A stretch of DNA of 64,000 bases from assembly GCF_004570345.1 (NCBI RefSeq), contig NZ_SPQM01000004.1, positions 1 to 64,000 on the forward strand, read 5' to 3'. Positions 1 through 64,000 of this stretch are shown here, piece after piece (the stretch's first letter is position 1; each line of letters opens with the position of its first letter). The notes beneath the pieces were generated by a model. It was not told where the DNA came from, made no database searches, and worked only from the letters and a program-made list of their open reading frames with translations. A program made the translations under genes and the position numbers. The DNA comes from Blastococcus sp. CT_GayMR20 (GTDB taxonomy: Bacteria; Actinomycetota; Actinomycetes; Mycobacteriales; Geodermatophilaceae).

Positions 1-190
1 CGCCAGGTGTGCTTCCAGTTGCGCCACGCCTTGCTTGTCGAGGGCGGTGAACGGCTCATCGAGAATCCACAGCGGCGGCCCGGCCAGGTGCAAGCGGGCC
101 AGGGCCACGCGGCGCTGCTGGCCGGCCGACAGGGTGTGGCAAGGCACGTCTTCGAACCCGCGCAGGCCCACCGCCGCCAGCGCCGCGGCG
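1..190 (-). other. CcmA-like ABC ATPase fragment, probable foreign/chimeric DNA
   Basis: Read on the minus strand, these bases encode the ABC signature LSAGQQRR followed by a Walker B block containing [12 protein letters not shown]. This is the pattern of CcmA, the ATPase of the cytochrome c haem exporter, in gamma/beta-proteobacteria. Codons such as CAA, TTG, ATT, GAT and GAA are common here and rare in the neighbouring genes. The reading frame continues without a stop from the glycosyltransferase encoded upstream (higher coordinates), with the join somewhere around 180-215, where both families could supply an alanine-rich helix. No natural protein joins a GT2 domain to half a CcmA. I infer a chimeric junction or a contig end carrying contaminant DNA. 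The gene runs off the window edge. Confidence 0.75.
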
Positions 191-930
191 GTGACCGCGG
201 TGTGCTGCGGACGGCGGCCGAGCGCGGCATCGGCCCGCTTCCGCCAGTCGGGTCCGTGCAGCCGGCGCATCAGGACGTCGTCGGCGTTGCCCGCCTGCAC
301 CCGCACGCTCACCCAGCGGTCGGTGGGCCGCACCGGGTGGGTGATCCAGCGCTGCCCGCGGACCAGTCGCGCCCCCGTGTCCATCACGCGCAGCGCCAGG
401 TCGGAGTCCTCGCGGAAGGCGCGGGGGAAGCGCTCGTCGAAGCCGCCGACGGCCGACAGGGCCGCCCGTCGGTAGGCGAGGTCGGCGGTGATCCAGCTGC
501 TGGTGGCCAGCCCCGCGGTGCCGCGTTCCCAGTCGGTGGGCCGGCGGTCCTCCGGCAGGGGAACCCGCACCCGGCCCTGGCTGCCGGCGACGTCGGCCGG
601 GAGGTCGGCGAGGTCGCGCTCGAGCTGCTCGTACCAGTCGGGGTCGGGGACGACGTCGTCGTCGAGGAAGGCGATCCACTCGGTGCGGGCCGTGCGCCAG
701 CCGAGGTTGCGCGCCCCCGCCGGTCCACCACCGCCGGTACGGACGACGCGGACGGGCGGCAGACCCGGGCGCTCGGGGCGCAGTGGCTCACCGGACGGGC
801 GGTCGTCGACCAGGATCAGCTCGGCCGGGCGGGGCCCGGAGGCGGCGGCCAGCACGTCGAGCAGGGCATGGAGTGATGGCCGGCCGACGGTCGGCACGAC
901 GATGCTGCTCCTCGGGAGCGCCCCCAGCAC
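190..930 (-). CDS. Family 2 glycosyltransferase, 3' end lost at chimeric junction
   Basis: Predicted GT-A fold glycosyltransferase that transfers a sugar from a nucleotide-sugar donor. Near the N terminus it has the strand [11 protein letters not shown], then [22 protein letters not shown] and the metal-binding [16 protein letters not shown] motif. Later comes [21 protein letters not shown], a typical acceptor-side ED motif of family 2. The start is taken as GTG at 930; TTG at 936 is possible and neither has a convincing Shine-Dalgarno sequence. About 245 residues are native, after which the frame enters the CcmA-like segment, so the true C terminus is missing. Substrate unknown. Its neighbour to the right is a MarR regulator in the same orientation, separated by a palindromic repeat. 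Confidence 0.7.
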
Positions 931-1001
931 GATCAACTCGTGCCCGCAGCTGTTCCGGCGGAAACACTACGGGCTCGAAGCGTTCCCCGCGGGCGGCCGG
1001 A

Positions 1002-1084
1002 TGATGATCAGGTCACCTGATCATCAGGGGTCCTGGCTCAGTGTCGACGGTGACCCAGGACCCCACCAGGTGAGCCAGGTGGGG
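1002..1084. repeat. Palindromic intergenic repeat, copy A
   Basis: Three consecutive dyads. Bases 1002-1026 form a palindrome with perfect 12-base arms (TGATGATCAGGT / ACCTGATCATCA) around one central C. Bases 1031-1060 form a hairpin with stem TCCTGGCTCA and one mismatch. Bases 1061-1084 form a CCCCACC/GGTGGGG stem. The first two modules recur at 6582-6669. The element sits between two convergent-to-tail genes and may act as a transcription terminator or REP/BIME-like element. Confidence 0.8.
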
Positions 1085-1094
1085 GAACCGACCG

Positions 1095-1595
1095 TCAGGG
1101 GCGCGAGCGGGTGGCTGACGACACCCGCGCCAGGGCGTCGGTGACCACCGGGGCGTCGTCCCCGAGCCGGGAGAGCAGGTGGGCGACGAGGTCGTCGTGC
1201 GTCCGCGCGGCCTGGCCCACCTTCTGCCGCCCCGCCGGTGTGAGGCGGGCGTGCAGCAATCGGCGGTCGCCCCCGCCGCGCTCCCGCAGGACGAGTCCGT
1301 CGGCCACCAGGCGGTCCACCGTGCTGGTGACCCCGGCCCGCGACAGCCCGACCGCGTCGGCGACCTCACTCATGGAGGCGCGCTCCCCCGGCGACTCCGC
1401 GATGCGGCGCAGCGCCTCGAAGCCGGTGAGCGAGAGAGAGTGCTCGCGATGGAGCGCCGAGTCGACACGCCGCGTGATGCGGTCGTGCACCTCCACGATC
1501 CGCAGCCACGTCTCGGCGGCGCGGGGAGCGACTCCGGGAAGGTCGCCGGCGTCCCTGGGGACGCCGCGCGCGAGCGCGTCCTCGATCGGCTGCAC
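1095..1595 (-). CDS. MarR family transcriptional regulator
   Basis: A 166-residue DNA-binding protein of MarR type. The winged helix-turn-helix is visible at about residues 55-115: SLTGFEALRRIAESP, then the recognition region MSEVADAVGLSRAGVTSTVDRLVADGLV, then the wing ERGGGDRRLLHARLTPAG. The flanking helices (WLRIVEVHDRITRRVDSALH and the C-terminal helix) would form the dimer interface. Such proteins repress efflux or catabolic genes and are released by small ligands, but no obvious target is adjacent: the upstream gene is a secreted protein in the same orientation. The start at 1595 is the only long option and the N-terminal 20 residues may be non-conserved. Confidence 0.85.
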   Translation of the reverse strand: MQPIEDALARGVPRDAGDLPGVAPRAAETWLRIVEVHDRITRRVDSALHREHSLSLTGFEALRRIAESPGERASMSEVADAVGLSRAGVTSTVDRLVADGLVLRERGGGDRRLLHARLTPAGRQKVGQAARTHDDLVAHLLSRLGDDAPVVTDALARVSSATRSRP

Positions 1596-1636
1596 GGAAC
1601 CGTGGTCCCCGCTTCCCGAGCGGCCGAAACCGGGAT

Positions 1637-2629
1637 TCAGGCGTGCCGGAAGGGCCGGGAACCGCGCACCGTCGACCGCTGCCGGCCGGCGACGGAGACC
1701 AGCCCGGCCATGGTCGCGACGAGCGCCACGGCGGCCGCGGTCAGGGGCACCAGGTCGCCGATTCCGTCGTCCGTCACCGGCGTCTCGGAGCCCGCCACCT
1801 GCAGCTGGAGGGGAGCGACGACCTCCGACTCGTTGCCGACCAGGTCGAGCGTCGCCGCGCCGGACGACGTCCGGGCGGGGATGCGGACCTCCGCCTGCAC
1901 GGTGCCGTCGGCTCCGGCGGTCGCCGTCCCCAGGACGTCGTCGCTGCCGTGCAGCTGGAAGGTCACCAGCTCGCCGGGCAGAAAGCCCGCCATCTCGACC
2001 GTGAAGGTTCCGCCGGGGCTCACCTCGCGGGTCCCCGCACCCGTTCCGCCGCCGTCGGCCGGTCCGGGGACCGCCGTGCCGGAGGGGCTTCCGGAGGGCT
2101 GGGGCGTCGTCGACGGAGCCGAAGGGGTCTGGCCCCCTGCGCTGCCGGTCGGGGTGGGCGGGGCGACGGTCCCCGACGGCGTCGGCTCGGGGTTCGTCGG
2201 CGCCGCGACGGCCTCGCAGTCCTCGAAGGTGGGCCGGGTGAAGCTGTACTCCTCGAGCTCGTCGACGTAGCTGAACCCGGAGCCGTCGCGGGCGCTGTAC
2301 TCGAGGCGGCCGTCGATGGTCTCGCCCCAGTCGACGTCGTCCGTGCGCAGGACCACCGTCTCCCCGGGCGCGAGAACGGCCTCGTCCTCCCCCGAAGGGT
2401 TCCGCGTGGTCGCGAGGCGGACGGCGTACGGCGCGGTGCCGGCGACGACCTCGACGACCAGCCCGCCCGGGCGGCAGCTGGGCCCGTGGGTGACGCGCGC
2501 GTCGGGCCGGGAGGGGTCGTCGATCGCGGCGGCGGGCGCGGCGGTGACGACCGCGGCGCCGAAGAGAAGGAGGACGAAGTTGCCGACGATGACGCCGGAG
2601 ACGGTCATCCGAGACGTTCTGGCCGACAC
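1637..2629 (-). CDS. Secreted, C-terminally membrane-anchored protein of unknown function
   Basis: Predicted 330-residue exported protein. The N terminus carries a signal sequence (core VIVGNFVLLLFGAAVVTAAPAAA). A ~100-residue beta-rich domain follows, with one cysteine pair candidate (PSCRPGG and FEDCEA), then a Pro/Thr/Ser/Gly-rich linker. A second beta domain (TFTVEMAGFLPGELVTFQLHG) resembles Ig-like surface modules. A C-terminal hydrophobic helix (LTAAAVALVATMAGLVSVAG) ends in a basic tail. No LPXTG sorting motif is seen, so anchoring is probably by the helix. The start is uncertain: GTG 2629 gives a basic n-region, ATG 2608 or ATG 2725 are alternatives. The frame stays open for 1.3 kb further upstream antisense to the next gene, which is not coding. 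Confidence 0.7.
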   Translation of the reverse strand: MSARTSRMTVSGVIVGNFVLLLFGAAVVTAAPAAAIDDPSRPDARVTHGPSCRPGGLVVEVVAGTAPYAVRLATTRNPSGEDEAVLAPGETVVLRTDDVDWGETIDGRLEYSARDGSGFSYVDELEEYSFTRPTFEDCEAVAAPTNPEPTPSGTVAPPTPTGSAGGQTPSAPSTTPQPSGSPSGTAVPGPADGGGTGAGTREVSPGGTFTVEMAGFLPGELVTFQLHGSDDVLGTATAGADGTVQAEVRIPARTSSGAATLDLVGNESEVVAPLQLQVAGSETPVTDDGIGDLVPLTAAAVALVATMAGLVSVAGRQRSTVRGSRPFRHA

Positions 2630-2833
2630 CGCCCGGGTCTGGACGGCGCCGCGCTGGATGGTGCTGATGCTTGCTCCCCCGGACCGCAGTACTGCTGTGC
2701 GCACAGGATGACGGAAGTGACGCATCGTTGCTAGCCCGTTACAGGTGTGGCGGGCGTGTCGTCCGGCGTGTCGCGAAATTGTCCCCTGCGGACCGGACAT
2801 GCTCCCCGCCACGGGTCTCACTACGGTGTCCGG

Positions 2834-4114
2834 GTGACCGAACCAGGAGCGGGCCGGCGTCGGCAGAACGAGGTCTACAGCGCGGGCGTGTACGGCCACC
2901 TCCCGCGGGTCCCGGTCGCCGCGCGGAAGCTTCAGCGGGCGGCGAAGAAGGCGCTGAACGCGCGCGCATACTCCTACGTCGCGGGTGGTGCCGGCGACGA
3001 GGTGACGCAGCGGGCCAACGAGGCGGCGTTCGACCGGTGGGCCGTCGTCCCCCGTGTGCTGCGGGACGTGAGCCGCCGCGACACATCCGTCGAGCTCTTC
3101 GGACGCCGTCTCCCCGCGCCGCTGCTGCTCGGCCCCGTCGGGGCGCTCGAGCTGGTGCACGACGAGGCCGACCTCGCCGTCGCGCGGGCCGCGGCCTCCG
3201 TCGGCGTGCCCACGGTCTTCTCCAACCAGGCGTCGGTCTCGATGGAGGAGTGCGCGGCCGCGATGGGCGACGCCCCGCGCTGGTTCCAGCTCTACTGGTC
3301 GACGTCCGACGAGCTGGTCGAGAGCCTGGTGGGACGGGCCGAGGCGGCAGGCTGCGAGGCGCTCGTCGTCACGCTGGACACGACGATGCTCGGCTGGCGG
3401 CCGCGCGACCTCGACCTCGGGCACCTGCCGTTCGCGCTGGGGAAGGGCATCGCGCAGTACACGTCGGACCCGGTGTTCCGTGGGCTCGTCGAGCAGCGGG
3501 CTGCGTCGGCAGGTGCGCGGGAGCCGCAGCCCCGCCCGACGCCGGCGGCGGTGCGGGCGCTGATCGGCATGGCGAAGGCCTGGCCGGGCTCGTTCCGCGA
3601 CAACCTGCGGTCGCCGCTGCCCCGGGCCGCGGTGGAGACGTTCCTGGGGATCTACTCCCGGCCGTCGATCACCTGGGCGGACCTGGCGTGGCTGCGGTCG
3701 AGGACGCGGCTGCCGATCCTGCTCAAGGGCGTCCTGCACCCGGACGACGCGCGGCGGGCGCTCGACGAGGGCGTGGACGGCGTCGTGGTGAGCACGCACG
3801 GCGGCCGGCAGGTCGACCGCTCGATCTCGGCGCTGGACGCCCTGCCCGACGTGGTGGCGGCCATCGACGAGCGGGCGCCGGTGCTGCTCGACAGCGGCGT
3901 CCGCACCGGCGCCGACGTCTTCACCGCGGTGGCGCTCGGGGCGCGCGCGGTGCTGCTGGGCCGGCCGTTCGCGTGGGGACTGGCGCTGGCGGGCGAGGAG
4001 GGCGTGCGGCAGGTGATCTCCGACGTCATGGGCGAGTTCGACCTGACGCTGGGGCTGACCGGGCACACCGCCGTCGACCAGCTGTCACCGGAGATCCTGC
4101 GCCGCGTCGGCTGA
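2834..4114 (+). CDS. FMN-dependent alpha-hydroxy-acid oxidase/dehydrogenase (lactate 2-monooxygenase type)
   Basis: A 426-residue TIM-barrel flavoenzyme predicted to oxidise an L-2-hydroxy acid such as lactate. Family landmarks are NARAYSYVAGGAGDE at the N terminus, PLLLGPVGALELVHDEAD, the FMN phosphate loop LLDSGVRTGADVFTAVALGARAVLLGRP, the lysine of LPILLKGVLHPDDA and the catalytic histidine in VVSTHGGRQVDRS. The insertion between WRPRDLDLGHLPF and the IYSRPSITW block matches the lactate 2-monooxygenase branch better than the respiratory LldD branch. The start is GTG 2834 because upstream in-frame sequence to 2747 is not family-like. It is divergent from the secreted-protein gene and shares that promoter region. 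Exact substrate and acceptor cannot be read from sequence. Confidence 0.88.
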   Translation: MTEPGAGRRRQNEVYSAGVYGHLPRVPVAARKLQRAAKKALNARAYSYVAGGAGDEVTQRANEAAFDRWAVVPRVLRDVSRRDTSVELFGRRLPAPLLLGPVGALELVHDEADLAVARAAASVGVPTVFSNQASVSMEECAAAMGDAPRWFQLYWSTSDELVESLVGRAEAAGCEALVVTLDTTMLGWRPRDLDLGHLPFALGKGIAQYTSDPVFRGLVEQRAASAGAREPQPRPTPAAVRALIGMAKAWPGSFRDNLRSPLPRAAVETFLGIYSRPSITWADLAWLRSRTRLPILLKGVLHPDDARRALDEGVDGVVVSTHGGRQVDRSISALDALPDVVAAIDERAPVLLDSGVRTGADVFTAVALGARAVLLGRPFAWGLALAGEEGVRQVISDVMGEFDLTLGLTGHTAVDQLSPEILRRVG

Positions 4115-4303
4115 GCCCGGCCGACCTGGGGTGACACGCCCGGGGAGGATCGACACACCGGTCCGGGTTGACGCGACGGTGTGGCCGGGGTCACAGTTCG
4201 GAGGGGCGGGAGAGCCGGCAACAGAGTGGCTATCCACTGCTGGATAGACCGACCAACGCGGCCAGACCGTCAGGCCCGGCCTCCCGCCCCCACAATCTCT
4301 CCC

Positions 4304-4324
4304 GACGCCCGCATCGCGGGCGTC
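4304..4324 (+). terminator. Short GC hairpin after the oxidase gene
   Basis: Perfect 9-base stem GACGCCCGC / GCGGGCGTC with a 3-base loop. No clear T-run follows, so termination is plausible but not certain. Confidence 0.4.
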
Positions 4325-4400
4325 GTTCGTGCTCTACGGGTGCTGCGGGACCCCCGAAGCGCGAACAACACCCCCGAAGCACTCCGCGTCCGGACGACGA

Positions 4401-4436
4401 AGCGGCCCCGCACTTCCGTCGAAGTGCGGGGCCGCT
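4401..4436 (-). terminator. Long perfect hairpin downstream of tRNA-Arg
   Basis: Bases 4401-4416 are exactly complementary to 4421-4436 (16-base stem beginning AGCGGCCCC, loop CGTC). It begins 18 bases beyond the tRNA-Arg 3' end on the minus strand, the expected place for the terminator of the tRNA transcript. It lacks a U-tract, as is common in high-GC actinobacteria. Confidence 0.65.
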
Positions 4437-4454
4437 CGGTGTCTCAACCAGACG

Positions 4455-4527
4455 TGCACCCGAAGGGATTCGAACCCCTAACCTTCTGATCCGTAGTCAG
4501 ATGCTCTATCCGTTGAGCTACGGGTGC
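4455..4527 (-). tRNA. tRNA-Arg (anticodon ACG)
   Basis: Minus-strand cloverleaf: acceptor GCACCCG pairs with CGGGTGC plus discriminator A. D arm TAGCTCAACGGATAGAGCA, anticodon stem TCTGA/TCAGA around loop CTACGGA (anticodon ACG), T arm containing GGTTCGAATCC. CCA is not encoded. It reads CGN arginine codons after A34 deamination. It lies 20 bases after tRNA-Ser on the same strand, so the two are probably cotranscribed. Confidence 0.95.
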
Positions 4528-4547
4528 CTGTGTTTAGTTGTCGTGCG

Positions 4548-4636
4548 CGGAGGCTCCGGGATTTGAACCCGGGATGGGGATTAACCCAAACCGCATTAGC
4601 AGTGCGGCGCCATAGACCGGACTAGGCGAAGCCTCC
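4548..4636 (-). tRNA. tRNA-Ser (anticodon GCT)
   Basis: Minus-strand class II tRNA of 89 bases. Acceptor GGAGGCT pairs with AGCCTCC, discriminator G. Anticodon stem CCGCA/TGCGG around loop CTGCTAA (anticodon GCT), a long variable arm, and a T arm with GGTTCAAATCC. Decodes AGC/AGU serine codons. CCA is not encoded. Confidence 0.95.
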
Positions 4637-4729
4637 CGGGGTCCGAGTCGCCTCGTAACCACCGAGGAGAAAGACTACCAGCGGCCCGGAGCCCCCTCCG
4701 AGCCCGGGTCCGAGCTCCCGCGAGCTGCG

Positions 4730-5938
4730 TCAGGCGGCGATCGGCTGTCGCGGACCCCGGGCCGGCACGTCACGACGACGGCCGGGGACCAGCGTGATCG
4801 CGACCGCGCCGGCCGCACCCGCCGCAGCGAGCGCCAGGCTGCCGCTCACGCCGAACGGACCCTCGATGAGTCCGCCGCCGACCGCCGCGCCGATCGCCGA
4901 GGCGCCGACCGCGATCGTCGACAGCCAGGTGAACGCCTCCGTCGTGGCGTGCTCGGGCGCCATTGCCCCGACCAGCGTGTTCTGCACGGTCAGCGTCGGG
5001 GCGATCGCCGTCCCACCGAGGAACAGCAGCACGCCCAGCGCCCACGGGCTGGAGATCCACGCCAGCGGCGCGAGGCCGATCGTCACCCCGAGCAACAGCA
5101 GCCGGTACTGCCGGGGCAGGGAGATGCTCAGCACGCGCGCCCCGAACCACAGTCCGCCCACGACCGAGCCCAGCGACCACACCGCGAGGAGGACGCCGGA
5201 CATGCCCGGCGACCCGGTCTCGTCCGCGAACGCCGGGATCGCGACCTCGAGGGCACCGAACCCCAGCATCAGGGCCGACCCGCTGAGCAGCAGCCGCGGC
5301 ATGCCGGGTGAGAGGACCGTCGAGAACAGGCCGCTCCGCGGCCCGGCGACCGGCACGTAGGCGCGGGTGGTTCGCGACGTCGCGATTCCCAGGGCGCCAC
5401 CGACGCCGAGCGCCGCGGCCAGGCCCAGCGCCAGCGCCGGGGTGGCGAGCACCGCGAGGACGGCGACCAGCGACGGCCCGACGACGAAGACGAGCTCGGT
5501 CGCGGTGGCGTCGAGGGCGAAGGCCGTCGGCCGCACCCGGACGTCGACCCGCGACCACAGCGCCCGCACCGTGCCCGACACCAGCGGCGTGGCGGTGCCG
5601 GCCAGACCGGACGCGGCGATCACCGCGAGGGTCGGCGCCCCGCCGAGGACGACGGCGACGAGCAGCGCGAGCAGGAGCGGGTAGGCCGCGGCCTGGGCGA
5701 GCAGGATGGTGCGGGGGCCGCGGCGGTCGGCCAGCCGCCCCAGGACCGGGGCCATGACCGCCGACGCGATCCCCAATGTGGCTGACGCGAGCCCGGCGAC
5801 GGCGTAGGAGCCGGTCTGCTGCTGCACCATGAGGAGCAGCGCCAGCGGCACCATGGCAGAAGGGAGCCGCCCGGCGAAGCCGGACAGCAGGAGCACCGGG
5901 GCGGAGGGAAGCCGCCACACGGTCAGGTACGCACGCAC
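4730..5938 (-). CDS. MFS transporter, probable drug/metabolite exporter
   Basis: A 402-residue integral membrane protein with about 12 hydrophobic helices, typical of the major facilitator superfamily. The loop between helices 2 and 3 carries the family signature as APVLGRLADRRGPRTILL. Each half begins with a helix pair of similar pattern, and the second half starts after the hydrophilic TSRTTRAYVPVAGPRSGLF linker. It starts with GTG at 5938. It is divergent from a CGNR zinc-finger gene across a 103-base intergenic region containing a 10-base dyad, suggesting that the CGNR protein regulates it. Substrate unknown. Confidence 0.85.
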   Translation of the reverse strand: MRAYLTVWRLPSAPVLLLSGFAGRLPSAMVPLALLLMVQQQTGSYAVAGLASATLGIASAVMAPVLGRLADRRGPRTILLAQAAAYPLLLALLVAVVLGGAPTLAVIAASGLAGTATPLVSGTVRALWSRVDVRVRPTAFALDATATELVFVVGPSLVAVLAVLATPALALGLAAALGVGGALGIATSRTTRAYVPVAGPRSGLFSTVLSPGMPRLLLSGSALMLGFGALEVAIPAFADETGSPGMSGVLLAVWSLGSVVGGLWFGARVLSISLPRQYRLLLLGVTIGLAPLAWISSPWALGVLLFLGGTAIAPTLTVQNTLVGAMAPEHATTEAFTWLSTIAVGASAIGAAVGGGLIEGPFGVSGSLALAAAGAAGAVAITLVPGRRRDVPARGPRQPIAA

Positions 5939-5973
5939 GTCAGTACTCGTCTCACCTTGCAGGGAAAGGAATT

Positions 5974-6005
5974 CGTAGGGGGTGTAACACAGTTGACCCC
6001 CTACG
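5974..6005. promoter_or_regulatory. Dyad operator/promoter between MFS and CGNR genes
   Basis: Perfect inverted repeat CGTAGGGGGT (5974-5983) and ACCCCCTACG (5996-6005) with a 12-base spacer. A -35-like TTGACC (5993-5998) overlaps the right arm, and a -10-like GCTATC lies at 6016-6021 with 17-base spacing, directing transcription toward the CGNR gene. A bound repressor would block this promoter. Which protein binds is inference; the CGNR product is the natural candidate. Confidence 0.5.
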
Positions 6006-6041
6006 CAGTCCCGAGGCTATCACCCATCGGTAGGGAGTCAC

Positions 6042-6572
6042 ATGGATTACGACACCTACGGGTCGAGCGCGATCGAGCTGGCCATCGAACTGGCCAACGT
6101 CGAGCGCACGGATCCGGAGTGGGCACGTGCCTTCCTCAGCTCCCACGACGACTGGTTCACGCCCGGGACGAACTTCGACCTCTCCCCCGGCGAGACGCAC
6201 CGGGCGGCGACCACGGCCCAGTTGGTGCGCGCCGTCGCCCTGGCACGGACCCAGGACGAGGTCCTCGAGCGGCTCAACGAACTGCTGGCCCTCGCCCGGC
6301 CGCGGCCTTACGCGACCGACCACGACGGCGAGCTGCACCTGCACTACGCGCGTCCCGACGCCCCGGTGCTCGAGCAGCTCACGACGACGGTCGCGATGGG
6401 CCTCTCGCAGGTCGTCGTCCAGCACGGCTGGCAGCGCCTCGGCGTCTGCTCGGCGGAGAACTGCGACGACGTCTACGTGGACACCTCGCGCAACGCCAGC
6501 CGTAGGTACTGCTCCAACACCTGCGCCAGCCGGTCGACGGTCGCCGCCTACCGCGCCCGCCAGAAGGCCTGA
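6042..6572 (+). CDS. CGNR zinc-finger protein (ABATE-domain type regulator)
   Basis: A 176-residue protein. The N-terminal ~120 residues form a helical, stress/antibiotic-sensing type domain (IELAIELANVERTD... LVRAVALARTQDEVLERLNELL). The C terminus is the CGNR zinc finger: C-x4-C in GVCSAENCDDVYVDTSRN, then RRYCSNTC-ASR with the two remaining cysteines, followed by a basic helix TVAAYRARQ. The start ATG at 6042 is preceded by AGGGAG. Proteins of this kind often sit beside transporter genes in actinobacteria, and this one is divergent from an MFS exporter, so a role as its local regulator is likely. Confidence 0.85.
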   Translation: MDYDTYGSSAIELAIELANVERTDPEWARAFLSSHDDWFTPGTNFDLSPGETHRAATTAQLVRAVALARTQDEVLERLNELLALARPRPYATDHDGELHLHYARPDAPVLEQLTTTVAMGLSQVVVQHGWQRLGVCSAENCDDVYVDTSRNASRRYCSNTCASRSTVAAYRARQKA

Positions 6573-6581
6573 CGGGCCGCC

Positions 6582-6669
6582 TGATGATCAGGTGACCTGA
6601 TCATCAGGGCTCCTGGCTCACCATCGACACTGAGCCAGGACCCCCCACGATCAGGTGACCTGATCATCA
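6582..6669. repeat. Palindromic intergenic repeat, copy B
   Basis: Same modules as copy A. A 12-base-arm palindrome at 6582-6606 (centre G) comes first, then a hairpin at 6611-6640 with perfect 10-base stem TCCTGGCTCA/TGAGCCAGGA. A second, slightly shorter palindrome follows at 6649-6669. The hairpin loop (CCATCGACAC) is the reverse complement of the copy A loop apart from one base, so the central module is inverted relative to copy A. It lies between the CGNR gene and the PAP2 gene. Confidence 0.85.
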
Positions 6670-6703
6670 GCGGGCACCCGCAGCGAGCACTAACGTCCGG
6701 CGG

Positions 6704-8140
6704 GTGTCGAACCCCCGGCTCTGGGATGCGCGCCTGCACGCGTTCATCGGCCGTCTGCCCATGACACGGGCCGACCACTGGCTCCGGCGCCTCTCCACCG
6801 CCGCGAACCACGGCCGGCTCTGGATCGTCCTCGGCGTCCTCCTGGGTGCACGGAAGGGCCCGTTGCGGCGGGGTGCGGTGCGCGGGCTGGGCTCGATGGC
6901 GTTCTCGAGCTTCGTCGTCAACGCCGTCCTCAAGCGGTTCTTCGGCCGGGTGCGGCCGGACCTGGAGAACCTGCAGACCCACCGCCGGCTCCGCCGGGAG
7001 CCGGGCAGCCTCTCCTTCCCCAGCGGGCACTCGTCGTCGGCGGCGGCGTTCGTCACCGGCCTGGCGATGGAGAGCCCGCTCGCCGGCGCTGCGCTGGCGC
7101 CCGTGGCTCTGGGCGTCGGCTACTCCCGCGTGCACGTGGGCGTGCACTACCCGGGCGACGTGGTCGCCGGGCTCGCCGTGGGCGGCGCCGTGGCGGTCGC
7201 GACCCAGCACTGGTGGCGGGTACGGCCGAAGGACCCCGCGCGGGTGCGCAACGCCCACGAGGCACCCGCTCTGCCGGAGGGCGAGGGGCTCGTCGTCGCG
7301 GTCAATCCGCGCTCGGGTCCCGACGACTACGACCCGAAGGCCGACATCGAGCGGATCCTGCCGCGGGCGGAGGTGCTCGAGACGACGCCGGACGTCGGCG
7401 TCGACGAACTGCTCCGCGAGGCAGCGGAGTCCGGCCGGGCGAAGGCGCTCGGGGTCGCCGGCGGCGACGGCAGCGTCGCGTCGGCCGCCACGGTGGCCCT
7501 GGAGCACGGGCTCCCGCTGGCGGTCATCGCGGCGGGGACCCTCAACCACTTCGCCCGGGACGTCGGCCTGGAGACCCCGCAGGACACCGCGGACGCCGTG
7601 GTCTCGGGGCAGGCGGTCAGCGTGGACGTCGCCGACGTCAACGGCACGCCGTTCCTCAACACCTCGAGCATCGGCGCCTACCCCGACATGGTCGACCGCC
7701 GTGACCGGTTGTCGGGCCGCATGGGCAAGTGGCTGGCGCTGACCGTCGCGGCGGCACAGGTGCTGCGCACCCAGGCACCGGTGTCCCTTCAGGTGAACGG
7801 CCGGCCGCTGAAGGTGTGGATCATCTTCATCGGCAACTGCCTCTACACACCCCGCGGGCTCTCCCCTGCCTGGCGGCCGCGGCTGGAGGACGGGCTGCTC
7901 GACGTCCAGTACCTGCGCGCGGACCTGAGGTTCGGCCGCACCCGCGCGGTCCTGGCCACGCTGCTCGGGGTCAGCGAGCACACCCGCAGCTACGGCCACT
8001 TCACCGCCGAGGAGGTGCGGATCGTCTCGCGCTCCGGGCCCCAGGTCGTGGCTTTCGACGGCGAGATGGGTGAGAAGGCAACGGAGTTCAGCTTCCGGAA
8101 GCGCACCCGGCTGACCGTCTACTGCTGCCGGACCGACTGA
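6704..8140 (+). CDS. Bifunctional PAP2 phosphatase / diacylglycerol kinase-like protein
   Basis: A 478-residue fusion. Residues ~20-180 are a PAP2 (type 2 phosphatidic acid phosphatase) domain with its three motifs: KRFFGRVRPD, FPSGHSSSAAA and SRVHVGVHYPGDVVAG (catalytic His in the second and third). Residues ~190-478 are a lipid/sphingosine kinase-like DAGK catalytic domain, with VVAVNPRSGPDD, the nucleotide-binding GVAGGDGSVASAA and AAGTLNHFARDVG. The protein probably acts on lipid or polyprenyl phosphates at the membrane; the fused pair of kinase and phosphatase activities suggests remodelling of lipid phosphate pools. Start GTG 6704, immediately after the palindromic repeat. Substrate not determinable. 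Confidence 0.88.
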   Translation: MSNPRLWDARLHAFIGRLPMTRADHWLRRLSTAANHGRLWIVLGVLLGARKGPLRRGAVRGLGSMAFSSFVVNAVLKRFFGRVRPDLENLQTHRRLRREPGSLSFPSGHSSSAAAFVTGLAMESPLAGAALAPVALGVGYSRVHVGVHYPGDVVAGLAVGGAVAVATQHWWRVRPKDPARVRNAHEAPALPEGEGLVVAVNPRSGPDDYDPKADIERILPRAEVLETTPDVGVDELLREAAESGRAKALGVAGGDGSVASAATVALEHGLPLAVIAAGTLNHFARDVGLETPQDTADAVVSGQAVSVDVADVNGTPFLNTSSIGAYPDMVDRRDRLSGRMGKWLALTVAAAQVLRTQAPVSLQVNGRPLKVWIIFIGNCLYTPRGLSPAWRPRLEDGLLDVQYLRADLRFGRTRAVLATLLGVSEHTRSYGHFTAEEVRIVSRSGPQVVAFDGEMGEKATEFSFRKRTRLTVYCCRTD

Positions 8141-8309
8141 ACGCCGCCTGCCACACGGGTGGGATTTCGGCACGCAATCGACCGTTCAGGTCACGGACGG
8201 TGAGGCCTTGCCGCGCTGCGTCGTGGCGGTCGGTTGGCAGGGACAACAGGTCTTGTCGATGGCCTCCGCGACGGTCAGGGTCCGACTTCCTGAAGCCCTC
8301 GGGGGGAAC

Positions 8310-9551
8310 GTGTCCGTCCACGCCAGCACGGAGCAGGCGCCCGGTCGAGCAACCCGGCCGGTCACGCCTCTCGCTGGCTGGGGCCCCGGTACTTCTCCCA
8401 CCTGGCACCGGCGGGCCCTGCTCGTCGCCGCCCTGCTGCTCGGCGTGTGGGCACTGCTCGCCACCTGGGACGCACCGGCCCACGCCGACGAGCCGGTCGC
8501 GCAGGCCTGCGACAGCCACACCCCACCGCCGTTCGACCAACCGCCCGCCGCCGACCCGGCGCCCGGGCACGGATCTCCCCCCGTGGACGGGCCCCCGGGG
8601 AAGCCCGCCCCGCAGTGCGGCACACCCGACCAGCCCCAGCCGCAGCCCGAGCCCCGGCCCCAGCCGCCCCTGTCCGACCCGGCCCCGAACGACACCGAGC
8701 CGGTCGCACCTCCCGAGGTCCCGGTCGAGGCCCCGGAGCAGCCACCGCCGCCTGCGCTGCCTCCGGCACCGCAGCCCGCGCCCGAGACCGGCGGAACGAC
8801 GGACCCCCCGGCGGTGCCCGCAGGCCAGAAGAAGCCGGCGGACCCCCCCGCGGAGGACGACGGAACCGGCGTGATCGCCCCCGCAGCGGACACGGTCACT
8901 CCCCCTGCGGGCACCGTCACCGGGAGCACACCCACTGTCGATCCGACAGCCGACGCGGCGGTCACGGAGCAGGCCGCCCCAGCAGTGGCGGGGGCTGCTG
9001 CGGTCGCCGAGACGGCAACCCCCGCGGAGACGGCAGCCCCCGCGGAGACGGCGACCCCCGCGGAGACGGTCGCCCCGACGGTGCCAGCGGTGTCCACCCC
9101 GCCCGCGGTCCCGGTCGTCGGACCGGAGATGCCGTCCCCGTCCGACGTGTGCAACATCGGGCAGCCGGCCGCCGAGGAATTCGTCGGCCTCCTGACGAGA
9201 GCATCGGTCTCCCCGACAGCCTCGGCCGCCGGGAGCACCTCGACCAGCACCGGGACCGTCGAGCCCGTGGCGACCGTCGCGCCCAGCGGCACACCGGTCG
9301 GGTCCTCCGTCCCGCTGTCCCCGGTGAACCTGCCGGCACCCGCCCCGGCACCGGCGTCCGCCGCCTCGGCCTCGGCGTCCGCGGGCACGACCGGGTGCGG
9401 CAACGGCCACAGCGAGCACGTCGACGTCACCTACGCCGTCGTGGACGGCGGATCCGTGATCGCGGATGCGCAGGCATCCGTCGGCACGAGCAAGGGTGTC
9501 GCAGGAGCGGTCGTCGGCGGCTCCGACGACCCGGGAGTGCGCCCCGACTGA
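8310..9551 (+). CDS. Proline-rich secreted/cell-surface protein
   Basis: A 413-residue protein with an export signal (RRALLVAALLLGVWALLATWDAPAHA, cleavage likely after AHA). About 100 residues follow that are almost entirely Pro, Gln, Glu and Asp. A Thr/Ala/Pro segment comes next with tandem TATPAE/TAAPAE hexapeptides (bases ~9010-9074, an 18-base tandem repeat). Two isolated cysteines flank the low-complexity region (VCNIGQP and TTGCGNGHSEH). The start GTG 8310 is directly preceded by GGGGGGAAC. It precedes a polyprenyl glycosylphosphotransferase and may be a wall-spanning stalk, possibly glycosylated. No known domain was recognised. Confidence 0.7.
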   Translation: MSVHASTEQAPGRATRPVTPLAGWGPGTSPTWHRRALLVAALLLGVWALLATWDAPAHADEPVAQACDSHTPPPFDQPPAADPAPGHGSPPVDGPPGKPAPQCGTPDQPQPQPEPRPQPPLSDPAPNDTEPVAPPEVPVEAPEQPPPPALPPAPQPAPETGGTTDPPAVPAGQKKPADPPAEDDGTGVIAPAADTVTPPAGTVTGSTPTVDPTADAAVTEQAAPAVAGAAAVAETATPAETAAPAETATPAETVAPTVPAVSTPPAVPVVGPEMPSPSDVCNIGQPAAEEFVGLLTRASVSPTASAAGSTSTSTGTVEPVATVAPSGTPVGSSVPLSPVNLPAPAPAPASAASASASAGTTGCGNGHSEHVDVTYAVVDGGSVIADAQASVGTSKGVAGAVVGGSDDPGVRPD

Positions 9552-9689
9552 CGGCGGTGACCGGCGCCCTCGCGCGTCGGCATCCCCTGCCGCTCCCCTC
9601 GGCCACGGGCCGCCTCACCACGGCGTCCTTCTCCCCTTGCACCCCCGCGCTCGCGGACCCCCAGCGCATGCACGTCGAGGAACACTCAG

Positions 9690-11195
9690 ATGAGTTCAGC
9701 CAACTTCTCGCAGGACAGCCTGCTCCCGCTGAGAGCGGTGGCGGACGCCACGTCCGCCGTCAGCCGCGCGGCGCGCGGTGCCGGGGCACTCGAACGGCAC
9801 GCGTGGCGCGACGCCTACGTGAGCCGCCTCGTCCTCTTCGACCTCGGCTGCGCCTTGGTGGCCATCGCGGCGGCCTACCTGGTCCGCTTCGGGCCACCGG
9901 AGGCCTGGACGGCGCCCGCGACCCTCATCCTCACCGTCGCGCTCCCGGGTGTCTGGCTCCTCGCCCTGCTCCTCCTGCGCTGCTACGAGGAGAAGTTCCT
10001 GTGGGAGGGGATGGAGGAGTTCCGCCGGGTCATCGTCGCGGCCCTCCTGCTCCTGGGCGGCATCGCCCTGGTCTCGTGGGCTGCGGTCCTCGAGCTGTCC
10101 CGCGGCTTCGTCCTCGTCGCGCTGCCGCTGGCGACCGCGCTGACCCTGGTGCACCGCGGGCTGCAGCGGGAACGACTGCGCCGGCAGCGGGCGAAGGGGC
10201 GGTTCCTGCAGACCACGCTCCTCGTCGGCCGGCCCGAGGGCATCGCGGCGCTGCACGAGCAACTGCGGCGTGAGTCCCACTACGGCTACCGGGTCGTCGG
10301 CTGCTGCCTGCCCGCCACGGGGGCGGGCAGTCGGTCGTTCGACGGACTCCCGGTACTGGGAGGGCCGGACGACGTCGCCGACGTCGTCCGGCGGTTCGGC
10401 GTGGACACGGTGGCGGTCCAGCCCTCCCCCGAACTGGACGGCGCGGCGCTGCGCCACCTGGGCTGGGAGCTGGAGAAGGACCGGGCCAATCTCCTGCTCG
10501 CCCCCGCGGCGACCGAGCTGGTCGGACCGCGGTTCCGGATCCGGCCGGTTTGCGGGTTGTCCCTGCTGCAGATGGAACGGCCCGAGCTGCGGGGAGCCCG
10601 CCGCCTGGTCAAGTCGACGTTCGACCGCACGGGCGCGGCGGTGCTGCTCCTCCTGCTGGCCCCGGTCCTGGTCGCGAGCGCCCTGGCCGTGAAGCTCGAG
10701 AGCCCGGGACCGGTCTTCTTCAAGCAGCAGCGAGTGGGCCGCGACGGGCGGCTCTTCCCGATGGTGAAGTTCCGCAGCATGGAGGTCGGTGCCGATCGCG
10801 TGCTCGACCGGCTGGCGCCGATGAGCGACGGCAACGGGGTGCTGTTCAAGCTGGTCCGCGACCCGCGGGTGACCCGCGCCGGCAAGATCCTCCGGCGCTA
10901 CTCCCTGGACGAGCTGCCGCAGCTGTTCAACGTGCTGAAGGGCGACATGTCGCTGGTCGGCCCTCGTCCGCCCCTGCCGACGGAGGTGGCGAGCTACGGC
11001 GTCGACATGCGCCGGCGCCTCCTCGTCAAGCCGGGCCTGACCGGCCTGTGGCAGGTGAGCGGCCGCTCGAACCTCTCCTGGGACGAGTCGGTCCGTCTCG
11101 ACGTCCACTACGTGGAGAACTGGTCGCTGCTCCTCGACCTGATGATCCTGTGGCGGACCGTGGGCGCCGTGCTCCGCGGGGAGGGCGCCTACTGA
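9690..11195 (+). CDS. Polyprenyl glycosylphosphotransferase initiating exopolysaccharide synthesis (WbaP/CpsE type)
   Basis: A 501-residue large phosphoglycosyl transferase predicted to attach the first sugar-1-phosphate to undecaprenyl phosphate. Four N-terminal membrane helices (~45-160) are followed by a CoA-binding-like Rossmann domain (TTLLVGRPEGIAALHEQL... GLPVLGGPDDVADVV). A re-entrant helix (GAAVLLLLLAPVLVASALAVKL) leads into the catalytic domain: SPGPVFFKQQRVGRDGR, FPMVKFRSM, RRYSLDELPQLFNVLKGDMSLVGPRPPLP, KPGLTGLWQVSGRS. It is distinct from the small, single-domain transferase at 40668-41333, so the window encodes two initiating enzymes. Start ATG 9690. Confidence 0.9.
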   Translation: MSSANFSQDSLLPLRAVADATSAVSRAARGAGALERHAWRDAYVSRLVLFDLGCALVAIAAAYLVRFGPPEAWTAPATLILTVALPGVWLLALLLLRCYEEKFLWEGMEEFRRVIVAALLLLGGIALVSWAAVLELSRGFVLVALPLATALTLVHRGLQRERLRRQRAKGRFLQTTLLVGRPEGIAALHEQLRRESHYGYRVVGCCLPATGAGSRSFDGLPVLGGPDDVADVVRRFGVDTVAVQPSPELDGAALRHLGWELEKDRANLLLAPAATELVGPRFRIRPVCGLSLLQMERPELRGARRLVKSTFDRTGAAVLLLLLAPVLVASALAVKLESPGPVFFKQQRVGRDGRLFPMVKFRSMEVGADRVLDRLAPMSDGNGVLFKLVRDPRVTRAGKILRRYSLDELPQLFNVLKGDMSLVGPRPPLPTEVASYGVDMRRRLLVKPGLTGLWQVSGRSNLSWDESVRLDVHYVENWSLLLDLMILWRTVGAVLRGEGAY

Positions 11196-11310
11196 CTCTG
11201 CCGGGCGAGCGTCCGCGCAGGTGGCTACGGTCGTCGCAGGGATTGCCCGGGCGGTCGTCCGGGCAGTGCACGTCCGATGCACGCCAGGTCATCGAGGGAA
11301 AGAGGTCACC

Positions 11311-11859
11311 ATGCTGGTCCGCCGGATCGCCCGGCCGTTGCTCGCCGCCCCCTTCGTCTACGGCGGGATCAGCACCCTGCGCAAGCCGCAGGACCGCGTC
11401 CCGGGCGCGCGCCCGGTCGTGGAGAAGATCGCCGAGACGGCCGACAAGCAGCTGCCCGTCCAGGTGCCCCGCGACGTCCAGCAGTGGGTGCAGGCCGACG
11501 CCGCCGTCAAGGTCGCCGCCGGCGCCCTCTTCGGGCTCGGCAAGCTGCCCCGGCTGACCGCGCTGGTCCTGTCGGCCTCGGTCGTGCCGACGACGCTCGC
11601 CGGGCACCGCTTCTGGGAGCACACCGACCCGACCGAGCGCTTCGGGCAGATCTCGAACTTCCTGAAGAACGCCGGCCTGCTCGGTGGTCTGCTGCTCGCC
11701 GCCGTCGACACCGAGGGCAAGCCGTCGGTCGGCTATCGCGCCCGCCGGGCGGCCAAGAAGGCGGCCAGCTCGACCGAGAAGAGCTTCGAGAAGGCGCAGC
11801 AGCGCGCAGCCAAGGCCCAGAAGAAGGCCCAGAAGCGGGCGAAGAAGGCCAAGAGCTGA
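11311..11859 (+). CDS. DoxX-family membrane protein with Lys/Ala-rich tail
   Basis: A 182-residue protein with DoxX-like architecture: an N-terminal basic helix (RRIARPLLAAPFVYGGISTLRKP), then hydrophobic helices around VKVAAGALFGLGKLP, LTALVLSASVVPTTLAGHRFWE and AGLLGGLLLAAVDT. The final ~40 residues are a highly basic tail with repeated AKKA/QKKA/RAKKAKS units, resembling histone-H1-type tails. DoxX-like proteins are associated with redox or sulfur metabolism, but the specific role here is unknown. The start ATG 11311 follows GGGAAAGAGG with good spacing. The stop overlaps the probable start of the PHP gene. Confidence 0.75.
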   Translation: MLVRRIARPLLAAPFVYGGISTLRKPQDRVPGARPVVEKIAETADKQLPVQVPRDVQQWVQADAAVKVAAGALFGLGKLPRLTALVLSASVVPTTLAGHRFWEHTDPTERFGQISNFLKNAGLLGGLLLAAVDTEGKPSVGYRARRAAKKAASSTEKSFEKAQQRAAKAQKKAQKRAKKAKS

Positions 11860-12905
11860 GCACTCCGCTCCCGCCCGCGGCCGCGCTCCGGAGGATCGCC
11901 TTCCTCCTGGAGCGCGCCCGCGAGCCCAGCTACCGCGTCTCGGCGTTCCGCACGGCCGCCGCGGTGGTCGACGGCATGAGCGACGACCAGCTCGACCTGA
12001 AGATCCGCACGAACACGCTCAAAGACCTCAAGGGCGTCGGCCCGAAGACGGCGGCCGTCGTCGTCCAGGCGCACAAGGGCCAGGTGCCCGAGTACCTCGC
12101 GAAGCTGGAGGAGGCGCACGCCGAACTCGTCCCGATGGCGGACGACGTCGCGGAGTTCCGGGCCGCCCTGCGCGGCGACCTGCACACGCACTCGGACTGG
12201 TCCGACGGCGGCAGCCCGATCCGCGAGATGGCCGAGGCCGCGATGGCGCTGGGTCACGAGTACCTGGCGCTCACCGACCACTCCCCGCGGCTGACCGTCG
12301 CGAACGGGCTCTCCCCCGAGCGGCTGGAGAAGCAGCTCGACGTCGTGGCCGCCCTCAACGAGGAGCTCGCCCCGTTCCGGATCCTCACCGGCATCGAGGT
12401 CGACATCAACGTCGACGGCAGCCTCGACCAGACCGACGAGCTGCTCGGCCGCCTGGACGTCGTCGTCGCGAGCGTGCACTCCGACCTGCGCGCGGACGCG
12501 AAGAGCATGACCGCGCGGATGCTCACCGCGGTCGCGAACCCGCACACCGACGTCCTCGGGCACTGCACCGGCCGGCTGGTCATCGGACGGCGGCAGCGCG
12601 ACGGCACGCAGAAGCCCCGGCCGGAGAGTCAGTTCGACGCCGAGGCCGTGTTCAGCGCCTGCATCGAGTTCGGCACCGCCGTCGAGATCAACTCCCGCCC
12701 CGAGCGCCTCGATCCGCCGAAGCGGCTGCTGTCCCTCGCCGTCGACCTCGGCTGCGAGTTCGCCATCGACACCGACGCGCACGCCCCCGGTCAGCTGGAC
12801 TGGCAGTACAACGGCGTCGAGCGTGCGATCGAGACCGGGGTGCCGGTCGAGCGGGTCGTCAACAGCCGGACCGCCGACGATCTGCTCGCCTGGACCCGCG
12901 CGTAG
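11856..12905 (+). CDS. PHP-domain phosphoesterase with N-terminal helix-hairpin-helix
   Basis: A ~349-residue protein resembling the PolX C-terminal region. An N-terminal DNA-polymerase-beta-like helical segment with a helix-hairpin-helix (LKDLKGVGPKTAAVV) is followed by a PHP metallo-phosphoesterase domain. Its metal ligands are visible in GDLHTHSDWSDGG, ALTDHSPR, GIEVDIN, VVASVHSD, HTDVLGHCTGR and AIDTDAHAP. Likely acts on phosphoester or nucleic acid substrates, but the polymerase palm is absent. No ATG, GTG or TTG is available near the conserved N terminus. The best fit is CTG at 11856, overlapping the DoxX stop (CTGA) and preceded by GAAGAAGG seven bases upstream. Confidence 0.8.
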   Translation: MSTPLPPAAALRRIAFLLERAREPSYRVSAFRTAAAVVDGMSDDQLDLKIRTNTLKDLKGVGPKTAAVVVQAHKGQVPEYLAKLEEAHAELVPMADDVAEFRAALRGDLHTHSDWSDGGSPIREMAEAAMALGHEYLALTDHSPRLTVANGLSPERLEKQLDVVAALNEELAPFRILTGIEVDINVDGSLDQTDELLGRLDVVVASVHSDLRADAKSMTARMLTAVANPHTDVLGHCTGRLVIGRRQRDGTQKPRPESQFDAEAVFSACIEFGTAVEINSRPERLDPPKRLLSLAVDLGCEFAIDTDAHAPGQLDWQYNGVERAIETGVPVERVVNSRTADDLLAWTRA

Positions 12906-13118
12906 CTGTCCCGCTCGGCTGCACCGGCCTCCGCGCCGCCGTCGGGCCGGCCCACCCCCCTACGAGTGACGACAAGGACGTCGTCCGACGACGAAGATCC
13001 CTGCTCACAGCAGGAACGACCCAGTATCGGCACCGAGTCGTCTACGGCCGCCCCGCTGACGCGCAGCTGACGGACCGGTCTGGTCCGGGCGAGCGCGAGG
13101 TCATCTACGGGGAGAAGC

Positions 13119-15290
13119 GTGACAACCAAGACTGCCGCCGACTCGCAGGCGCGTCCTCAGGACGCTGCCGCCACCCGGCGGCCGAGCCACTTCCGGCGCG
13201 ACATCGAGGGTCTGCGGGCTGTCGCGGTCGGCCTGGTGCTCCTCGACCACGTGCTCGGCTGGCCCGCCGGGGGCTTCATCGGCGTCGACGTCTTCTTCGT
13301 CATCTCCGGCTTCCTGATCACCGGTCTGCTCGTGCGCGAGCGACGCAAGACCGGCGGGATCTCCTTCCGCGACTTCTACCGGCGCCGCGCCCGACGCCTG
13401 ATGCCGGCGGCCGTCGCCACCCTGGTCGTCACGAACCTGGCGATGTGGACGCTGTTCCTGGACTTCCGCGCGCTCCAGGCCACCAAGGACTCGATCTGGG
13501 CCCTGCTGTTCGGGGCGAACATCCGCTTCGCGCAGGTGGGCACCGACTACTTCCAGACCACGTCACCGCCCTCTCCGGTCCAGCACTTCTGGTCGCTGGC
13601 GGTCGAGGAGCAGTTCTACCTCGTCTGGCCGCTGCTCATCCTCGCCGTGTTCGCCGTGGCCGCCCGACGTCGGCGATCGGCGGTGCGGCTGCTGGGCGGG
13701 GTGGTGCTCGTCGCGGCCGCGGCCTCGTTCGCCTGGTCGGTGTACGCCACGGACGTCTCCGCCACCACGGCGTACTTCTCCACGTTCGCCCGGGCGTGGG
13801 AGCTCGCCGTGGGCGCGGCCGTGGCCCTGGCCGCGGCCCGGCTGCACCGGCTCCCGCACGCACTGCAGGTGGTCGGGGCCTGGGTCGGGCTGGCCGGTGT
13901 CATCGCCTCGGCATTCGTCATCGACGTGGCCACGCCGTTCCCGGGCTGGGCGGCCGCGCTCCCCGTCCTGTCCACCGCCCTGATCATCGCCTTCGGCCAC
14001 GTGCGACAGGGCCCGGGGACGACGTGGGCCCTCGGCAGCGGCGTGATGCGGTACCTCGGCCGCATCTCCTACTCGCTGTACCTGTGGCACTGGCCGGTCG
14101 TGGTGATCCTCCGGGACCTCTTCGCCGACTCCCCGGCCCTCTACTACCCGGCGGCGATCGGCGGCGCCCTGTTCCTGGCGAGCGTCTCCTACTACGTCAT
14201 CGAGCAGCCGGTCCTGCACTCGGGATGGCTGCTCGGCAAGGAACGTGACACGCCGATCCGAGGTTCGGATCGGGTGTTCCGCCGGGCCCGGGCGGTGGCC
14301 TTCGGGACGCTGCTGGCCGTCGGCGTGCCGGCGATCGCCCTCGGCGTGCTGTTCCCCCCGGGTCAGCTCAGCCCCCAGCAGGTCGCCGCCGCCGAGCTCG
14401 CCGTCGAGGTCTCGCCCGCCGGCGACTCGAGCGACGAACCGGCCGAGGACCCGCTGATCACCGAGATCCGCCAGTCGATCGGGGCGGCCACCTGGCCGAC
14501 CCTCGACCCGCCGCTCGAGCGGCTGTCCGGCGCCCGGGCGCCGGAGTGGGTCGACGACGAGTGCCTGAACGTCACGCCCTCGCGCGAGGACGAGTGCCGC
14601 TACGGTCCGGCGGACGCCGCGAGCACCGCCGTGCTGCTCGGCGACTCCGTCGCGATCAGCTGGCTGCCCGGACTCCGGGAGGCGATGGAGCCGAAGGGGT
14701 GGTCTATCCAGCCGCTCACGTTCGAGGAGTGCCCGAACATCGCCGCCGAGGTGAAGCACGGCACGAGCAGCTCGGCCTATCCGGAGTGCACCGAGCACCG
14801 GACGTGGGCGCTGCAGCGGATCGCCGAGCTCCGGCCCGACATGGTGATCCTGAGCAACTCCTACGGCGCCCAGCTCCTCGACGAGGACGCCGACGTCTAC
14901 TCCACCTGGGGCGACGGCCTGGAAGAGGTCGCCGGGCAGATCACGGCCACGGGGGCCAAGGTCGTCGTCCTGGGCATGCCGCCCAGTGGCAAGAGCCTGC
15001 AGGAGTGCGTCACCGCCATCAGCGACCCCAGCGACTGCAACGGCCCGCCCTCGGAGGAGTCGCGCCGCCACATCCGCGTGGAGAAGGCGGGAGCCGAGGC
15101 CGCCGGAGCCACGTACGTGGACCCGACGCCGTGGTTCTGCTTCCGGAACACCTGCCCGGCGGTCGTGGGGAGCACCCCGGTGTTCAGCGAGGGTGTGCAC
15201 CTGACCCCGCAGTACTCCCGGAAGCTGGCTCCGCAGCTGGAGAGGTCGCTGCTGGGCGACCCGGCGGCGCCTGCATCTCCGGCAGGTTGA
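13119..15290 (+). CDS. Membrane O-acyltransferase with C-terminal SGNH domain (OafA type)
   Basis: A 723-residue protein. Residues ~25-375 form the acyltransferase-3 membrane domain with about ten helices: DIEGLRAVAVGLVLLDHV carries the conserved His near the N terminus, and GFIGVDVFFVISGFLITG, RRARRLMPAA and HFWSLAVEEQFYLVWPL follow. One further helix (~395-415) leads to an extracytoplasmic SGNH hydrolase domain. Its nucleophile is Ser510 in LLGDSVAISW and its catalytic His about 694 in SEGVHLT. Such proteins O-acetylate wall or capsular polysaccharides: the membrane part passes the acyl group and the SGNH domain transfers it. Start GTG 13119 after GGGGAGAAGC. Fits the surrounding polysaccharide genes. 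Confidence 0.9.
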   Translation: MTTKTAADSQARPQDAAATRRPSHFRRDIEGLRAVAVGLVLLDHVLGWPAGGFIGVDVFFVISGFLITGLLVRERRKTGGISFRDFYRRRARRLMPAAVATLVVTNLAMWTLFLDFRALQATKDSIWALLFGANIRFAQVGTDYFQTTSPPSPVQHFWSLAVEEQFYLVWPLLILAVFAVAARRRRSAVRLLGGVVLVAAAASFAWSVYATDVSATTAYFSTFARAWELAVGAAVALAAARLHRLPHALQVVGAWVGLAGVIASAFVIDVATPFPGWAAALPVLSTALIIAFGHVRQGPGTTWALGSGVMRYLGRISYSLYLWHWPVVVILRDLFADSPALYYPAAIGGALFLASVSYYVIEQPVLHSGWLLGKERDTPIRGSDRVFRRARAVAFGTLLAVGVPAIALGVLFPPGQLSPQQVAAAELAVEVSPAGDSSDEPAEDPLITEIRQSIGAATWPTLDPPLERLSGARAPEWVDDECLNVTPSREDECRYGPADAASTAVLLGDSVAISWLPGLREAMEPKGWSIQPLTFEECPNIAAEVKHGTSSSAYPECTEHRTWALQRIAELRPDMVILSNSYGAQLLDEDADVYSTWGDGLEEVAGQITATGAKVVVLGMPPSGKSLQECVTAISDPSDCNGPPSEESRRHIRVEKAGAEAAGATYVDPTPWFCFRNTCPAVVGSTPVFSEGVHLTPQYSRKLAPQLERSLLGDPAAPASPAG

Positions 15291-15318
15291 CCGACACTCA
15301 CGCCACGCGGCCCGCCGG

Positions 15319-18300
15319 TCAGAGGGCCGTGCTCGTGTGACCGGTGAACACGAATCCGGCCCACGCGTCCGTTCCCCCGAAGTCGCGGCCGTCGGGCTCC
15401 AGAGCGCTCAGCTCTGCGTCCAGGAGGCGGTGGGCTGCATCCGGCACCCGCCCGTCCGCGCGCATCCGCCGCAGTCGGTTGCGCAGCTCCACATTCGTGG
15501 CGTCGCGCATCTGATCCTGGGCGTCGGCGAGTGCCGCAGCCGGGTCCTGGCCGAGTGTCGGCTGACCGTAGAGCAGGGTGACGAGAATCAAGGTCGACAG
15601 ATCCGGAACCTGCCACAAGGACGAGATGACGCCATCTACTCCGGCGGCGAAGAACGTCGAGCCCAGGGCGATGACTTCGTCGGGCGCCCCGGCGCCGGGG
15701 ACACCGGTCTCGCACGCAGACAGGACAGCTAGACGCACGGCGCTGAGGTCCATGCCGGCGAGCCGTTCGACGGTGAGCATGGCGTCATCGCGAAGCACGA
15801 CTCCACTCGCGCTCGGTCGAAAGAGGTCGGCGCGGCCATGACAGGCGATGTGCACCGTGCGGTGCGTCGGCAGCGCCTCGAGCACTGCGTCGAGCGTGGC
15901 CTGAGTGCCGGGAAGTAGCAGGGCACCGTCTGCCCCCGCCGCGGCCACCGCCACCGCCGCCTCCGCAGCCGCGAACGGCAGCGCCGGCTCGCTGGTGGGA
16001 TGGGGGTCGACGATTGCGAGAACCGTGCTGGGCCCGGCAGGGGTCGGTTGCCGTCGGGCGGTGACGACGGACAGCGCGGTGGGGGCGTACTCCACCACAT
16101 GCTTGCCGACGAAGCTCCACTCCCCCGCGACCGTGCGTGCGGCGTGCACCGGGAGAAACGCCAGCGCGCCCGTGGGAACGACGGTCAATCGGCCGGGAGG
16201 CAGAGCGGCCACGGCTGGCGAGATCGCCTCACCGAGCCATGCACCGATGCGGTCCAGCGTGCGCTGCCACGCCTTGGGGTTCGCCGACGCCCCGGTGGCC
16301 GCCATGTGGAGCGCCCGCGCCCGCCCTCCGACCGCCTCCTCGCTCAGGCCTGCCAGTTCCACTGTCGTCACGTTGCGCCCGGCCGGGTCGATGAGCAGAC
16401 CGAGCCCGTCACCCGGAGCCGGCACGAGGTAGAGCAGGGGCTGCGTCATCGCCGATGCGACGACCTCGAACCCGACCCCGGCCAGTGCCGCACTCTGCGA
16501 CCCCCTGCTCAGAGAATCGAGCAGGAGCAGCCCGCGCGCCCGCTCCAGAGCCATGACGGCCTCCTCGGCGCGGCCACACCGGGTCAGCGCTTGCGCGGCT
16601 CGGGTCGCGACGCCAAAGCCTTCGGCCAGCCAGTTCTCCTTCGCGGAGACGGCCCGGTTTCCCTCGACCAGGTCGCGCAGGGCCCCGATCGCGGCGCCGT
16701 ACGCGGTGGCGGCGGACTCCCAGTCCTCGACCGCCGCCGCCCGATGTCCCCAGTCCCAGGCAACGCGCAGCTGGGCTTCCGGGGACGAGTTCGAGGCCCA
16801 CCTGACGGCGCGTGCACTCCAGCGGGCCGCCCGACGGAGCTCGGACGACCTGACGGACTCCGATCCCCGCCGCAGGGCGCGGCGTTGAACGGCGGCCGCG
16901 AGCTGGTTCGCTGCATAGACCCGGTTGGGAAGGGTGCGTTCGAGATGGCGGACGGCGACGCACAGCAGGCGGATCGACTCCTCGATGGCCTCCCCGTCGT
17001 CCCCGAGACGCAGCAGGGCCATCCCGAGGTTGAGGGACGCCACACCCCGCTGAATCGGCGCATCGAGCGCGAGCACCTGGCGCCAGTCCAACATCGCCGC
17101 CTCGAGATCTGCGAGGTCTGAGGACCTTTTCCAGAGATCGTCGCGGACCGAGGCCCGGATGCTCAGTGCCGCAGCCAGCGTCTCGGGATCGGTTCCGACG
17201 GCGAGGGAAACCGCCTCCTCTGCCATGCGTCGGGCGGTGGCGAGATCTTCGCCGTCAGGAAGGCGCTGCGCTCGCATGCGGAGTGCGGCGATGGAGTTGC
17301 TCAGCGTGCGCACGCGCTGCTCGGGGGGCGCCTCGCCGGACTCGCCGACCGCGTCCAGCGACGCCGCAACCGCGGCACTGAGCGCCTCGAGATCTCCGTA
17401 CGTCTCGTAGTAGAGCAACAGGAGTGCACCCACCGAACTCCACGCGGTCGCTCGGTCGAGCTTGTCGATGCCTGGCTGGTTCACGGCCGTCCGTGCCGCA
17501 TCGAGAGCGACATCGAGATCCGTCCTGTTCCCTCGCGCGACGAAGCGCTCGTACAGGGCCACAGCGAGTTCGTTGCTGCGCCTGCTGAGCGCTGGTCCGT
17601 CGTCCAGAGCAACCGCGGCGCGCAGGAGCGAGATGCGCACATCGAGTCGCCGGTCGGGCTCCAGACCGGACGCGGGCTCGACCACGGCACCGGCCAGCCC
17701 GTGGAGCCGCTCCGCCACTGCGCGGGCCTCGGGGTCACCAGTGAGCCGGCGCAGTGCCTCGACCCCGAGATCGACAAGATCCGAGGCGCGGCGGCTCACC
17801 TCCGGCTCGAGCGCGTCCAGCAGCCGGGCAGCCACGGAACCGGCCCCCGGCTCGATCATGGTGTTCGTCGCCGAGACGACGTCGTCGAGGCTCCCCCGCT
17901 CGATGTAGCGGGCCAGCAGGGCGGTGGCCAGCCCGGCGCGGACCTCCGGCGGCACGGGCTCCGCCTCCGCCAGCGCTCGCTGGAAGGCCTCGGTGGCGAC
18001 GTCCAGCCAGGAGGGTGACGGTGCCTGCAGGGACGCCAGATGGCCGGTCCAGGCAGCCCGACCTCGCAGCTCGAGAGCCCGTACCCGGAGGCTCGTCCCC
18101 GGCGGCTCGGCCGCCGCGACCTCGCTGAGCTGAGTCGCTACCTGCTCGAGCGAGTCAGGGCCCTCGTACCCCATGAGGACCGCGGCCTCGAGTTTCCAGG
18201 CCGGGAAGTCCGGAGCCGACGGATGGGTGAGGCCTAGCGTGCCGTCCAACAGGGTCTTGGCTCGTTGGAGATCAGCGGGCTGGCCGAAGACGTCGTAGCG

Positions 18301-18915
18301 CTGCCTGAGCGCTACGGCGAGCCGCCCGGCGAACCGGGACAGGCGAGGATCGAGATGCAGGCGGCAGTGCGTCGGCCGGGCGTCGTCGCTACGGAAGGCC
18401 GCGAAGACCTGCTCGAGCAGACCGATCAGGTGATCCAAGGTCTGCGGATCCGGCCGCTCGACGAGCGCCGCATCGTGCAGCGCCACACCGTCGCTCAGTA
18501 GGCTGAGCCGCAGTGCGGTCGGCAAGCGCTCGAGCCGGTCGGACATCGCCTCGGTGATCCACGCCTCCTCGGCCTGGAACAACGCCTCGGCGTCGCCTCC
18601 CAGCCATCCGGCGAACGCTGTGTCGATGCCGGCCAGTCCTGGCGCGAGGTCAGCGGGCGCGGCCTCGCGAAGCGCTCGGGCGTGGGTCGCGAACGCCTGC
18701 TCGACGCCACGCGCCGCAGCCGACGACAGCGCCTCGGCGAGACTCCGGTGTGCGTCGGCGCCAGCCACGTCACCCGAGGACTCGTCGAGCGTGGCCCACG
18801 CCTGGAGGCCGGCCGCGGCGCCTGAGAGCGAGAGCAGCATGGGCAGGTCGTGCCACGTAGTGACGTCGCGCGCTACGCACAGGTCAGGATGCGAGAGCGC
18901 CAGTGGCGCACTCAT
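15319..18915 (-). CDS. TPR-CHAT protease, last gene of the three-gene operon
   Basis: A 1198-residue protein. Roughly residues 30-830 are alpha-helical repeats of tetratricopeptide character (many Ala/Leu-rich helix pairs such as AVMALERARGLLLLDSLSRG). The C-terminal ~330 residues are a CHAT domain, a caspase-fold cysteine peptidase: VEYAPTALSV, then catalytic His1026 in HIACHGRADL and Cys1068 in AVLSACETGVPGAG, followed by GSTFFAAGVDGVISSLWQVPD. The helical part would sense or bind a partner, the CHAT part cut a target protein. Its ATG overlaps the stop of the hydrolase gene (ATGA). CHAT proteins act in bacterial conflict and programmed-death systems, which is the basis for that suggestion here. 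Confidence 0.9.
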   Translation of the reverse strand: MSAPLALSHPDLCVARDVTTWHDLPMLLSLSGAAAGLQAWATLDESSGDVAGADAHRSLAEALSSAAARGVEQAFATHARALREAAPADLAPGLAGIDTAFAGWLGGDAEALFQAEEAWITEAMSDRLERLPTALRLSLLSDGVALHDAALVERPDPQTLDHLIGLLEQVFAAFRSDDARPTHCRLHLDPRLSRFAGRLAVALRQRYDVFGQPADLQRAKTLLDGTLGLTHPSAPDFPAWKLEAAVLMGYEGPDSLEQVATQLSEVAAAEPPGTSLRVRALELRGRAAWTGHLASLQAPSPSWLDVATEAFQRALAEAEPVPPEVRAGLATALLARYIERGSLDDVVSATNTMIEPGAGSVAARLLDALEPEVSRRASDLVDLGVEALRRLTGDPEARAVAERLHGLAGAVVEPASGLEPDRRLDVRISLLRAAVALDDGPALSRRSNELAVALYERFVARGNRTDLDVALDAARTAVNQPGIDKLDRATAWSSVGALLLLYYETYGDLEALSAAVAASLDAVGESGEAPPEQRVRTLSNSIAALRMRAQRLPDGEDLATARRMAEEAVSLAVGTDPETLAAALSIRASVRDDLWKRSSDLADLEAAMLDWRQVLALDAPIQRGVASLNLGMALLRLGDDGEAIEESIRLLCVAVRHLERTLPNRVYAANQLAAAVQRRALRRGSESVRSSELRRAARWSARAVRWASNSSPEAQLRVAWDWGHRAAAVEDWESAATAYGAAIGALRDLVEGNRAVSAKENWLAEGFGVATRAAQALTRCGRAEEAVMALERARGLLLLDSLSRGSQSAALAGVGFEVVASAMTQPLLYLVPAPGDGLGLLIDPAGRNVTTVELAGLSEEAVGGRARALHMAATGASANPKAWQRTLDRIGAWLGEAISPAVAALPPGRLTVVPTGALAFLPVHAARTVAGEWSFVGKHVVEYAPTALSVVTARRQPTPAGPSTVLAIVDPHPTSEPALPFAAAEAAVAVAAAGADGALLLPGTQATLDAVLEALPTHRTVHIACHGRADLFRPSASGVVLRDDAMLTVERLAGMDLSAVRLAVLSACETGVPGAGAPDEVIALGSTFFAAGVDGVISSLWQVPDLSTLILVTLLYGQPTLGQDPAAALADAQDQMRDATNVELRNRLRRMRADGRVPDAAHRLLDAELSALEPDGRDFGGTDAWAGFVFTGHTSTAL

Positions 18916-19796
18916 CCGAGCAGAGCGTCGTGGATCCTCTTAGCCACCACGCGATCGGAGAGATAGCCGGAGATGCCGTGCTGGTTCGGGGTGCCGTTGT
19001 CGACTCCGCCGTAGTTCTCCACCTCTGGCTGGACCGGGAAATGCCCAGGGTCGAGCGGGTGCAGCGCCACGACATCGTGCTCGTCGTAGGCGTTGAACCA
19101 GTCGATGACACCCTCCGGCCTGCTTACGGGAGCCAACGCTTCCACGACCGGACGGACGCCCAACGGGGACCCCACCGTGATGAGGCTCGGTACGGTCCAC
19201 TTCTCGGCGGCGGCCCTCCGCTGCAGCACGTTGTAGGCGATGACCGAACCGAGGGAGTGACCGACGACCACGCACTCTTCGGCGTCCGCGAAGGCCTCCA
19301 GCACACCCTGCTCGATCCGGGTCTGGATTCCAGGGCTGTTGAGATAGTCGTAGACGTCGCGGGTGGCCAAGGCCAAGGTTGCTGCGCCGGCGCCGGGAAC
19401 CTTCTCGATGACCCGCAGGGCAGCAAGGACCCAGGGCCAGTTCTGCGGTCCCATCTCCACAAGCTCGCCGTCCGGCATGTGCGCTCTGATGTCCTCGTCG
19501 CTGATGTTGTATGTCGCGACAGCGTCCTCCACGACCGCTCCGAGGAAGGCCTTCTCCGCGGCGTCCGCGTCCCCCGCGCTCTGGATGACGACCTGGGCCG
19601 AGACCGCCTCCGGGTCTGCCGACAGATCTCTCAAGGCGTCGCCGTAGAAGGGGAAACGGACCGAGTCCTCGAGGACCTTCAACTCGAGGTCTGCACGGCG
19701 GAATCCCTCCTGGAGGGCGTCCAGCCACTGCAACTTGAGCTGCTCGTCCCTCCGTCCCTGCTGGGAACGGCCGTGGACGAACACCAGGGTTCGCAT
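18912..19796 (-). CDS. Alpha/beta hydrolase, middle gene of caspase-CHAT operon
   Basis: A 294-residue predicted serine hydrolase. It opens with strand LVFVHGRSQQG, giving an HG oxyanion motif. The nucleophile elbow is VVVGHSLGSVIAYNV with Ser181. LITVGSPLGVRP resembles lipase/thioesterase-type proteins, FNAYDEHDVVALHPLDP offers the acid residue, and NQHGISGYLSD offers the catalytic histidine. No signal peptide, so probably cytosolic. Its ATG at 19796 shares one base with the caspase gene stop (TGATG), and its stop overlaps the CHAT start, so all three are translationally coupled. It could be an effector lipase/esterase or an amidase activated by the proteases. The substrate is unknown. The frame is open upstream to 20345 but that part lies antisense-like within the caspase gene. 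Confidence 0.8.
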   Translation of the reverse strand: MRTLVFVHGRSQQGRRDEQLKLQWLDALQEGFRRADLELKVLEDSVRFPFYGDALRDLSADPEAVSAQVVIQSAGDADAAEKAFLGAVVEDAVATYNISDEDIRAHMPDGELVEMGPQNWPWVLAALRVIEKVPGAGAATLALATRDVYDYLNSPGIQTRIEQGVLEAFADAEECVVVGHSLGSVIAYNVLQRRAAAEKWTVPSLITVGSPLGVRPVVEALAPVSRPEGVIDWFNAYDEHDVVALHPLDPGHFPVQPEVENYGGVDNGTPNQHGISGYLSDRVVAKRIHDALLG

Positions 19797-21418
19797 CAGA
19801 GGCTTCCTTCCGTGTCGATGTACTCCCGGAGTTGCTCGAAGCTCCCCGGACCGAACAAGGTCCATGGAGATTGCACCCGCCGCGGAACAGCAGGCCGGTC
19901 GGCGATGCCATCCGCCCCCAGCAGCGCCCACCCGCGGGAGAGGAGCGGCAGTGGGGGGACTGGCGGGGCGGTGAGGTCCTCGGCAAGCAGCGCCACGTCG
20001 AAAGGCGTCTCGCCGTCCTCGGTCATGGCGAGCAGTTGCGGCAAGAGATCCCGCCGACCGCTGTCGACCAGGCCATACGCGACGTAGACCGCAAAGGCAG
20101 GATCGTCTCGAACAGCCGGCCGCCAAGTGCCCAGGGCGCCGGCCGGTGGATACTCCTGCCACCAAGGGACACCGAACCGGGTGGTCCCCGCTATTCGCGC
20201 CCGGACCGCATCGAATGCATCGCCCATTGGCTGCGTCGCCGGTTCCGCGCTCGACGACACCGGTCTGTAGCGGACGTCCACCAGCACGCCCTCCTCCAGA
20301 GTCAGCGTTGCGGTTCGCCCACGGAAGACGGGGAGGACGGCGCATCGGCCCGTGGAGAAGGACAACAGCATCGAGCCGGCCTGGGCATCGTCGGGCAGGA
20401 GCACCTGGACGCCGCCGCCTTCCGCTTCCCAGAGAATGCCCGCGCTGTAGACGCTGACGAGGTCGTCACCGACGACGTGCAGGGCCGCCGAGATCTCAAC
20501 CTCCGGCGGTGGGCGCATCTGCACGAGACGCCCTTCGGCCTTCGCTGCCGCGCTCTCCGCTGGGGCCACGACCCTCCGGAGGCGCATGATCCAGTCCACA
20601 ACTGCCGGGCCACGGCGACCGGGGGACTCCGGCGGCGCCTCGAGCCGTGACACCCACCGGTCGGGATCGGACACGATGGCCGCGTCGGGAACCTGTATGA
20701 CCGCGTCCGCTGTGCCCAGCTCGTCCATCCGGGAGGCGACGAGGGCGGGAAGTGCCCGGCTCAGGGTCCGCGCTCGCACGACGTCGTACGACTCTTGCCC
20801 CATGTCGACGCGTTCCAGGAGGTCCGCGTAGTCCCCGGCGAGTGCCTCTGCCACCACCTCCGAATAGACCGGGCGGAACCCGGTCGGGTCCGTCGAGGGA
20901 GCAATCTGCCTGGCTACTTCAGCCAGTCGGCACGCATACATGAAGTCGACCTCATTGCGACGACCCACGTTGAGAGGACTGGGGAAGATCACCGAGCCAT
21001 CCATGTCGCTCATCTGCACGGTCGTCGTGGCGGAACGACACGCATCGGAGATGAATACGACGTGCGGAATCGTGCCGCGCTCAGCCAGCCGCCTGCTCTT
21101 CTCGAGGTTGACTGCCTCGTTGGGGTTCTGCGGGGCGCCGGACAGGAGCCACATGTCGCCGTCGTTGTAGACGCCGTGTCCGCAGAAGTAGACGATCAAC
21201 TGCCTGACGGTCAGCAGGCGCGTCAGCTTGTCCACAGCGTTGTAGACGTCGACGGTTCTTACCGGCTCCCCGTCCGTGTCGGTCAACGTGATGACGAGCT
21301 CGTCCGGAAGACTCTGCGTCCTGGCCCATTCCTGCATGGCCTTGATGCCATCGGGCACAGCAGGAAGCTCCGGAAGACCGGACTTCTGCACGCCGATCAA
21401 CAGCACAGCGCGGTCCAT
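19796..21418 (-). CDS. Caspase-family (C14-like) cysteine peptidase, first gene of operon
   Basis: A 540-residue protein. Residues 1-~250 are a caspase/metacaspase-like domain: strand RAVLLIGVQKSGLP, LPDELVITLTDTDG, catalytic His81 in LIVYFCGHGVYNDGDMWLL and Cys127 in HVVFISDACRSATT. The C-terminal ~290 residues match nothing I recognise. They comprise a probably beta-rich segment (ALHVVGDDLVSVYSAGILWE through TLTLEEGVLVDVRYRP) and a helical end (FAVYVAYGLVDSGRRDLLPQLL), a candidate sensor or substrate-binding module. Start ATG 21418 with GGGGGGCGT just upstream. Likely initiator protease of the operon with the hydrolase and TPR-CHAT downstream; that order of action is inference. Confidence 0.85.
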   Translation of the reverse strand: MDRAVLLIGVQKSGLPELPAVPDGIKAMQEWARTQSLPDELVITLTDTDGEPVRTVDVYNAVDKLTRLLTVRQLIVYFCGHGVYNDGDMWLLSGAPQNPNEAVNLEKSRRLAERGTIPHVVFISDACRSATTTVQMSDMDGSVIFPSPLNVGRRNEVDFMYACRLAEVARQIAPSTDPTGFRPVYSEVVAEALAGDYADLLERVDMGQESYDVVRARTLSRALPALVASRMDELGTADAVIQVPDAAIVSDPDRWVSRLEAPPESPGRRGPAVVDWIMRLRRVVAPAESAAAKAEGRLVQMRPPPEVEISAALHVVGDDLVSVYSAGILWEAEGGGVQVLLPDDAQAGSMLLSFSTGRCAVLPVFRGRTATLTLEEGVLVDVRYRPVSSSAEPATQPMGDAFDAVRARIAGTTRFGVPWWQEYPPAGALGTWRPAVRDDPAFAVYVAYGLVDSGRRDLLPQLLAMTEDGETPFDVALLAEDLTAPPVPPLPLLSRGWALLGADGIADRPAVPRRVQSPWTLFGPGSFEQLREYIDTEGSL

Positions 21419-21683
21419 ACGCCCCCCATGGCGCTGCCAATCTCAGCAGTCCTCCGCAATGCGACTGACTCCGTGGGCTTGAGGACATCGGCCAGCCTGT
21501 AATCCAATTCCTCAGTGCCGTGCCGCGACCGTAGGGCCGATCGCTGGAACGAGGAAGCCGTTCTCGCACGGTGGTTTCCATGTCGAGCCTGGACCACATC
21601 GCACTGATTCGGCTCGACGCCCTGAGTAGCCGCGCCCTACCGGTGGTCGGTCCTCTCCAGAGTCGGAGCCTTCTGCCGACACC

Positions 21684-24888
<3,205 letters not shown>

Positions 24889-25002
24889 ACCCACCTCCCC
24901 CACGGCTTCCGAGGCCTCGCTACGAGTGGATCACGCTCGAATGTCCTCCGCAGGTCAACGAGCGCCGCTGCACCGCAGCACAGTTGCATCCAGATCCCGC
25001 CG

Positions 25003-25059
25003 AAATTTTTCCAAAGACCAGGAGTGAACAACGGCACTCCGGGGCATAACGGGCCGTTA
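25003..25059. promoter_or_regulatory. AT-rich segment and palindrome between divergent genes
   Basis: Inside a 239-base intergenic region. GAAATTTTTCC at 25003-25013 is unusually AT-rich for this DNA. TAACGG-G-CCGTTA at 25047-25059 is a perfect palindrome. Likely promoter and operator for the dehydrogenase operon (leftward) and/or the small membrane protein gene (rightward). No binding protein identified. Confidence 0.4.
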
Positions 25060-25127
25060 ACGGAACAACCACCTACTTCGCATCCCCCGGGACCGACAGG
25101 TGCCGGGCAGTCACGAGGATCGGGCAG

Positions 25128-25481
25128 ATGACCTGGGTCGTGGTCGCAGCGGTGAGCTGGGTGGTCGTCGGCGCCGTCGTCGCCCTGATCATCGGTCGCT
25201 CCGTCCGCCTGGCGGACGCCAGAGCCGCCGCGGCCTCTGAGGCCGGCGCGGCCCTCACCGCGGCGGACGAGGAGTTCCTGTCGCGGCCTGAAGCCGTCAC
25301 CGCGGGCGAACCGGTGCAGCCACCGCGACCGCCGGCGGAACGTCCCCGAGGCGGCATCCACGAGACCGCCCATGGTCACGGCGGGGCCGGCCTTCCGCCC
25401 ACTCGGCGCACGAGGCCCACGCAACAGCGCGTCCCCCTGGTGGGGCAGCCGGCGAGCGCCCGGAAGCACGGACGGTCCTGA
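25128..25481 (+). CDS. Small single-helix membrane protein with GR-x-R-x-AD motif
   Basis: A 117-residue protein. It has one N-terminal membrane helix (WVVVAAVSWVVVGAVVALIIG), then GRSVRLADARAAAASE, then a polar, low-complexity Pro/Arg-rich tail. The helix end plus GR-x-(V/I/M)-R-x-AD recurs in two other proteins of this window (27006-27956 and 29742-29927). ATG 25128 follows GAGG. It lies upstream of the LCP gene. Function unknown; the tail is probably cytoplasmic and disordered. Confidence 0.6.
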   Translation: MTWVVVAAVSWVVVGAVVALIIGRSVRLADARAAAASEAGAALTAADEEFLSRPEAVTAGEPVQPPRPPAERPRGGIHETAHGHGGAGLPPTRRTRPTQQRVPLVGQPASARKHGRS

Positions 25482-25593
25482 ACCGGCTGCCGGGACGCTG
25501 AGCGAGCCTCACCCGGGCGGGTGGCAGCCACCCGCCGCCTGAGCTGCACACACGTACCCTCGAACCGACAGTTCGGCAGACGGGGGTCCGGCC

Positions 25594-26682
25594 ATGCGCA
25601 GCGACGACGCGGGGGTTTCCGCGCGCCCCGGGCCGGACGACCTGCCCGACACGAATGCGCCGGAGCGCTCTCGCCGCCGCCATGTCCTGCGCAGGGCCCT
25701 CATCAGCCTCGGCGTCCTGAGTCTCGTCCTGGCCGTCGCCATCGGCGGTGGGCTGTGGTTCCTCAGCGAGCGGTACGTCGGGAACATCGACCGCATCGCG
25801 AACGTCTTCGAGGACCTGGACGAGGAGGCCCGCCCCGCGCCGGCGACTCCCGCGGCCCCGGTGGCCGAGGAGCCGGTGACGTTCTTGCTCATCGGCTCGG
25901 ACACGCGTGGGGAGACGCTGGCCGGTGAGGATCCGGACGGCCGATCGGACGCGATCATGCTGGCCCGCTTCAGCGGCGACCGGCAGCACGCGCAGCTGGT
26001 GTCCATCCCTCGGGACTCGTGGGTCGACATCCCCGGCCACGGCCGCAACAAGATCAATGCCGCGTACGCGTTCGGTGGCCCCACCTTGTTGATCCAGACC
26101 ATCGAGCAGCTCACCCAGGTGCGCATCGACCACTACGTGGCGATCGACTTCGACGGCATCACCCAGGTGACCGACGACCTCGGCGGCGTCGACGTGATGG
26201 TCGCGGAGACGACGACGCACGGTCCGTACACCTTTCCTGCTGGCATGAACCACCTCAACGGTGACCAGGCGCGCTGGTACCTCGGGCAGCGCTACGGCCT
26301 GGAGGGCGGCGACTTCGACCGGGTGAAGCGCCAGCAGCAGTACCTGCGCTCGATGTTCAGCAAGCTGTTCAGCGCCGACACGTTCACCGACCCGGGTCGG
26401 CTGGACTCGGCGATGATCGCCGTCACCAGCGCCGTGAGCATCGACGACACCCTCGGCAACGGCGACCTGCTCGCCCTCGCCTATTCGATGCGGAACGTGA
26501 CGCCGGAGAACGTCGAGTTCTTCACCGCGCCGGTGCTGGGCACCGGCATGGAGGGTCCGGCCAGCGTGGTCTACCTCGACATGGTCACCGCTGAGCGCAT
26601 GTGGACCTACCTGCGCACCGACTCGCTCGCGGCGAACGCGGCCGAGTTCGGAAACCAGGCGCTTCCCGACGTGCCTCGCTGA
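25594..26682 (+). CDS. LytR-CpsA-Psr (LCP) family cell-wall glycopolymer ligase
   Basis: A 362-residue protein with a basic cytoplasmic N terminus (ERSRRRHVLRRA) and one membrane helix (~34-56). The extracellular LCP domain covers ~93-260: VTFLLIGSDTRGE, GRSDAIMLARF, VSIPRDSWVDIPGHGRNKINAAYAFGG, and DHYVAIDFDGI. The conserved Arg and Asp residues that bind the polyprenyl pyrophosphate are present in SDTR, RSDA and PRDS. LCP enzymes move undecaprenyl-linked polysaccharide onto peptidoglycan, so this is a good candidate for attaching the polymer made by the neighbouring locus. A C-terminal ~80 residues of unknown role follow. Start ATG 25594. Confidence 0.93.
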   Translation: MRSDDAGVSARPGPDDLPDTNAPERSRRRHVLRRALISLGVLSLVLAVAIGGGLWFLSERYVGNIDRIANVFEDLDEEARPAPATPAAPVAEEPVTFLLIGSDTRGETLAGEDPDGRSDAIMLARFSGDRQHAQLVSIPRDSWVDIPGHGRNKINAAYAFGGPTLLIQTIEQLTQVRIDHYVAIDFDGITQVTDDLGGVDVMVAETTTHGPYTFPAGMNHLNGDQARWYLGQRYGLEGGDFDRVKRQQQYLRSMFSKLFSADTFTDPGRLDSAMIAVTSAVSIDDTLGNGDLLALAYSMRNVTPENVEFFTAPVLGTGMEGPASVVYLDMVTAERMWTYLRTDSLAANAAEFGNQALPDVPR

Positions 26683-26712
26683 GCGGCGCTGCCGTGCGCA
26701 GCACCGACGGCG

Positions 26713-26913
26713 TTACGCGGGCTGGAAAACCTGAGCGTTCGCCTTCGCGCCGCACGCTTGGCACCGGTGGTAGCTGCGAACAACGGGACGCCACCGCGGG
26801 TTGAGTCGGTCGAGTCCGGTCCGCAACTGCGTCGATTCCATGACGACGACGTGGTCGCTGGCACACAGGCCGCACGGCTGGTCACTCGTCCCGATCTGCG
26901 CTCGACGCCACAT
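26713..26913 (-). CDS. Small zinc-ribbon protein
   Basis: A 66-residue basic protein with two CxxC knuckles: CGLCASD near the N terminus and CQACGAKA near the C terminus. The spacing and the linker (STQLRTGLDRLNPRWRPVVRSYHR) are consistent with a zinc ribbon. Start is ATG 26913; TTG 26931 is possible. Unknown function; might bind nucleic acid or act as an adaptor. Kept despite its size because the cysteine pattern is unlikely in a shadow frame. Confidence 0.5.
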   Translation of the reverse strand: MWRRAQIGTSDQPCGLCASDHVVVMESTQLRTGLDRLNPRWRPVVRSYHRCQACGAKANAQVFQPA

Positions 26914-27005
26914 ACGGTCAGGATGCCTCAACAGAGTGTCAACGGATCGATAGCCGAGGTGTGTCTGCGACGTCCTGGGTCGTCAGTGACTGTTGCAGTG
27001 CGACG

Positions 27006-27956
27006 TCAGCGAATCTCAGGCGCTGACCCGCCCGGGACGCGCTCCGGCAGTTCAAGGGTGAGCACGTCGGCGGACCGGCGCAGGGCCCAGGCTCCCGGAA
27101 GCACGAGGCGCGGCGCCACACCCGCAAGAACCGCGAGGAGGAAGGCGACCCCGGCGAGCGCCTCGCCGGATTCCTCGATGAACGTCGCTCCCACTGCCCA
27201 GCTACTGGCGACCCCGGCGGCACCGGCGGCGACGCCGGAGAGCGCCGAGAGTCCGACGGACGCGATGCCATAGAAGGCGAGTACTCCGAGGACCCGGCGC
27301 CGGTCACGGCGCTCGGTCCGGCTGAGGAAGCCGAGAACCGCGAGGACGGCGCCGGCGAGGAGGACGCTCACGAGGAGGGCGCCCCGCCCCCCGACCGCGC
27401 CGGAGAGAGCGCTGAAGGCGTCGGCGTGCACAGTTCCACCGGCCTTGACCGCGGCGATCCCGCCGCCGACCAGCGCGACCGTGGTCCACCACGTGCGGCG
27501 GCCAGGATGCACTCCCGCGCCGGCGACCGCGGCCATTGCGGCGGCGGCGAAGAGGGCCGCGACGTACATCCGCGGCAGTGAGAAGGGCGCGTCCATCGAC
27601 AAGGCGCGGAGAGAGTTCTCCGCGCCGGTCAGGCGGACGACGTAGCCGCCGGTCTCCAGGACGACGGCGAGGCCGAACAAGGCGAGCCCGAACGTCGGCA
27701 CGGGAATGGCCCGACGGCGTAATACGGGAGCCGGCTGCGGTGCAGTCGAACGCTTACCGGCGATGAGACCGGAGAGCGGTTCCGTCCGTCCCTCGAGCAT
27801 GTCGGCCCGCCGGATCCCACGACCGATCAGCACACCGAAGACGACGGCGACGACCATCCACACCGCGAGGCCACCCAGGACCCAGACCCACCACACAGGT
27901 GCTCCATCGGCAGGCGGAGCGGCGAACGTGAACACACCGTCACGATGTCCTGACAA
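27006..27956 (-). CDS. Polytopic membrane protein of unknown function with GR-x-R-x-AD N terminus
   Basis: A 316-residue protein with about eight hydrophobic helices. Helix 1 (WVLGGLAVWMVVAVVFGVLIG) is followed by RGIRRADMLEGR, the same motif as the two small proteins at 25128 and 29742. The rest contains helix blocks around TFGLALFGLAVVLETGGYV, MYVAALFAAAAMAAVAGAG, TTVALVGGGIAAVKAGG, ALLVSVLLAGAVLAVLGFL and VAFLLAVLAGVAPRLVLP. Start taken as TTG 27956, with GTG 27935 as an alternative. In line with the Thr-rich and phosphatase genes upstream. No family recognised. Confidence 0.7.
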   Translation of the reverse strand: MSGHRDGVFTFAAPPADGAPVWWVWVLGGLAVWMVVAVVFGVLIGRGIRRADMLEGRTEPLSGLIAGKRSTAPQPAPVLRRRAIPVPTFGLALFGLAVVLETGGYVVRLTGAENSLRALSMDAPFSLPRMYVAALFAAAAMAAVAGAGVHPGRRTWWTTVALVGGGIAAVKAGGTVHADAFSALSGAVGGRGALLVSVLLAGAVLAVLGFLSRTERRDRRRVLGVLAFYGIASVGLSALSGVAAGAAGVASSWAVGATFIEESGEALAGVAFLLAVLAGVAPRLVLPGAWALRRSADVLTLELPERVPGGSAPEIR

Positions 27957-28087
27957 CCGTTCCGCCGAACCTCGACACGCGCGGCCGGTCGTGGGTCGTG
28001 GGCACTGGAAACCTCACGGATCCCAAGCGTCGCGCGCGACCGTCCTCGCCGACCGGTGTTTGTCCGGACGCCAAGACGGAGGTGGGC

Positions 28088-28819
28088 TCAGCCGACGGGA
28101 GCGGGTGTCTCCGTCGGAGTCGTAGTCTCCGTGGCCGTCGTCTCGGCCGCAGTGGCCTCGGTCGGCGTGGACGTCTCGGTCGGCGTCGAAGTCTCCGTTG
28201 GAGCGGCCGTCTCCGTCGGAGTGCTTGTCTCCGCCGGCGGCGTCGTGGTGACGGGGGTGCTCGTCTCCACAGGCGGCGTGGTCGTCTCAGCCGGCGGCGT
28301 CGTGGTCTCGGCGGGCGGCGTCGTCGTCTGAGCGGGCGGCGTCGTGGTGACAGTTTCGGTGGCTGTCTGAGTGACCGTCTCGGTAGCGGTCTGCGTCGTC
28401 GTCTCGCCTGAAGGTGCGGGAGCCCCCGTAGTCGTGGCAGCCGTTGGGGCGCTGGTTCCGGTCGCTCGGGGAGTTCCCGGAAGACCCGACGGGGCCGCCG
28501 TCGACGTCGAAGCCGCCGTGCTTGCGCCAGCGAAGAGCGCGCTGCGCCCAGGGGCTGCGGGGCCGTCTGGCTGTCTGACATCGATCGTCGCACCGGCCGG
28601 ATCAGGGGCCCTCGATGCACCACCCGGTGTGAGCGCCGCTGCTGTGCCCCCTGCGGCGCTCGACGCAAGGTCGTCCAGCGCTCCGTATCCACCGAGCGGG
28701 TGATCGCCGAGCACACCACGGTTCAGCGCGAGGGGAAGAAGCGCGAGAAAGATCGCCAGGGAGGTGCCGATCAGCGCCACGGCCCAACGCGGTGCGCCGC
28801 TTCGCCCCCGTGGTCTCAT
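28088..28819 (-). CDS. Thr/Pro-repeat single-pass surface protein
   Basis: A 243-residue protein. A basic N terminus (RPRGRSGAPR) and one membrane helix (WAVALIGTSLAIFLALLPLAL) are followed by a long extracytoplasmic tail. The last ~110 residues are almost only Thr, Pro, Ala, Glu and Ser in units such as TTTPPAE, TSTPTE and TATETV. Encoded by degenerate tandem DNA repeats at 28100-28400. Probably a wall-spanning stalk, a candidate O-glycosylation substrate. Function unknown. Confidence 0.65.
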   Translation of the reverse strand: MRPRGRSGAPRWAVALIGTSLAIFLALLPLALNRGVLGDHPLGGYGALDDLASSAAGGTAAALTPGGASRAPDPAGATIDVRQPDGPAAPGRSALFAGASTAASTSTAAPSGLPGTPRATGTSAPTAATTTGAPAPSGETTTQTATETVTQTATETVTTTPPAQTTTPPAETTTPPAETTTPPVETSTPVTTTPPAETSTPTETAAPTETSTPTETSTPTEATAAETTATETTTPTETPAPVG

Positions 28820-28934
28820 GGCGGGAGAGGCTATGGGACAAATGGTGCCTATGGGGTTCCGGTCGCTCCGCTGATTTCGACGAGAGCCAGATCCGCCGGC
28901 CTGCAGGTAACCAGCAGATACCGCCCGTGAGCGG

Positions 28935-29630
28935 TCAGATGCCGTCCGCGTTGTCCACGTCCGCTTTGGCCGATGACCTGTCGCCCAGCACCGACTCCTG
29001 ACCCCCTAACCGTCGGAGCAACGGCAGCAGCGCCGCCACGATCAGTTCAGCCACTTCCTCATGAACTTCGACGGGTTGCCCGATCGGATCACGAATGTCG
29101 TCGCCTTCGTCGCTAGCCCGGTGCCGTCGGGCGGTCGTCAACCGTTGCACAACCTGTCGGGCACGCTCACCCGATGGCGCCCCTGAGAACTCGACCTCTG
29201 GGACATCGGCCTCCTCCGATCGTGAGAGCAGCGCGGCGGCCTCACGTAGCGCAAAGGTTCGAGCCATCGCCCGAGGGGCGAGGGTGAGCACGGCATTCCG
29301 ATGCGCGCGGGTCATGGTCAGCACGAGATCGGCCCGATCCACATGCTCCGCCCTGAGCTGCCGGGCTCGGAAGTCCCCGGCCTCGACGCCGAAGCCACGC
29401 AGCACCAGAGCGCTGTCGGGATGCATGGCCGATCCGACGACCGCCCGAGTCCCTGCGCTGGCGACGTGGAGGATGCCGACGTCCTGCCCTAGCGTCTCCT
29501 CCAGCCACGCGCGCCCCAGCCGCTCGGCGAACGCCGACCGGCAGATGTTGCCGGTGCAGACGAGCAGGATCCTGAACGGGTCCTGATGGGCGGCTGGCAC
29601 CTGACCAGTGTGGGCGAGTGCTCGACTCAC
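28935..29630 (-). CDS. Low-molecular-weight protein tyrosine phosphatase (Wzb/YwlE type)
   Basis: A 231-residue cytosolic phosphatase. The P-loop CTGNICRS gives Cys25 and Arg31 (C-x5-R). SAGTRAVVGSAMHPDS and DLVLTMTRAHR follow the family, and the acid region is DDIRDPIGQPVEV. The C terminus is ~60 residues longer than minimal members. In polysaccharide loci such enzymes remove phosphate from tyrosine-rich BY-kinases, and the Wzz/BY-kinase at 44402-45877 is the obvious partner. Start GTG 29630. Confidence 0.88.
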   Translation of the reverse strand: MSRALAHTGQVPAAHQDPFRILLVCTGNICRSAFAERLGRAWLEETLGQDVGILHVASAGTRAVVGSAMHPDSALVLRGFGVEAGDFRARQLRAEHVDRADLVLTMTRAHRNAVLTLAPRAMARTFALREAAALLSRSEEADVPEVEFSGAPSGERARQVVQRLTTARRHRASDEGDDIRDPIGQPVEVHEEVAELIVAALLPLLRRLGGQESVLGDRSSAKADVDNADGI

Positions 29631-29741
29631 CGTCCGGTCGGCCTACCCCGCAGGGTGACCAGTGACGAGCCGTTCCGTTCGGCAGGTTCTGCCTGCGTGG
29701 CGAACGGTGGGACGGCTGCCTCGCTCCGTAGAACTACCGAC

Positions 29742-29927
29742 ATGACCTGGCTGCTGCTCGTCGCGCTCGCCTGGACGGCGCTGGCGCTGCCATTCGGCCT
29801 GCTGCTCGGTCGCGGCATGCGGGTCGCCGACCGCCGCGACGCCGTGCGGCTGCAGAGCCGCATCCCCGACTTCATTCCCGCAGAGCTCCTGGCGGCAGTT
29901 GCTGCTCAGCAACGCCAGCGCGGCTGA
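29742..29927 (+). CDS. Very small membrane protein with GR-x-R-x-AD motif
   Basis: A 61-residue protein. Helix TWLLLVALAWTALALPFGLLLG is followed by RGMRVADRRDAVRLQ and a short polar end. Same design as 25128-25481 (both begin MTW). ATG 29742; no clear Shine-Dalgarno. Divergent from the phosphatase gene. Unknown function. Confidence 0.5.
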   Translation: MTWLLLVALAWTALALPFGLLLGRGMRVADRRDAVRLQSRIPDFIPAELLAAVAAQQRQRG

Positions 29928-30013
29928 CCGCGTCTGCCTCAAGCGCCACATCGCCCGCGAGATCCACCACGCCCTCGTCGCTCGGCGGGGCATCGAAGCA
30001 TCTCAGTCGACCG

Positions 30014-30934
30014 TCAGAGTCGGTCGACGCTCTCGCCGCGCAGGACCCCTCGGGTATCGAAGACTGCGACGCCGTCGAGTGCACCAGCGATGCACTCGTC
30101 GTGGGCCTGCAGCAGAACGACGATGTCGGCGTCCCGCATCGCCTGCCGCAGATCCGACTCCCCCTTGAGCAGCCGCTCCGGGTCACCGTGCTCCGCGGCA
30201 TTCCTGACGGTTACGTACGGGTCGTGGAACCGCAGGTCGGCGCCCCTGTCCAAGAGCTTCATGGCAAGCGGCACCGCGGGCGACTCGCGCTCGTCGGCGA
30301 TGTTGGTCTTGTAGGTGACCCCGAGGAGCAGGACGGTCGACCCTCGGACGGCTTTGCCGTCGTCGTTGAGCCGGTCCTGGATGCGGCGGGCCACGTAGGC
30401 CGGCATGCCCGCGTTGACCTCCTGTGCCAGCTCCACGAACCGGAACGGGTAGTGCAGTCGTGCCTGAACGGTGTGCGACAGGTAGTTCGGGTCGATCGGG
30501 ATGCAATGGCCACCCACCCCCGGCCCCGGGTAGAACGCCTGGAAACCGAACGGCTTGGTCTTGGCGCACTCGATGACGTTCCACAGGTCGATGCCGAGCT
30601 CGTGGGAGAACCGGGCCATCTCGTTCACCAGCGCGATGTTGATGTGCCGGTAGGTGTTCTCCAGCAGTTTGGCCATCTCGGCCTCGCGAGTGCCCTTGGC
30701 CGGGACCACGGTGTCGATGAAACTGGCGTAGAAGTCGACAGCGCGCCGCGTGCAGTCGGGCGTGACGCCGCCGACGACCTTCGGGGTGTTCTTGATGCCG
30801 TAGACCTTGTTGCCGGGGTCGACGCGCTCGGGCGAGAAGGCCAGGTTCAGCACCGCGCCCACCCGGAGGCCGCCGACCTCGATCAACGGCTGGAAGAACT
30901 CCTTGGTCGTGCCGGGGTAGGTCGTGGACTCCAT
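30014..30934 (-). pseudogene. 5'-truncated nucleotide-sugar dehydrogenase (WecC/WbpA type)
   Basis: The 306 residues match the C-terminal two thirds of a UDP-N-acetylhexosamine dehydrogenase: ESTTYPGTTKEF, NLAFSPERVDPGNK, KLLENTYRHINIALVNEMA, catalytic Cys in GPGVGGHCIPIDPNYLS, and LLLGVTYKTNIADERESP. The N-terminal ~130-residue NAD-binding Rossmann domain is absent: the frame begins at MESTTYPG, normally mid-protein, and upstream DNA encodes no such domain. It cannot bind NAD as it stands. An intact relative is at 38702-39970. Upstream lies a decayed acetyltransferase piece, so a deletion probably removed the intervening parts of both genes. Confidence 0.85.
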
Positions 30935-30986
30935 GGAGAGGCACGCGGGTGGACGAGGGTCGCCGGTTCACCCCCCCAACCGCTGG

Positions 30987-31240
30987 TCAGGCGGTCACTT
31001 CGGCTCGCCCAGTCGAGTCGCCGATGCCGACGACGCAGCGGACGTCCATGTCAGCCAGCGCCGAGACCGGTCCCAGACGTCGCCGCCCGCTGCGGCAGGA
31101 GTGACGGGTCCGGGCGGACGTCGTCCAGGAACCCGACGAACGTCCATGTCGGTGTGATGCTGTCGTTGCCGTGACGATGTCGAGCATCTCGTGCCCATGG
31201 CCGCCGGTCCCAATGATGCGGGCGTCCGCGGGCGTCGCTG
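30987..31240 (-). pseudogene. Frameshifted N-terminal remnant of a NeuD/PglD-type acetyltransferase
   Basis: Three minus-strand frames together recreate the N-terminal nucleotide-binding domain of a sugar O/N-acetyltransferase. IIGTGGHGHEMLDIV lies in one frame. TPTWTFVGFLDDVRPDPSLL lies in the next, near 31165-31090. LGPVSALADMDVRCVVGIGD lies in the first frame again, ending at a stop near 30990. The left-handed beta-helix acyltransferase part is missing. Two frameshifts and the loss of the C terminus mark it as decayed. The same order, acetyltransferase then dehydrogenase, occurs intact at 40671-38702. Confidence 0.7.
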
Positions 31241-31256
31241 CGGCCCTCCGGCGAGC

Positions 31257-32375
31257 TCAGCCAGTGGTCCAGAGTCGCGCGTAGCGGTCCCAGACGACGC
31301 GCTGGTTGAACTCATGCACCACGCGGGCCCGCGCTGCGGCGCCCATGTCGGCCCGGAGCCCGGGATCGTCCACGAGGCGATGCAGCGCCGCGTCGAGCGC
31401 TTCAGCGTCGCCTCGGGGCACCACGAGACCGGTGATGCCGTCGATCACGCTGTCCCGCGCGCCGGTGGCGTCTGTCGTGACGACTGGCAAGCCGCTCGCT
31501 GCAGCCTCGAGGACCACGTTGGGGAAGCCCTCCCTGCGGGTCGGCAGCACGAGGACGTCCATGGCTTCGTACCACGGGCGCGTGTCGCTCACGAACCCCG
31601 TCACGTGGACGCTGCTCGCCGCCAGTCGAGCCTCGTGCTGCTGCCTCAGGCTGATGTCTTCGAAGTCCCCGACGACGACCAGCGTGACGTCTGCCCGCCG
31701 GCCGACACCTCCGGCTACGGCGAGCAGGTCCTCGAGGCCCTTGTCCGGGGCGAGCCTGCCGACGAAACCGATGACCACGGTGTCCGGTGGCGCGCCGACG
31801 CTCTCCCGCGCGGCAGTTCTCGCCTCCTGAGTGGGCGGGCGGAAGCGCTCGCAGTCCACGCCGTTGCTGCTCCCGGACCCCAGCACGGATACCCGCTCGC
31901 TCGACACCGCCCGCAGCTCTCGCAGCTCGCCGGCGAGGCTCGGGCTGACGGCGACGACGTGGTGTGCGGCTCGGCAGCTCACGACCTCCAGCGCAGTGAG
32001 CAGGAGCCGTGTCGCGCCGGTGGCTCCTTCCAGTCGCAGTCCGCGCTGGAGGTAGAACCTGCGCGGGACTCCAGCGAGGGCGGCAGCGAGGCCGACCAGG
32101 AGGCCGGCCTTGGGCGTGCTGACGACGGTGACCTCGGGGCGAACACGGCGCAGGAGGCGCACGAGGCGCACGAGCGCCAGCGCATCGCGCCACGCCTGCG
32201 GCTCGCGGCGCATGGCCACGGCGTGGATCGTCACCCGTGGGTCGATGGAGGCCAGCGCCTCCCCTGGCGAGCACACCAGGTGGACGTCATGGCCCTTGTC
32301 GACGAGATCGGAGAGCTGGCCGGCGAGGAAGGCCTTCGCTGTCACCGGCGCCGTGACAGCGTGGAGTATCCGCAC
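31257..32375 (-). CDS. Family 4 glycosyltransferase
   Basis: A 372-residue GT-B glycosyltransferase. The N-terminal acceptor domain has ILHAVTAPVTAKAFLAGQL, HLVCSPGE and VSTPKAGLLVGLAAALAG. The C-terminal donor domain has VIGFVGRLAPDKGLEDLL, VHVTGFVSDTRPWYEAMDVLVLPTRREGFPNVVLEAAASGLPVVTTDATG. The E-x7-E motif of retaining GT4 enzymes is in REGFPNVVLE. It resembles the CapM/EpsD group of capsular transferases. Starts with GTG 32375 and no visible ribosome site, possibly leaderless. Its sugar and linkage cannot be read. Confidence 0.9.
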   Translation of the reverse strand: MRILHAVTAPVTAKAFLAGQLSDLVDKGHDVHLVCSPGEALASIDPRVTIHAVAMRREPQAWRDALALVRLVRLLRRVRPEVTVVSTPKAGLLVGLAAALAGVPRRFYLQRGLRLEGATGATRLLLTALEVVSCRAAHHVVAVSPSLAGELRELRAVSSERVSVLGSGSSNGVDCERFRPPTQEARTAARESVGAPPDTVVIGFVGRLAPDKGLEDLLAVAGGVGRRADVTLVVVGDFEDISLRQQHEARLAASSVHVTGFVSDTRPWYEAMDVLVLPTRREGFPNVVLEAAASGLPVVTTDATGARDSVIDGITGLVVPRGDAEALDAALHRLVDDPGLRADMGAAARARVVHEFNQRVVWDRYARLWTTG

Positions 32376-32714
32376 ACGGGCACGCTAGCGGGTGCGACTC
32401 CCGGCCCCCGAGCCCCCGCTCACCACCAGTCGAGCGGCTAACGCCTGACGCCTGCTCTGGGCGACGCTGCTCGAGCGGAGCCGGAGGGACTCGGAGTGGC
32501 TCGATGCGCTCACGACGAAGTTGCAACGGCCGCGTCTCGTCACCTTCGAGGGTGAGATCGTCCTCGGCGCTGAGGCACGAACGCGTGGGACCGGCCACTA
32601 CAGCGCAGGCTCGGTCCGGCGCCTACCTTGGGCGGATTCTCGACGACTAGCACCACGTCAACCTCGCCTTCGCCGCAGCTCGCGAGGCCGCGCCGTTCCC
32701 AGCGCTCTGGACGT
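32376..32714. other. Intergenic stretch without recognisable gene
   Basis: 339 bases between the ligase stop and the GT4 start. Short open frames exist on both strands but none shows a domain, ribosome site or conserved pattern that I recognise. Could hold a decayed gene or a promoter for the GT4. Confidence 0.4.
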
Positions 32715-34181
32715 TCACGAGGACCCGTCTGATCTATCGATCTTCGAGTTGCCATGTCGCGACCGCGACGCTTCCGACCGCCGAACGCCCGACCCAGTAC
32801 CGACGGATGACCGCGAGCGGTCGGACAGGCGCCGGCTCGGTGCAGCAGACCCACCCGGTCCAGCGGGTCGTGCGGCGAGTTTCGGCGGCAAGTCCTCGGA
32901 GTCGACCACCGCCAACTCCCGGTCGCGGAGCAAGAAGATGGCCAGCATGAGCGGCAGCAGGAAGCCCCGGGGGTACATGTAAGTGGTGGTCAAGTTGATG
33001 CCGACGAACGCGGTCAGCACGCCGAGGGCACACACCGCCGCGACAGGGGCCTTCCTGCGACTCGCCAGGGCCACCGCCGCAACTGCAACGATGAAGACGA
33101 TCCAGCCCAGAAGGGGCAGGATCCCGGTCTCGGCCCACAGCAGCAGTGGCACCACGTGCACACCTTGGGCGTAGATCGACTCTGGTATGAACAGGCCGGG
33201 ACCGATGCCCGTCAGCATGTGGTCGCCAACGACCCGCCAACCCTCATCGATCAGGTCGAGCCGGATCTCGGCACTCCCCACTGAGTCGACACCGCCTTGG
33301 CGCAACGGAGACGTCACCCGCTCCGTGAACGCCTGTCCATACGTGCTGGCTGTGCGACGGTCCACCTCGCTAACCACCCCGTACATCAGCGCCAGGCCCG
33401 CGACGAGGGCCGACGCCACTCGAACCGTGACTCCGCGCTGCAGTTGGTCGCGAAGGAGCGGCAGAGACAGCAGGTGGAGGACTGCGACGACGGCGACAGC
33501 GGCGATCGCTATCAGGCTCCCGGAGCCCGAGCGCGTGATGATGAGCGCCACCCCAACGGTTCCCAGCAGCAGCATGGCCTTCCGGATCGTGATGTGCCGC
33601 CGGACTGTGAGGTAGTAGACGATCGGCACAGCCGCCGCGGCCATCCTGGACAACTCCCCGATGCCCGAGAACAAGCCCTGCCGTCCCGCGTACGTCGAAA
33701 TCAGCCAGCCTTGCTCGGTAAGGGTGGCAGCGAGCGAAGGCAAGAACACCAGGATGCCCAGGCCGAGCATGACCGACGCCGCGAGGCCGTAGAGGAACGC
33801 CTTCGCAGCGCTGACGATCTCCCGCTCGCTCTGCTGGGTGAGCACTGCCGGCAACAGCCAGAAGCCGACCGCGTACTGGCTGGTCAGAGCGATTGTGGCT
33901 GCCGACGACGCCATTTGGTTGAACAGGGCGGAGGCGAGCGTCCCAACGACCAGCAAGGCGCCAGGGATCGCGAAGACCGTGAACCACACGCCGCTGCGGC
34001 GCCGTGGCGGTCGCCTGGGCACCCGCTTGAACAGGACCACAAGCGCACCGGCGATAAGAAGAGCGTCCCCGACGCTGAACCCCACACCGGGCAGAACGAG
34101 CACCCGCATGAACGGCGTGAGGAACACCCCGGCCAAGAAGATCCGCTGCCCTGTCATCCCGGCACCGTAGCCCGAGGTCAT
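32715..34181 (-). CDS. O-antigen ligase/polymerase-like membrane protein (left arm)
   Basis: A 488-residue protein with about ten or more membrane helices and a long periplasm-side loop around DRRTASTYGQAFTERVTSPLRQGGVDSVGSAEIRLDLIDEGWRVVGDHMLTGIGPGLF. This is the typical Wzy_C (O-antigen ligase/polymerase) region with a GIGPG turn. A disordered, Ser/Arg-rich cytoplasmic tail follows. It would polymerise repeat units or ligate the polymer. ATG 34181 overlaps the stop of the preceding broken gene (ATGA); ATG 34157 is possible. The last ~36 codons (below 32823) lie outside the visible mirror copy. Confidence 0.82.
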   Translation of the reverse strand: MTSGYGAGMTGQRIFLAGVFLTPFMRVLVLPGVGFSVGDALLIAGALVVLFKRVPRRPPRRRSGVWFTVFAIPGALLVVGTLASALFNQMASSAATIALTSQYAVGFWLLPAVLTQQSEREIVSAAKAFLYGLAASVMLGLGILVFLPSLAATLTEQGWLISTYAGRQGLFSGIGELSRMAAAAVPIVYYLTVRRHITIRKAMLLLGTVGVALIITRSGSGSLIAIAAVAVVAVLHLLSLPLLRDQLQRGVTVRVASALVAGLALMYGVVSEVDRRTASTYGQAFTERVTSPLRQGGVDSVGSAEIRLDLIDEGWRVVGDHMLTGIGPGLFIPESIYAQGVHVVPLLLWAETGILPLLGWIVFIVAVAAVALASRRKAPVAAVCALGVLTAFVGINLTTTYMYPRGFLLPLMLAIFLLRDRELAVVDSEDLPPKLAARPAGPGGSAAPSRRLSDRSRSSVGTGSGVRRSEASRSRHGNSKIDRSDGSS

Positions 34182-35306
34182 CGCGAAACGTCTGTGGACG
34201 CCGCTCCGGTCTCCGGCTGTCGTTGCTCGAGGGACGACCGTTGCCACAGGGCCCGAGGCTGAGCTGACGGCGCGGTCAGGCCGTCTGAGGGGTCGCGCGC
34301 CGGTGCCGGCGCTGCCTCATGTGGCCGAGCGTCCTTGGCGAGTCGATAGGCCGTCTGGTATGCGCGACCTACGGGGTAGGCTGACACTCTCCCAGAGGAC
34401 GCGCCCGGCACGTCGAGCGCGTAGCGGTTCGACATGCTGCCGAGCGAACCGAGCCACGCGAAGAGTAGATCGAGACGCGTGTAGTCGGAGGTCTTCGTCC
34501 TCCGCCAGTTGCGAAGTCCCGCCCGGAGTGGGCGCGCGTATGCGCTGTGCCTGCCCAGGGGAGAGTCCACGACCAGTGACTCGACGGTCGAGCCGGTCTC
34601 GCCGCGCAGCCACTCGCCGTACTTGTGTTGCCTCGAGCGCAGGCGATCAGCACTTGTGTCCCGGACTCCGTCGTACCGCGTGCCTGTGCGGGACCACGGG
34701 ACGTCCCTCAAGGCAGGGTGCAGCTCGGCGAGCAGCGTGCGGTAGTGCACGTCACCGCGCTGCTGCGGCGGCAGCTGCCACATGGCCGAGTACACCGGAG
34801 GGGCGGTGAACGCCTGGTACAGCGAAAAGGGGATGGAGCGCGGACGACATGGTGACCTGCAGCAGCCGGCGCAAGTAGTGCCGTTGCTGCTCCAGCTCCC
34901 GGGGCTGCCACTCCTCTCGAGTCCCGGCTGACGGTCGCCACGCGGTCGACTCGCCGCGCAGGGCCGTGCGCAGCGACCGGGTGTTGAGGGCTGGAAAGAC
35001 TCCGAAGGGATCCACGACCCGCGGCTTGGTCGCTGGCAGGGCCGAGATGTGCCTCCCGGAGTACTCAACCCGGCCGATGGAGTCCCCGTAGGTGCCCGCG
35101 ACGACCAGGTGCAGGTCATCCATCTGAGCGACGTCAGGCAGACCGTGCAGGTGCAGGGGCGAAACCTCGGCGCCAGCGTCCGCCATGAGCAGGAGGTTCC
35201 GTCGCAGCAGGGCGGGTGTCAGCTCGATGTGCCGCCACTGCCAGCCGAGAGCGCGGGCCAGGGACTCGGCGTAGACAGCTGCCCGGCTTCCAGCCGCCCC
35301 TCCCAC
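34178..35306 (-). pseudogene. Broken asparagine-synthase-like gene (left arm)
   Basis: Two frames together give the C-terminal half of an AsnB-like amidotransferase/adenylate-forming enzyme. AESLARALGWQWRHIELTP, ADAGAEVSPLHLHGLPDV and HLVVAGTYGDSIGRVEY lie in one frame. After a one-base shift near 34843 the next frame gives IPFSLYQAFTAPPVYSAMW, LLAELHPALRDVPWSRTG and RLRSRQHKYGEWL. The N-terminal glutaminase domain and the SGG-x-D-S ATP loop are missing at the 5' end. Such genes in polysaccharide clusters often amidate uronic acids. With both defects the product should be inactive, unless the shift is a sequencing error. The defect is identical in the other arm. Confidence 0.78.
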
Positions 35307-35333
35307 GTGTTACTCACCATGCGAGGCAGCCTC

Positions 35334-36629
35334 TCACCTCGACGTGGGGTGTGGCTCATCACGTCTCTGCGCGTGCTGCGGGCGCGACCGGGCGTTCGCC
35401 CAGACCCCGACGAGCACGGCCACCGAAGCGGACAGGGCCGCCGAGGCAGCGGCACCACGCAGACCGAAGGACGGAATCAAGACGCTGTTGGCGGCCACGC
35501 TCGTTGCCAGGGCGAGGGCCGTGACGCGTGTCTGCACGTTCGTGTTGTGGTGCAGCTGAGCCACGATGTTGACGTACTGGTAGCGATAGGCCGTCAAGCC
35601 GAACGCCCCGATGAGCAGCCCGACCGTCAGCGGGTCACCCAGACGGAGGTCCTCTCCGATCATCACCACGGAGAGCGCCGGCCAGGCTGCGAACAGCAGC
35701 ACGCACACGGCCGCACTCGACAGGGCCGCCCGGCGGCGGAGCAAGCGCAGATGCGCCTGCCGATCTTGGGACTCCAGCTGGGCGAAGAGCCTGGGGACGG
35801 CGACCAGGCCCACCAGACCCGTCACCAGGGTGATGACGCCGCACAGGATGTCGAACGTCGGGGCGTAGAGGGCAACCTCCTCCTTGCCGCGCAACGCCAG
35901 CAGGATGAACCGGTCGACGTAGAGCATCGAGAGGCTGAGCCCGTAGTTGAGGATGAGCGGGCGGCCGTACTGCCACCAGGGCTGCAGGTCCGCGCGCCGG
36001 GAGTGGGGCCCCGACACGGCCCGCCACGTCGACGCCGTCGCCAACAGGCTCGAGGCCAGGATCCCGCCCAGGATCCAGCTGAGCTGGACGTCATCGGCGA
36101 GTGCACCCGTCAGGGCGACGATGAGGACGAACGCCCCGTTCCGCAGCACGCCTGCGACGATGAACGCTCGCGGGAGGATGCGGGCTCTCAGGAGGATCCA
36201 CCTGGTGGTGAAGGCGGATTCCGCGAGCGCGTAGGCGACGCAGAAGGCGACGGTCAGCCATGCGCTGCCAAGCGTGACGGCAGCGATGGCACCTGTCAGC
36301 AACGCCACGACGGGAGCGTTGCGCAACCAGGCGGTGACCGTCGCCCGGTGCAGCCGACTGGGATCCTCCGCTGGCGCGAAGCGGAGCACCGCCGCGTCGA
36401 GCCACTGCGACGGCACGGTCGAGCCGATCGATACGGCGGTGATCACGAGGACGAACGTCCCGTACTCCACCGGGCTAAGAAGGCGCGTGAGCAGCGGGGT
36501 CGCGGCGAGGCCCAACGCGGCGACCACAAGCCGCCCGGCGCCCATCGTGAACCCGGCGCGTCTTGTCGCCTGGAGCAGCTTCGAGGCGGCGGGCCGTCCG
36601 GCAACTGGTTCTCGCCGGTTCCGCTCCAT
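35334..36629 (-). CDS. Polysaccharide flippase, MATE/Wzx superfamily (left arm)
   Basis: A 431-residue protein with about 12 to 14 membrane helices predicted to flip undecaprenyl-linked repeat units across the membrane. N-terminal RRAGFTMGAGRLVVAALGLAATPLLTRLLSPVEYGTFVLVITAVSIGSTV is the classic Wzx/oligosaccharide flippase opening (LTRLLSPVEYG). Later come LNYGLSLSMLYVDRFILLALRGKEEVALYAPTFDI and the repeated helices of the second half. ATG 36629 shares one base with the GT4 stop (TGATG); the longer frame to 36722 is shadow. Confidence 0.88.
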   Translation of the reverse strand: MERNRREPVAGRPAASKLLQATRRAGFTMGAGRLVVAALGLAATPLLTRLLSPVEYGTFVLVITAVSIGSTVPSQWLDAAVLRFAPAEDPSRLHRATVTAWLRNAPVVALLTGAIAAVTLGSAWLTVAFCVAYALAESAFTTRWILLRARILPRAFIVAGVLRNGAFVLIVALTGALADDVQLSWILGGILASSLLATASTWRAVSGPHSRRADLQPWWQYGRPLILNYGLSLSMLYVDRFILLALRGKEEVALYAPTFDILCGVITLVTGLVGLVAVPRLFAQLESQDRQAHLRLLRRRAALSSAAVCVLLFAAWPALSVVMIGEDLRLGDPLTVGLLIGAFGLTAYRYQYVNIVAQLHHNTNVQTRVTALALATSVAANSVLIPSFGLRGAAASAALSASVAVLVGVWANARSRPQHAQRRDEPHPTSR

Positions 36630-37720
36630 CAGCGGAGCGTCCCGCGCGACTTCTCCTCGACGAGGCGCTGCAGCGCCTCGTGCCATCGCTGCATCACCGG
36701 AGTGAGGTCGTGGCGCGCGCATGTCGCCTGCTGCGCCGCGAGTGCCTCCTCGGTGCGCAGCGCCGCGTCGGTGCCCATAAGGGCGCGCATGCGCTCAGCC
36801 AACGCGGCGCTGTCTCCCGGTGGCGCCAACCGGCCCTCGGGCAGGAGCTCGGCCAGGTCCCCGACGTCGCTGGCGACCATGGGCATGCCGCACGCCAGGG
36901 CTTCCAGAGCAGCGTTGGGGGAGCCCTCCCACCGCGAGCTGAGGACGAAGCCGTCGTAGTCGTCGAGGGAGCTGTGCCAGTCGAAGGTGAAACCGCGCAG
37001 GTGGATCGCGTGGCCCAATTGCCGGTCTTCGATCAGGCGCTCCAGTGCCTGGGCGCCCGGGCCCTCGCCGAAGATGTCCAGGGTGGCGAGATGACCGGCC
37101 TGGATCAGCTGGGACATCGACTCGACCAGCAGGTCGTAGCCCTTGGCGTCCGTCAGCCGGCCCACCGCGATCCATCGGAAGGGGCTAGCCGCCTGCCTCG
37201 GCCTGACCGTCGCCGGGACGGTGTCTGCGAGGGCGTTGTGGATCACTTGCGACCGCTGCGGATCGCTGAGGCCCGCCGCGGCGTACTTCTCCAGCGACTG
37301 GGAGGCGTTGAACACCGTCATGGCATCCGCCCGCCGGCTGATCCGCATCAGGAGACGACGCGGTCCACTGGGCAGGGCGGAGGTCCCGACGCAGGAGATC
37401 AGCGGGAGGCGAGTGCCGACGGTCGTGACGCGAGCAGCGAGCACCGCTGGTCCGTTGAAGGCGAGAAGCGCGTCAGCCCGCCAGGTGCGCAGGAAGCGGC
37501 GCAGTTTCGCGGGGCTGGACAGGAGTTGGCGGCCCGTGAAGTCGAGCCGGATCCGCTGGGTGCCGGTCGGCAAGGGGTGCTCGACGCTCCCCTGCCCCAG
37601 CGAGCGCATCGTGATGACGCAGACGTCATGGCCGAAGGCGGGCAGGTGCTCGGTGAGCAGCTGGATCTGGCGTTCCGCGCCGCCGCCGCCCATCGTGGGC
37701 ACCAGCACGGCAATCCTCAT
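36629..37720 (-). CDS. Family 4 glycosyltransferase (left arm)
   Basis: A 363-residue GT-B enzyme. N-terminal glycine-rich VLVPTMGGGGAERQIQLLTEHL is typical of GT4 transferases acting on lipid-linked sugars. The donor domain has FRWIAVGRLTDAKGYDLLVESM, LDIFGEGPGAQALERLI, HLRGFTFDWHSSLDDYDGFVLSSRWEGSPNAALEALACGMPMVASDVG with the E-x7-E pair (WEGSPNAALE). Probably adds a later sugar of the repeat unit. Upstream epimerase gene ends 49 bases before its ATG. Confidence 0.9.
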   Translation of the reverse strand: MRIAVLVPTMGGGGAERQIQLLTEHLPAFGHDVCVITMRSLGQGSVEHPLPTGTQRIRLDFTGRQLLSSPAKLRRFLRTWRADALLAFNGPAVLAARVTTVGTRLPLISCVGTSALPSGPRRLLMRISRRADAMTVFNASQSLEKYAAAGLSDPQRSQVIHNALADTVPATVRPRQAASPFRWIAVGRLTDAKGYDLLVESMSQLIQAGHLATLDIFGEGPGAQALERLIEDRQLGHAIHLRGFTFDWHSSLDDYDGFVLSSRWEGSPNAALEALACGMPMVASDVGDLAELLPEGRLAPPGDSAALAERMRALMGTDAALRTEEALAAQQATCARHDLTPVMQRWHEALQRLVEEKSRGTLR

Positions 37721-37769
37721 CGATGTCCTTCCGGAAGCGCGAGCCTCCGGTGCTCGAACGCCTGGGCGC

Positions 37770-38705
37770 TCACAGCGTCCGGAACCATTCTACCGTCTGG
37801 TGCAGGCCGTCCTTCAGCGGGACGGCGTCGACGTCCGGGAACAGCGACTGCACCTGGCTGCTGCTCGCCTGACTGTCCCGGACGTCGCCGACACGCGGCT
37901 CGAGGTGGTCCACGGTGAGCTTCCGACCCAGCTCCGCCTCGAGCAGCTCGATCACGGTCAGCAGGGATGTCCGCGTGCCGAACGCCAAGTTGGTGGGCCC
38001 TGCGGTGACGGAACCGACGACGGCTGCGCGGAGGACTTCCACGACGGTGCCCACGAAGGTGAAGTCACGCGTCTGGTGGCCGTCTCCGAACACCTGGAGC
38101 GGTTTCCCTGCCAGCGCCGCGCTGACGAAGGCGGGCACCACAGCCGCGTACGCGTGCCCAGCCGCCTGGAGCGGGCCGAAGACGTTGAAGAAGCGGAACG
38201 GCAGCACTGGCAGCTGGTAACACTCGGCGTACGCCACCGCGTACTGCTCTGCGGCGAGCTTGGAGACGGCGTACGGACTCATGGGACGTGCCTGGAGGTC
38301 CTCCGACTTCGGAATGGCCGGATTCGATCCGTACACGCTCGAGGAGCTCGCGAGGGACACGTGGAGCCCGCCGTGCCTGCGGGCAGCCTCCAGGACTCGG
38401 AGGGTGCCGGTGGCGTTCGCCTCGTGGCTGCGCACCGGGTCGACGATGCTCCTGGGCACGGAGGGGACGGCTGCCAGGTGGACTATGTGGCTGCAGCCGG
38501 CCGTCGCGGCGTCCAGCGCATCGGTGTCCAGGATGGACCCCCGGTGCACTCGGACCGGCAGTCCGTCCAGGTTGCTCAGGGAACCTGAGGAGAGGTCGTC
38601 CAGCACGCGGACCTCTGCGATGTCGGGGTCCTCGCAGAGCCGGCGGCAGAGGTTCGCTCCGATGAAGCCGGCCCCGCCCGTGACCAGGACCGACTCGCCG
38701 CTCAC
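37770..38705 (-). CDS. NAD-dependent UDP-sugar 4-epimerase (left arm)
   Basis: A 311-residue extended [50 protein letters not shown], the catalytic Ser in SSSSVYGSNPAIPKSE and Tyr-x3-Lys in MSPYAVSKLAAEQY, then FRFFNVFGPLQ and DGHQTRDFTFVGTVVE. The VPRSIVDP block resembles WbpP/Gne-type epimerases acting on N-acetylated UDP-sugars or their uronates. GTG 38705 overlaps the dehydrogenase stop (GTGA), so the two enzymes are coupled, supporting conversion of UDP-GlcNAc(A) to the galacto form. Substrate is inference. Confidence 0.9.
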   Translation of the reverse strand: MSGESVLVTGGAGFIGANLCRRLCEDPDIAEVRVLDDLSSGSLSNLDGLPVRVHRGSILDTDALDAATAGCSHIVHLAAVPSVPRSIVDPVRSHEANATGTLRVLEAARRHGGLHVSLASSSSVYGSNPAIPKSEDLQARPMSPYAVSKLAAEQYAVAYAECYQLPVLPFRFFNVFGPLQAAGHAYAAVVPAFVSAALAGKPLQVFGDGHQTRDFTFVGTVVEVLRAAVVGSVTAGPTNLAFGTRTSLLTVIELLEAELGRKLTVDHLEPRVGDVRDSQASSSQVQSLFPDVDAVPLKDGLHQTVEWFRTL

Positions 38706-39970
38706 AGCACGCTCCAGCGCGGGTCACGCTGCGTCCGTCGCGTGTCGAGGACGAGGGCCTCGCTCAGCAGGTCGAGCTTCAGTACGTCGTGGTCGACCAA
38801 CAGGACGACGACGTCGGCGGCGCCCACCTGAGCCGCGTCCAGGTCCACCTGTTGCGCCGGAAGGGGCTCGTGCAGCTGCACGACCTCGAGATCGACGAGC
38901 GGATCAGCGAAGCGGACGTCGGCCCCGAGAGCGGCGAGCAGCTGAGCCACCCGGACCGAAGGTGACTCGCGGGCGTCGCTGGTGTTCTTCTTGTAGGCCA
39001 GACCGACCAGGAGCACGGTCGATCCGTTCACGGCCTTGCGCTCCCGGTTGAGCAGCTCGGTCACGCGCTGGACCACGTAGTCGGGCATGTGGTCGTTGAC
39101 GTCGTTGGCGAGCTCCACGAAGCGGAACGGCTGGCCCAGCGTGCGCTTCACCTGCCAGGACAGGTACGAGGGATCGATTGGCAGGCAGTGACCGCCGACC
39201 CCGGGGCCCGGCGTGAATCTCATGTACCCGAACGGCTTGGTGGACGCGGCGTCGATGGCCTCCCACACATCGATGCCGAGGCCGTGGGCGAAGACCGCCA
39301 GCTCGTTCACCAGCGCGATGTTGACGTGGCGGAAGGTGTTCTCGAGCAGCTTGGTCAGCTCTGCCTCCTTCGGGGACCGGACGGGAACCGTCTGCTCCAC
39401 GATGTCGTCGTAGAAGGCCTTCACCGCCGCTGACGACGGGCCGTCGATCCCGGAGACCACCTTGGGGGTGTTGACCAGCCCGAACACGGGGTTGCCGGGG
39501 TCGATGCGCTCGGGGCTGTAACCGAGGCTGAAGTCGCGTCCAGCCACCAGGCCGGACCCCGCTTCAAGGATGGGGGCCAGCAGTTCCTCGGTGGTCCCGG
39601 GGTACGTCGTCGACTCGAGGACGACCGTCGCACCCGCCTTCAGCATCGGGGCGAGCGTCCGACCGGACCGCTCGATGTAGGACAGGTCGGGGTTGCCCTC
39701 ACGCAGCGGCGTCGGGACCGTGATGACCGCGACGTCGAAGTCCTTCGCTGCCCCGTAGTCGTGGCTGGGCCGGTAGCGACCTGTCGCCAGGGCCGACTGG
39801 AGCTGCTGCGACGGAATGTCCTCGACGTAGGAGTCGCCGGCCGCCAGCCGATCCATGCGACTGACGTCGACTTCCAGCCCGATGACGTCGTAGCCGACCT
39901 CCACCGCCCGCATGGCAAGCGGCAGGCCCACGTACCCCTGTCCGATGACGACGAGCTTTTTGTTCTTCAT
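38702..39970 (-). CDS. UDP-N-acetylhexosamine 6-dehydrogenase-like enzyme (left arm)
   Basis: A 422-residue enzyme of WecC/WbpA type. N-terminal KLVVIGQGYVGLPLAMRAVEVGYDVIG, VPTPLREGNPDLSYIE, VVLESTTYPGTTEELL, GYSPERIDPGNP, LLENTFRHVNIALVNELA, catalytic Cys in GPGVGGHCLPIDPSYLSW, VGLAYKKNTSDARESPSVRVAQLL. The absence of the longer insertions seen in UDP-glucose dehydrogenases and the SPERIDPG signature favour an N-acetylated substrate. ATG 39970 follows GAGGGGA. It is the intact counterpart of the truncated gene at 30014-30934. Confidence 0.92.
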   Translation of the reverse strand: MKNKKLVVIGQGYVGLPLAMRAVEVGYDVIGLEVDVSRMDRLAAGDSYVEDIPSQQLQSALATGRYRPSHDYGAAKDFDVAVITVPTPLREGNPDLSYIERSGRTLAPMLKAGATVVLESTTYPGTTEELLAPILEAGSGLVAGRDFSLGYSPERIDPGNPVFGLVNTPKVVSGIDGPSSAAVKAFYDDIVEQTVPVRSPKEAELTKLLENTFRHVNIALVNELAVFAHGLGIDVWEAIDAASTKPFGYMRFTPGPGVGGHCLPIDPSYLSWQVKRTLGQPFRFVELANDVNDHMPDYVVQRVTELLNRERKAVNGSTVLLVGLAYKKNTSDARESPSVRVAQLLAALGADVRFADPLVDLEVVQLHEPLPAQQVDLDAAQVGAADVVVLLVDHDVLKLDLLSEALVLDTRRTQRDPRWSVL

Positions 39971-39996
39971 GACGATCCCCTCAAGTGGTCGCGGAG

Positions 39997-40671
39997 TCAC
40001 GCCGCGCCAGACCCGTTTAGTGGCTTTGCGGGAATGCCAACAGCCGTAACATCGGACGGCAAATCTCGCGCCACGACCGCACCTGCCCCGACTGTTGTTC
40101 GAGCACCCACGCGTTTCCCTTGGATAACGCACGAGCATGTTCCCAGATTCACCGACTGCTCCAGCAAGACGCTTCCCGAGATGGAGGCGTTCGGATTGAC
40201 CGTTACATAGTCTTGAAGCACGGCATCGTGCCCGACGGTGACGCCGAGGTTGAGGTGGACATGCCGTCCGAGTCGAACGTTCGTCGTGACAGCAGCACCG
40301 GCACAGATGACAACTCCTGGCCCCAACGAGACTAAGTGCTTGCCGAGGGTGGCCGCGGGGTGGACGAGCACCGGAGAGAGCCGACCTGCGGACCGCGCCC
40401 AGGTATCGATTTTTCGCCGGACCTCACCGGAGCCGATCGCTATGATGTACTGGACGTCCACTGCGAGCTGATCGAGCTTCTCGACACCACCCCAAAGACG
40501 AAGGCCACGTTCCGCGATGAGAGTTTCGTCGGCTGGGCCGTCGTCGAGGAAGCCCACAGGCTCGAACAGTTGCCCGTCCTGGCCGCCGGCGTCGTTGACG
40601 GCCTCGATGACGTCATGTACCTCTCGCCCGAAACCACCGGCCCCAATGATTGCGACAGGGATGGCAGTCAC
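39997..40671 (-). CDS. NeuD/PglD-type sugar acetyltransferase (left arm)
   Basis: A 224-residue protein. The N-terminal Rossmann-like domain (AIIGAGGFGREVHDVIE, GFLDDGPADETL) is followed by a left-handed beta-helix of hexapeptide repeats from ~100 (LVHPAATLGKHLVSLGPGVVICAGAAVTTNVRLGRHVHLNLGVTVGHDAVLQD). VTVGHDA contains the catalytic His. Expected to N-acetylate the 4-amino group of a UDP-4-amino-4,6-dideoxy sugar using acetyl-CoA. GTG start overlaps the phosphoglycosyl transferase stop (GTGA). Follows dehydratase and aminotransferase genes, as in the bacillosamine pathway. Confidence 0.9.
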   Translation of the reverse strand: MTAIPVAIIGAGGFGREVHDVIEAVNDAGGQDGQLFEPVGFLDDGPADETLIAERGLRLWGGVEKLDQLAVDVQYIIAIGSGEVRRKIDTWARSAGRLSPVLVHPAATLGKHLVSLGPGVVICAGAAVTTNVRLGRHVHLNLGVTVGHDAVLQDYVTVNPNASISGSVLLEQSVNLGTCSCVIQGKRVGARTTVGAGAVVARDLPSDVTAVGIPAKPLNGSGAA

Positions 40672-41333
40672 GCGTCCTTCTCTAGCGATCGAATGGTCGG
40701 ATGCTTCCGTGTCGACTCCATCGCAGCGCCCTGTCCCGCGAATTCTGGCATTGTCTCCGTATCACTGGCTGAGATGCCGTGGCGTGTGAGGACGGCGCTG
40801 ATGGTCGCTCCCAGGATCTGAAGGTCGAGTCGGAGGCTTAGCCGTTCCACGTACTCCACATCGGCCGCGAATTTCTCCTCCCATGTGAGGGCGTTTCGCC
40901 CCCTCACCTGCGCAAGCCCAGTAATGCCCGGCCTGACCTCATGGCGTCTCATCTGCGTCGGCGAGTACCGCTCCAGGTATCGCATAAGCAGCGGTCGTGG
41001 CCCGACGAGGCTCATCTCCCCACGGAACACATTCCATAAAGTGGGGAGTTCGTCGAGGCTGGTGCTTCTGAGGGTCCGACCCAGCGGTGTCATGCGCTCG
41101 ACGTCGCTTTCGATTCCCCGGGGTTCTCGCATCGTCCGGAACTTCACGAGTTGGAACGGCTCGCCGTTGCGCCCGGGCCGCTCCTGCCGGAACAGCACTG
41201 GTGAACCAACGTCACGACGCACCGCGACTGCGATGGCTGCCATGACTGGAGCGCCAATCAGCAACCCCACGCTCGCCACGACTAGGTCGATGACTCGTTT
41301 GACGGGGAGGTAGGCCGAGGGACAAGGGCTCAC
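40668..41333 (-). CDS. Small phosphoglycosyl transferase (PglC-like) (left arm)
   Basis: A 221-residue monotopic phosphoglycosyl transferase. N-terminal re-entrant helix KRVIDLVVASVGLLIGAPVMAAIAVAVR, SPVLFRQERPGRNGEPF, LVKFRTM, TSLDELPTLWNVFRGEMSLVGPRPLL (catalytic Asp-Glu pair), RHEVRPGITGLAQVRGRN. Lacks the four-helix and Rossmann N-terminal parts of the large enzyme at 9690, so it resembles PglC, which loads a diacetamido sugar phosphate on undecaprenyl phosphate. GTG 41333 overlaps the aminotransferase stop (GTGA). Confidence 0.9.
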   Translation of the reverse strand: MSPCPSAYLPVKRVIDLVVASVGLLIGAPVMAAIAVAVRRDVGSPVLFRQERPGRNGEPFQLVKFRTMREPRGIESDVERMTPLGRTLRSTSLDELPTLWNVFRGEMSLVGPRPLLMRYLERYSPTQMRRHEVRPGITGLAQVRGRNALTWEEKFAADVEYVERLSLRLDLQILGATISAVLTRHGISASDTETMPEFAGQGAAMESTRKHPTIRSLEKDA

Positions 41334-42478
41334 GCGCACTCCAGGAACTCCGTGACGGCCGCCAGAACGCGATCCACCTGCTCGGGGCCGAGCGCCGAGC
41401 CGCTGGGCAGGGTGAGCCCACGCTTGAACAACTGGTCGGCAGCCCCGGTGACCAGCGACCGAGCCTGCGCGAACACCGGCTGGCGGTGCATGGGCTTCCA
41501 GAGGGGGCGAGACTCGATGTTCGCGGCGTCCAGGGCCTTGCGGAGATCCTCGGTGGACCACCCTGCCTCGGTCTCGTCGACGAGCACGGCGGTCAGCCAG
41601 CAGTTGTCCTGCTCGTCGTTCGCGCGCTGGAAGACGGTCACTCCGGGCACGCCGGCGAATGCCTCGATGTACATCGCGCGCAGCGCGCGGCGCCGGCCGA
41701 TCATCTCGTCCAGCCGCTCCAACTGCGCGAGACCGAGCGCGGCCAGCACGTTGCTGAGCCGGTAGTTGTAGCCGATCTCGGTGTGCTCGTAGTGCACCGC
41801 CGGCTGCCGCGCCTGCGTACTGAGGTAGCGGATCCGGTCTGCCGTCACAGCGTCGTCGGTGAGCAACATCCCGCCGCCGCTGGTCGTCATGATCTTGTTG
41901 CCGTTAAATGACAGCGCGGCCATCACGCCGAACGACCCGGCCGGGCGGCCGGCATGGGATGCGCAGAGCGACTCGGCGGCATCGGAGAGCACCGGTACGC
42001 CGAACCGCTCGCACAGCGGGTCGATCCGCGTGTAGTCGGCGCAGCGGCCCAGCAGGTCGACCGGTATGACACCAGCAACCGTCGCGCCCTCCGACTGCAA
42101 CTGGGTGAGCGCCTGCTCCAAGAGGGCTAGGTCGAGGTTGCCGCTGTCGTCGCAGTCGACGAAGAACGGGTCGGCCCCGGTGTAGACCACCGCGTTCGCC
42201 GTCGCCGCGAACGTCAGAGTCGGGACGATGACCACGGTCCCCGGCTTCGCGCCGAGCTCCAGCAGCGCCAGGTGCAGCGCCGCCGTTCCCGAGGAGAGGG
42301 CTACCGCATGCTGCCGGCCGCACCGCTCGGCGATGGCGGCCTCGAACGCGTCCACCATCGGGCCGAGCGGCGCGATCCAGCCGGAGCGGACCGCCGCGAC
42401 GACCATCTCCTCCTCGCGCTCGCCGACGTCCGGAGGAGAGAGCAGGACGCGCGTGCGTGCGTCGGGAGTGCCGATCAC
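41330..42478 (-). CDS. DegT/DnrJ/EryC1 PLP-dependent sugar aminotransferase (left arm)
   Basis: A 382-residue enzyme, probably PglE-like: transamination of a UDP-4-keto-6-deoxy sugar to the 4-amino sugar. LSPPDVGEREEEMV, ALSSGTAALHLALLELG, IVPTLTFAATANAVVYTGADPFFVDCD, the cofactor Asp in VLSDAAESLCAS, the PLP lysine in SFNGNKIMTTSGGGML, and YNYRLSNVLAALGLAQLERL. C-terminal IESRPLWKPMHRQPVF is typical of the family. GTG 42478 overlaps the dehydratase stop (GTGA). Confidence 0.93.
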   Translation of the reverse strand: MIGTPDARTRVLLSPPDVGEREEEMVVAAVRSGWIAPLGPMVDAFEAAIAERCGRQHAVALSSGTAALHLALLELGAKPGTVVIVPTLTFAATANAVVYTGADPFFVDCDDSGNLDLALLEQALTQLQSEGATVAGVIPVDLLGRCADYTRIDPLCERFGVPVLSDAAESLCASHAGRPAGSFGVMAALSFNGNKIMTTSGGGMLLTDDAVTADRIRYLSTQARQPAVHYEHTEIGYNYRLSNVLAALGLAQLERLDEMIGRRRALRAMYIEAFAGVPGVTVFQRANDEQDNCWLTAVLVDETEAGWSTEDLRKALDAANIESRPLWKPMHRQPVFAQARSLVTGAADQLFKRGLTLPSGSALGPEQVDRVLAAVTEFLECA

Positions 42479-44355
42479 TGCTGCCCCGCCTGAGCCAGGC
42501 GCGTTTCGATGGCATCCACCTGCAGGACCGCCTCGAGCGGCGGGAACGGCCGGGCGAGCCACGACTCCAGGTCGCCCTCGACAGGCGGAACCGGAACGTG
42601 GCTGATCAGCGGGTGCACGGGGCGGCTGTCCCGCTCCTCCCTGCCGAACAGCTCCTCGTGCAGCTTTTCGCCCGGCCGCAGGCCGGTGAAGCGGATCTGG
42701 ATCGGACGGCCCTCCATGGCGATGAGCTGAGCGGCGACATCCGCGATCCGCACCGGCTCGCCCATGTCCAGCACGAGCGCCTCACCGCCGGCGCCCACGG
42801 CGCCGGCCTGGATGACCAGCTCCACCGCCTCGGGGATGGTCATGAAGAAGCGCGTCACGTCGGGGTGCGTCACCGTCACCGGGCCGCCGCGCGCGATCTG
42901 CGCGGCGAAGGTCTCCAGCACGGAGCCACGGCTACCCAGCACGTTCCCGAACCGCACCGAGAGGAACCGGCCCTCGTTGCGCTGCGCGTAGGTGGCCGTC
43001 AGCCGCTCGGCCATCCGCTTCGTGCGCCCCAGCACGTTGACCGGGTCGGCGGCCTTGTCGGTCGAGACATTGATGAAATGGCTCACCCCGACCGCGGTCG
43101 CCGCGTCGAGCACGTTGCGGGTGCCGAGGACGTTGGTCTTCCAGCCCTCGCTCGGGTACTGCTCGAGCATGTTGACGTGCTTCAGCGCGGCTGCGTGGAA
43201 GACGACGTCGGGCATCCGGCGCAGGAACAGCTCCCGCAGCGCTTCCCCGTCGCGGATGTCGGCGAGGATCGCTTCCGGCAGGTGCAGCTGCGCCTCGCCG
43301 TGGATGCTCAGGCTCACCGCGTGCAGGGCCGACTCGTCGCGGTCGAGCATCATGAGCTCGGCCGGCCCGAACTGGTGGATCTGCCGGCAGAGTTCGGAGC
43401 CGATCGAGCCGCCGGCGCCGGTGACCAGCACCCGCTTGCCCTTGAGAAAGCCCGCGATCTCGCTGATGTTCGTGTCGATCTGGTGGCGGCCCAGCAGGTC
43501 GGCGATGTCGATGTCGCGGACATCGCGGATGCCGATGCGCCGGCTGAGCAGGTCCGACAGTGACGGCAGTACCTTGACCGTGAGGCCTGCTTCGGTGGCG
43601 CGCTGGGAGATGTCCCGCACGAGCGCCGAATCTGCCGACGGGAGCGCGAGCACGAGCACCTCGGCATCGGTCGCAACCGCCGCCGGCCCGATGTGCTCCC
43701 GGCCGCCGAGCATCCGAACGCCCCGGACGCGGACATGGCGCTTCGCCGGGTCGTCGTCCAACAGACCCACGGGTACATACGGGCTCGCTGGATCGGCGAG
43801 CATCGAACGGACCAGCTGGTGCCCGGCGTTGCCGGCGCCGAAGACCAGCGTCGGCTGACCCTGGCGCGGACGCACCGCCCCCTCGCGCTGACTACGGATG
43901 GCGAGCCGGTAGGTCAGCATCAGCACGAACGCAACGATGGCGCCGATGAGCGGGACGGACAGCGGCAGCAACCGAGGCATGCCGGCGAAGAGGTCAGCGG
44001 CGAAGGCCGCCATGGCAGCAGTAGCCGTCGCTGCCGCGAGGGCCTTGAACTCCTCCGCACTCCCTACCGCATAGCGGCCCTGGTGCAGCCGGAGGACCAC
44101 CGAGACGGCCAGGAACGCGGCGCCGGCCACCGCGGTGACGGTGAGCAGTCCCGCGAGGCTCACGCGGTCGAGGTCACCGTCGTAGCGTGCCGACGCGAGG
44201 AGGGTGAAGCCGACGAGTACGGAGAGCAGGTCGGCCATGACCATGGCGAGGCGAGCGAGCTTCCAGAACGCTCCGGACCTCGAGATCACGGGGCCGACCT
44301 CCCACCGGGGCGCAGACCAACGCCGAAGCGCTGAAGGTTGGAACGGCGGACGCAT
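42475..44355 (-). CDS. Membrane-bound nucleotide-sugar 4,6-dehydratase (CapD/PglF type) (left arm)
   Basis: A ~626-residue protein. Four N-terminal helices (LARLAMVMADLLSVLVGFTLLAS to IGAIVAFVLMLTYRLAI) are followed by a first Rossmann domain (TLVFGAGNAGHQLVRSML). The catalytic SDR domain has KRVLVTGAGGSIGSELCRQI, FHAAALKHVNMLEQYP, NVSTDKAADPVNVLGRTKRMAE, RFGNVLGSRGSVLETFAAQI and FTGLRPGEKLHEELF. The STDKA block is that of UDP-GlcNAc 4,6-dehydratases. It opens the diamino-sugar pathway continued by the next three genes. ATG 44355 is chosen; GTG further downstream (44289 region) is possible. Confidence 0.92.
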   Translation of the reverse strand: MRPPFQPSALRRWSAPRWEVGPVISRSGAFWKLARLAMVMADLLSVLVGFTLLASARYDGDLDRVSLAGLLTVTAVAGAAFLAVSVVLRLHQGRYAVGSAEEFKALAAATATAAMAAFAADLFAGMPRLLPLSVPLIGAIVAFVLMLTYRLAIRSQREGAVRPRQGQPTLVFGAGNAGHQLVRSMLADPASPYVPVGLLDDDPAKRHVRVRGVRMLGGREHIGPAAVATDAEVLVLALPSADSALVRDISQRATEAGLTVKVLPSLSDLLSRRIGIRDVRDIDIADLLGRHQIDTNISEIAGFLKGKRVLVTGAGGSIGSELCRQIHQFGPAELMMLDRDESALHAVSLSIHGEAQLHLPEAILADIRDGEALRELFLRRMPDVVFHAAALKHVNMLEQYPSEGWKTNVLGTRNVLDAATAVGVSHFINVSTDKAADPVNVLGRTKRMAERLTATYAQRNEGRFLSVRFGNVLGSRGSVLETFAAQIARGGPVTVTHPDVTRFFMTIPEAVELVIQAGAVGAGGEALVLDMGEPVRIADVAAQLIAMEGRPIQIRFTGLRPGEKLHEELFGREERDSRPVHPLISHVPVPPVEGDLESWLARPFPPLEAVLQVDAIETRLAQAGQQ

Positions 44356-44401
44356 GTAGAACGGATGGGTCCGCCAAAGGTGACGGCGATGATGACGTCG
44401 C

Positions 44402-45877
44402 TCAGAACGGCGCACCCCCGTCGGGGCTCGTCAGTGGGGAGTCGAGCGGGGAGTGGCGCCGCCGGCCGGTGCGCCGGCCGGGGCGGCCACGCTTCGGCTC
44501 CGGGATGGGCGCGCGACCCGGGTCCGCCCCGTATCCGTATCCGTAGCCGTAGCCGCGTGCGATGGACGCGGCCTGCGGCACCCGGTTGAGGACGACACCC
44601 AGCAGCTTCGCGTCGATCCGGGCCAGTACGGCGGCTGCCTCTTCCAGCTGCTCGCGACGGGTCGAGCCGTATCGGGTCGTGATGACACAGCCGTCCGCTG
44701 CCACGCTGAGCACGGCTGCGTCGGTGACCGGCAGGAGCGGCGGGGTGTCGATGACGACGAAGTCGTACTCCTCGCGCAGCGTCGCGAGCACGCCGCGCAT
44801 GTGGGCGGAGCCCAGCATCTCGCTGGGGTTCGGCGGCATCGGCCCAGCCGCCAGCACCGAGAGCTTGCCGTCCCCCCAGGGCTGCAGCACCTCGTGCAGC
44901 TCCGCCGTCCCGGCCAGGACGTTCGTCAGGCCGGCGCCGCCGACGAGCCCCATGTAGCGGGTGACCCGCGGCCGACGCAGGTCGGCCTCGAGCAGGACCA
45001 CACGGCTGCCCGACTGCGCCAGCGCCGTGGACAGGTTGACTGCGAGCGTCGATTTGCCCTCGCCGGGCACCGAGCTGGCGACGACGATCACCTTGGGCGG
45101 GTTGTCGACGTCGAGGAACTGCAGGTTCGTCCGGATGGCACGGAAGGACTCCGCCGTCGGCGAGTGCTCGTCCGCAGCCGTGACGACGTGCTTCTCGTCC
45201 AGGCGCGGGTCCTCGAGGACGGTGCCGATGACCCCCATCCCGGTCAGCGCCTGGACGTCGTCGTTCGACTTGACCGTGTTGTCCAGCCGGCTTCGGAGCA
45301 GCGCCAGTCCCAGGCCGATGAGTAGACCAAGAACCGCACCCAGCGCGAGATTGCGAGTGACGCTCGGGCTGACTGCAGCTGGTCGAAGCTCTGCGGCTTG
45401 GACGATGGTGACCTTGACCGTGGACGCGTCGGCGCCCTCGGGCGTCTCCAACTCGGTCACCTGCTCCGTGAACTGCTCGCTCAGCGACGCGGCGATGTCG
45501 CGGGCCCGCTCTGCCGAGGTGTCGGTGACCGTGACTTCGAGGATGACGGTGTCGGGCAGCGCACGCGCAGCGACCTTCGCCGCAACTGCGTCCGGGCTGA
45601 GGTCCAGACCGAGGTCGTCGACGACCTGGGCGGCCAGCTGCTCACCGGTCAGGAGCTCGGCATAGGAGGTGACGCGCTGCTGGGAGAAGAGGTTGCCCTG
45701 GTAGGCGGCTGAGGTGTCCGTCGTGCCGGCGACCGAGACGAACAACCGCGTCGACGACGAGTACAGCGGCGTCGCTGCCCAGCTGAGCGCGCCCGCGATG
45801 ACCAGGCCCAGGAGGGTCCCGCTGACGAGGAGCCACCAGCCAGAACGCACCACGTTGAGCACGTCCTTCAGATCCAA
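44402..45877 (-). CDS. Wzz-type chain-length regulator fused to BY-kinase (left arm)
   Basis: A 491-residue polysaccharide co-polymerase. Wzz domain: helix WWLLVSGTLLGLVIAGALSW, an extracytoplasmic loop, and a second helix NLALGAVLGLLIGLGLALL. The cytoplasmic bacterial tyrosine kinase domain has Walker A VASSVPGEGKSTLA, A' VVLLEADLRRPRV and B YDFVVIDTPPLLPVTDA. The C-terminal tail contains alternating Gly-Tyr (GYGYGYGYG), the autophosphorylation cluster. It would set chain length and be reset by the phosphatase at 28935-29630. TTG 45877 is preferred because GGGAGCGGGGG lies just upstream; TTG 45895 is the alternative. Confidence 0.92.
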   Translation of the reverse strand: MDLKDVLNVVRSGWWLLVSGTLLGLVIAGALSWAATPLYSSSTRLFVSVAGTTDTSAAYQGNLFSQQRVTSYAELLTGEQLAAQVVDDLGLDLSPDAVAAKVAARALPDTVILEVTVTDTSAERARDIAASLSEQFTEQVTELETPEGADASTVKVTIVQAAELRPAAVSPSVTRNLALGAVLGLLIGLGLALLRSRLDNTVKSNDDVQALTGMGVIGTVLEDPRLDEKHVVTAADEHSPTAESFRAIRTNLQFLDVDNPPKVIVVASSVPGEGKSTLAVNLSTALAQSGSRVVLLEADLRRPRVTRYMGLVGGAGLTNVLAGTAELHEVLQPWGDGKLSVLAAGPMPPNPSEMLGSAHMRGVLATLREEYDFVVIDTPPLLPVTDAAVLSVAADGCVITTRYGSTRREQLEEAAAVLARIDAKLLGVVLNRVPQAASIARGYGYGYGYGADPGRAPIPEPKRGRPGRRTGRRRHSPLDSPLTSPDGGAPF

Positions 45878-45939
45878 CTGAGCCCCCGCTCCCAATGAAC
45901 AGGCCTACCCCCGTTGGAGACCCGCGTCGCCCCGTCGAG

Positions 45940-46015
45940 CTCAGATGTTTGAGTATCGAACGGCATGCAACGGTACCCGCCAGCACCCATTGGGCGGCAC
46001 CCCTCAGATGCTTGA
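45940..46015. promoter_or_regulatory. Paired direct repeats upstream of Wzz/kinase gene (left arm)
   Basis: The 13-mer TCAARCATCTGAG (read toward the kinase gene) occurs at 46003-46015 and 45940-45952, 63 bases apart, about six helical turns. It lies in the 253-base gap between nrfD and the kinase gene. Candidate regulator binding sites controlling the polysaccharide operon. Confidence 0.4.
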
Positions 46016-46130
46016 AAGTGACGCAATCAACCCGGTCCAGTGAGTGCCGCGGTCCCGATCTCATGCACCGTGATGGGGGCACTACGGAACGCAGTCGTCC
46101 GTTTGGAGTCATGCACCCTGCGCTCAACGC

Positions 46131-47165
46131 TCACCGGGTGACCGAGCGAGCCTCGCTGCTCCCGGCTGCCAGTCGCTCCCGTTGGGGGACGACGGTGTAT
46201 TTCGGGTCGCGGGCGCTGGCCATGCCGGCGTCGAAGACGCCGAACCGGGTGAGCAGGGAGCCGGCCGCCAAAAGCGTTCCAGACGCAACGGCCCCCAGCC
46301 GGGTGCGCCCGGCCACGACGGTCAAGCCGGCGCCAGCAGCGGTGCACGCCTTCGCCGCTCGCATGAAGGTCCCGGCCCGGCCCTCGTGGTACGGCTCGGC
46401 CACGATGCTCTCGTCGTTCTCGACCTGGTGCACCACGGCCAGCTCGACCAGAGCCCCCGCGACCGCCATCTTCCGCGCCGGGCCGGCCTCGGCCACCGGA
46501 GTGAACACCATGTTCAGGCCCCCGCCCGCGGCCAGCGCCGAGCCGGCGAAGACGAACGGCAGCTTGGTGTGGAAGTCGCGCCACGACGGCACCGCGGTGT
46601 TCGCCAGCAGCACCGCGGTGTAGGTCGCCATCGGGCCACCGAACATCGCGCCGACGATGCCGCCGAAGCGCTTGAGCCGCGGGAACCAGCCGAGCAGCTC
46701 GACCGCGGCGGTCGCAGCCGTGGCCGCGCTGAACGGCGACAGGATGTAGGTGCCCATCGACAGCGCGGACGTCGGCTTGAACACCCGCAGCATGTGCAGG
46801 AACCGCTCGGGCCGCCCGAGGTCGTGCACGAGGAAGAAGACCGATGCGAGCGAGCCCCCACCCGCGATGAGCCGGCCGGCACGGGTGAGCCTCGGGCGTC
46901 CGCTGAGGTCAGCCATCGCGGCGAGGATCGCAGAAGTACCCGACGCTCCGCCGAGGAACAGGTAGAGCGGCACGTCCGGGGTCTTCCACACCGGCGCCTT
47001 GATGATCGGGCGCCCGTAGTACGAGGTGAACTCGGCGTCGTCGACCATCGCGACCTCGCCGACGGCCCGCCGTCCGCTGCGCCGGCCGTTCTTCTTCCGC
47101 TTCGGCGCAGTCCAGCCGTCCGCCCGGCGCCAGCCTGCGCCAGGGGTCATGAGGCCTTCCGTCAT
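46131..47165 (-). CDS. nrfD: NrfD-type membrane subunit of formate dehydrogenase (left arm)
   Basis: A 344-residue membrane anchor predicted to pass electrons from the iron-sulfur subunit to quinone. A basic N terminus is followed by SYYGRPIIKAPVWKTPDVPLYLFLGGASG, a typical NrfD/PsrC opening. Eight or so helices follow, including LIAGGGSLASVFFLVHDLGRPERFLHMLRVFKPTSALSMGTYIL, where the HDLGRPERF and SxMS-like motifs are family hallmarks. It begins five bases after fdhB ends. Confidence 0.9.
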   Translation of the reverse strand: MTEGLMTPGAGWRRADGWTAPKRKKNGRRSGRRAVGEVAMVDDAEFTSYYGRPIIKAPVWKTPDVPLYLFLGGASGTSAILAAMADLSGRPRLTRAGRLIAGGGSLASVFFLVHDLGRPERFLHMLRVFKPTSALSMGTYILSPFSAATAATAAVELLGWFPRLKRFGGIVGAMFGGPMATYTAVLLANTAVPSWRDFHTKLPFVFAGSALAAGGGLNMVFTPVAEAGPARKMAVAGALVELAVVHQVENDESIVAEPYHEGRAGTFMRAAKACTAAGAGLTVVAGRTRLGAVASGTLLAAGSLLTRFGVFDAGMASARDPKYTVVPQRERLAAGSSEARSVTR

Positions 47166-47169
47166 GCCG

Positions 47170-48228
47170 TCACCGCCTCCGCGACCCGAGGACGGCGGTC
47201 AGCGCCACCCCGACGATCATCGCGGCGCCCTGGGCGGCCGCCTTCCACATCGCGGGCATGTCCCGGGCGGGAACGATCGGGTCCGGCGGCAGGCCGTAGA
47301 CCTCCGGCTCGTCGAGCAGCAGGAAGAACGCGCCGTTGCCCCCCACGCCGTCGTTCTCGTCCCGCCCGTAGAGCCGCGCCGTCTCCACGCCCTGCGACTT
47401 CAGCGTCGCGAGCCGGGCGTCCGCCCGTGCCTGCAGCTCGTCGAGGTCGCCGAACTGGATCGACTGCGTGGGGCACGCCGTCGCGCAGGCCGGCTGCAGC
47501 CCGTCGGTCAGGCGGTCGTAGCACATCGTGCACTTGAAGACCCGGCCGTCGTCCTTGCGCTGGTCGATGACCCCGTACGGGCAGGACGGCACGCAGTAGC
47601 CGCAGCCGTTGCAGATGTCGCCCTGCACGACCACCGTGCCGAACTCGGTGCGGAACAGCGCCCCCGTCGGGCAGGCGTCCAGGCAACCGGCGTGCGTGCA
47701 GTGCTTGCACACGTCCGAGCTCATCAGCCAACGGATCTCCCGATCCCCCGACTGCGATGTCTGCGGGTCGAACTCGCTCAGCGCCTCGGCGTTGAGCACG
47801 CTGGCCTGTGCCTTGGCCAGGCTGTCGTCCTCCCGCACGTCGACGGCGGGGTCCAGGGTGTCCTGGCGGGCGGCGGGCAGCCCGACGGCCGGCATGGGCA
47901 GGTCGACCGTGCGCACCTGCTCGATGAAGGCCACGTGCCGCCAGGTGTTGGCCCCGAGCTGACCGGTGTTGTCGTACGACATCCCGGACAACCCGATCGC
48001 GTCGCGCTTGCCGTGCGAGTCGTCCATCGGGAGCGTGTTCCACTCCTTGCAGGCGACCTCGCACGACTTGCAGCCGATGCAGACCGACGTGTCGGTGAAG
48101 AAGCCCACCCGCGGCGGGTGCTCCGGCTCGTAGCCGTCCACCGCCTGGACGTCGGGCAGCGGCCCGAACAGCCGGTTGTTCGGGTCGTTCTCTTTGAGAC
48201 CAGGGCTCGCCGAGCTCACGGTGGTCAT
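47170..48228 (-). CDS. Formate dehydrogenase iron-sulfur (beta) subunit (left arm)
   Basis: A 352-residue ferredoxin-like subunit with four cysteine clusters for four [4Fe-4S] centres: CIGCKSCEVACKEW, CKHCTHAGCLDACP, CNGCGYCVPSCPYG, and CTMCYDR with CATACPTQSI. A C-terminal hydrophobic helix (GAAMIVGVALTAVLG) would tether it to the membrane. It carries electrons from the molybdenum subunit to NrfD. ATG 48228 overlaps the fdhA stop (ATGA) and follows AGGGGAG. Frames extending through the repeat centre are artefacts. Confidence 0.93.
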   Translation of the reverse strand: MTTVSSASPGLKENDPNNRLFGPLPDVQAVDGYEPEHPPRVGFFTDTSVCIGCKSCEVACKEWNTLPMDDSHGKRDAIGLSGMSYDNTGQLGANTWRHVAFIEQVRTVDLPMPAVGLPAARQDTLDPAVDVREDDSLAKAQASVLNAEALSEFDPQTSQSGDREIRWLMSSDVCKHCTHAGCLDACPTGALFRTEFGTVVVQGDICNGCGYCVPSCPYGVIDQRKDDGRVFKCTMCYDRLTDGLQPACATACPTQSIQFGDLDELQARADARLATLKSQGVETARLYGRDENDGVGGNGAFFLLLDEPEVYGLPPDPIVPARDMPAMWKAAAQGAAMIVGVALTAVLGSRRR

Positions 48229-48350
48229 GCCAGCTCCCCTGCCGTCGTCGGCTCCGGTTCGACGGGTGCCCGGCCGCCCACCGGGATGGCGCCGGACTGC
48301 ATCCCGGCCCGCCGGCGGTACTCCTCGAGGAACTCCAGGAGCTCGGGGCC
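48225..48350 (-). pseudogene. fdhA C-terminal fragment, cut at repeat centre (left arm)
   Basis: Only the last ~41 codons (GPELLEFLEEYRRRAG... to TTAGELA) are present on this strand. At 48351 the sequence becomes the unrelated strand of the spacer and the protein sequence ceases to match the family. The other arm reads about 40 residues further. Confidence 0.85.
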
Positions 48351-48472
48351 CGCGGGGAGTCTCGACCGGCGACTCGGGCAACGACCTGCTGGGCATCGTC
48401 CTGGATCCGAACACCCACATCCAGGAGAGCAAGGTGTCGACCTGCGACATCCGACCGGGACGCCGCCCGCGC
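48351..48472. other. Unique 122-base spacer at centre of inverted repeat
   Basis: Non-repeated DNA between the arms. Read on the plus strand it encodes RGVSTGDSGNDLLGIVLDPN and onward, a stretch of the formate dehydrogenase alpha molybdopterin-binding domain continuous with the right arm. It is therefore native to the right-arm side and foreign to the left-arm side, placing the structural break at 48350/48351. Confidence 0.9.
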
Positions 48473-48598
48473 GGCCCCGAGCTCCTGGAGTTCCTCGAGG
48501 AGTACCGCCGGCGGGCCGGGATGCAGTCCGGCGCCATCCCGGTGGGCGGCCGGGCACCCGTCGAACCGGAGCCGACGACGGCAGGGGAGCTGGCATGA
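48351..48598 (+). pseudogene. Formate dehydrogenase alpha subunit, C-terminal fragment (right arm)
   Basis: The final ~82 codons of a molybdopterin oxidoreductase. LDPNTHIQESKVSTCDIRPGRRP is the dinucleotide-binding domain end seen in actinobacterial FdhA, followed by RGPELLEFLEEYRRRAG. The remaining ~900 or more residues (cysteine/selenocysteine catalytic core, Fe-S site) are absent because the inverted copy begins upstream. The stop overlaps the fdhB start (ATGA). Without the rest the complex cannot work, so the complete gene must lie elsewhere in the real genome or be lost. Confidence 0.85.
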
Positions 48599-49653
48599 CC
48601 ACCGTGAGCTCGGCGAGCCCTGGTCTCAAAGAGAACGACCCGAACAACCGGCTGTTCGGGCCGCTGCCCGACGTCCAGGCGGTGGACGGCTACGAGCCGG
48701 AGCACCCGCCGCGGGTGGGCTTCTTCACCGACACGTCGGTCTGCATCGGCTGCAAGTCGTGCGAGGTCGCCTGCAAGGAGTGGAACACGCTCCCGATGGA
48801 CGACTCGCACGGCAAGCGCGACGCGATCGGGTTGTCCGGGATGTCGTACGACAACACCGGTCAGCTCGGGGCCAACACCTGGCGGCACGTGGCCTTCATC
48901 GAGCAGGTGCGCACGGTCGACCTGCCCATGCCGGCCGTCGGGCTGCCCGCCGCCCGCCAGGACACCCTGGACCCCGCCGTCGACGTGCGGGAGGACGACA
49001 GCCTGGCCAAGGCACAGGCCAGCGTGCTCAACGCCGAGGCGCTGAGCGAGTTCGACCCGCAGACATCGCAGTCGGGGGATCGGGAGATCCGTTGGCTGAT
49101 GAGCTCGGACGTGTGCAAGCACTGCACGCACGCCGGTTGCCTGGACGCCTGCCCGACGGGGGCGCTGTTCCGCACCGAGTTCGGCACGGTGGTCGTGCAG
49201 GGCGACATCTGCAACGGCTGCGGCTACTGCGTGCCGTCCTGCCCGTACGGGGTCATCGACCAGCGCAAGGACGACGGCCGGGTCTTCAAGTGCACGATGT
49301 GCTACGACCGCCTGACCGACGGGCTGCAGCCGGCCTGCGCGACGGCGTGCCCCACGCAGTCGATCCAGTTCGGCGACCTCGACGAGCTGCAGGCACGGGC
49401 GGACGCCCGGCTCGCGACGCTGAAGTCGCAGGGCGTGGAGACGGCGCGGCTCTACGGGCGGGACGAGAACGACGGCGTGGGGGGCAACGGCGCGTTCTTC
49501 CTGCTGCTCGACGAGCCGGAGGTCTACGGCCTGCCGCCGGACCCGATCGTTCCCGCCCGGGACATGCCCGCGATGTGGAAGGCGGCCGCCCAGGGCGCCG
49601 CGATGATCGTCGGGGTGGCGCTGACCGCCGTCCTCGGGTCGCGGAGGCGGTGA
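48595..49653 (+). CDS. Formate dehydrogenase iron-sulfur (beta) subunit (right arm)
   Basis: Identical to 47170-48228. Here the gene keeps its native upstream context for a further ~120 bases (fdhA end). Confidence 0.93.
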   Translation: MTTVSSASPGLKENDPNNRLFGPLPDVQAVDGYEPEHPPRVGFFTDTSVCIGCKSCEVACKEWNTLPMDDSHGKRDAIGLSGMSYDNTGQLGANTWRHVAFIEQVRTVDLPMPAVGLPAARQDTLDPAVDVREDDSLAKAQASVLNAEALSEFDPQTSQSGDREIRWLMSSDVCKHCTHAGCLDACPTGALFRTEFGTVVVQGDICNGCGYCVPSCPYGVIDQRKDDGRVFKCTMCYDRLTDGLQPACATACPTQSIQFGDLDELQARADARLATLKSQGVETARLYGRDENDGVGGNGAFFLLLDEPEVYGLPPDPIVPARDMPAMWKAAAQGAAMIVGVALTAVLGSRRR

Positions 49654-49657
49654 CGGC

Positions 49658-50692
49658 ATGACGGAAGGCCTCATGACCCCTGGCGCAGGCTGGCGCCGGG
49701 CGGACGGCTGGACTGCGCCGAAGCGGAAGAAGAACGGCCGGCGCAGCGGACGGCGGGCCGTCGGCGAGGTCGCGATGGTCGACGACGCCGAGTTCACCTC
49801 GTACTACGGGCGCCCGATCATCAAGGCGCCGGTGTGGAAGACCCCGGACGTGCCGCTCTACCTGTTCCTCGGCGGAGCGTCGGGTACTTCTGCGATCCTC
49901 GCCGCGATGGCTGACCTCAGCGGACGCCCGAGGCTCACCCGTGCCGGCCGGCTCATCGCGGGTGGGGGCTCGCTCGCATCGGTCTTCTTCCTCGTGCACG
50001 ACCTCGGGCGGCCCGAGCGGTTCCTGCACATGCTGCGGGTGTTCAAGCCGACGTCCGCGCTGTCGATGGGCACCTACATCCTGTCGCCGTTCAGCGCGGC
50101 CACGGCTGCGACCGCCGCGGTCGAGCTGCTCGGCTGGTTCCCGCGGCTCAAGCGCTTCGGCGGCATCGTCGGCGCGATGTTCGGTGGCCCGATGGCGACC
50201 TACACCGCGGTGCTGCTGGCGAACACCGCGGTGCCGTCGTGGCGCGACTTCCACACCAAGCTGCCGTTCGTCTTCGCCGGCTCGGCGCTGGCCGCGGGCG
50301 GGGGCCTGAACATGGTGTTCACTCCGGTGGCCGAGGCCGGCCCGGCGCGGAAGATGGCGGTCGCGGGGGCTCTGGTCGAGCTGGCCGTGGTGCACCAGGT
50401 CGAGAACGACGAGAGCATCGTGGCCGAGCCGTACCACGAGGGCCGGGCCGGGACCTTCATGCGAGCGGCGAAGGCGTGCACCGCTGCTGGCGCCGGCTTG
50501 ACCGTCGTGGCCGGGCGCACCCGGCTGGGGGCCGTTGCGTCTGGAACGCTTTTGGCGGCCGGCTCCCTGCTCACCCGGTTCGGCGTCTTCGACGCCGGCA
50601 TGGCCAGCGCCCGCGACCCGAAATACACCGTCGTCCCCCAACGGGAGCGACTGGCAGCCGGGAGCAGCGAGGCTCGCTCGGTCACCCGGTGA
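49658..50692 (+). CDS. nrfD: NrfD-type membrane subunit (right arm)
   Basis: Identical to 46131-47165; GGAGG 11 bases before the ATG. Confidence 0.9.
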   Translation: MTEGLMTPGAGWRRADGWTAPKRKKNGRRSGRRAVGEVAMVDDAEFTSYYGRPIIKAPVWKTPDVPLYLFLGGASGTSAILAAMADLSGRPRLTRAGRLIAGGGSLASVFFLVHDLGRPERFLHMLRVFKPTSALSMGTYILSPFSAATAATAAVELLGWFPRLKRFGGIVGAMFGGPMATYTAVLLANTAVPSWRDFHTKLPFVFAGSALAAGGGLNMVFTPVAEAGPARKMAVAGALVELAVVHQVENDESIVAEPYHEGRAGTFMRAAKACTAAGAGLTVVAGRTRLGAVASGTLLAAGSLLTRFGVFDAGMASARDPKYTVVPQRERLAAGSSEARSVTR

Positions 50693-50807
50693 GCGTTGAG
50701 CGCAGGGTGCATGACTCCAAACGGACGACTGCGTTCCGTAGTGCCCCCATCACGGTGCATGAGATCGGGACCGCGGCACTCACTGGACCGGGTTGATTGC
50801 GTCACTT

Positions 50808-50883
50808 TCAAGCATCTGAGGGGTGCCGCCCAATGGGTGCTGGCGGGTACCGTTGCATGCCGTTCGATACTCAAACATCTGAG
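50808..50883. promoter_or_regulatory. Paired direct repeats upstream of Wzz/kinase gene (right arm)
   Basis: TCAAGCATCTGAG at 50808-50820 and TCAAACATCTGAG at 50871-50883; mirror of 45940-46015. Confidence 0.4.
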
Positions 50884-50945
50884 CTCGACGGGGCGACGCG
50901 GGTCTCCAACGGGGGTAGGCCTGTTCATTGGGAGCGGGGGCTCAG

Positions 50946-52421
50946 TTGGATCTGAAGGACGTGCTCAACGTGGTGCGTTCTGGCTGGTGGCTCCTCGTCA
51001 GCGGGACCCTCCTGGGCCTGGTCATCGCGGGCGCGCTCAGCTGGGCAGCGACGCCGCTGTACTCGTCGTCGACGCGGTTGTTCGTCTCGGTCGCCGGCAC
51101 GACGGACACCTCAGCCGCCTACCAGGGCAACCTCTTCTCCCAGCAGCGCGTCACCTCCTATGCCGAGCTCCTGACCGGTGAGCAGCTGGCCGCCCAGGTC
51201 GTCGACGACCTCGGTCTGGACCTCAGCCCGGACGCAGTTGCGGCGAAGGTCGCTGCGCGTGCGCTGCCCGACACCGTCATCCTCGAAGTCACGGTCACCG
51301 ACACCTCGGCAGAGCGGGCCCGCGACATCGCCGCGTCGCTGAGCGAGCAGTTCACGGAGCAGGTGACCGAGTTGGAGACGCCCGAGGGCGCCGACGCGTC
51401 CACGGTCAAGGTCACCATCGTCCAAGCCGCAGAGCTTCGACCAGCTGCAGTCAGCCCGAGCGTCACTCGCAATCTCGCGCTGGGTGCGGTTCTTGGTCTA
51501 CTCATCGGCCTGGGACTGGCGCTGCTCCGAAGCCGGCTGGACAACACGGTCAAGTCGAACGACGACGTCCAGGCGCTGACCGGGATGGGGGTCATCGGCA
51601 CCGTCCTCGAGGACCCGCGCCTGGACGAGAAGCACGTCGTCACGGCTGCGGACGAGCACTCGCCGACGGCGGAGTCCTTCCGTGCCATCCGGACGAACCT
51701 GCAGTTCCTCGACGTCGACAACCCGCCCAAGGTGATCGTCGTCGCCAGCTCGGTGCCCGGCGAGGGCAAATCGACGCTCGCAGTCAACCTGTCCACGGCG
51801 CTGGCGCAGTCGGGCAGCCGTGTGGTCCTGCTCGAGGCCGACCTGCGTCGGCCGCGGGTCACCCGCTACATGGGGCTCGTCGGCGGCGCCGGCCTGACGA
51901 ACGTCCTGGCCGGGACGGCGGAGCTGCACGAGGTGCTGCAGCCCTGGGGGGACGGCAAGCTCTCGGTGCTGGCGGCTGGGCCGATGCCGCCGAACCCCAG
52001 CGAGATGCTGGGCTCCGCCCACATGCGCGGCGTGCTCGCGACGCTGCGCGAGGAGTACGACTTCGTCGTCATCGACACCCCGCCGCTCCTGCCGGTCACC
52101 GACGCAGCCGTGCTCAGCGTGGCAGCGGACGGCTGTGTCATCACGACCCGATACGGCTCGACCCGTCGCGAGCAGCTGGAAGAGGCAGCCGCCGTACTGG
52201 CCCGGATCGACGCGAAGCTGCTGGGTGTCGTCCTCAACCGGGTGCCGCAGGCCGCGTCCATCGCACGCGGCTACGGCTACGGATACGGATACGGGGCGGA
52301 CCCGGGTCGCGCGCCCATCCCGGAGCCGAAGCGTGGCCGCCCCGGCCGGCGCACCGGCCGGCGGCGCCACTCCCCGCTCGACTCCCCACTGACGAGCCCC
52401 GACGGGGGTGCGCCGTTCTGA
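50946..52421 (+). CDS. Wzz/BY-kinase (right arm)
   Basis: Identical to 44402-45877, TTG start at 50946 six bases after a GGGAGCGGGGG ribosome site. Confidence 0.92.
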   Translation: MDLKDVLNVVRSGWWLLVSGTLLGLVIAGALSWAATPLYSSSTRLFVSVAGTTDTSAAYQGNLFSQQRVTSYAELLTGEQLAAQVVDDLGLDLSPDAVAAKVAARALPDTVILEVTVTDTSAERARDIAASLSEQFTEQVTELETPEGADASTVKVTIVQAAELRPAAVSPSVTRNLALGAVLGLLIGLGLALLRSRLDNTVKSNDDVQALTGMGVIGTVLEDPRLDEKHVVTAADEHSPTAESFRAIRTNLQFLDVDNPPKVIVVASSVPGEGKSTLAVNLSTALAQSGSRVVLLEADLRRPRVTRYMGLVGGAGLTNVLAGTAELHEVLQPWGDGKLSVLAAGPMPPNPSEMLGSAHMRGVLATLREEYDFVVIDTPPLLPVTDAAVLSVAADGCVITTRYGSTRREQLEEAAAVLARIDAKLLGVVLNRVPQAASIARGYGYGYGYGADPGRAPIPEPKRGRPGRRTGRRRHSPLDSPLTSPDGGAPF

Positions 52422-52467
52422 GCGACGTCATCATCGCCGTCACCTTTGGCGGACCCATCCGTTCTAC

Positions 52468-54348
52468 ATGCGTCCGCCGTTCCAACCTTCAGCGCTTCGG
52501 CGTTGGTCTGCGCCCCGGTGGGAGGTCGGCCCCGTGATCTCGAGGTCCGGAGCGTTCTGGAAGCTCGCTCGCCTCGCCATGGTCATGGCCGACCTGCTCT
52601 CCGTACTCGTCGGCTTCACCCTCCTCGCGTCGGCACGCTACGACGGTGACCTCGACCGCGTGAGCCTCGCGGGACTGCTCACCGTCACCGCGGTGGCCGG
52701 CGCCGCGTTCCTGGCCGTCTCGGTGGTCCTCCGGCTGCACCAGGGCCGCTATGCGGTAGGGAGTGCGGAGGAGTTCAAGGCCCTCGCGGCAGCGACGGCT
52801 ACTGCTGCCATGGCGGCCTTCGCCGCTGACCTCTTCGCCGGCATGCCTCGGTTGCTGCCGCTGTCCGTCCCGCTCATCGGCGCCATCGTTGCGTTCGTGC
52901 TGATGCTGACCTACCGGCTCGCCATCCGTAGTCAGCGCGAGGGGGCGGTGCGTCCGCGCCAGGGTCAGCCGACGCTGGTCTTCGGCGCCGGCAACGCCGG
53001 GCACCAGCTGGTCCGTTCGATGCTCGCCGATCCAGCGAGCCCGTATGTACCCGTGGGTCTGTTGGACGACGACCCGGCGAAGCGCCATGTCCGCGTCCGG
53101 GGCGTTCGGATGCTCGGCGGCCGGGAGCACATCGGGCCGGCGGCGGTTGCGACCGATGCCGAGGTGCTCGTGCTCGCGCTCCCGTCGGCAGATTCGGCGC
53201 TCGTGCGGGACATCTCCCAGCGCGCCACCGAAGCAGGCCTCACGGTCAAGGTACTGCCGTCACTGTCGGACCTGCTCAGCCGGCGCATCGGCATCCGCGA
53301 TGTCCGCGACATCGACATCGCCGACCTGCTGGGCCGCCACCAGATCGACACGAACATCAGCGAGATCGCGGGCTTTCTCAAGGGCAAGCGGGTGCTGGTC
53401 ACCGGCGCCGGCGGCTCGATCGGCTCCGAACTCTGCCGGCAGATCCACCAGTTCGGGCCGGCCGAGCTCATGATGCTCGACCGCGACGAGTCGGCCCTGC
53501 ACGCGGTGAGCCTGAGCATCCACGGCGAGGCGCAGCTGCACCTGCCGGAAGCGATCCTCGCCGACATCCGCGACGGGGAAGCGCTGCGGGAGCTGTTCCT
53601 GCGCCGGATGCCCGACGTCGTCTTCCACGCAGCCGCGCTGAAGCACGTCAACATGCTCGAGCAGTACCCGAGCGAGGGCTGGAAGACCAACGTCCTCGGC
53701 ACCCGCAACGTGCTCGACGCGGCGACCGCGGTCGGGGTGAGCCATTTCATCAATGTCTCGACCGACAAGGCCGCCGACCCGGTCAACGTGCTGGGGCGCA
53801 CGAAGCGGATGGCCGAGCGGCTGACGGCCACCTACGCGCAGCGCAACGAGGGCCGGTTCCTCTCGGTGCGGTTCGGGAACGTGCTGGGTAGCCGTGGCTC
53901 CGTGCTGGAGACCTTCGCCGCGCAGATCGCGCGCGGCGGCCCGGTGACGGTGACGCACCCCGACGTGACGCGCTTCTTCATGACCATCCCCGAGGCGGTG
54001 GAGCTGGTCATCCAGGCCGGCGCCGTGGGCGCCGGCGGTGAGGCGCTCGTGCTGGACATGGGCGAGCCGGTGCGGATCGCGGATGTCGCCGCTCAGCTCA
54101 TCGCCATGGAGGGCCGTCCGATCCAGATCCGCTTCACCGGCCTGCGGCCGGGCGAAAAGCTGCACGAGGAGCTGTTCGGCAGGGAGGAGCGGGACAGCCG
54201 CCCCGTGCACCCGCTGATCAGCCACGTTCCGGTTCCGCCTGTCGAGGGCGACCTGGAGTCGTGGCTCGCCCGGCCGTTCCCGCCGCTCGAGGCGGTCCTG
54301 CAGGTGGATGCCATCGAAACGCGCCTGGCTCAGGCGGGGCAGCAGTGA
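52468..54348 (+). CDS. CapD/PglF-type 4,6-dehydratase (right arm)
   Basis: Identical to 42475-44355. The 46-base gap from the kinase gene has no obvious promoter, consistent with one operon. Confidence 0.92.
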   Translation: MRPPFQPSALRRWSAPRWEVGPVISRSGAFWKLARLAMVMADLLSVLVGFTLLASARYDGDLDRVSLAGLLTVTAVAGAAFLAVSVVLRLHQGRYAVGSAEEFKALAAATATAAMAAFAADLFAGMPRLLPLSVPLIGAIVAFVLMLTYRLAIRSQREGAVRPRQGQPTLVFGAGNAGHQLVRSMLADPASPYVPVGLLDDDPAKRHVRVRGVRMLGGREHIGPAAVATDAEVLVLALPSADSALVRDISQRATEAGLTVKVLPSLSDLLSRRIGIRDVRDIDIADLLGRHQIDTNISEIAGFLKGKRVLVTGAGGSIGSELCRQIHQFGPAELMMLDRDESALHAVSLSIHGEAQLHLPEAILADIRDGEALRELFLRRMPDVVFHAAALKHVNMLEQYPSEGWKTNVLGTRNVLDAATAVGVSHFINVSTDKAADPVNVLGRTKRMAERLTATYAQRNEGRFLSVRFGNVLGSRGSVLETFAAQIARGGPVTVTHPDVTRFFMTIPEAVELVIQAGAVGAGGEALVLDMGEPVRIADVAAQLIAMEGRPIQIRFTGLRPGEKLHEELFGREERDSRPVHPLISHVPVPPVEGDLESWLARPFPPLEAVLQVDAIETRLAQAGQQ

Positions 54349-55493
54349 TCGGCACTCCCGACGCACGCACGCGCGTCCTGCTCTCTCCTCCGGACGTCGG
54401 CGAGCGCGAGGAGGAGATGGTCGTCGCGGCGGTCCGCTCCGGCTGGATCGCGCCGCTCGGCCCGATGGTGGACGCGTTCGAGGCCGCCATCGCCGAGCGG
54501 TGCGGCCGGCAGCATGCGGTAGCCCTCTCCTCGGGAACGGCGGCGCTGCACCTGGCGCTGCTGGAGCTCGGCGCGAAGCCGGGGACCGTGGTCATCGTCC
54601 CGACTCTGACGTTCGCGGCGACGGCGAACGCGGTGGTCTACACCGGGGCCGACCCGTTCTTCGTCGACTGCGACGACAGCGGCAACCTCGACCTAGCCCT
54701 CTTGGAGCAGGCGCTCACCCAGTTGCAGTCGGAGGGCGCGACGGTTGCTGGTGTCATACCGGTCGACCTGCTGGGCCGCTGCGCCGACTACACGCGGATC
54801 GACCCGCTGTGCGAGCGGTTCGGCGTACCGGTGCTCTCCGATGCCGCCGAGTCGCTCTGCGCATCCCATGCCGGCCGCCCGGCCGGGTCGTTCGGCGTGA
54901 TGGCCGCGCTGTCATTTAACGGCAACAAGATCATGACGACCAGCGGCGGCGGGATGTTGCTCACCGACGACGCTGTGACGGCAGACCGGATCCGCTACCT
55001 CAGTACGCAGGCGCGGCAGCCGGCGGTGCACTACGAGCACACCGAGATCGGCTACAACTACCGGCTCAGCAACGTGCTGGCCGCGCTCGGTCTCGCGCAG
55101 TTGGAGCGGCTGGACGAGATGATCGGCCGGCGCCGCGCGCTGCGCGCGATGTACATCGAGGCATTCGCCGGCGTGCCCGGAGTGACCGTCTTCCAGCGCG
55201 CGAACGACGAGCAGGACAACTGCTGGCTGACCGCCGTGCTCGTCGACGAGACCGAGGCAGGGTGGTCCACCGAGGATCTCCGCAAGGCCCTGGACGCCGC
55301 GAACATCGAGTCTCGCCCCCTCTGGAAGCCCATGCACCGCCAGCCGGTGTTCGCGCAGGCTCGGTCGCTGGTCACCGGGGCTGCCGACCAGTTGTTCAAG
55401 CGTGGGCTCACCCTGCCCAGCGGCTCGGCGCTCGGCCCCGAGCAGGTGGATCGCGTTCTGGCGGCCGTCACGGAGTTCCTGGAGTGCGCGTGA
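54345..55493 (+). CDS. DegT-family sugar aminotransferase (right arm)
   Basis: Identical to 41330-42478; GTGA overlap with the dehydratase stop. Confidence 0.93.
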   Translation: MIGTPDARTRVLLSPPDVGEREEEMVVAAVRSGWIAPLGPMVDAFEAAIAERCGRQHAVALSSGTAALHLALLELGAKPGTVVIVPTLTFAATANAVVYTGADPFFVDCDDSGNLDLALLEQALTQLQSEGATVAGVIPVDLLGRCADYTRIDPLCERFGVPVLSDAAESLCASHAGRPAGSFGVMAALSFNGNKIMTTSGGGMLLTDDAVTADRIRYLSTQARQPAVHYEHTEIGYNYRLSNVLAALGLAQLERLDEMIGRRRALRAMYIEAFAGVPGVTVFQRANDEQDNCWLTAVLVDETEAGWSTEDLRKALDAANIESRPLWKPMHRQPVFAQARSLVTGAADQLFKRGLTLPSGSALGPEQVDRVLAAVTEFLECA

Positions 55494-56155
55494 GCCCTTG
55501 TCCCTCGGCCTACCTCCCCGTCAAACGAGTCATCGACCTAGTCGTGGCGAGCGTGGGGTTGCTGATTGGCGCTCCAGTCATGGCAGCCATCGCAGTCGCG
55601 GTGCGTCGTGACGTTGGTTCACCAGTGCTGTTCCGGCAGGAGCGGCCCGGGCGCAACGGCGAGCCGTTCCAACTCGTGAAGTTCCGGACGATGCGAGAAC
55701 CCCGGGGAATCGAAAGCGACGTCGAGCGCATGACACCGCTGGGTCGGACCCTCAGAAGCACCAGCCTCGACGAACTCCCCACTTTATGGAATGTGTTCCG
55801 TGGGGAGATGAGCCTCGTCGGGCCACGACCGCTGCTTATGCGATACCTGGAGCGGTACTCGCCGACGCAGATGAGACGCCATGAGGTCAGGCCGGGCATT
55901 ACTGGGCTTGCGCAGGTGAGGGGGCGAAACGCCCTCACATGGGAGGAGAAATTCGCGGCCGATGTGGAGTACGTGGAACGGCTAAGCCTCCGACTCGACC
56001 TTCAGATCCTGGGAGCGACCATCAGCGCCGTCCTCACACGCCACGGCATCTCAGCCAGTGATACGGAGACAATGCCAGAATTCGCGGGACAGGGCGCTGC
56101 GATGGAGTCGACACGGAAGCATCCGACCATTCGATCGCTAGAGAAGGACGCGTGA
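55490..56155 (+). CDS. Small PglC-like phosphoglycosyl transferase (right arm)
   Basis: Identical to 40668-41333; GTGA overlap at both ends. Confidence 0.9.
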   Translation: MSPCPSAYLPVKRVIDLVVASVGLLIGAPVMAAIAVAVRRDVGSPVLFRQERPGRNGEPFQLVKFRTMREPRGIESDVERMTPLGRTLRSTSLDELPTLWNVFRGEMSLVGPRPLLMRYLERYSPTQMRRHEVRPGITGLAQVRGRNALTWEEKFAADVEYVERLSLRLDLQILGATISAVLTRHGISASDTETMPEFAGQGAAMESTRKHPTIRSLEKDA

Positions 56156-56826
56156 CTGCCATCCCTGTCGCAATCATTGGGGCCGGTGGTTTCGGGCGAG
56201 AGGTACATGACGTCATCGAGGCCGTCAACGACGCCGGCGGCCAGGACGGGCAACTGTTCGAGCCTGTGGGCTTCCTCGACGACGGCCCAGCCGACGAAAC
56301 TCTCATCGCGGAACGTGGCCTTCGTCTTTGGGGTGGTGTCGAGAAGCTCGATCAGCTCGCAGTGGACGTCCAGTACATCATAGCGATCGGCTCCGGTGAG
56401 GTCCGGCGAAAAATCGATACCTGGGCGCGGTCCGCAGGTCGGCTCTCTCCGGTGCTCGTCCACCCCGCGGCCACCCTCGGCAAGCACTTAGTCTCGTTGG
56501 GGCCAGGAGTTGTCATCTGTGCCGGTGCTGCTGTCACGACGAACGTTCGACTCGGACGGCATGTCCACCTCAACCTCGGCGTCACCGTCGGGCACGATGC
56601 CGTGCTTCAAGACTATGTAACGGTCAATCCGAACGCCTCCATCTCGGGAAGCGTCTTGCTGGAGCAGTCGGTGAATCTGGGAACATGCTCGTGCGTTATC
56701 CAAGGGAAACGCGTGGGTGCTCGAACAACAGTCGGGGCAGGTGCGGTCGTGGCGCGAGATTTGCCGTCCGATGTTACGGCTGTTGGCATTCCCGCAAAGC
56801 CACTAAACGGGTCTGGCGCGGCGTGA
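56152..56826 (+). CDS. NeuD/PglD-type acetyltransferase (right arm)
   Basis: Identical to 39997-40671. Codon use in this gene and the preceding transferase is visibly less GC-biased (AAT, TTA, ATA, AAA occur) than in flanking genes, suggesting separate acquisition of this pair. Confidence 0.9.
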   Translation: MTAIPVAIIGAGGFGREVHDVIEAVNDAGGQDGQLFEPVGFLDDGPADETLIAERGLRLWGGVEKLDQLAVDVQYIIAIGSGEVRRKIDTWARSAGRLSPVLVHPAATLGKHLVSLGPGVVICAGAAVTTNVRLGRHVHLNLGVTVGHDAVLQDYVTVNPNASISGSVLLEQSVNLGTCSCVIQGKRVGARTTVGAGAVVARDLPSDVTAVGIPAKPLNGSGAA

Positions 56827-56852
56827 CTCCGCGACCACTTGAGGGGATCGTC

Positions 56853-58121
56853 ATGAAGAACAAAAAGCTCGTCGTCATCGGACAGGGGTACGTGGGCCTG
56901 CCGCTTGCCATGCGGGCGGTGGAGGTCGGCTACGACGTCATCGGGCTGGAAGTCGACGTCAGTCGCATGGATCGGCTGGCGGCCGGCGACTCCTACGTCG
57001 AGGACATTCCGTCGCAGCAGCTCCAGTCGGCCCTGGCGACAGGTCGCTACCGGCCCAGCCACGACTACGGGGCAGCGAAGGACTTCGACGTCGCGGTCAT
57101 CACGGTCCCGACGCCGCTGCGTGAGGGCAACCCCGACCTGTCCTACATCGAGCGGTCCGGTCGGACGCTCGCCCCGATGCTGAAGGCGGGTGCGACGGTC
57201 GTCCTCGAGTCGACGACGTACCCCGGGACCACCGAGGAACTGCTGGCCCCCATCCTTGAAGCGGGGTCCGGCCTGGTGGCTGGACGCGACTTCAGCCTCG
57301 GTTACAGCCCCGAGCGCATCGACCCCGGCAACCCCGTGTTCGGGCTGGTCAACACCCCCAAGGTGGTCTCCGGGATCGACGGCCCGTCGTCAGCGGCGGT
57401 GAAGGCCTTCTACGACGACATCGTGGAGCAGACGGTTCCCGTCCGGTCCCCGAAGGAGGCAGAGCTGACCAAGCTGCTCGAGAACACCTTCCGCCACGTC
57501 AACATCGCGCTGGTGAACGAGCTGGCGGTCTTCGCCCACGGCCTCGGCATCGATGTGTGGGAGGCCATCGACGCCGCGTCCACCAAGCCGTTCGGGTACA
57601 TGAGATTCACGCCGGGCCCCGGGGTCGGCGGTCACTGCCTGCCAATCGATCCCTCGTACCTGTCCTGGCAGGTGAAGCGCACGCTGGGCCAGCCGTTCCG
57701 CTTCGTGGAGCTCGCCAACGACGTCAACGACCACATGCCCGACTACGTGGTCCAGCGCGTGACCGAGCTGCTCAACCGGGAGCGCAAGGCCGTGAACGGA
57801 TCGACCGTGCTCCTGGTCGGTCTGGCCTACAAGAAGAACACCAGCGACGCCCGCGAGTCACCTTCGGTCCGGGTGGCTCAGCTGCTCGCCGCTCTCGGGG
57901 CCGACGTCCGCTTCGCTGATCCGCTCGTCGATCTCGAGGTCGTGCAGCTGCACGAGCCCCTTCCGGCGCAACAGGTGGACCTGGACGCGGCTCAGGTGGG
58001 CGCCGCCGACGTCGTCGTCCTGTTGGTCGACCACGACGTACTGAAGCTCGACCTGCTGAGCGAGGCCCTCGTCCTCGACACGCGACGGACGCAGCGTGAC
58101 CCGCGCTGGAGCGTGCTGTGA
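56853..58121 (+). CDS. UDP-N-acetylhexosamine dehydrogenase-like enzyme (right arm)
   Basis: Identical to 38702-39970; ribosome site GAGGGGA before ATG 56853. Confidence 0.92.
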   Translation: MKNKKLVVIGQGYVGLPLAMRAVEVGYDVIGLEVDVSRMDRLAAGDSYVEDIPSQQLQSALATGRYRPSHDYGAAKDFDVAVITVPTPLREGNPDLSYIERSGRTLAPMLKAGATVVLESTTYPGTTEELLAPILEAGSGLVAGRDFSLGYSPERIDPGNPVFGLVNTPKVVSGIDGPSSAAVKAFYDDIVEQTVPVRSPKEAELTKLLENTFRHVNIALVNELAVFAHGLGIDVWEAIDAASTKPFGYMRFTPGPGVGGHCLPIDPSYLSWQVKRTLGQPFRFVELANDVNDHMPDYVVQRVTELLNRERKAVNGSTVLLVGLAYKKNTSDARESPSVRVAQLLAALGADVRFADPLVDLEVVQLHEPLPAQQVDLDAAQVGAADVVVLLVDHDVLKLDLLSEALVLDTRRTQRDPRWSVL

Positions 58122-59053
58122 GCGGCGAGTCGGTCCTGGTCACGGGCGGGGCCGGCTTCATCGGAGCGAACCTCTGCCGCCGGCTCTGCGAGGACCCCGA
58201 CATCGCAGAGGTCCGCGTGCTGGACGACCTCTCCTCAGGTTCCCTGAGCAACCTGGACGGACTGCCGGTCCGAGTGCACCGGGGGTCCATCCTGGACACC
58301 GATGCGCTGGACGCCGCGACGGCCGGCTGCAGCCACATAGTCCACCTGGCAGCCGTCCCCTCCGTGCCCAGGAGCATCGTCGACCCGGTGCGCAGCCACG
58401 AGGCGAACGCCACCGGCACCCTCCGAGTCCTGGAGGCTGCCCGCAGGCACGGCGGGCTCCACGTGTCCCTCGCGAGCTCCTCGAGCGTGTACGGATCGAA
58501 TCCGGCCATTCCGAAGTCGGAGGACCTCCAGGCACGTCCCATGAGTCCGTACGCCGTCTCCAAGCTCGCCGCAGAGCAGTACGCGGTGGCGTACGCCGAG
58601 TGTTACCAGCTGCCAGTGCTGCCGTTCCGCTTCTTCAACGTCTTCGGCCCGCTCCAGGCGGCTGGGCACGCGTACGCGGCTGTGGTGCCCGCCTTCGTCA
58701 GCGCGGCGCTGGCAGGGAAACCGCTCCAGGTGTTCGGAGACGGCCACCAGACGCGTGACTTCACCTTCGTGGGCACCGTCGTGGAAGTCCTCCGCGCAGC
58801 CGTCGTCGGTTCCGTCACCGCAGGGCCCACCAACTTGGCGTTCGGCACGCGGACATCCCTGCTGACCGTGATCGAGCTGCTCGAGGCGGAGCTGGGTCGG
58901 AAGCTCACCGTGGACCACCTCGAGCCGCGTGTCGGCGACGTCCGGGACAGTCAGGCGAGCAGCAGCCAGGTGCAGTCGCTGTTCCCGGACGTCGACGCCG
59001 TCCCGCTGAAGGACGGCCTGCACCAGACGGTAGAATGGTTCCGGACGCTGTGA
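58118..59053 (+). CDS. UDP-sugar 4-epimerase (right arm)
   Basis: Identical to 37770-38705. Confidence 0.9.
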   Translation: MSGESVLVTGGAGFIGANLCRRLCEDPDIAEVRVLDDLSSGSLSNLDGLPVRVHRGSILDTDALDAATAGCSHIVHLAAVPSVPRSIVDPVRSHEANATGTLRVLEAARRHGGLHVSLASSSSVYGSNPAIPKSEDLQARPMSPYAVSKLAAEQYAVAYAECYQLPVLPFRFFNVFGPLQAAGHAYAAVVPAFVSAALAGKPLQVFGDGHQTRDFTFVGTVVEVLRAAVVGSVTAGPTNLAFGTRTSLLTVIELLEAELGRKLTVDHLEPRVGDVRDSQASSSQVQSLFPDVDAVPLKDGLHQTVEWFRTL

Positions 59054-59102
59054 GCGCCCAGGCGTTCGAGCACCGGAGGCTCGCGCTTCCGGAAGGACAT
59101 CG

Positions 59103-60194
59103 ATGAGGATTGCCGTGCTGGTGCCCACGATGGGCGGCGGCGGCGCGGAACGCCAGATCCAGCTGCTCACCGAGCACCTGCCCGCCTTCGGCCATGACGT
59201 CTGCGTCATCACGATGCGCTCGCTGGGGCAGGGGAGCGTCGAGCACCCCTTGCCGACCGGCACCCAGCGGATCCGGCTCGACTTCACGGGCCGCCAACTC
59301 CTGTCCAGCCCCGCGAAACTGCGCCGCTTCCTGCGCACCTGGCGGGCTGACGCGCTTCTCGCCTTCAACGGACCAGCGGTGCTCGCTGCTCGCGTCACGA
59401 CCGTCGGCACTCGCCTCCCGCTGATCTCCTGCGTCGGGACCTCCGCCCTGCCCAGTGGACCGCGTCGTCTCCTGATGCGGATCAGCCGGCGGGCGGATGC
59501 CATGACGGTGTTCAACGCCTCCCAGTCGCTGGAGAAGTACGCCGCGGCGGGCCTCAGCGATCCGCAGCGGTCGCAAGTGATCCACAACGCCCTCGCAGAC
59601 ACCGTCCCGGCGACGGTCAGGCCGAGGCAGGCGGCTAGCCCCTTCCGATGGATCGCGGTGGGCCGGCTGACGGACGCCAAGGGCTACGACCTGCTGGTCG
59701 AGTCGATGTCCCAGCTGATCCAGGCCGGTCATCTCGCCACCCTGGACATCTTCGGCGAGGGCCCGGGCGCCCAGGCACTGGAGCGCCTGATCGAAGACCG
59801 GCAATTGGGCCACGCGATCCACCTGCGCGGTTTCACCTTCGACTGGCACAGCTCCCTCGACGACTACGACGGCTTCGTCCTCAGCTCGCGGTGGGAGGGC
59901 TCCCCCAACGCTGCTCTGGAAGCCCTGGCGTGCGGCATGCCCATGGTCGCCAGCGACGTCGGGGACCTGGCCGAGCTCCTGCCCGAGGGCCGGTTGGCGC
60001 CACCGGGAGACAGCGCCGCGTTGGCTGAGCGCATGCGCGCCCTTATGGGCACCGACGCGGCGCTGCGCACCGAGGAGGCACTCGCGGCGCAGCAGGCGAC
60101 ATGCGCGCGCCACGACCTCACTCCGGTGATGCAGCGATGGCACGAGGCGCTGCAGCGCCTCGTCGAGGAGAAGTCGCGCGGGACGCTCCGCTGA
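59103..60194 (+). CDS. Family 4 glycosyltransferase (right arm)
   Basis: Identical to 36629-37720; ATG preceded by GGAAGGACATCG. Confidence 0.9.
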   Translation: MRIAVLVPTMGGGGAERQIQLLTEHLPAFGHDVCVITMRSLGQGSVEHPLPTGTQRIRLDFTGRQLLSSPAKLRRFLRTWRADALLAFNGPAVLAARVTTVGTRLPLISCVGTSALPSGPRRLLMRISRRADAMTVFNASQSLEKYAAAGLSDPQRSQVIHNALADTVPATVRPRQAASPFRWIAVGRLTDAKGYDLLVESMSQLIQAGHLATLDIFGEGPGAQALERLIEDRQLGHAIHLRGFTFDWHSSLDDYDGFVLSSRWEGSPNAALEALACGMPMVASDVGDLAELLPEGRLAPPGDSAALAERMRALMGTDAALRTEEALAAQQATCARHDLTPVMQRWHEALQRLVEEKSRGTLR

Positions 60195-61489
60195 TGGAGC
60201 GGAACCGGCGAGAACCAGTTGCCGGACGGCCCGCCGCCTCGAAGCTGCTCCAGGCGACAAGACGCGCCGGGTTCACGATGGGCGCCGGGCGGCTTGTGGT
60301 CGCCGCGTTGGGCCTCGCCGCGACCCCGCTGCTCACGCGCCTTCTTAGCCCGGTGGAGTACGGGACGTTCGTCCTCGTGATCACCGCCGTATCGATCGGC
60401 TCGACCGTGCCGTCGCAGTGGCTCGACGCGGCGGTGCTCCGCTTCGCGCCAGCGGAGGATCCCAGTCGGCTGCACCGGGCGACGGTCACCGCCTGGTTGC
60501 GCAACGCTCCCGTCGTGGCGTTGCTGACAGGTGCCATCGCTGCCGTCACGCTTGGCAGCGCATGGCTGACCGTCGCCTTCTGCGTCGCCTACGCGCTCGC
60601 GGAATCCGCCTTCACCACCAGGTGGATCCTCCTGAGAGCCCGCATCCTCCCGCGAGCGTTCATCGTCGCAGGCGTGCTGCGGAACGGGGCGTTCGTCCTC
60701 ATCGTCGCCCTGACGGGTGCACTCGCCGATGACGTCCAGCTCAGCTGGATCCTGGGCGGGATCCTGGCCTCGAGCCTGTTGGCGACGGCGTCGACGTGGC
60801 GGGCCGTGTCGGGGCCCCACTCCCGGCGCGCGGACCTGCAGCCCTGGTGGCAGTACGGCCGCCCGCTCATCCTCAACTACGGGCTCAGCCTCTCGATGCT
60901 CTACGTCGACCGGTTCATCCTGCTGGCGTTGCGCGGCAAGGAGGAGGTTGCCCTCTACGCCCCGACGTTCGACATCCTGTGCGGCGTCATCACCCTGGTG
61001 ACGGGTCTGGTGGGCCTGGTCGCCGTCCCCAGGCTCTTCGCCCAGCTGGAGTCCCAAGATCGGCAGGCGCATCTGCGCTTGCTCCGCCGCCGGGCGGCCC
61101 TGTCGAGTGCGGCCGTGTGCGTGCTGCTGTTCGCAGCCTGGCCGGCGCTCTCCGTGGTGATGATCGGAGAGGACCTCCGTCTGGGTGACCCGCTGACGGT
61201 CGGGCTGCTCATCGGGGCGTTCGGCTTGACGGCCTATCGCTACCAGTACGTCAACATCGTGGCTCAGCTGCACCACAACACGAACGTGCAGACACGCGTC
61301 ACGGCCCTCGCCCTGGCAACGAGCGTGGCCGCCAACAGCGTCTTGATTCCGTCCTTCGGTCTGCGTGGTGCCGCTGCCTCGGCGGCCCTGTCCGCTTCGG
61401 TGGCCGTGCTCGTCGGGGTCTGGGCGAACGCCCGGTCGCGCCCGCAGCACGCGCAGAGACGTGATGAGCCACACCCCACGTCGAGGTGA
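60194..61489 (+). CDS. Polysaccharide flippase (right arm)
   Basis: Identical to 35334-36629; one-base TGATG overlap with the glycosyltransferase gene. Confidence 0.88.
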   Translation: MERNRREPVAGRPAASKLLQATRRAGFTMGAGRLVVAALGLAATPLLTRLLSPVEYGTFVLVITAVSIGSTVPSQWLDAAVLRFAPAEDPSRLHRATVTAWLRNAPVVALLTGAIAAVTLGSAWLTVAFCVAYALAESAFTTRWILLRARILPRAFIVAGVLRNGAFVLIVALTGALADDVQLSWILGGILASSLLATASTWRAVSGPHSRRADLQPWWQYGRPLILNYGLSLSMLYVDRFILLALRGKEEVALYAPTFDILCGVITLVTGLVGLVAVPRLFAQLESQDRQAHLRLLRRRAALSSAAVCVLLFAAWPALSVVMIGEDLRLGDPLTVGLLIGAFGLTAYRYQYVNIVAQLHHNTNVQTRVTALALATSVAANSVLIPSFGLRGAAASAALSASVAVLVGVWANARSRPQHAQRRDEPHPTSR

Positions 61490-61516
61490 GAGGCTGCCTC
61501 GCATGGTGAGTAACAC

Positions 61517-62645
61517 GTGGGAGGGGCGGCTGGAAGCCGGGCAGCTGTCTACGCCGAGTCCCTGGCCCGCGCTCTCGGCTGGCAGTGGCGGCACATCGAG
61601 CTGACACCCGCCCTGCTGCGACGGAACCTCCTGCTCATGGCGGACGCTGGCGCCGAGGTTTCGCCCCTGCACCTGCACGGTCTGCCTGACGTCGCTCAGA
61701 TGGATGACCTGCACCTGGTCGTCGCGGGCACCTACGGGGACTCCATCGGCCGGGTTGAGTACTCCGGGAGGCACATCTCGGCCCTGCCAGCGACCAAGCC
61801 GCGGGTCGTGGATCCCTTCGGAGTCTTTCCAGCCCTCAACACCCGGTCGCTGCGCACGGCCCTGCGCGGCGAGTCGACCGCGTGGCGACCGTCAGCCGGG
61901 ACTCGAGAGGAGTGGCAGCCCCGGGAGCTGGAGCAGCAACGGCACTACTTGCGCCGGCTGCTGCAGGTCACCATGTCGTCCGCGCTCCATCCCCTTTTCG
62001 CTGTACCAGGCGTTCACCGCCCCTCCGGTGTACTCGGCCATGTGGCAGCTGCCGCCGCAGCAGCGCGGTGACGTGCACTACCGCACGCTGCTCGCCGAGC
62101 TGCACCCTGCCTTGAGGGACGTCCCGTGGTCCCGCACAGGCACGCGGTACGACGGAGTCCGGGACACAAGTGCTGATCGCCTGCGCTCGAGGCAACACAA
62201 GTACGGCGAGTGGCTGCGCGGCGAGACCGGCTCGACCGTCGAGTCACTGGTCGTGGACTCTCCCCTGGGCAGGCACAGCGCATACGCGCGCCCACTCCGG
62301 GCGGGACTTCGCAACTGGCGGAGGACGAAGACCTCCGACTACACGCGTCTCGATCTACTCTTCGCGTGGCTCGGTTCGCTCGGCAGCATGTCGAACCGCT
62401 ACGCGCTCGACGTGCCGGGCGCGTCCTCTGGGAGAGTGTCAGCCTACCCCGTAGGTCGCGCATACCAGACGGCCTATCGACTCGCCAAGGACGCTCGGCC
62501 ACATGAGGCAGCGCCGGCACCGGCGCGCGACCCCTCAGACGGCCTGACCGCGCCGTCAGCTCAGCCTCGGGCCCTGTGGCAACGGTCGTCCCTCGAGCAA
62601 CGACAGCCGGAGACCGGAGCGGCGTCCACAGACGTTTCGCGATGA
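61517..62645 (+). pseudogene. Broken asparagine-synthase-like gene (right arm)
   Basis: Identical to 34178-35306, with the same one-base shift (near 61980) and the same missing 5' part. Identical decay in both arms shows the copies have not diverged since duplication. Confidence 0.78.
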
Positions 62646-64000
62646 CCTCGGGCTACGGTGCCGGGATGACAGGGCAGCGGATCTTCTTGGCCGGGGTGTT
62701 CCTCACGCCGTTCATGCGGGTGCTCGTTCTGCCCGGTGTGGGGTTCAGCGTCGGGGACGCTCTTCTTATCGCCGGTGCGCTTGTGGTCCTGTTCAAGCGG
62801 GTGCCCAGGCGACCGCCACGGCGCCGCAGCGGCGTGTGGTTCACGGTCTTCGCGATCCCTGGCGCCTTGCTGGTCGTTGGGACGCTCGCCTCCGCCCTGT
62901 TCAACCAAATGGCGTCGTCGGCAGCCACAATCGCTCTGACCAGCCAGTACGCGGTCGGCTTCTGGCTGTTGCCGGCAGTGCTCACCCAGCAGAGCGAGCG
63001 GGAGATCGTCAGCGCTGCGAAGGCGTTCCTCTACGGCCTCGCGGCGTCGGTCATGCTCGGCCTGGGCATCCTGGTGTTCTTGCCTTCGCTCGCTGCCACC
63101 CTTACCGAGCAAGGCTGGCTGATTTCGACGTACGCGGGACGGCAGGGCTTGTTCTCGGGCATCGGGGAGTTGTCCAGGATGGCCGCGGCGGCTGTGCCGA
63201 TCGTCTACTACCTCACAGTCCGGCGGCACATCACGATCCGGAAGGCCATGCTGCTGCTGGGAACCGTTGGGGTGGCGCTCATCATCACGCGCTCGGGCTC
63301 CGGGAGCCTGATAGCGATCGCCGCTGTCGCCGTCGTCGCAGTCCTCCACCTGCTGTCTCTGCCGCTCCTTCGCGACCAACTGCAGCGCGGAGTCACGGTT
63401 CGAGTGGCGTCGGCCCTCGTCGCGGGCCTGGCGCTGATGTACGGGGTGGTTAGCGAGGTGGACCGTCGCACAGCCAGCACGTATGGACAGGCGTTCACGG
63501 AGCGGGTGACGTCTCCGTTGCGCCAAGGCGGTGTCGACTCAGTGGGGAGTGCCGAGATCCGGCTCGACCTGATCGATGAGGGTTGGCGGGTCGTTGGCGA
63601 CCACATGCTGACGGGCATCGGTCCCGGCCTGTTCATACCAGAGTCGATCTACGCCCAAGGTGTGCACGTGGTGCCACTGCTGCTGTGGGCCGAGACCGGG
63701 ATCCTGCCCCTTCTGGGCTGGATCGTCTTCATCGTTGCAGTTGCGGCGGTGGCCCTGGCGAGTCGCAGGAAGGCCCCTGTCGCGGCGGTGTGTGCCCTCG
63801 GCGTGCTGACCGCGTTCGTCGGCATCAACTTGACCACCACTTACATGTACCCCCGGGGCTTCCTGCTGCCGCTCATGCTGGCCATCTTCTTGCTCCGCGA
63901 CCGGGAGTTGGCGGTGGTCGACTCCGAGGACTTGCCGCCGAAACTCGCCGCACGACCCGCTGGACCGGGTGGGTCTGCTGCACCGAGCCGGCGCCTGTCC
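62642..64000 (+). CDS. O-antigen ligase/polymerase-like protein, runs off window (right arm)
   Basis: Same gene as 32715-34181, cut by the window end after about 453 codons. Whether the mirror symmetry continues past its stop codon is not visible. Confidence 0.82.
   Translation, partial: MTSGYGAGMTGQRIFLAGVFLTPFMRVLVLPGVGFSVGDALLIAGALVVLFKRVPRRPPRRRSGVWFTVFAIPGALLVVGTLASALFNQMASSAATIALTSQYAVGFWLLPAVLTQQSEREIVSAAKAFLYGLAASVMLGLGILVFLPSLAATLTEQGWLISTYAGRQGLFSGIGELSRMAAAAVPIVYYLTVRRHITIRKAMLLLGTVGVALIITRSGSGSLIAIAAVAVVAVLHLLSLPLLRDQLQRGVTVRVASALVAGLALMYGVVSEVDRRTASTYGQAFTERVTSPLRQGGVDSVGSAEIRLDLIDEGWRVVGDHMLTGIGPGLFIPESIYAQGVHVVPLLLWAETGILPLLGWIVFIVAVAAVALASRRKAPVAAVCALGVLTAFVGINLTTTYMYPRGFLLPLMLAIFLLRDRELAVVDSEDLPPKLAARPAGPGGSAAPSRRLS

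What the first reader, a model, noticed from the sequence alone, without database searches (positions are those of the whole stretch)
15319..21418. Coupled caspase - alpha/beta hydrolase - TPR-CHAT operon: candidate conflict or cell-death system
Three genes overlap by 1 and 4 bases, so they are made together. Two encode caspase-clan cysteine proteases with intact His/Cys dyads (His81/Cys127; His1026/Cys1068) and the middle one a serine hydrolase with GHSLG. The caspase has a ~290-residue C-terminal region and the CHAT protein ~800 residues of helical repeats that could sense a trigger. A plausible model is a protease cascade that activates the hydrolase, which then attacks lipids or another cell component to kill or arrest an infected cell. 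I know of CHAT and caspase modules in bacterial immunity, but not of this exact three-gene arrangement.
Basis: partly seen in the sequence, partly recalled or inferred. Interest (0 to 1): 0.85.

Follow-up and report, generated by a model that had tools for sequence, protein, structure and literature searches.

The report
Caspase-gated lipase-like pair with CHAT protease
Three overlapping bacterial genes encode a caspase, a lipase-like enzyme and a second caspase-like protease, and co-evolution across many bacteria suggests that the caspase cuts its partner enzyme at two exact spots, which would be a directly testable bacterial protease switch.

Summary
In detail: caspase (21418-19796), alpha/beta hydrolase (19796-18912) and CHAT protease (18915-15319), minus strand, overlapping by 1 and 4 bases, catalytic residues intact. 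The conserved unit is the caspase-hydrolase pair: 75 of 80 genome loci carry the caspase just 5' of the hydrolase (three of the other five have little or no upstream sequence), and some proteins fuse both. CHAT genes lie near the pair more often than expected (6 of 40 loci tested, 0.20 expected). The pairing was reported by Kaur et al. 2020 inside VMAP systems; here it mostly stands alone. New here: two hydrolase positions (72, 115) carry matched V-x-x-[R/K]-G motifs that change together to Q, M or A, the strongest of 41,051 column pairs. Caspase residue 171, probably the counterpart of MALT1's Arg-selecting Glu500, is Glu with R/K sites and mostly Gln or Met with others, but this rests on about three independent changes. 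Best reading: the caspase switches the hydrolase by cutting two loops; the window's lineage moved from Arg/Lys to Gln/Met. Cutting, activation, lipid target and the CHAT's role are inferred. Defence is plausible but untested; a coarse neighbour test gave no clear enrichment.

The parts
19796..21418 (-). Caspase-family (paracaspase-like) protease gene, 540 aa
20639..21418 (-). Caspase catalytic domain, residues 1-260
   Evidence: Aligned range to MALT1 and caspases
21176..21178 (-). Catalytic His81 codon
   Evidence: Invariant in 65 aligned caspases
21038..21040 (-). Catalytic Cys127 codon (Asp125 two residues before it is also invariant)
   Evidence: Invariant in 65 aligned caspases
20906..20908 (-). 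Gln171 codon: probable S1-pocket residue, Glu in most relatives, Gln in this lineage
   Evidence: Associated with the residue at hydrolase position 72; equivalence to MALT1 Glu500 is inferred, not superposed
20261..20488 (-). Eight-stranded beta domain, residues 311-386; possibly Ig-like, not proven
   Evidence: Secondary structure of the model
19985..20224 (-). Helical C-terminal part, residues 399-478
   Evidence: Model
18912..19796 (-). Alpha/beta hydrolase gene, 294 aa, lipase/phospholipase-like fold
19578..19583 (-). Putative cleavage site 1: Gln72-Ser73, in the low-confidence loop 62-74
   Evidence: Motif V-[IV]-V-[R/K]-G in relatives; co-varies with site 2; loop pLDDT below 50
19449..19454 (-). 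Putative cleavage site 2: Met115-Gly116
   Evidence: Motif V-[VI]-E-[R/K]-G in relatives; co-varies with site 1
19254..19256 (-). Nucleophile Ser181 of GHSLG
   Evidence: Invariant in 44 hydrolases
18978..18980 (-). His273 codon, probable catalytic His
   Evidence: Invariant in 44 hydrolases
15319..18915 (-). CHAT protease gene, 1198 aa; ~880 residues before the CHAT domain are probable helical repeats
   Evidence: PF12770 9e-45; a profile with its relatives matches Craspase TPR-CHAT chains
15340..16263 (-). CHAT protease domain, residues 885-1192
   Evidence: Pfam
15838..15840 (-). CHAT catalytic His1026
   Evidence: Invariant in 11 aligned CHAT proteins
15712..15714 (-). CHAT catalytic Cys1068
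   Evidence: Invariant in 11 aligned CHAT proteins

Best explanation
The core is a two-gene protease-hydrolase switch. The paracaspase-like caspase cuts its partner lipase-like hydrolase after one residue in each of two loops (positions 72 and 115 in the window numbering), and this turns the hydrolase on, probably by freeing its active site. The active hydrolase then attacks a lipid or ester target and kills or arrests the cell. In this lineage a CHAT protease made from the same operon acts upstream as sensor and trigger of the caspase. Shown here: gene coupling, intact catalytic residues, pairing across phyla, two co-varying cleavage-like motifs, and a caspase residue that is associated with them. 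Inferred: cutting itself, activation rather than inactivation, the lipid target, the CHAT's place in the cascade, and a role in immunity or programmed death.
For: Pairing: caspase on the same strand 5' of the hydrolase in 75 of 80 loci, median gap 3 nt, 57 of 75 at 10 nt or less, largest 281 nt; of the other five, L008, L020 and L045 have 97, 205 and 756 bases upstream, L072 has an LRR-Roc-COR-EAD11-CHAT protein there, L027 has nothing recognised. Fusions of both in one polypeptide: L013, L109, P0131, P0140, P0147. Sites: of 201 hydrolases both sites are K/R in 164, both other in 28, mixed in 9. Columns 72 and 115 rank 1 of 41,051 column pairs by corrected mutual information in 153 sequences below 80% identity (z 12); the same residue stands at both in 112 of 153 against a shuffled mean of 61, maximum 77. 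On the tree, of 6 independent basic/non-basic changes at 72, 115 goes the same way in 5.3 and the opposite way in 0; 0 of 400 control column pairs reach that share. In the 164 K/R pairs P1' is Gly in 99% and 92% and P4 is most often Val; over all 201 the next best column shows [K/R]-G in 31%. Both K/R together occur in 0 of 15 more distant hydrolases without a caspase or CHAT neighbour by profile and in 0 of 11 putative trypsin fusions. Pocket: in 95 pairs, residue 171 is Glu in 74 and Gln in 0 with K/R at 72, and Gln in 13, Glu in 3 with another residue there; five pairs have Met, Ala or a gap at 171. Of 3 independent changes of 171 the site goes the same way in 2.7, opposite in 0. The fold is MALT1-like and MALT1 uses Glu500 among the residues that hold P1 Arg (PMC4357240, passages). 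Loop 62-74 is the only stretch of the hydrolase model below pLDDT 50. Relatives of the hydrolase are also fused to trypsin (Pfam-confirmed in L082, L164, L191), overlap a caspase-nSTAND1-WD40 gene (L193), or sit beside CHAT genes without a caspase (L072, L220).
Against: No cleavage was measured. The window's copy has neither basic residue (Gln72, Met115), so its sites rest on the co-variation argument. Counted from site 115 the tree test is weaker: 9 independent changes, 5.0 same way, 0 opposite, 4.0 no difference at 72, a share of 0.56 that the best control equals (0.557). R/K exchange at 72 is matched at 115 in only 5.4 of 12 independent changes. Sign tests are not significant (median p 0.06). 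Exceptions at residue 171: L041 (Met/Gln) and L046 (Met/Met) keep Glu, L078 has Tyr/Lys with Glu, L073 Arg/Ala with Glu, L159 Ala171 with Arg/Arg, L217 Ala171 with Gln/Gln. With 3 independent changes of 171 the test cannot be significant (median p 0.25). Seen from the site's 5 changes, 171 agrees in 2.4, and 11 of 466 caspase columns, all more variable, score higher. L027 keeps both R-G sites although no caspase was found beside it, and five of the 15 unpaired relatives keep R-G at site 1. Nothing here tells activation from inactivation, and PADLOC neighbours show no clear enrichment.
Confidence: 0.6

Rival explanations
1. The caspase cuts the hydrolase at the two sites to inactivate or remove it; the hydrolase is a normal envelope-lipid enzyme and the caspase is its off-switch.
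For: Co-variation speaks for recognition, not for its consequence. The window operon sits among cell-surface polysaccharide genes.
Against: No such neighbourhood is conserved in the loci compared; distribution is patchy and includes plasmids, unlike a core lipid enzyme. The precedents Canu and Hachiman are activations (PMC12799240, passages).
Confidence: 0.16
2. Positions 72 and 115 are coupled because they touch each other or bind one ligand such as a lipid head group, not because a protease reads both.
For: Coupled columns are often structural contacts; other top pairs here (237-263, 240-272) may be of that sort. L027 keeps both sites with no caspase found beside it.
Against: P1 varies among R, K, Q, M and A while P4 Val and P1' Gly or Ser stay, which suits protease subsites better than a contact; loop 62-74 has low confidence in the model; the double basic site is absent in 15 of 15 distant unpaired relatives, in loose alignments; caspase residue 171 is associated with it.
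Confidence: 0.18
3. The pair and trio are not immune systems but a developmental or stress cell-death module.
For: PADLOC matches near the pair show no clear excess over control regions (29 against 21 families over 120 genes each).
Against: Patchy occurrence (5 of 186, 24 of 396, 1 of 394 and 2 of 385 genomes, with differing queries and thresholds), conjugative plasmids, and relatives beside EAD, STAND and VMAP genes (L047, L072, L188, L193).
Confidence: 0.35
4. The CHAT gene is only a neighbour and has no part in the caspase-hydrolase switch.
For: It was not found within 10 kb in 72 of 80 loci, some with short flanks, and the CHAT proteins near other pairs are only 20-28% identical to the window's.
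Against: Overlapping stop and start in the window; CHAT directly 3' on the same strand also in L034 and L073; 6 of 40 loci hold a CHAT gene against 0.20 expected.
Confidence: 0.2

Closest known systems
Caspase plus alpha/beta-hydrolase pair of VMAP (MoxR-vWA) ternary systems, Kaur et al. 2020 (PMC7159879)
   Same: Caspase-superfamily domains there always have a neighbouring alpha/beta-hydrolase gene, read as operating together (passages)
   Different: There the caspase belongs to VMAP systems with MoxR and vWA; here, of 41 genomes with the pair, 4 had VMAP-C and none of those on the pair's contig. The word CHAT does not occur in that paper's main text; cleavage sites are not in the passages read.
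Canu, caspase-nuclease defence (PMC12799240)
   Same: Caspase with MALT1-like structure; partner pro-enzyme with two disordered insertions; proteolytic activation (passages)
   Different: The partner is an MBL-fold nuclease there and an alpha/beta hydrolase here; conserved Gly sites there, P1-Gly pairs with an associated caspase residue here
Hachiman HamM and AVAST nuclease-protease pairs (PMC12799240)
   Same: Partner enzyme with two disordered insertions, each with a cleavage-site residue (passages)
   Different: Trypsin-like protease and nuclease; different folds
Craspase TPR-CHAT (Csx29) and SAVED-CHAT
   Same: CHAT protease domain; a profile with the window's protein finds Craspase chains; SAVED-CHAT acts in a proteolytic cascade (PMC11229360, passage)
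   Different: Csx29 model 32.5 bits against a cut-off of 300; no type III CRISPR family was matched in the 16 window ORFs scanned
EACC1-associated caspases
   Same: Caspase domain match, NCBIfam NF047832 E 2.9e-8
   Different: 33.5 bits against a cut-off of 140
MALT1 paracaspase
   Same: Nearest solved fold; Asp two before the catalytic Cys; a residue at the probable L5 place
   Different: That residue is Gln, not Glu, in the window lineage; the beta domain 311-386 is not proven to be Ig3-like

Membership tests
Peptidase family C14 (caspase/paracaspase-like) | Caspase fold | tested here: met
Peptidase family C14 (caspase/paracaspase-like) | His-Cys dyad | tested here: met
   His81/Cys127 invariant in 65
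Peptidase family C14 (caspase/paracaspase-like) | Acidic S1 pocket for basic P1 (subfamily C14B) | tested here: inconclusive
   Asp125 invariant; residue 171 Glu in 77 of 93 but Gln in the window
Lipase-like alpha/beta hydrolase | G-x-S-x-G nucleophile with conserved acid and His | tested here: met
   Ser181, Asp238, Asp241, His273 invariant in 44
Lipase-like alpha/beta hydrolase | Lipid substrate | not testable with these tools
   Only fold similarity to PLA2/LCAT/lipases
VMAP ternary system | VMAP gene in the operon | tested here: not met
   VMAP-C in 4 of 41 genomes, none on the pair's contig; none among the 16 window ORFs scanned with Pfam
VMAP ternary system | Caspase next to an alpha/beta hydrolase | tested here: met
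   75 of 80 loci
Canu | MBL-fold nuclease partner | tested here: not met
   Partner is an alpha/beta hydrolase
Canu | Ig-like domain after the caspase | tested here: inconclusive
   A beta domain at 311-386 is predicted but was not searched alone
Csx29 (Craspase TPR-CHAT) | NCBIfam Csx29 cut-off | tested here: not met
   32.5 against 300 bits
CHAT protease | PF12770 and His/Cys dyad | tested here: met
   9e-45; dyad invariant in 11
EACC1-associated caspase | NF047832 cut-off | tested here: not met
   33.5 against 140 bits
Anti-phage defence system | Protection against phage | not testable with these tools
   No experiment
Anti-phage defence system | Enrichment among known defence genes | tested here: inconclusive
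   120 neighbours against 120 control genes, PADLOC E 1e-15: 29 against 21 families, none in more than 3 members (25 of the 29 were shown); the call tallies families, not proteins

The most novel reading that the evidence does not exclude
A widespread bacterial caspase-activated lipase: a paracaspase-like protease opens a pro-hydrolase by two matched cuts, the caspase pocket and the two sites co-evolve as lock and keys, and in the window's lineage the code has switched from Arg/Lys to Gln/Met while a CHAT protease was added upstream, giving a three-tier proteolytic death cascade.
Probability: 0.43. Interest if true: 0.85.

Novelty: new variant of a known kind. Interest (0 to 1): 0.71.

Why it matters
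Bacterial caspases are numerous, yet for few is a substrate known (recalled). Here comparative sequence names a likely substrate, two bonds in it and a caspase residue that seems to read them, so the prediction can be tested with two purified proteins. If true it adds a lipase-type effector to the protease-gated enzymes of bacterial cell death and offers a natural series of protease specificity changes.

Tried and rejected
Defence-island enrichment: six genes nearest the pair at 20 of the 80 loci (120 genes) against six genes from each of 20 control stretches about 45-100 kb away on the same contigs. PADLOC at E 1e-15 gave 29 families near the pair (strongest: a JetC-like protein, a NERD-UvrD protein, each in one member; mad3 and a UvrD-type model in two) and 21 in the controls (ShosA, Mko and PDC-S37 models in one member each, mad3 in three). 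A coarse test; no clear enrichment.

A third conserved gene: clustering of neighbours within 9 genes found families shared at a fixed place only among close relatives (Cellulomonas-type, Bradyrhizobium, Achromobacter loci); those in 6 or more loci were otherwise scattered.

VMAP membership: not met in the 41 genomes tested. A distant hydrolase does sit in a VMAP and MoxR-type operon of one Streptomyces genome (L188), with no caspase matched there.

A self-cleavage site in the caspase linker: the window has R-R-G there, but the linker is barely alignable and no conserved site was found.

Caspase column 79 looked linked to R against K. For the basic/non-basic change it ranks only 220 of 466; its R/K link was not tested on a tree.

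Absence from a list of folds is not used as evidence.

Phage-collection matches were two records of one Acinetobacter entry; the one inspected has chromosomal-looking genes and no caspase match in 10.9 kb.

Full report
What is there. Three genes on the minus strand overlap by 1 and 4 bases: a 540-aa caspase, a 294-aa alpha/beta hydrolase and a 1198-aa CHAT protein. Catalytic residues are intact and invariant among aligned relatives. The proteins come from a record of 96,822 bases. The right part of the window is an inverted copy of itself, 43 mismatches in 15,589 mirrored positions compared around the centre of that length; the record is probably a palindromic assembly artefact. The trio lies left of about 32,800, where the mirror partner is outside the window.

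The conserved unit is a pair. Of 80 genome loci found through the hydrolase (the best 80 of 429 confirmed), 75 carry the caspase on the same strand 5' of it, median gap 3 nt, 57 of 75 at 10 nt or less, nine over 100 nt, largest 281. Of the other five, L008, L020 and L045 have 97, 205 and 756 bases upstream, L072 has an LRR-Roc-COR-EAD11-CHAT protein in that place, and L027 has no caspase by profile or tblastn. L013 and L109 and proteins P0131, P0140 and P0147 hold both domains in one frame. Organisms named span Actinomycetota, Pseudomonadota, Bacteroidota, Planctomycetota, Gemmatimonadota and Acidobacteriota. In 41 of these genomes searched whole at E 1e-30, 38 have one match, G784 two strong ones, G002 and G798 each a second weaker one. 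Occurrence is patchy: 5 of 186 genomes in the family and 24 of 396 in the order of the Knoellia genome at E 1e-15, 1 of 394 in the class of the Amycolatopsis genome with P0005 at E 1e-45, 2 of 385 in the class of the Roseibium genome at E 1e-30, 79 of 199 Streptomyces at the loose E 1e-10, most of them distant forms. Plasmids carry it: 46 of 72,556 records have a hydrolase match, and five of those inspected have the caspase (L083, L084, L221-L223; also L225).

Other protease partners. Among 30 Streptomyces loci returned, 10 have the hydrolase domain at the end of a 540-790-aa frame with a trypsin-type motif; trypsin was confirmed by Pfam in L164, in L191 (the same protein as L160) and in plasmid locus L082. 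In L193 the hydrolase gene overlaps a caspase-nSTAND1-WD40 gene. In Sinorhizobium fredii it precedes an annotated CHAT gene, with no caspase matched. Fifteen more distant hydrolases in the Knoellia order (34-43% identity) show no caspase or CHAT match among the four genes on either side. So a protease partner is the rule for the close family, not for the whole superfamily.

The CHAT partner. Within 10 kb a CHAT gene was found in L001, L011, L017, L019, L034, L040, L073 and L078, 8 of 80 loci, some with short flanks; it lies directly 3' on the same strand in L034 and L073, as in the window. For 40 of the 80 loci the whole genomes were searched: 71 CHAT matches in all, and 6 of the 40 loci hold one against 0.20 expected (Poisson 8e-8; 2e-6 for five if the sister loci L017 and L019 count once). 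Close full-length relatives of the window's CHAT are three (P0222-P0224, 47-49%).

Two co-varying sites. Looking for protease-site-like residues in the hydrolase I found [R/K]-G at 72-73 and 115-116. Among 201 hydrolases the commonest pairs are RG/RG 103, KG/KG 21, RG/KG 20, QS/QG 8, KG/KD 6, KG/RG 6, AG/AG 3, QS/MG 2, MG/MG 2; both K/R 164, both other 28, mixed 9. The set holds some near-duplicates; below 80% identity 153 remain, where 72-115 is the top of 41,051 pairs more than five columns apart (z 12), and the same letter stands at both in 112 of 153 (shuffled mean 61, maximum 77). The surroundings read alike, V-[IV]-V-P1-G and V-[VI]-E-P1-G; where P1 is Q, M or A, P4 stays mostly Val and P1' Gly or Ser. 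On a hydrolase tree built without these columns, 6 supported independent basic/non-basic changes at 72 go with 115 in 5.3 and against it in 0; counted from 115, 9 changes go with 72 in 5.0, against in 0, and leave it unchanged in 4.0 (median p 0.06 each). R/K exchanges at 72 agree in 5.4 of 12, disagree in 0.1. Of 400 control column pairs, coded by their two commonest residues, none reaches the 0.88 share seen from site 72 (median 0.095), while the best (0.557) equals the 0.56 seen from site 115. In loose alignments, both sites are K/R in 0 of 15 distant unpaired relatives (five keep R-G at site 1) and in 0 of 11 putative trypsin fusions; the CHAT-partnered L072 has RG/RG, and so has L027, which lacks a caspase.

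A caspase residue follows. In 95 caspase-hydrolase pairs, caspase position 171 is Glu in 74 and Gln in 0 with K/R at 72, and Gln in 13, Glu in 3 with another residue there; five have Met, Ala or a gap (Fisher 3e-13). An Agrobacterium pair and, read by eye, two Sinorhizobium meliloti pairs with Met or Leu sites have Met171. Relatedness inflates the Fisher figure: on the tree 171 changed at least three times, the site going the same way in 2.7 of 3, never opposite, which cannot be significant. Seen from the site's five changes, 171 agrees in 2.4 and ranks 12 of 466 columns, the 11 above being more variable. In MALT1 the P1 arginine pocket is made by Asp365, Asp462 and Glu500, the last on loop L5 (PMC4357240, passages). 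Position 171 follows the strand after the catalytic-Cys strand in the model, so I equate it with Glu500; that is inference, not a superposition.

Mechanism. The simplest account is that the caspase reads and cuts both loops and that the hydrolase is held back by them, as reported for HamM and proposed for CanC, whose two disordered insertions gate the enzyme (PMC12799240, passages). The order CHAT, caspase, hydrolase is inferred from the operon and from cascades such as SAVED-CHAT (PMC11229360, passage). The window's lineage (window, P0005, P0010, the Knoellia relatives) has Gln, Met or Leu at P1 and Gln171, so its caspase should prefer an uncharged P1, not Arg.

Against. No cleavage data; exceptions L041, L046, L073, L078, L159, L217; the orphan L027; no sign of activation rather than inactivation; no clear PADLOC enrichment; the window operon lies among envelope polysaccharide genes, although such a neighbourhood is not conserved in the other loci.

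Novelty. Kaur et al. 2020 reported that caspase-bearing VMAP systems always have an alpha/beta-hydrolase neighbour, and a related hydrolase in GAP1-N1 systems (passages and one section), so the pair is known. By titles and abstract beginnings, the listings show no paper on cleavage of such a hydrolase; most subscription papers and all bioRxiv preprints are outside that library. I therefore file it as a new variant of the known protease-gated effector kind.

Noticed in passing
window 32823-64000: Inverted self-copy around about 48,411, 43 mismatches in 15,589 mirrored positions; the 96,822-base record is probably a palindromic assembly artefact.
   Followed up: partly
window 6704-15290 and 21684-30934: Cell-surface genes around the trio: PAP2-DAGK protein, sugar transferase, AT3-SGNH acyltransferase, RmlD and epimerase-type genes, UDP-sugar dehydrogenases, LytR-CpsA-Psr.
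   Followed up: no
window 30014-30934: A second UDP-sugar dehydrogenase-type gene (306 aa) whose N-terminal NAD domain matches only the last third of the profile.
   Followed up: no
L160-L164, L166-L169, L171, L082: Streptomyces proteins with a trypsin-type motif before the hydrolase domain; a second protease-hydrolase partnership.
   Followed up: partly
L072:1379-4840: LRR-Roc-COR-EAD11-CHAT protein directly 5' of the hydrolase in a Saprospiraceae genome; that hydrolase has both R-G sites.
   Followed up: partly
L027: Cellulomonas hydrolase gene with no caspase beside it but with both R-G sites kept.
   Followed up: partly
L030:5405-7633: Trypsin fused to a DNA/RNA non-specific endonuclease on the opposite strand directly 5' of the caspase in Cellulomonas; L065 has an unscanned 696-aa gene in the same place.
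   Followed up: no
L220:3495-5500: Hydrolase followed by a short annotated CHAT gene on a Sinorhizobium fredii conjugative plasmid, no caspase matched.
   Followed up: no
phages record CAKLQH020000003.1: Labelled Acinetobacter phage but carries chromosomal-type genes such as gltX and cusA.
   Followed up: no
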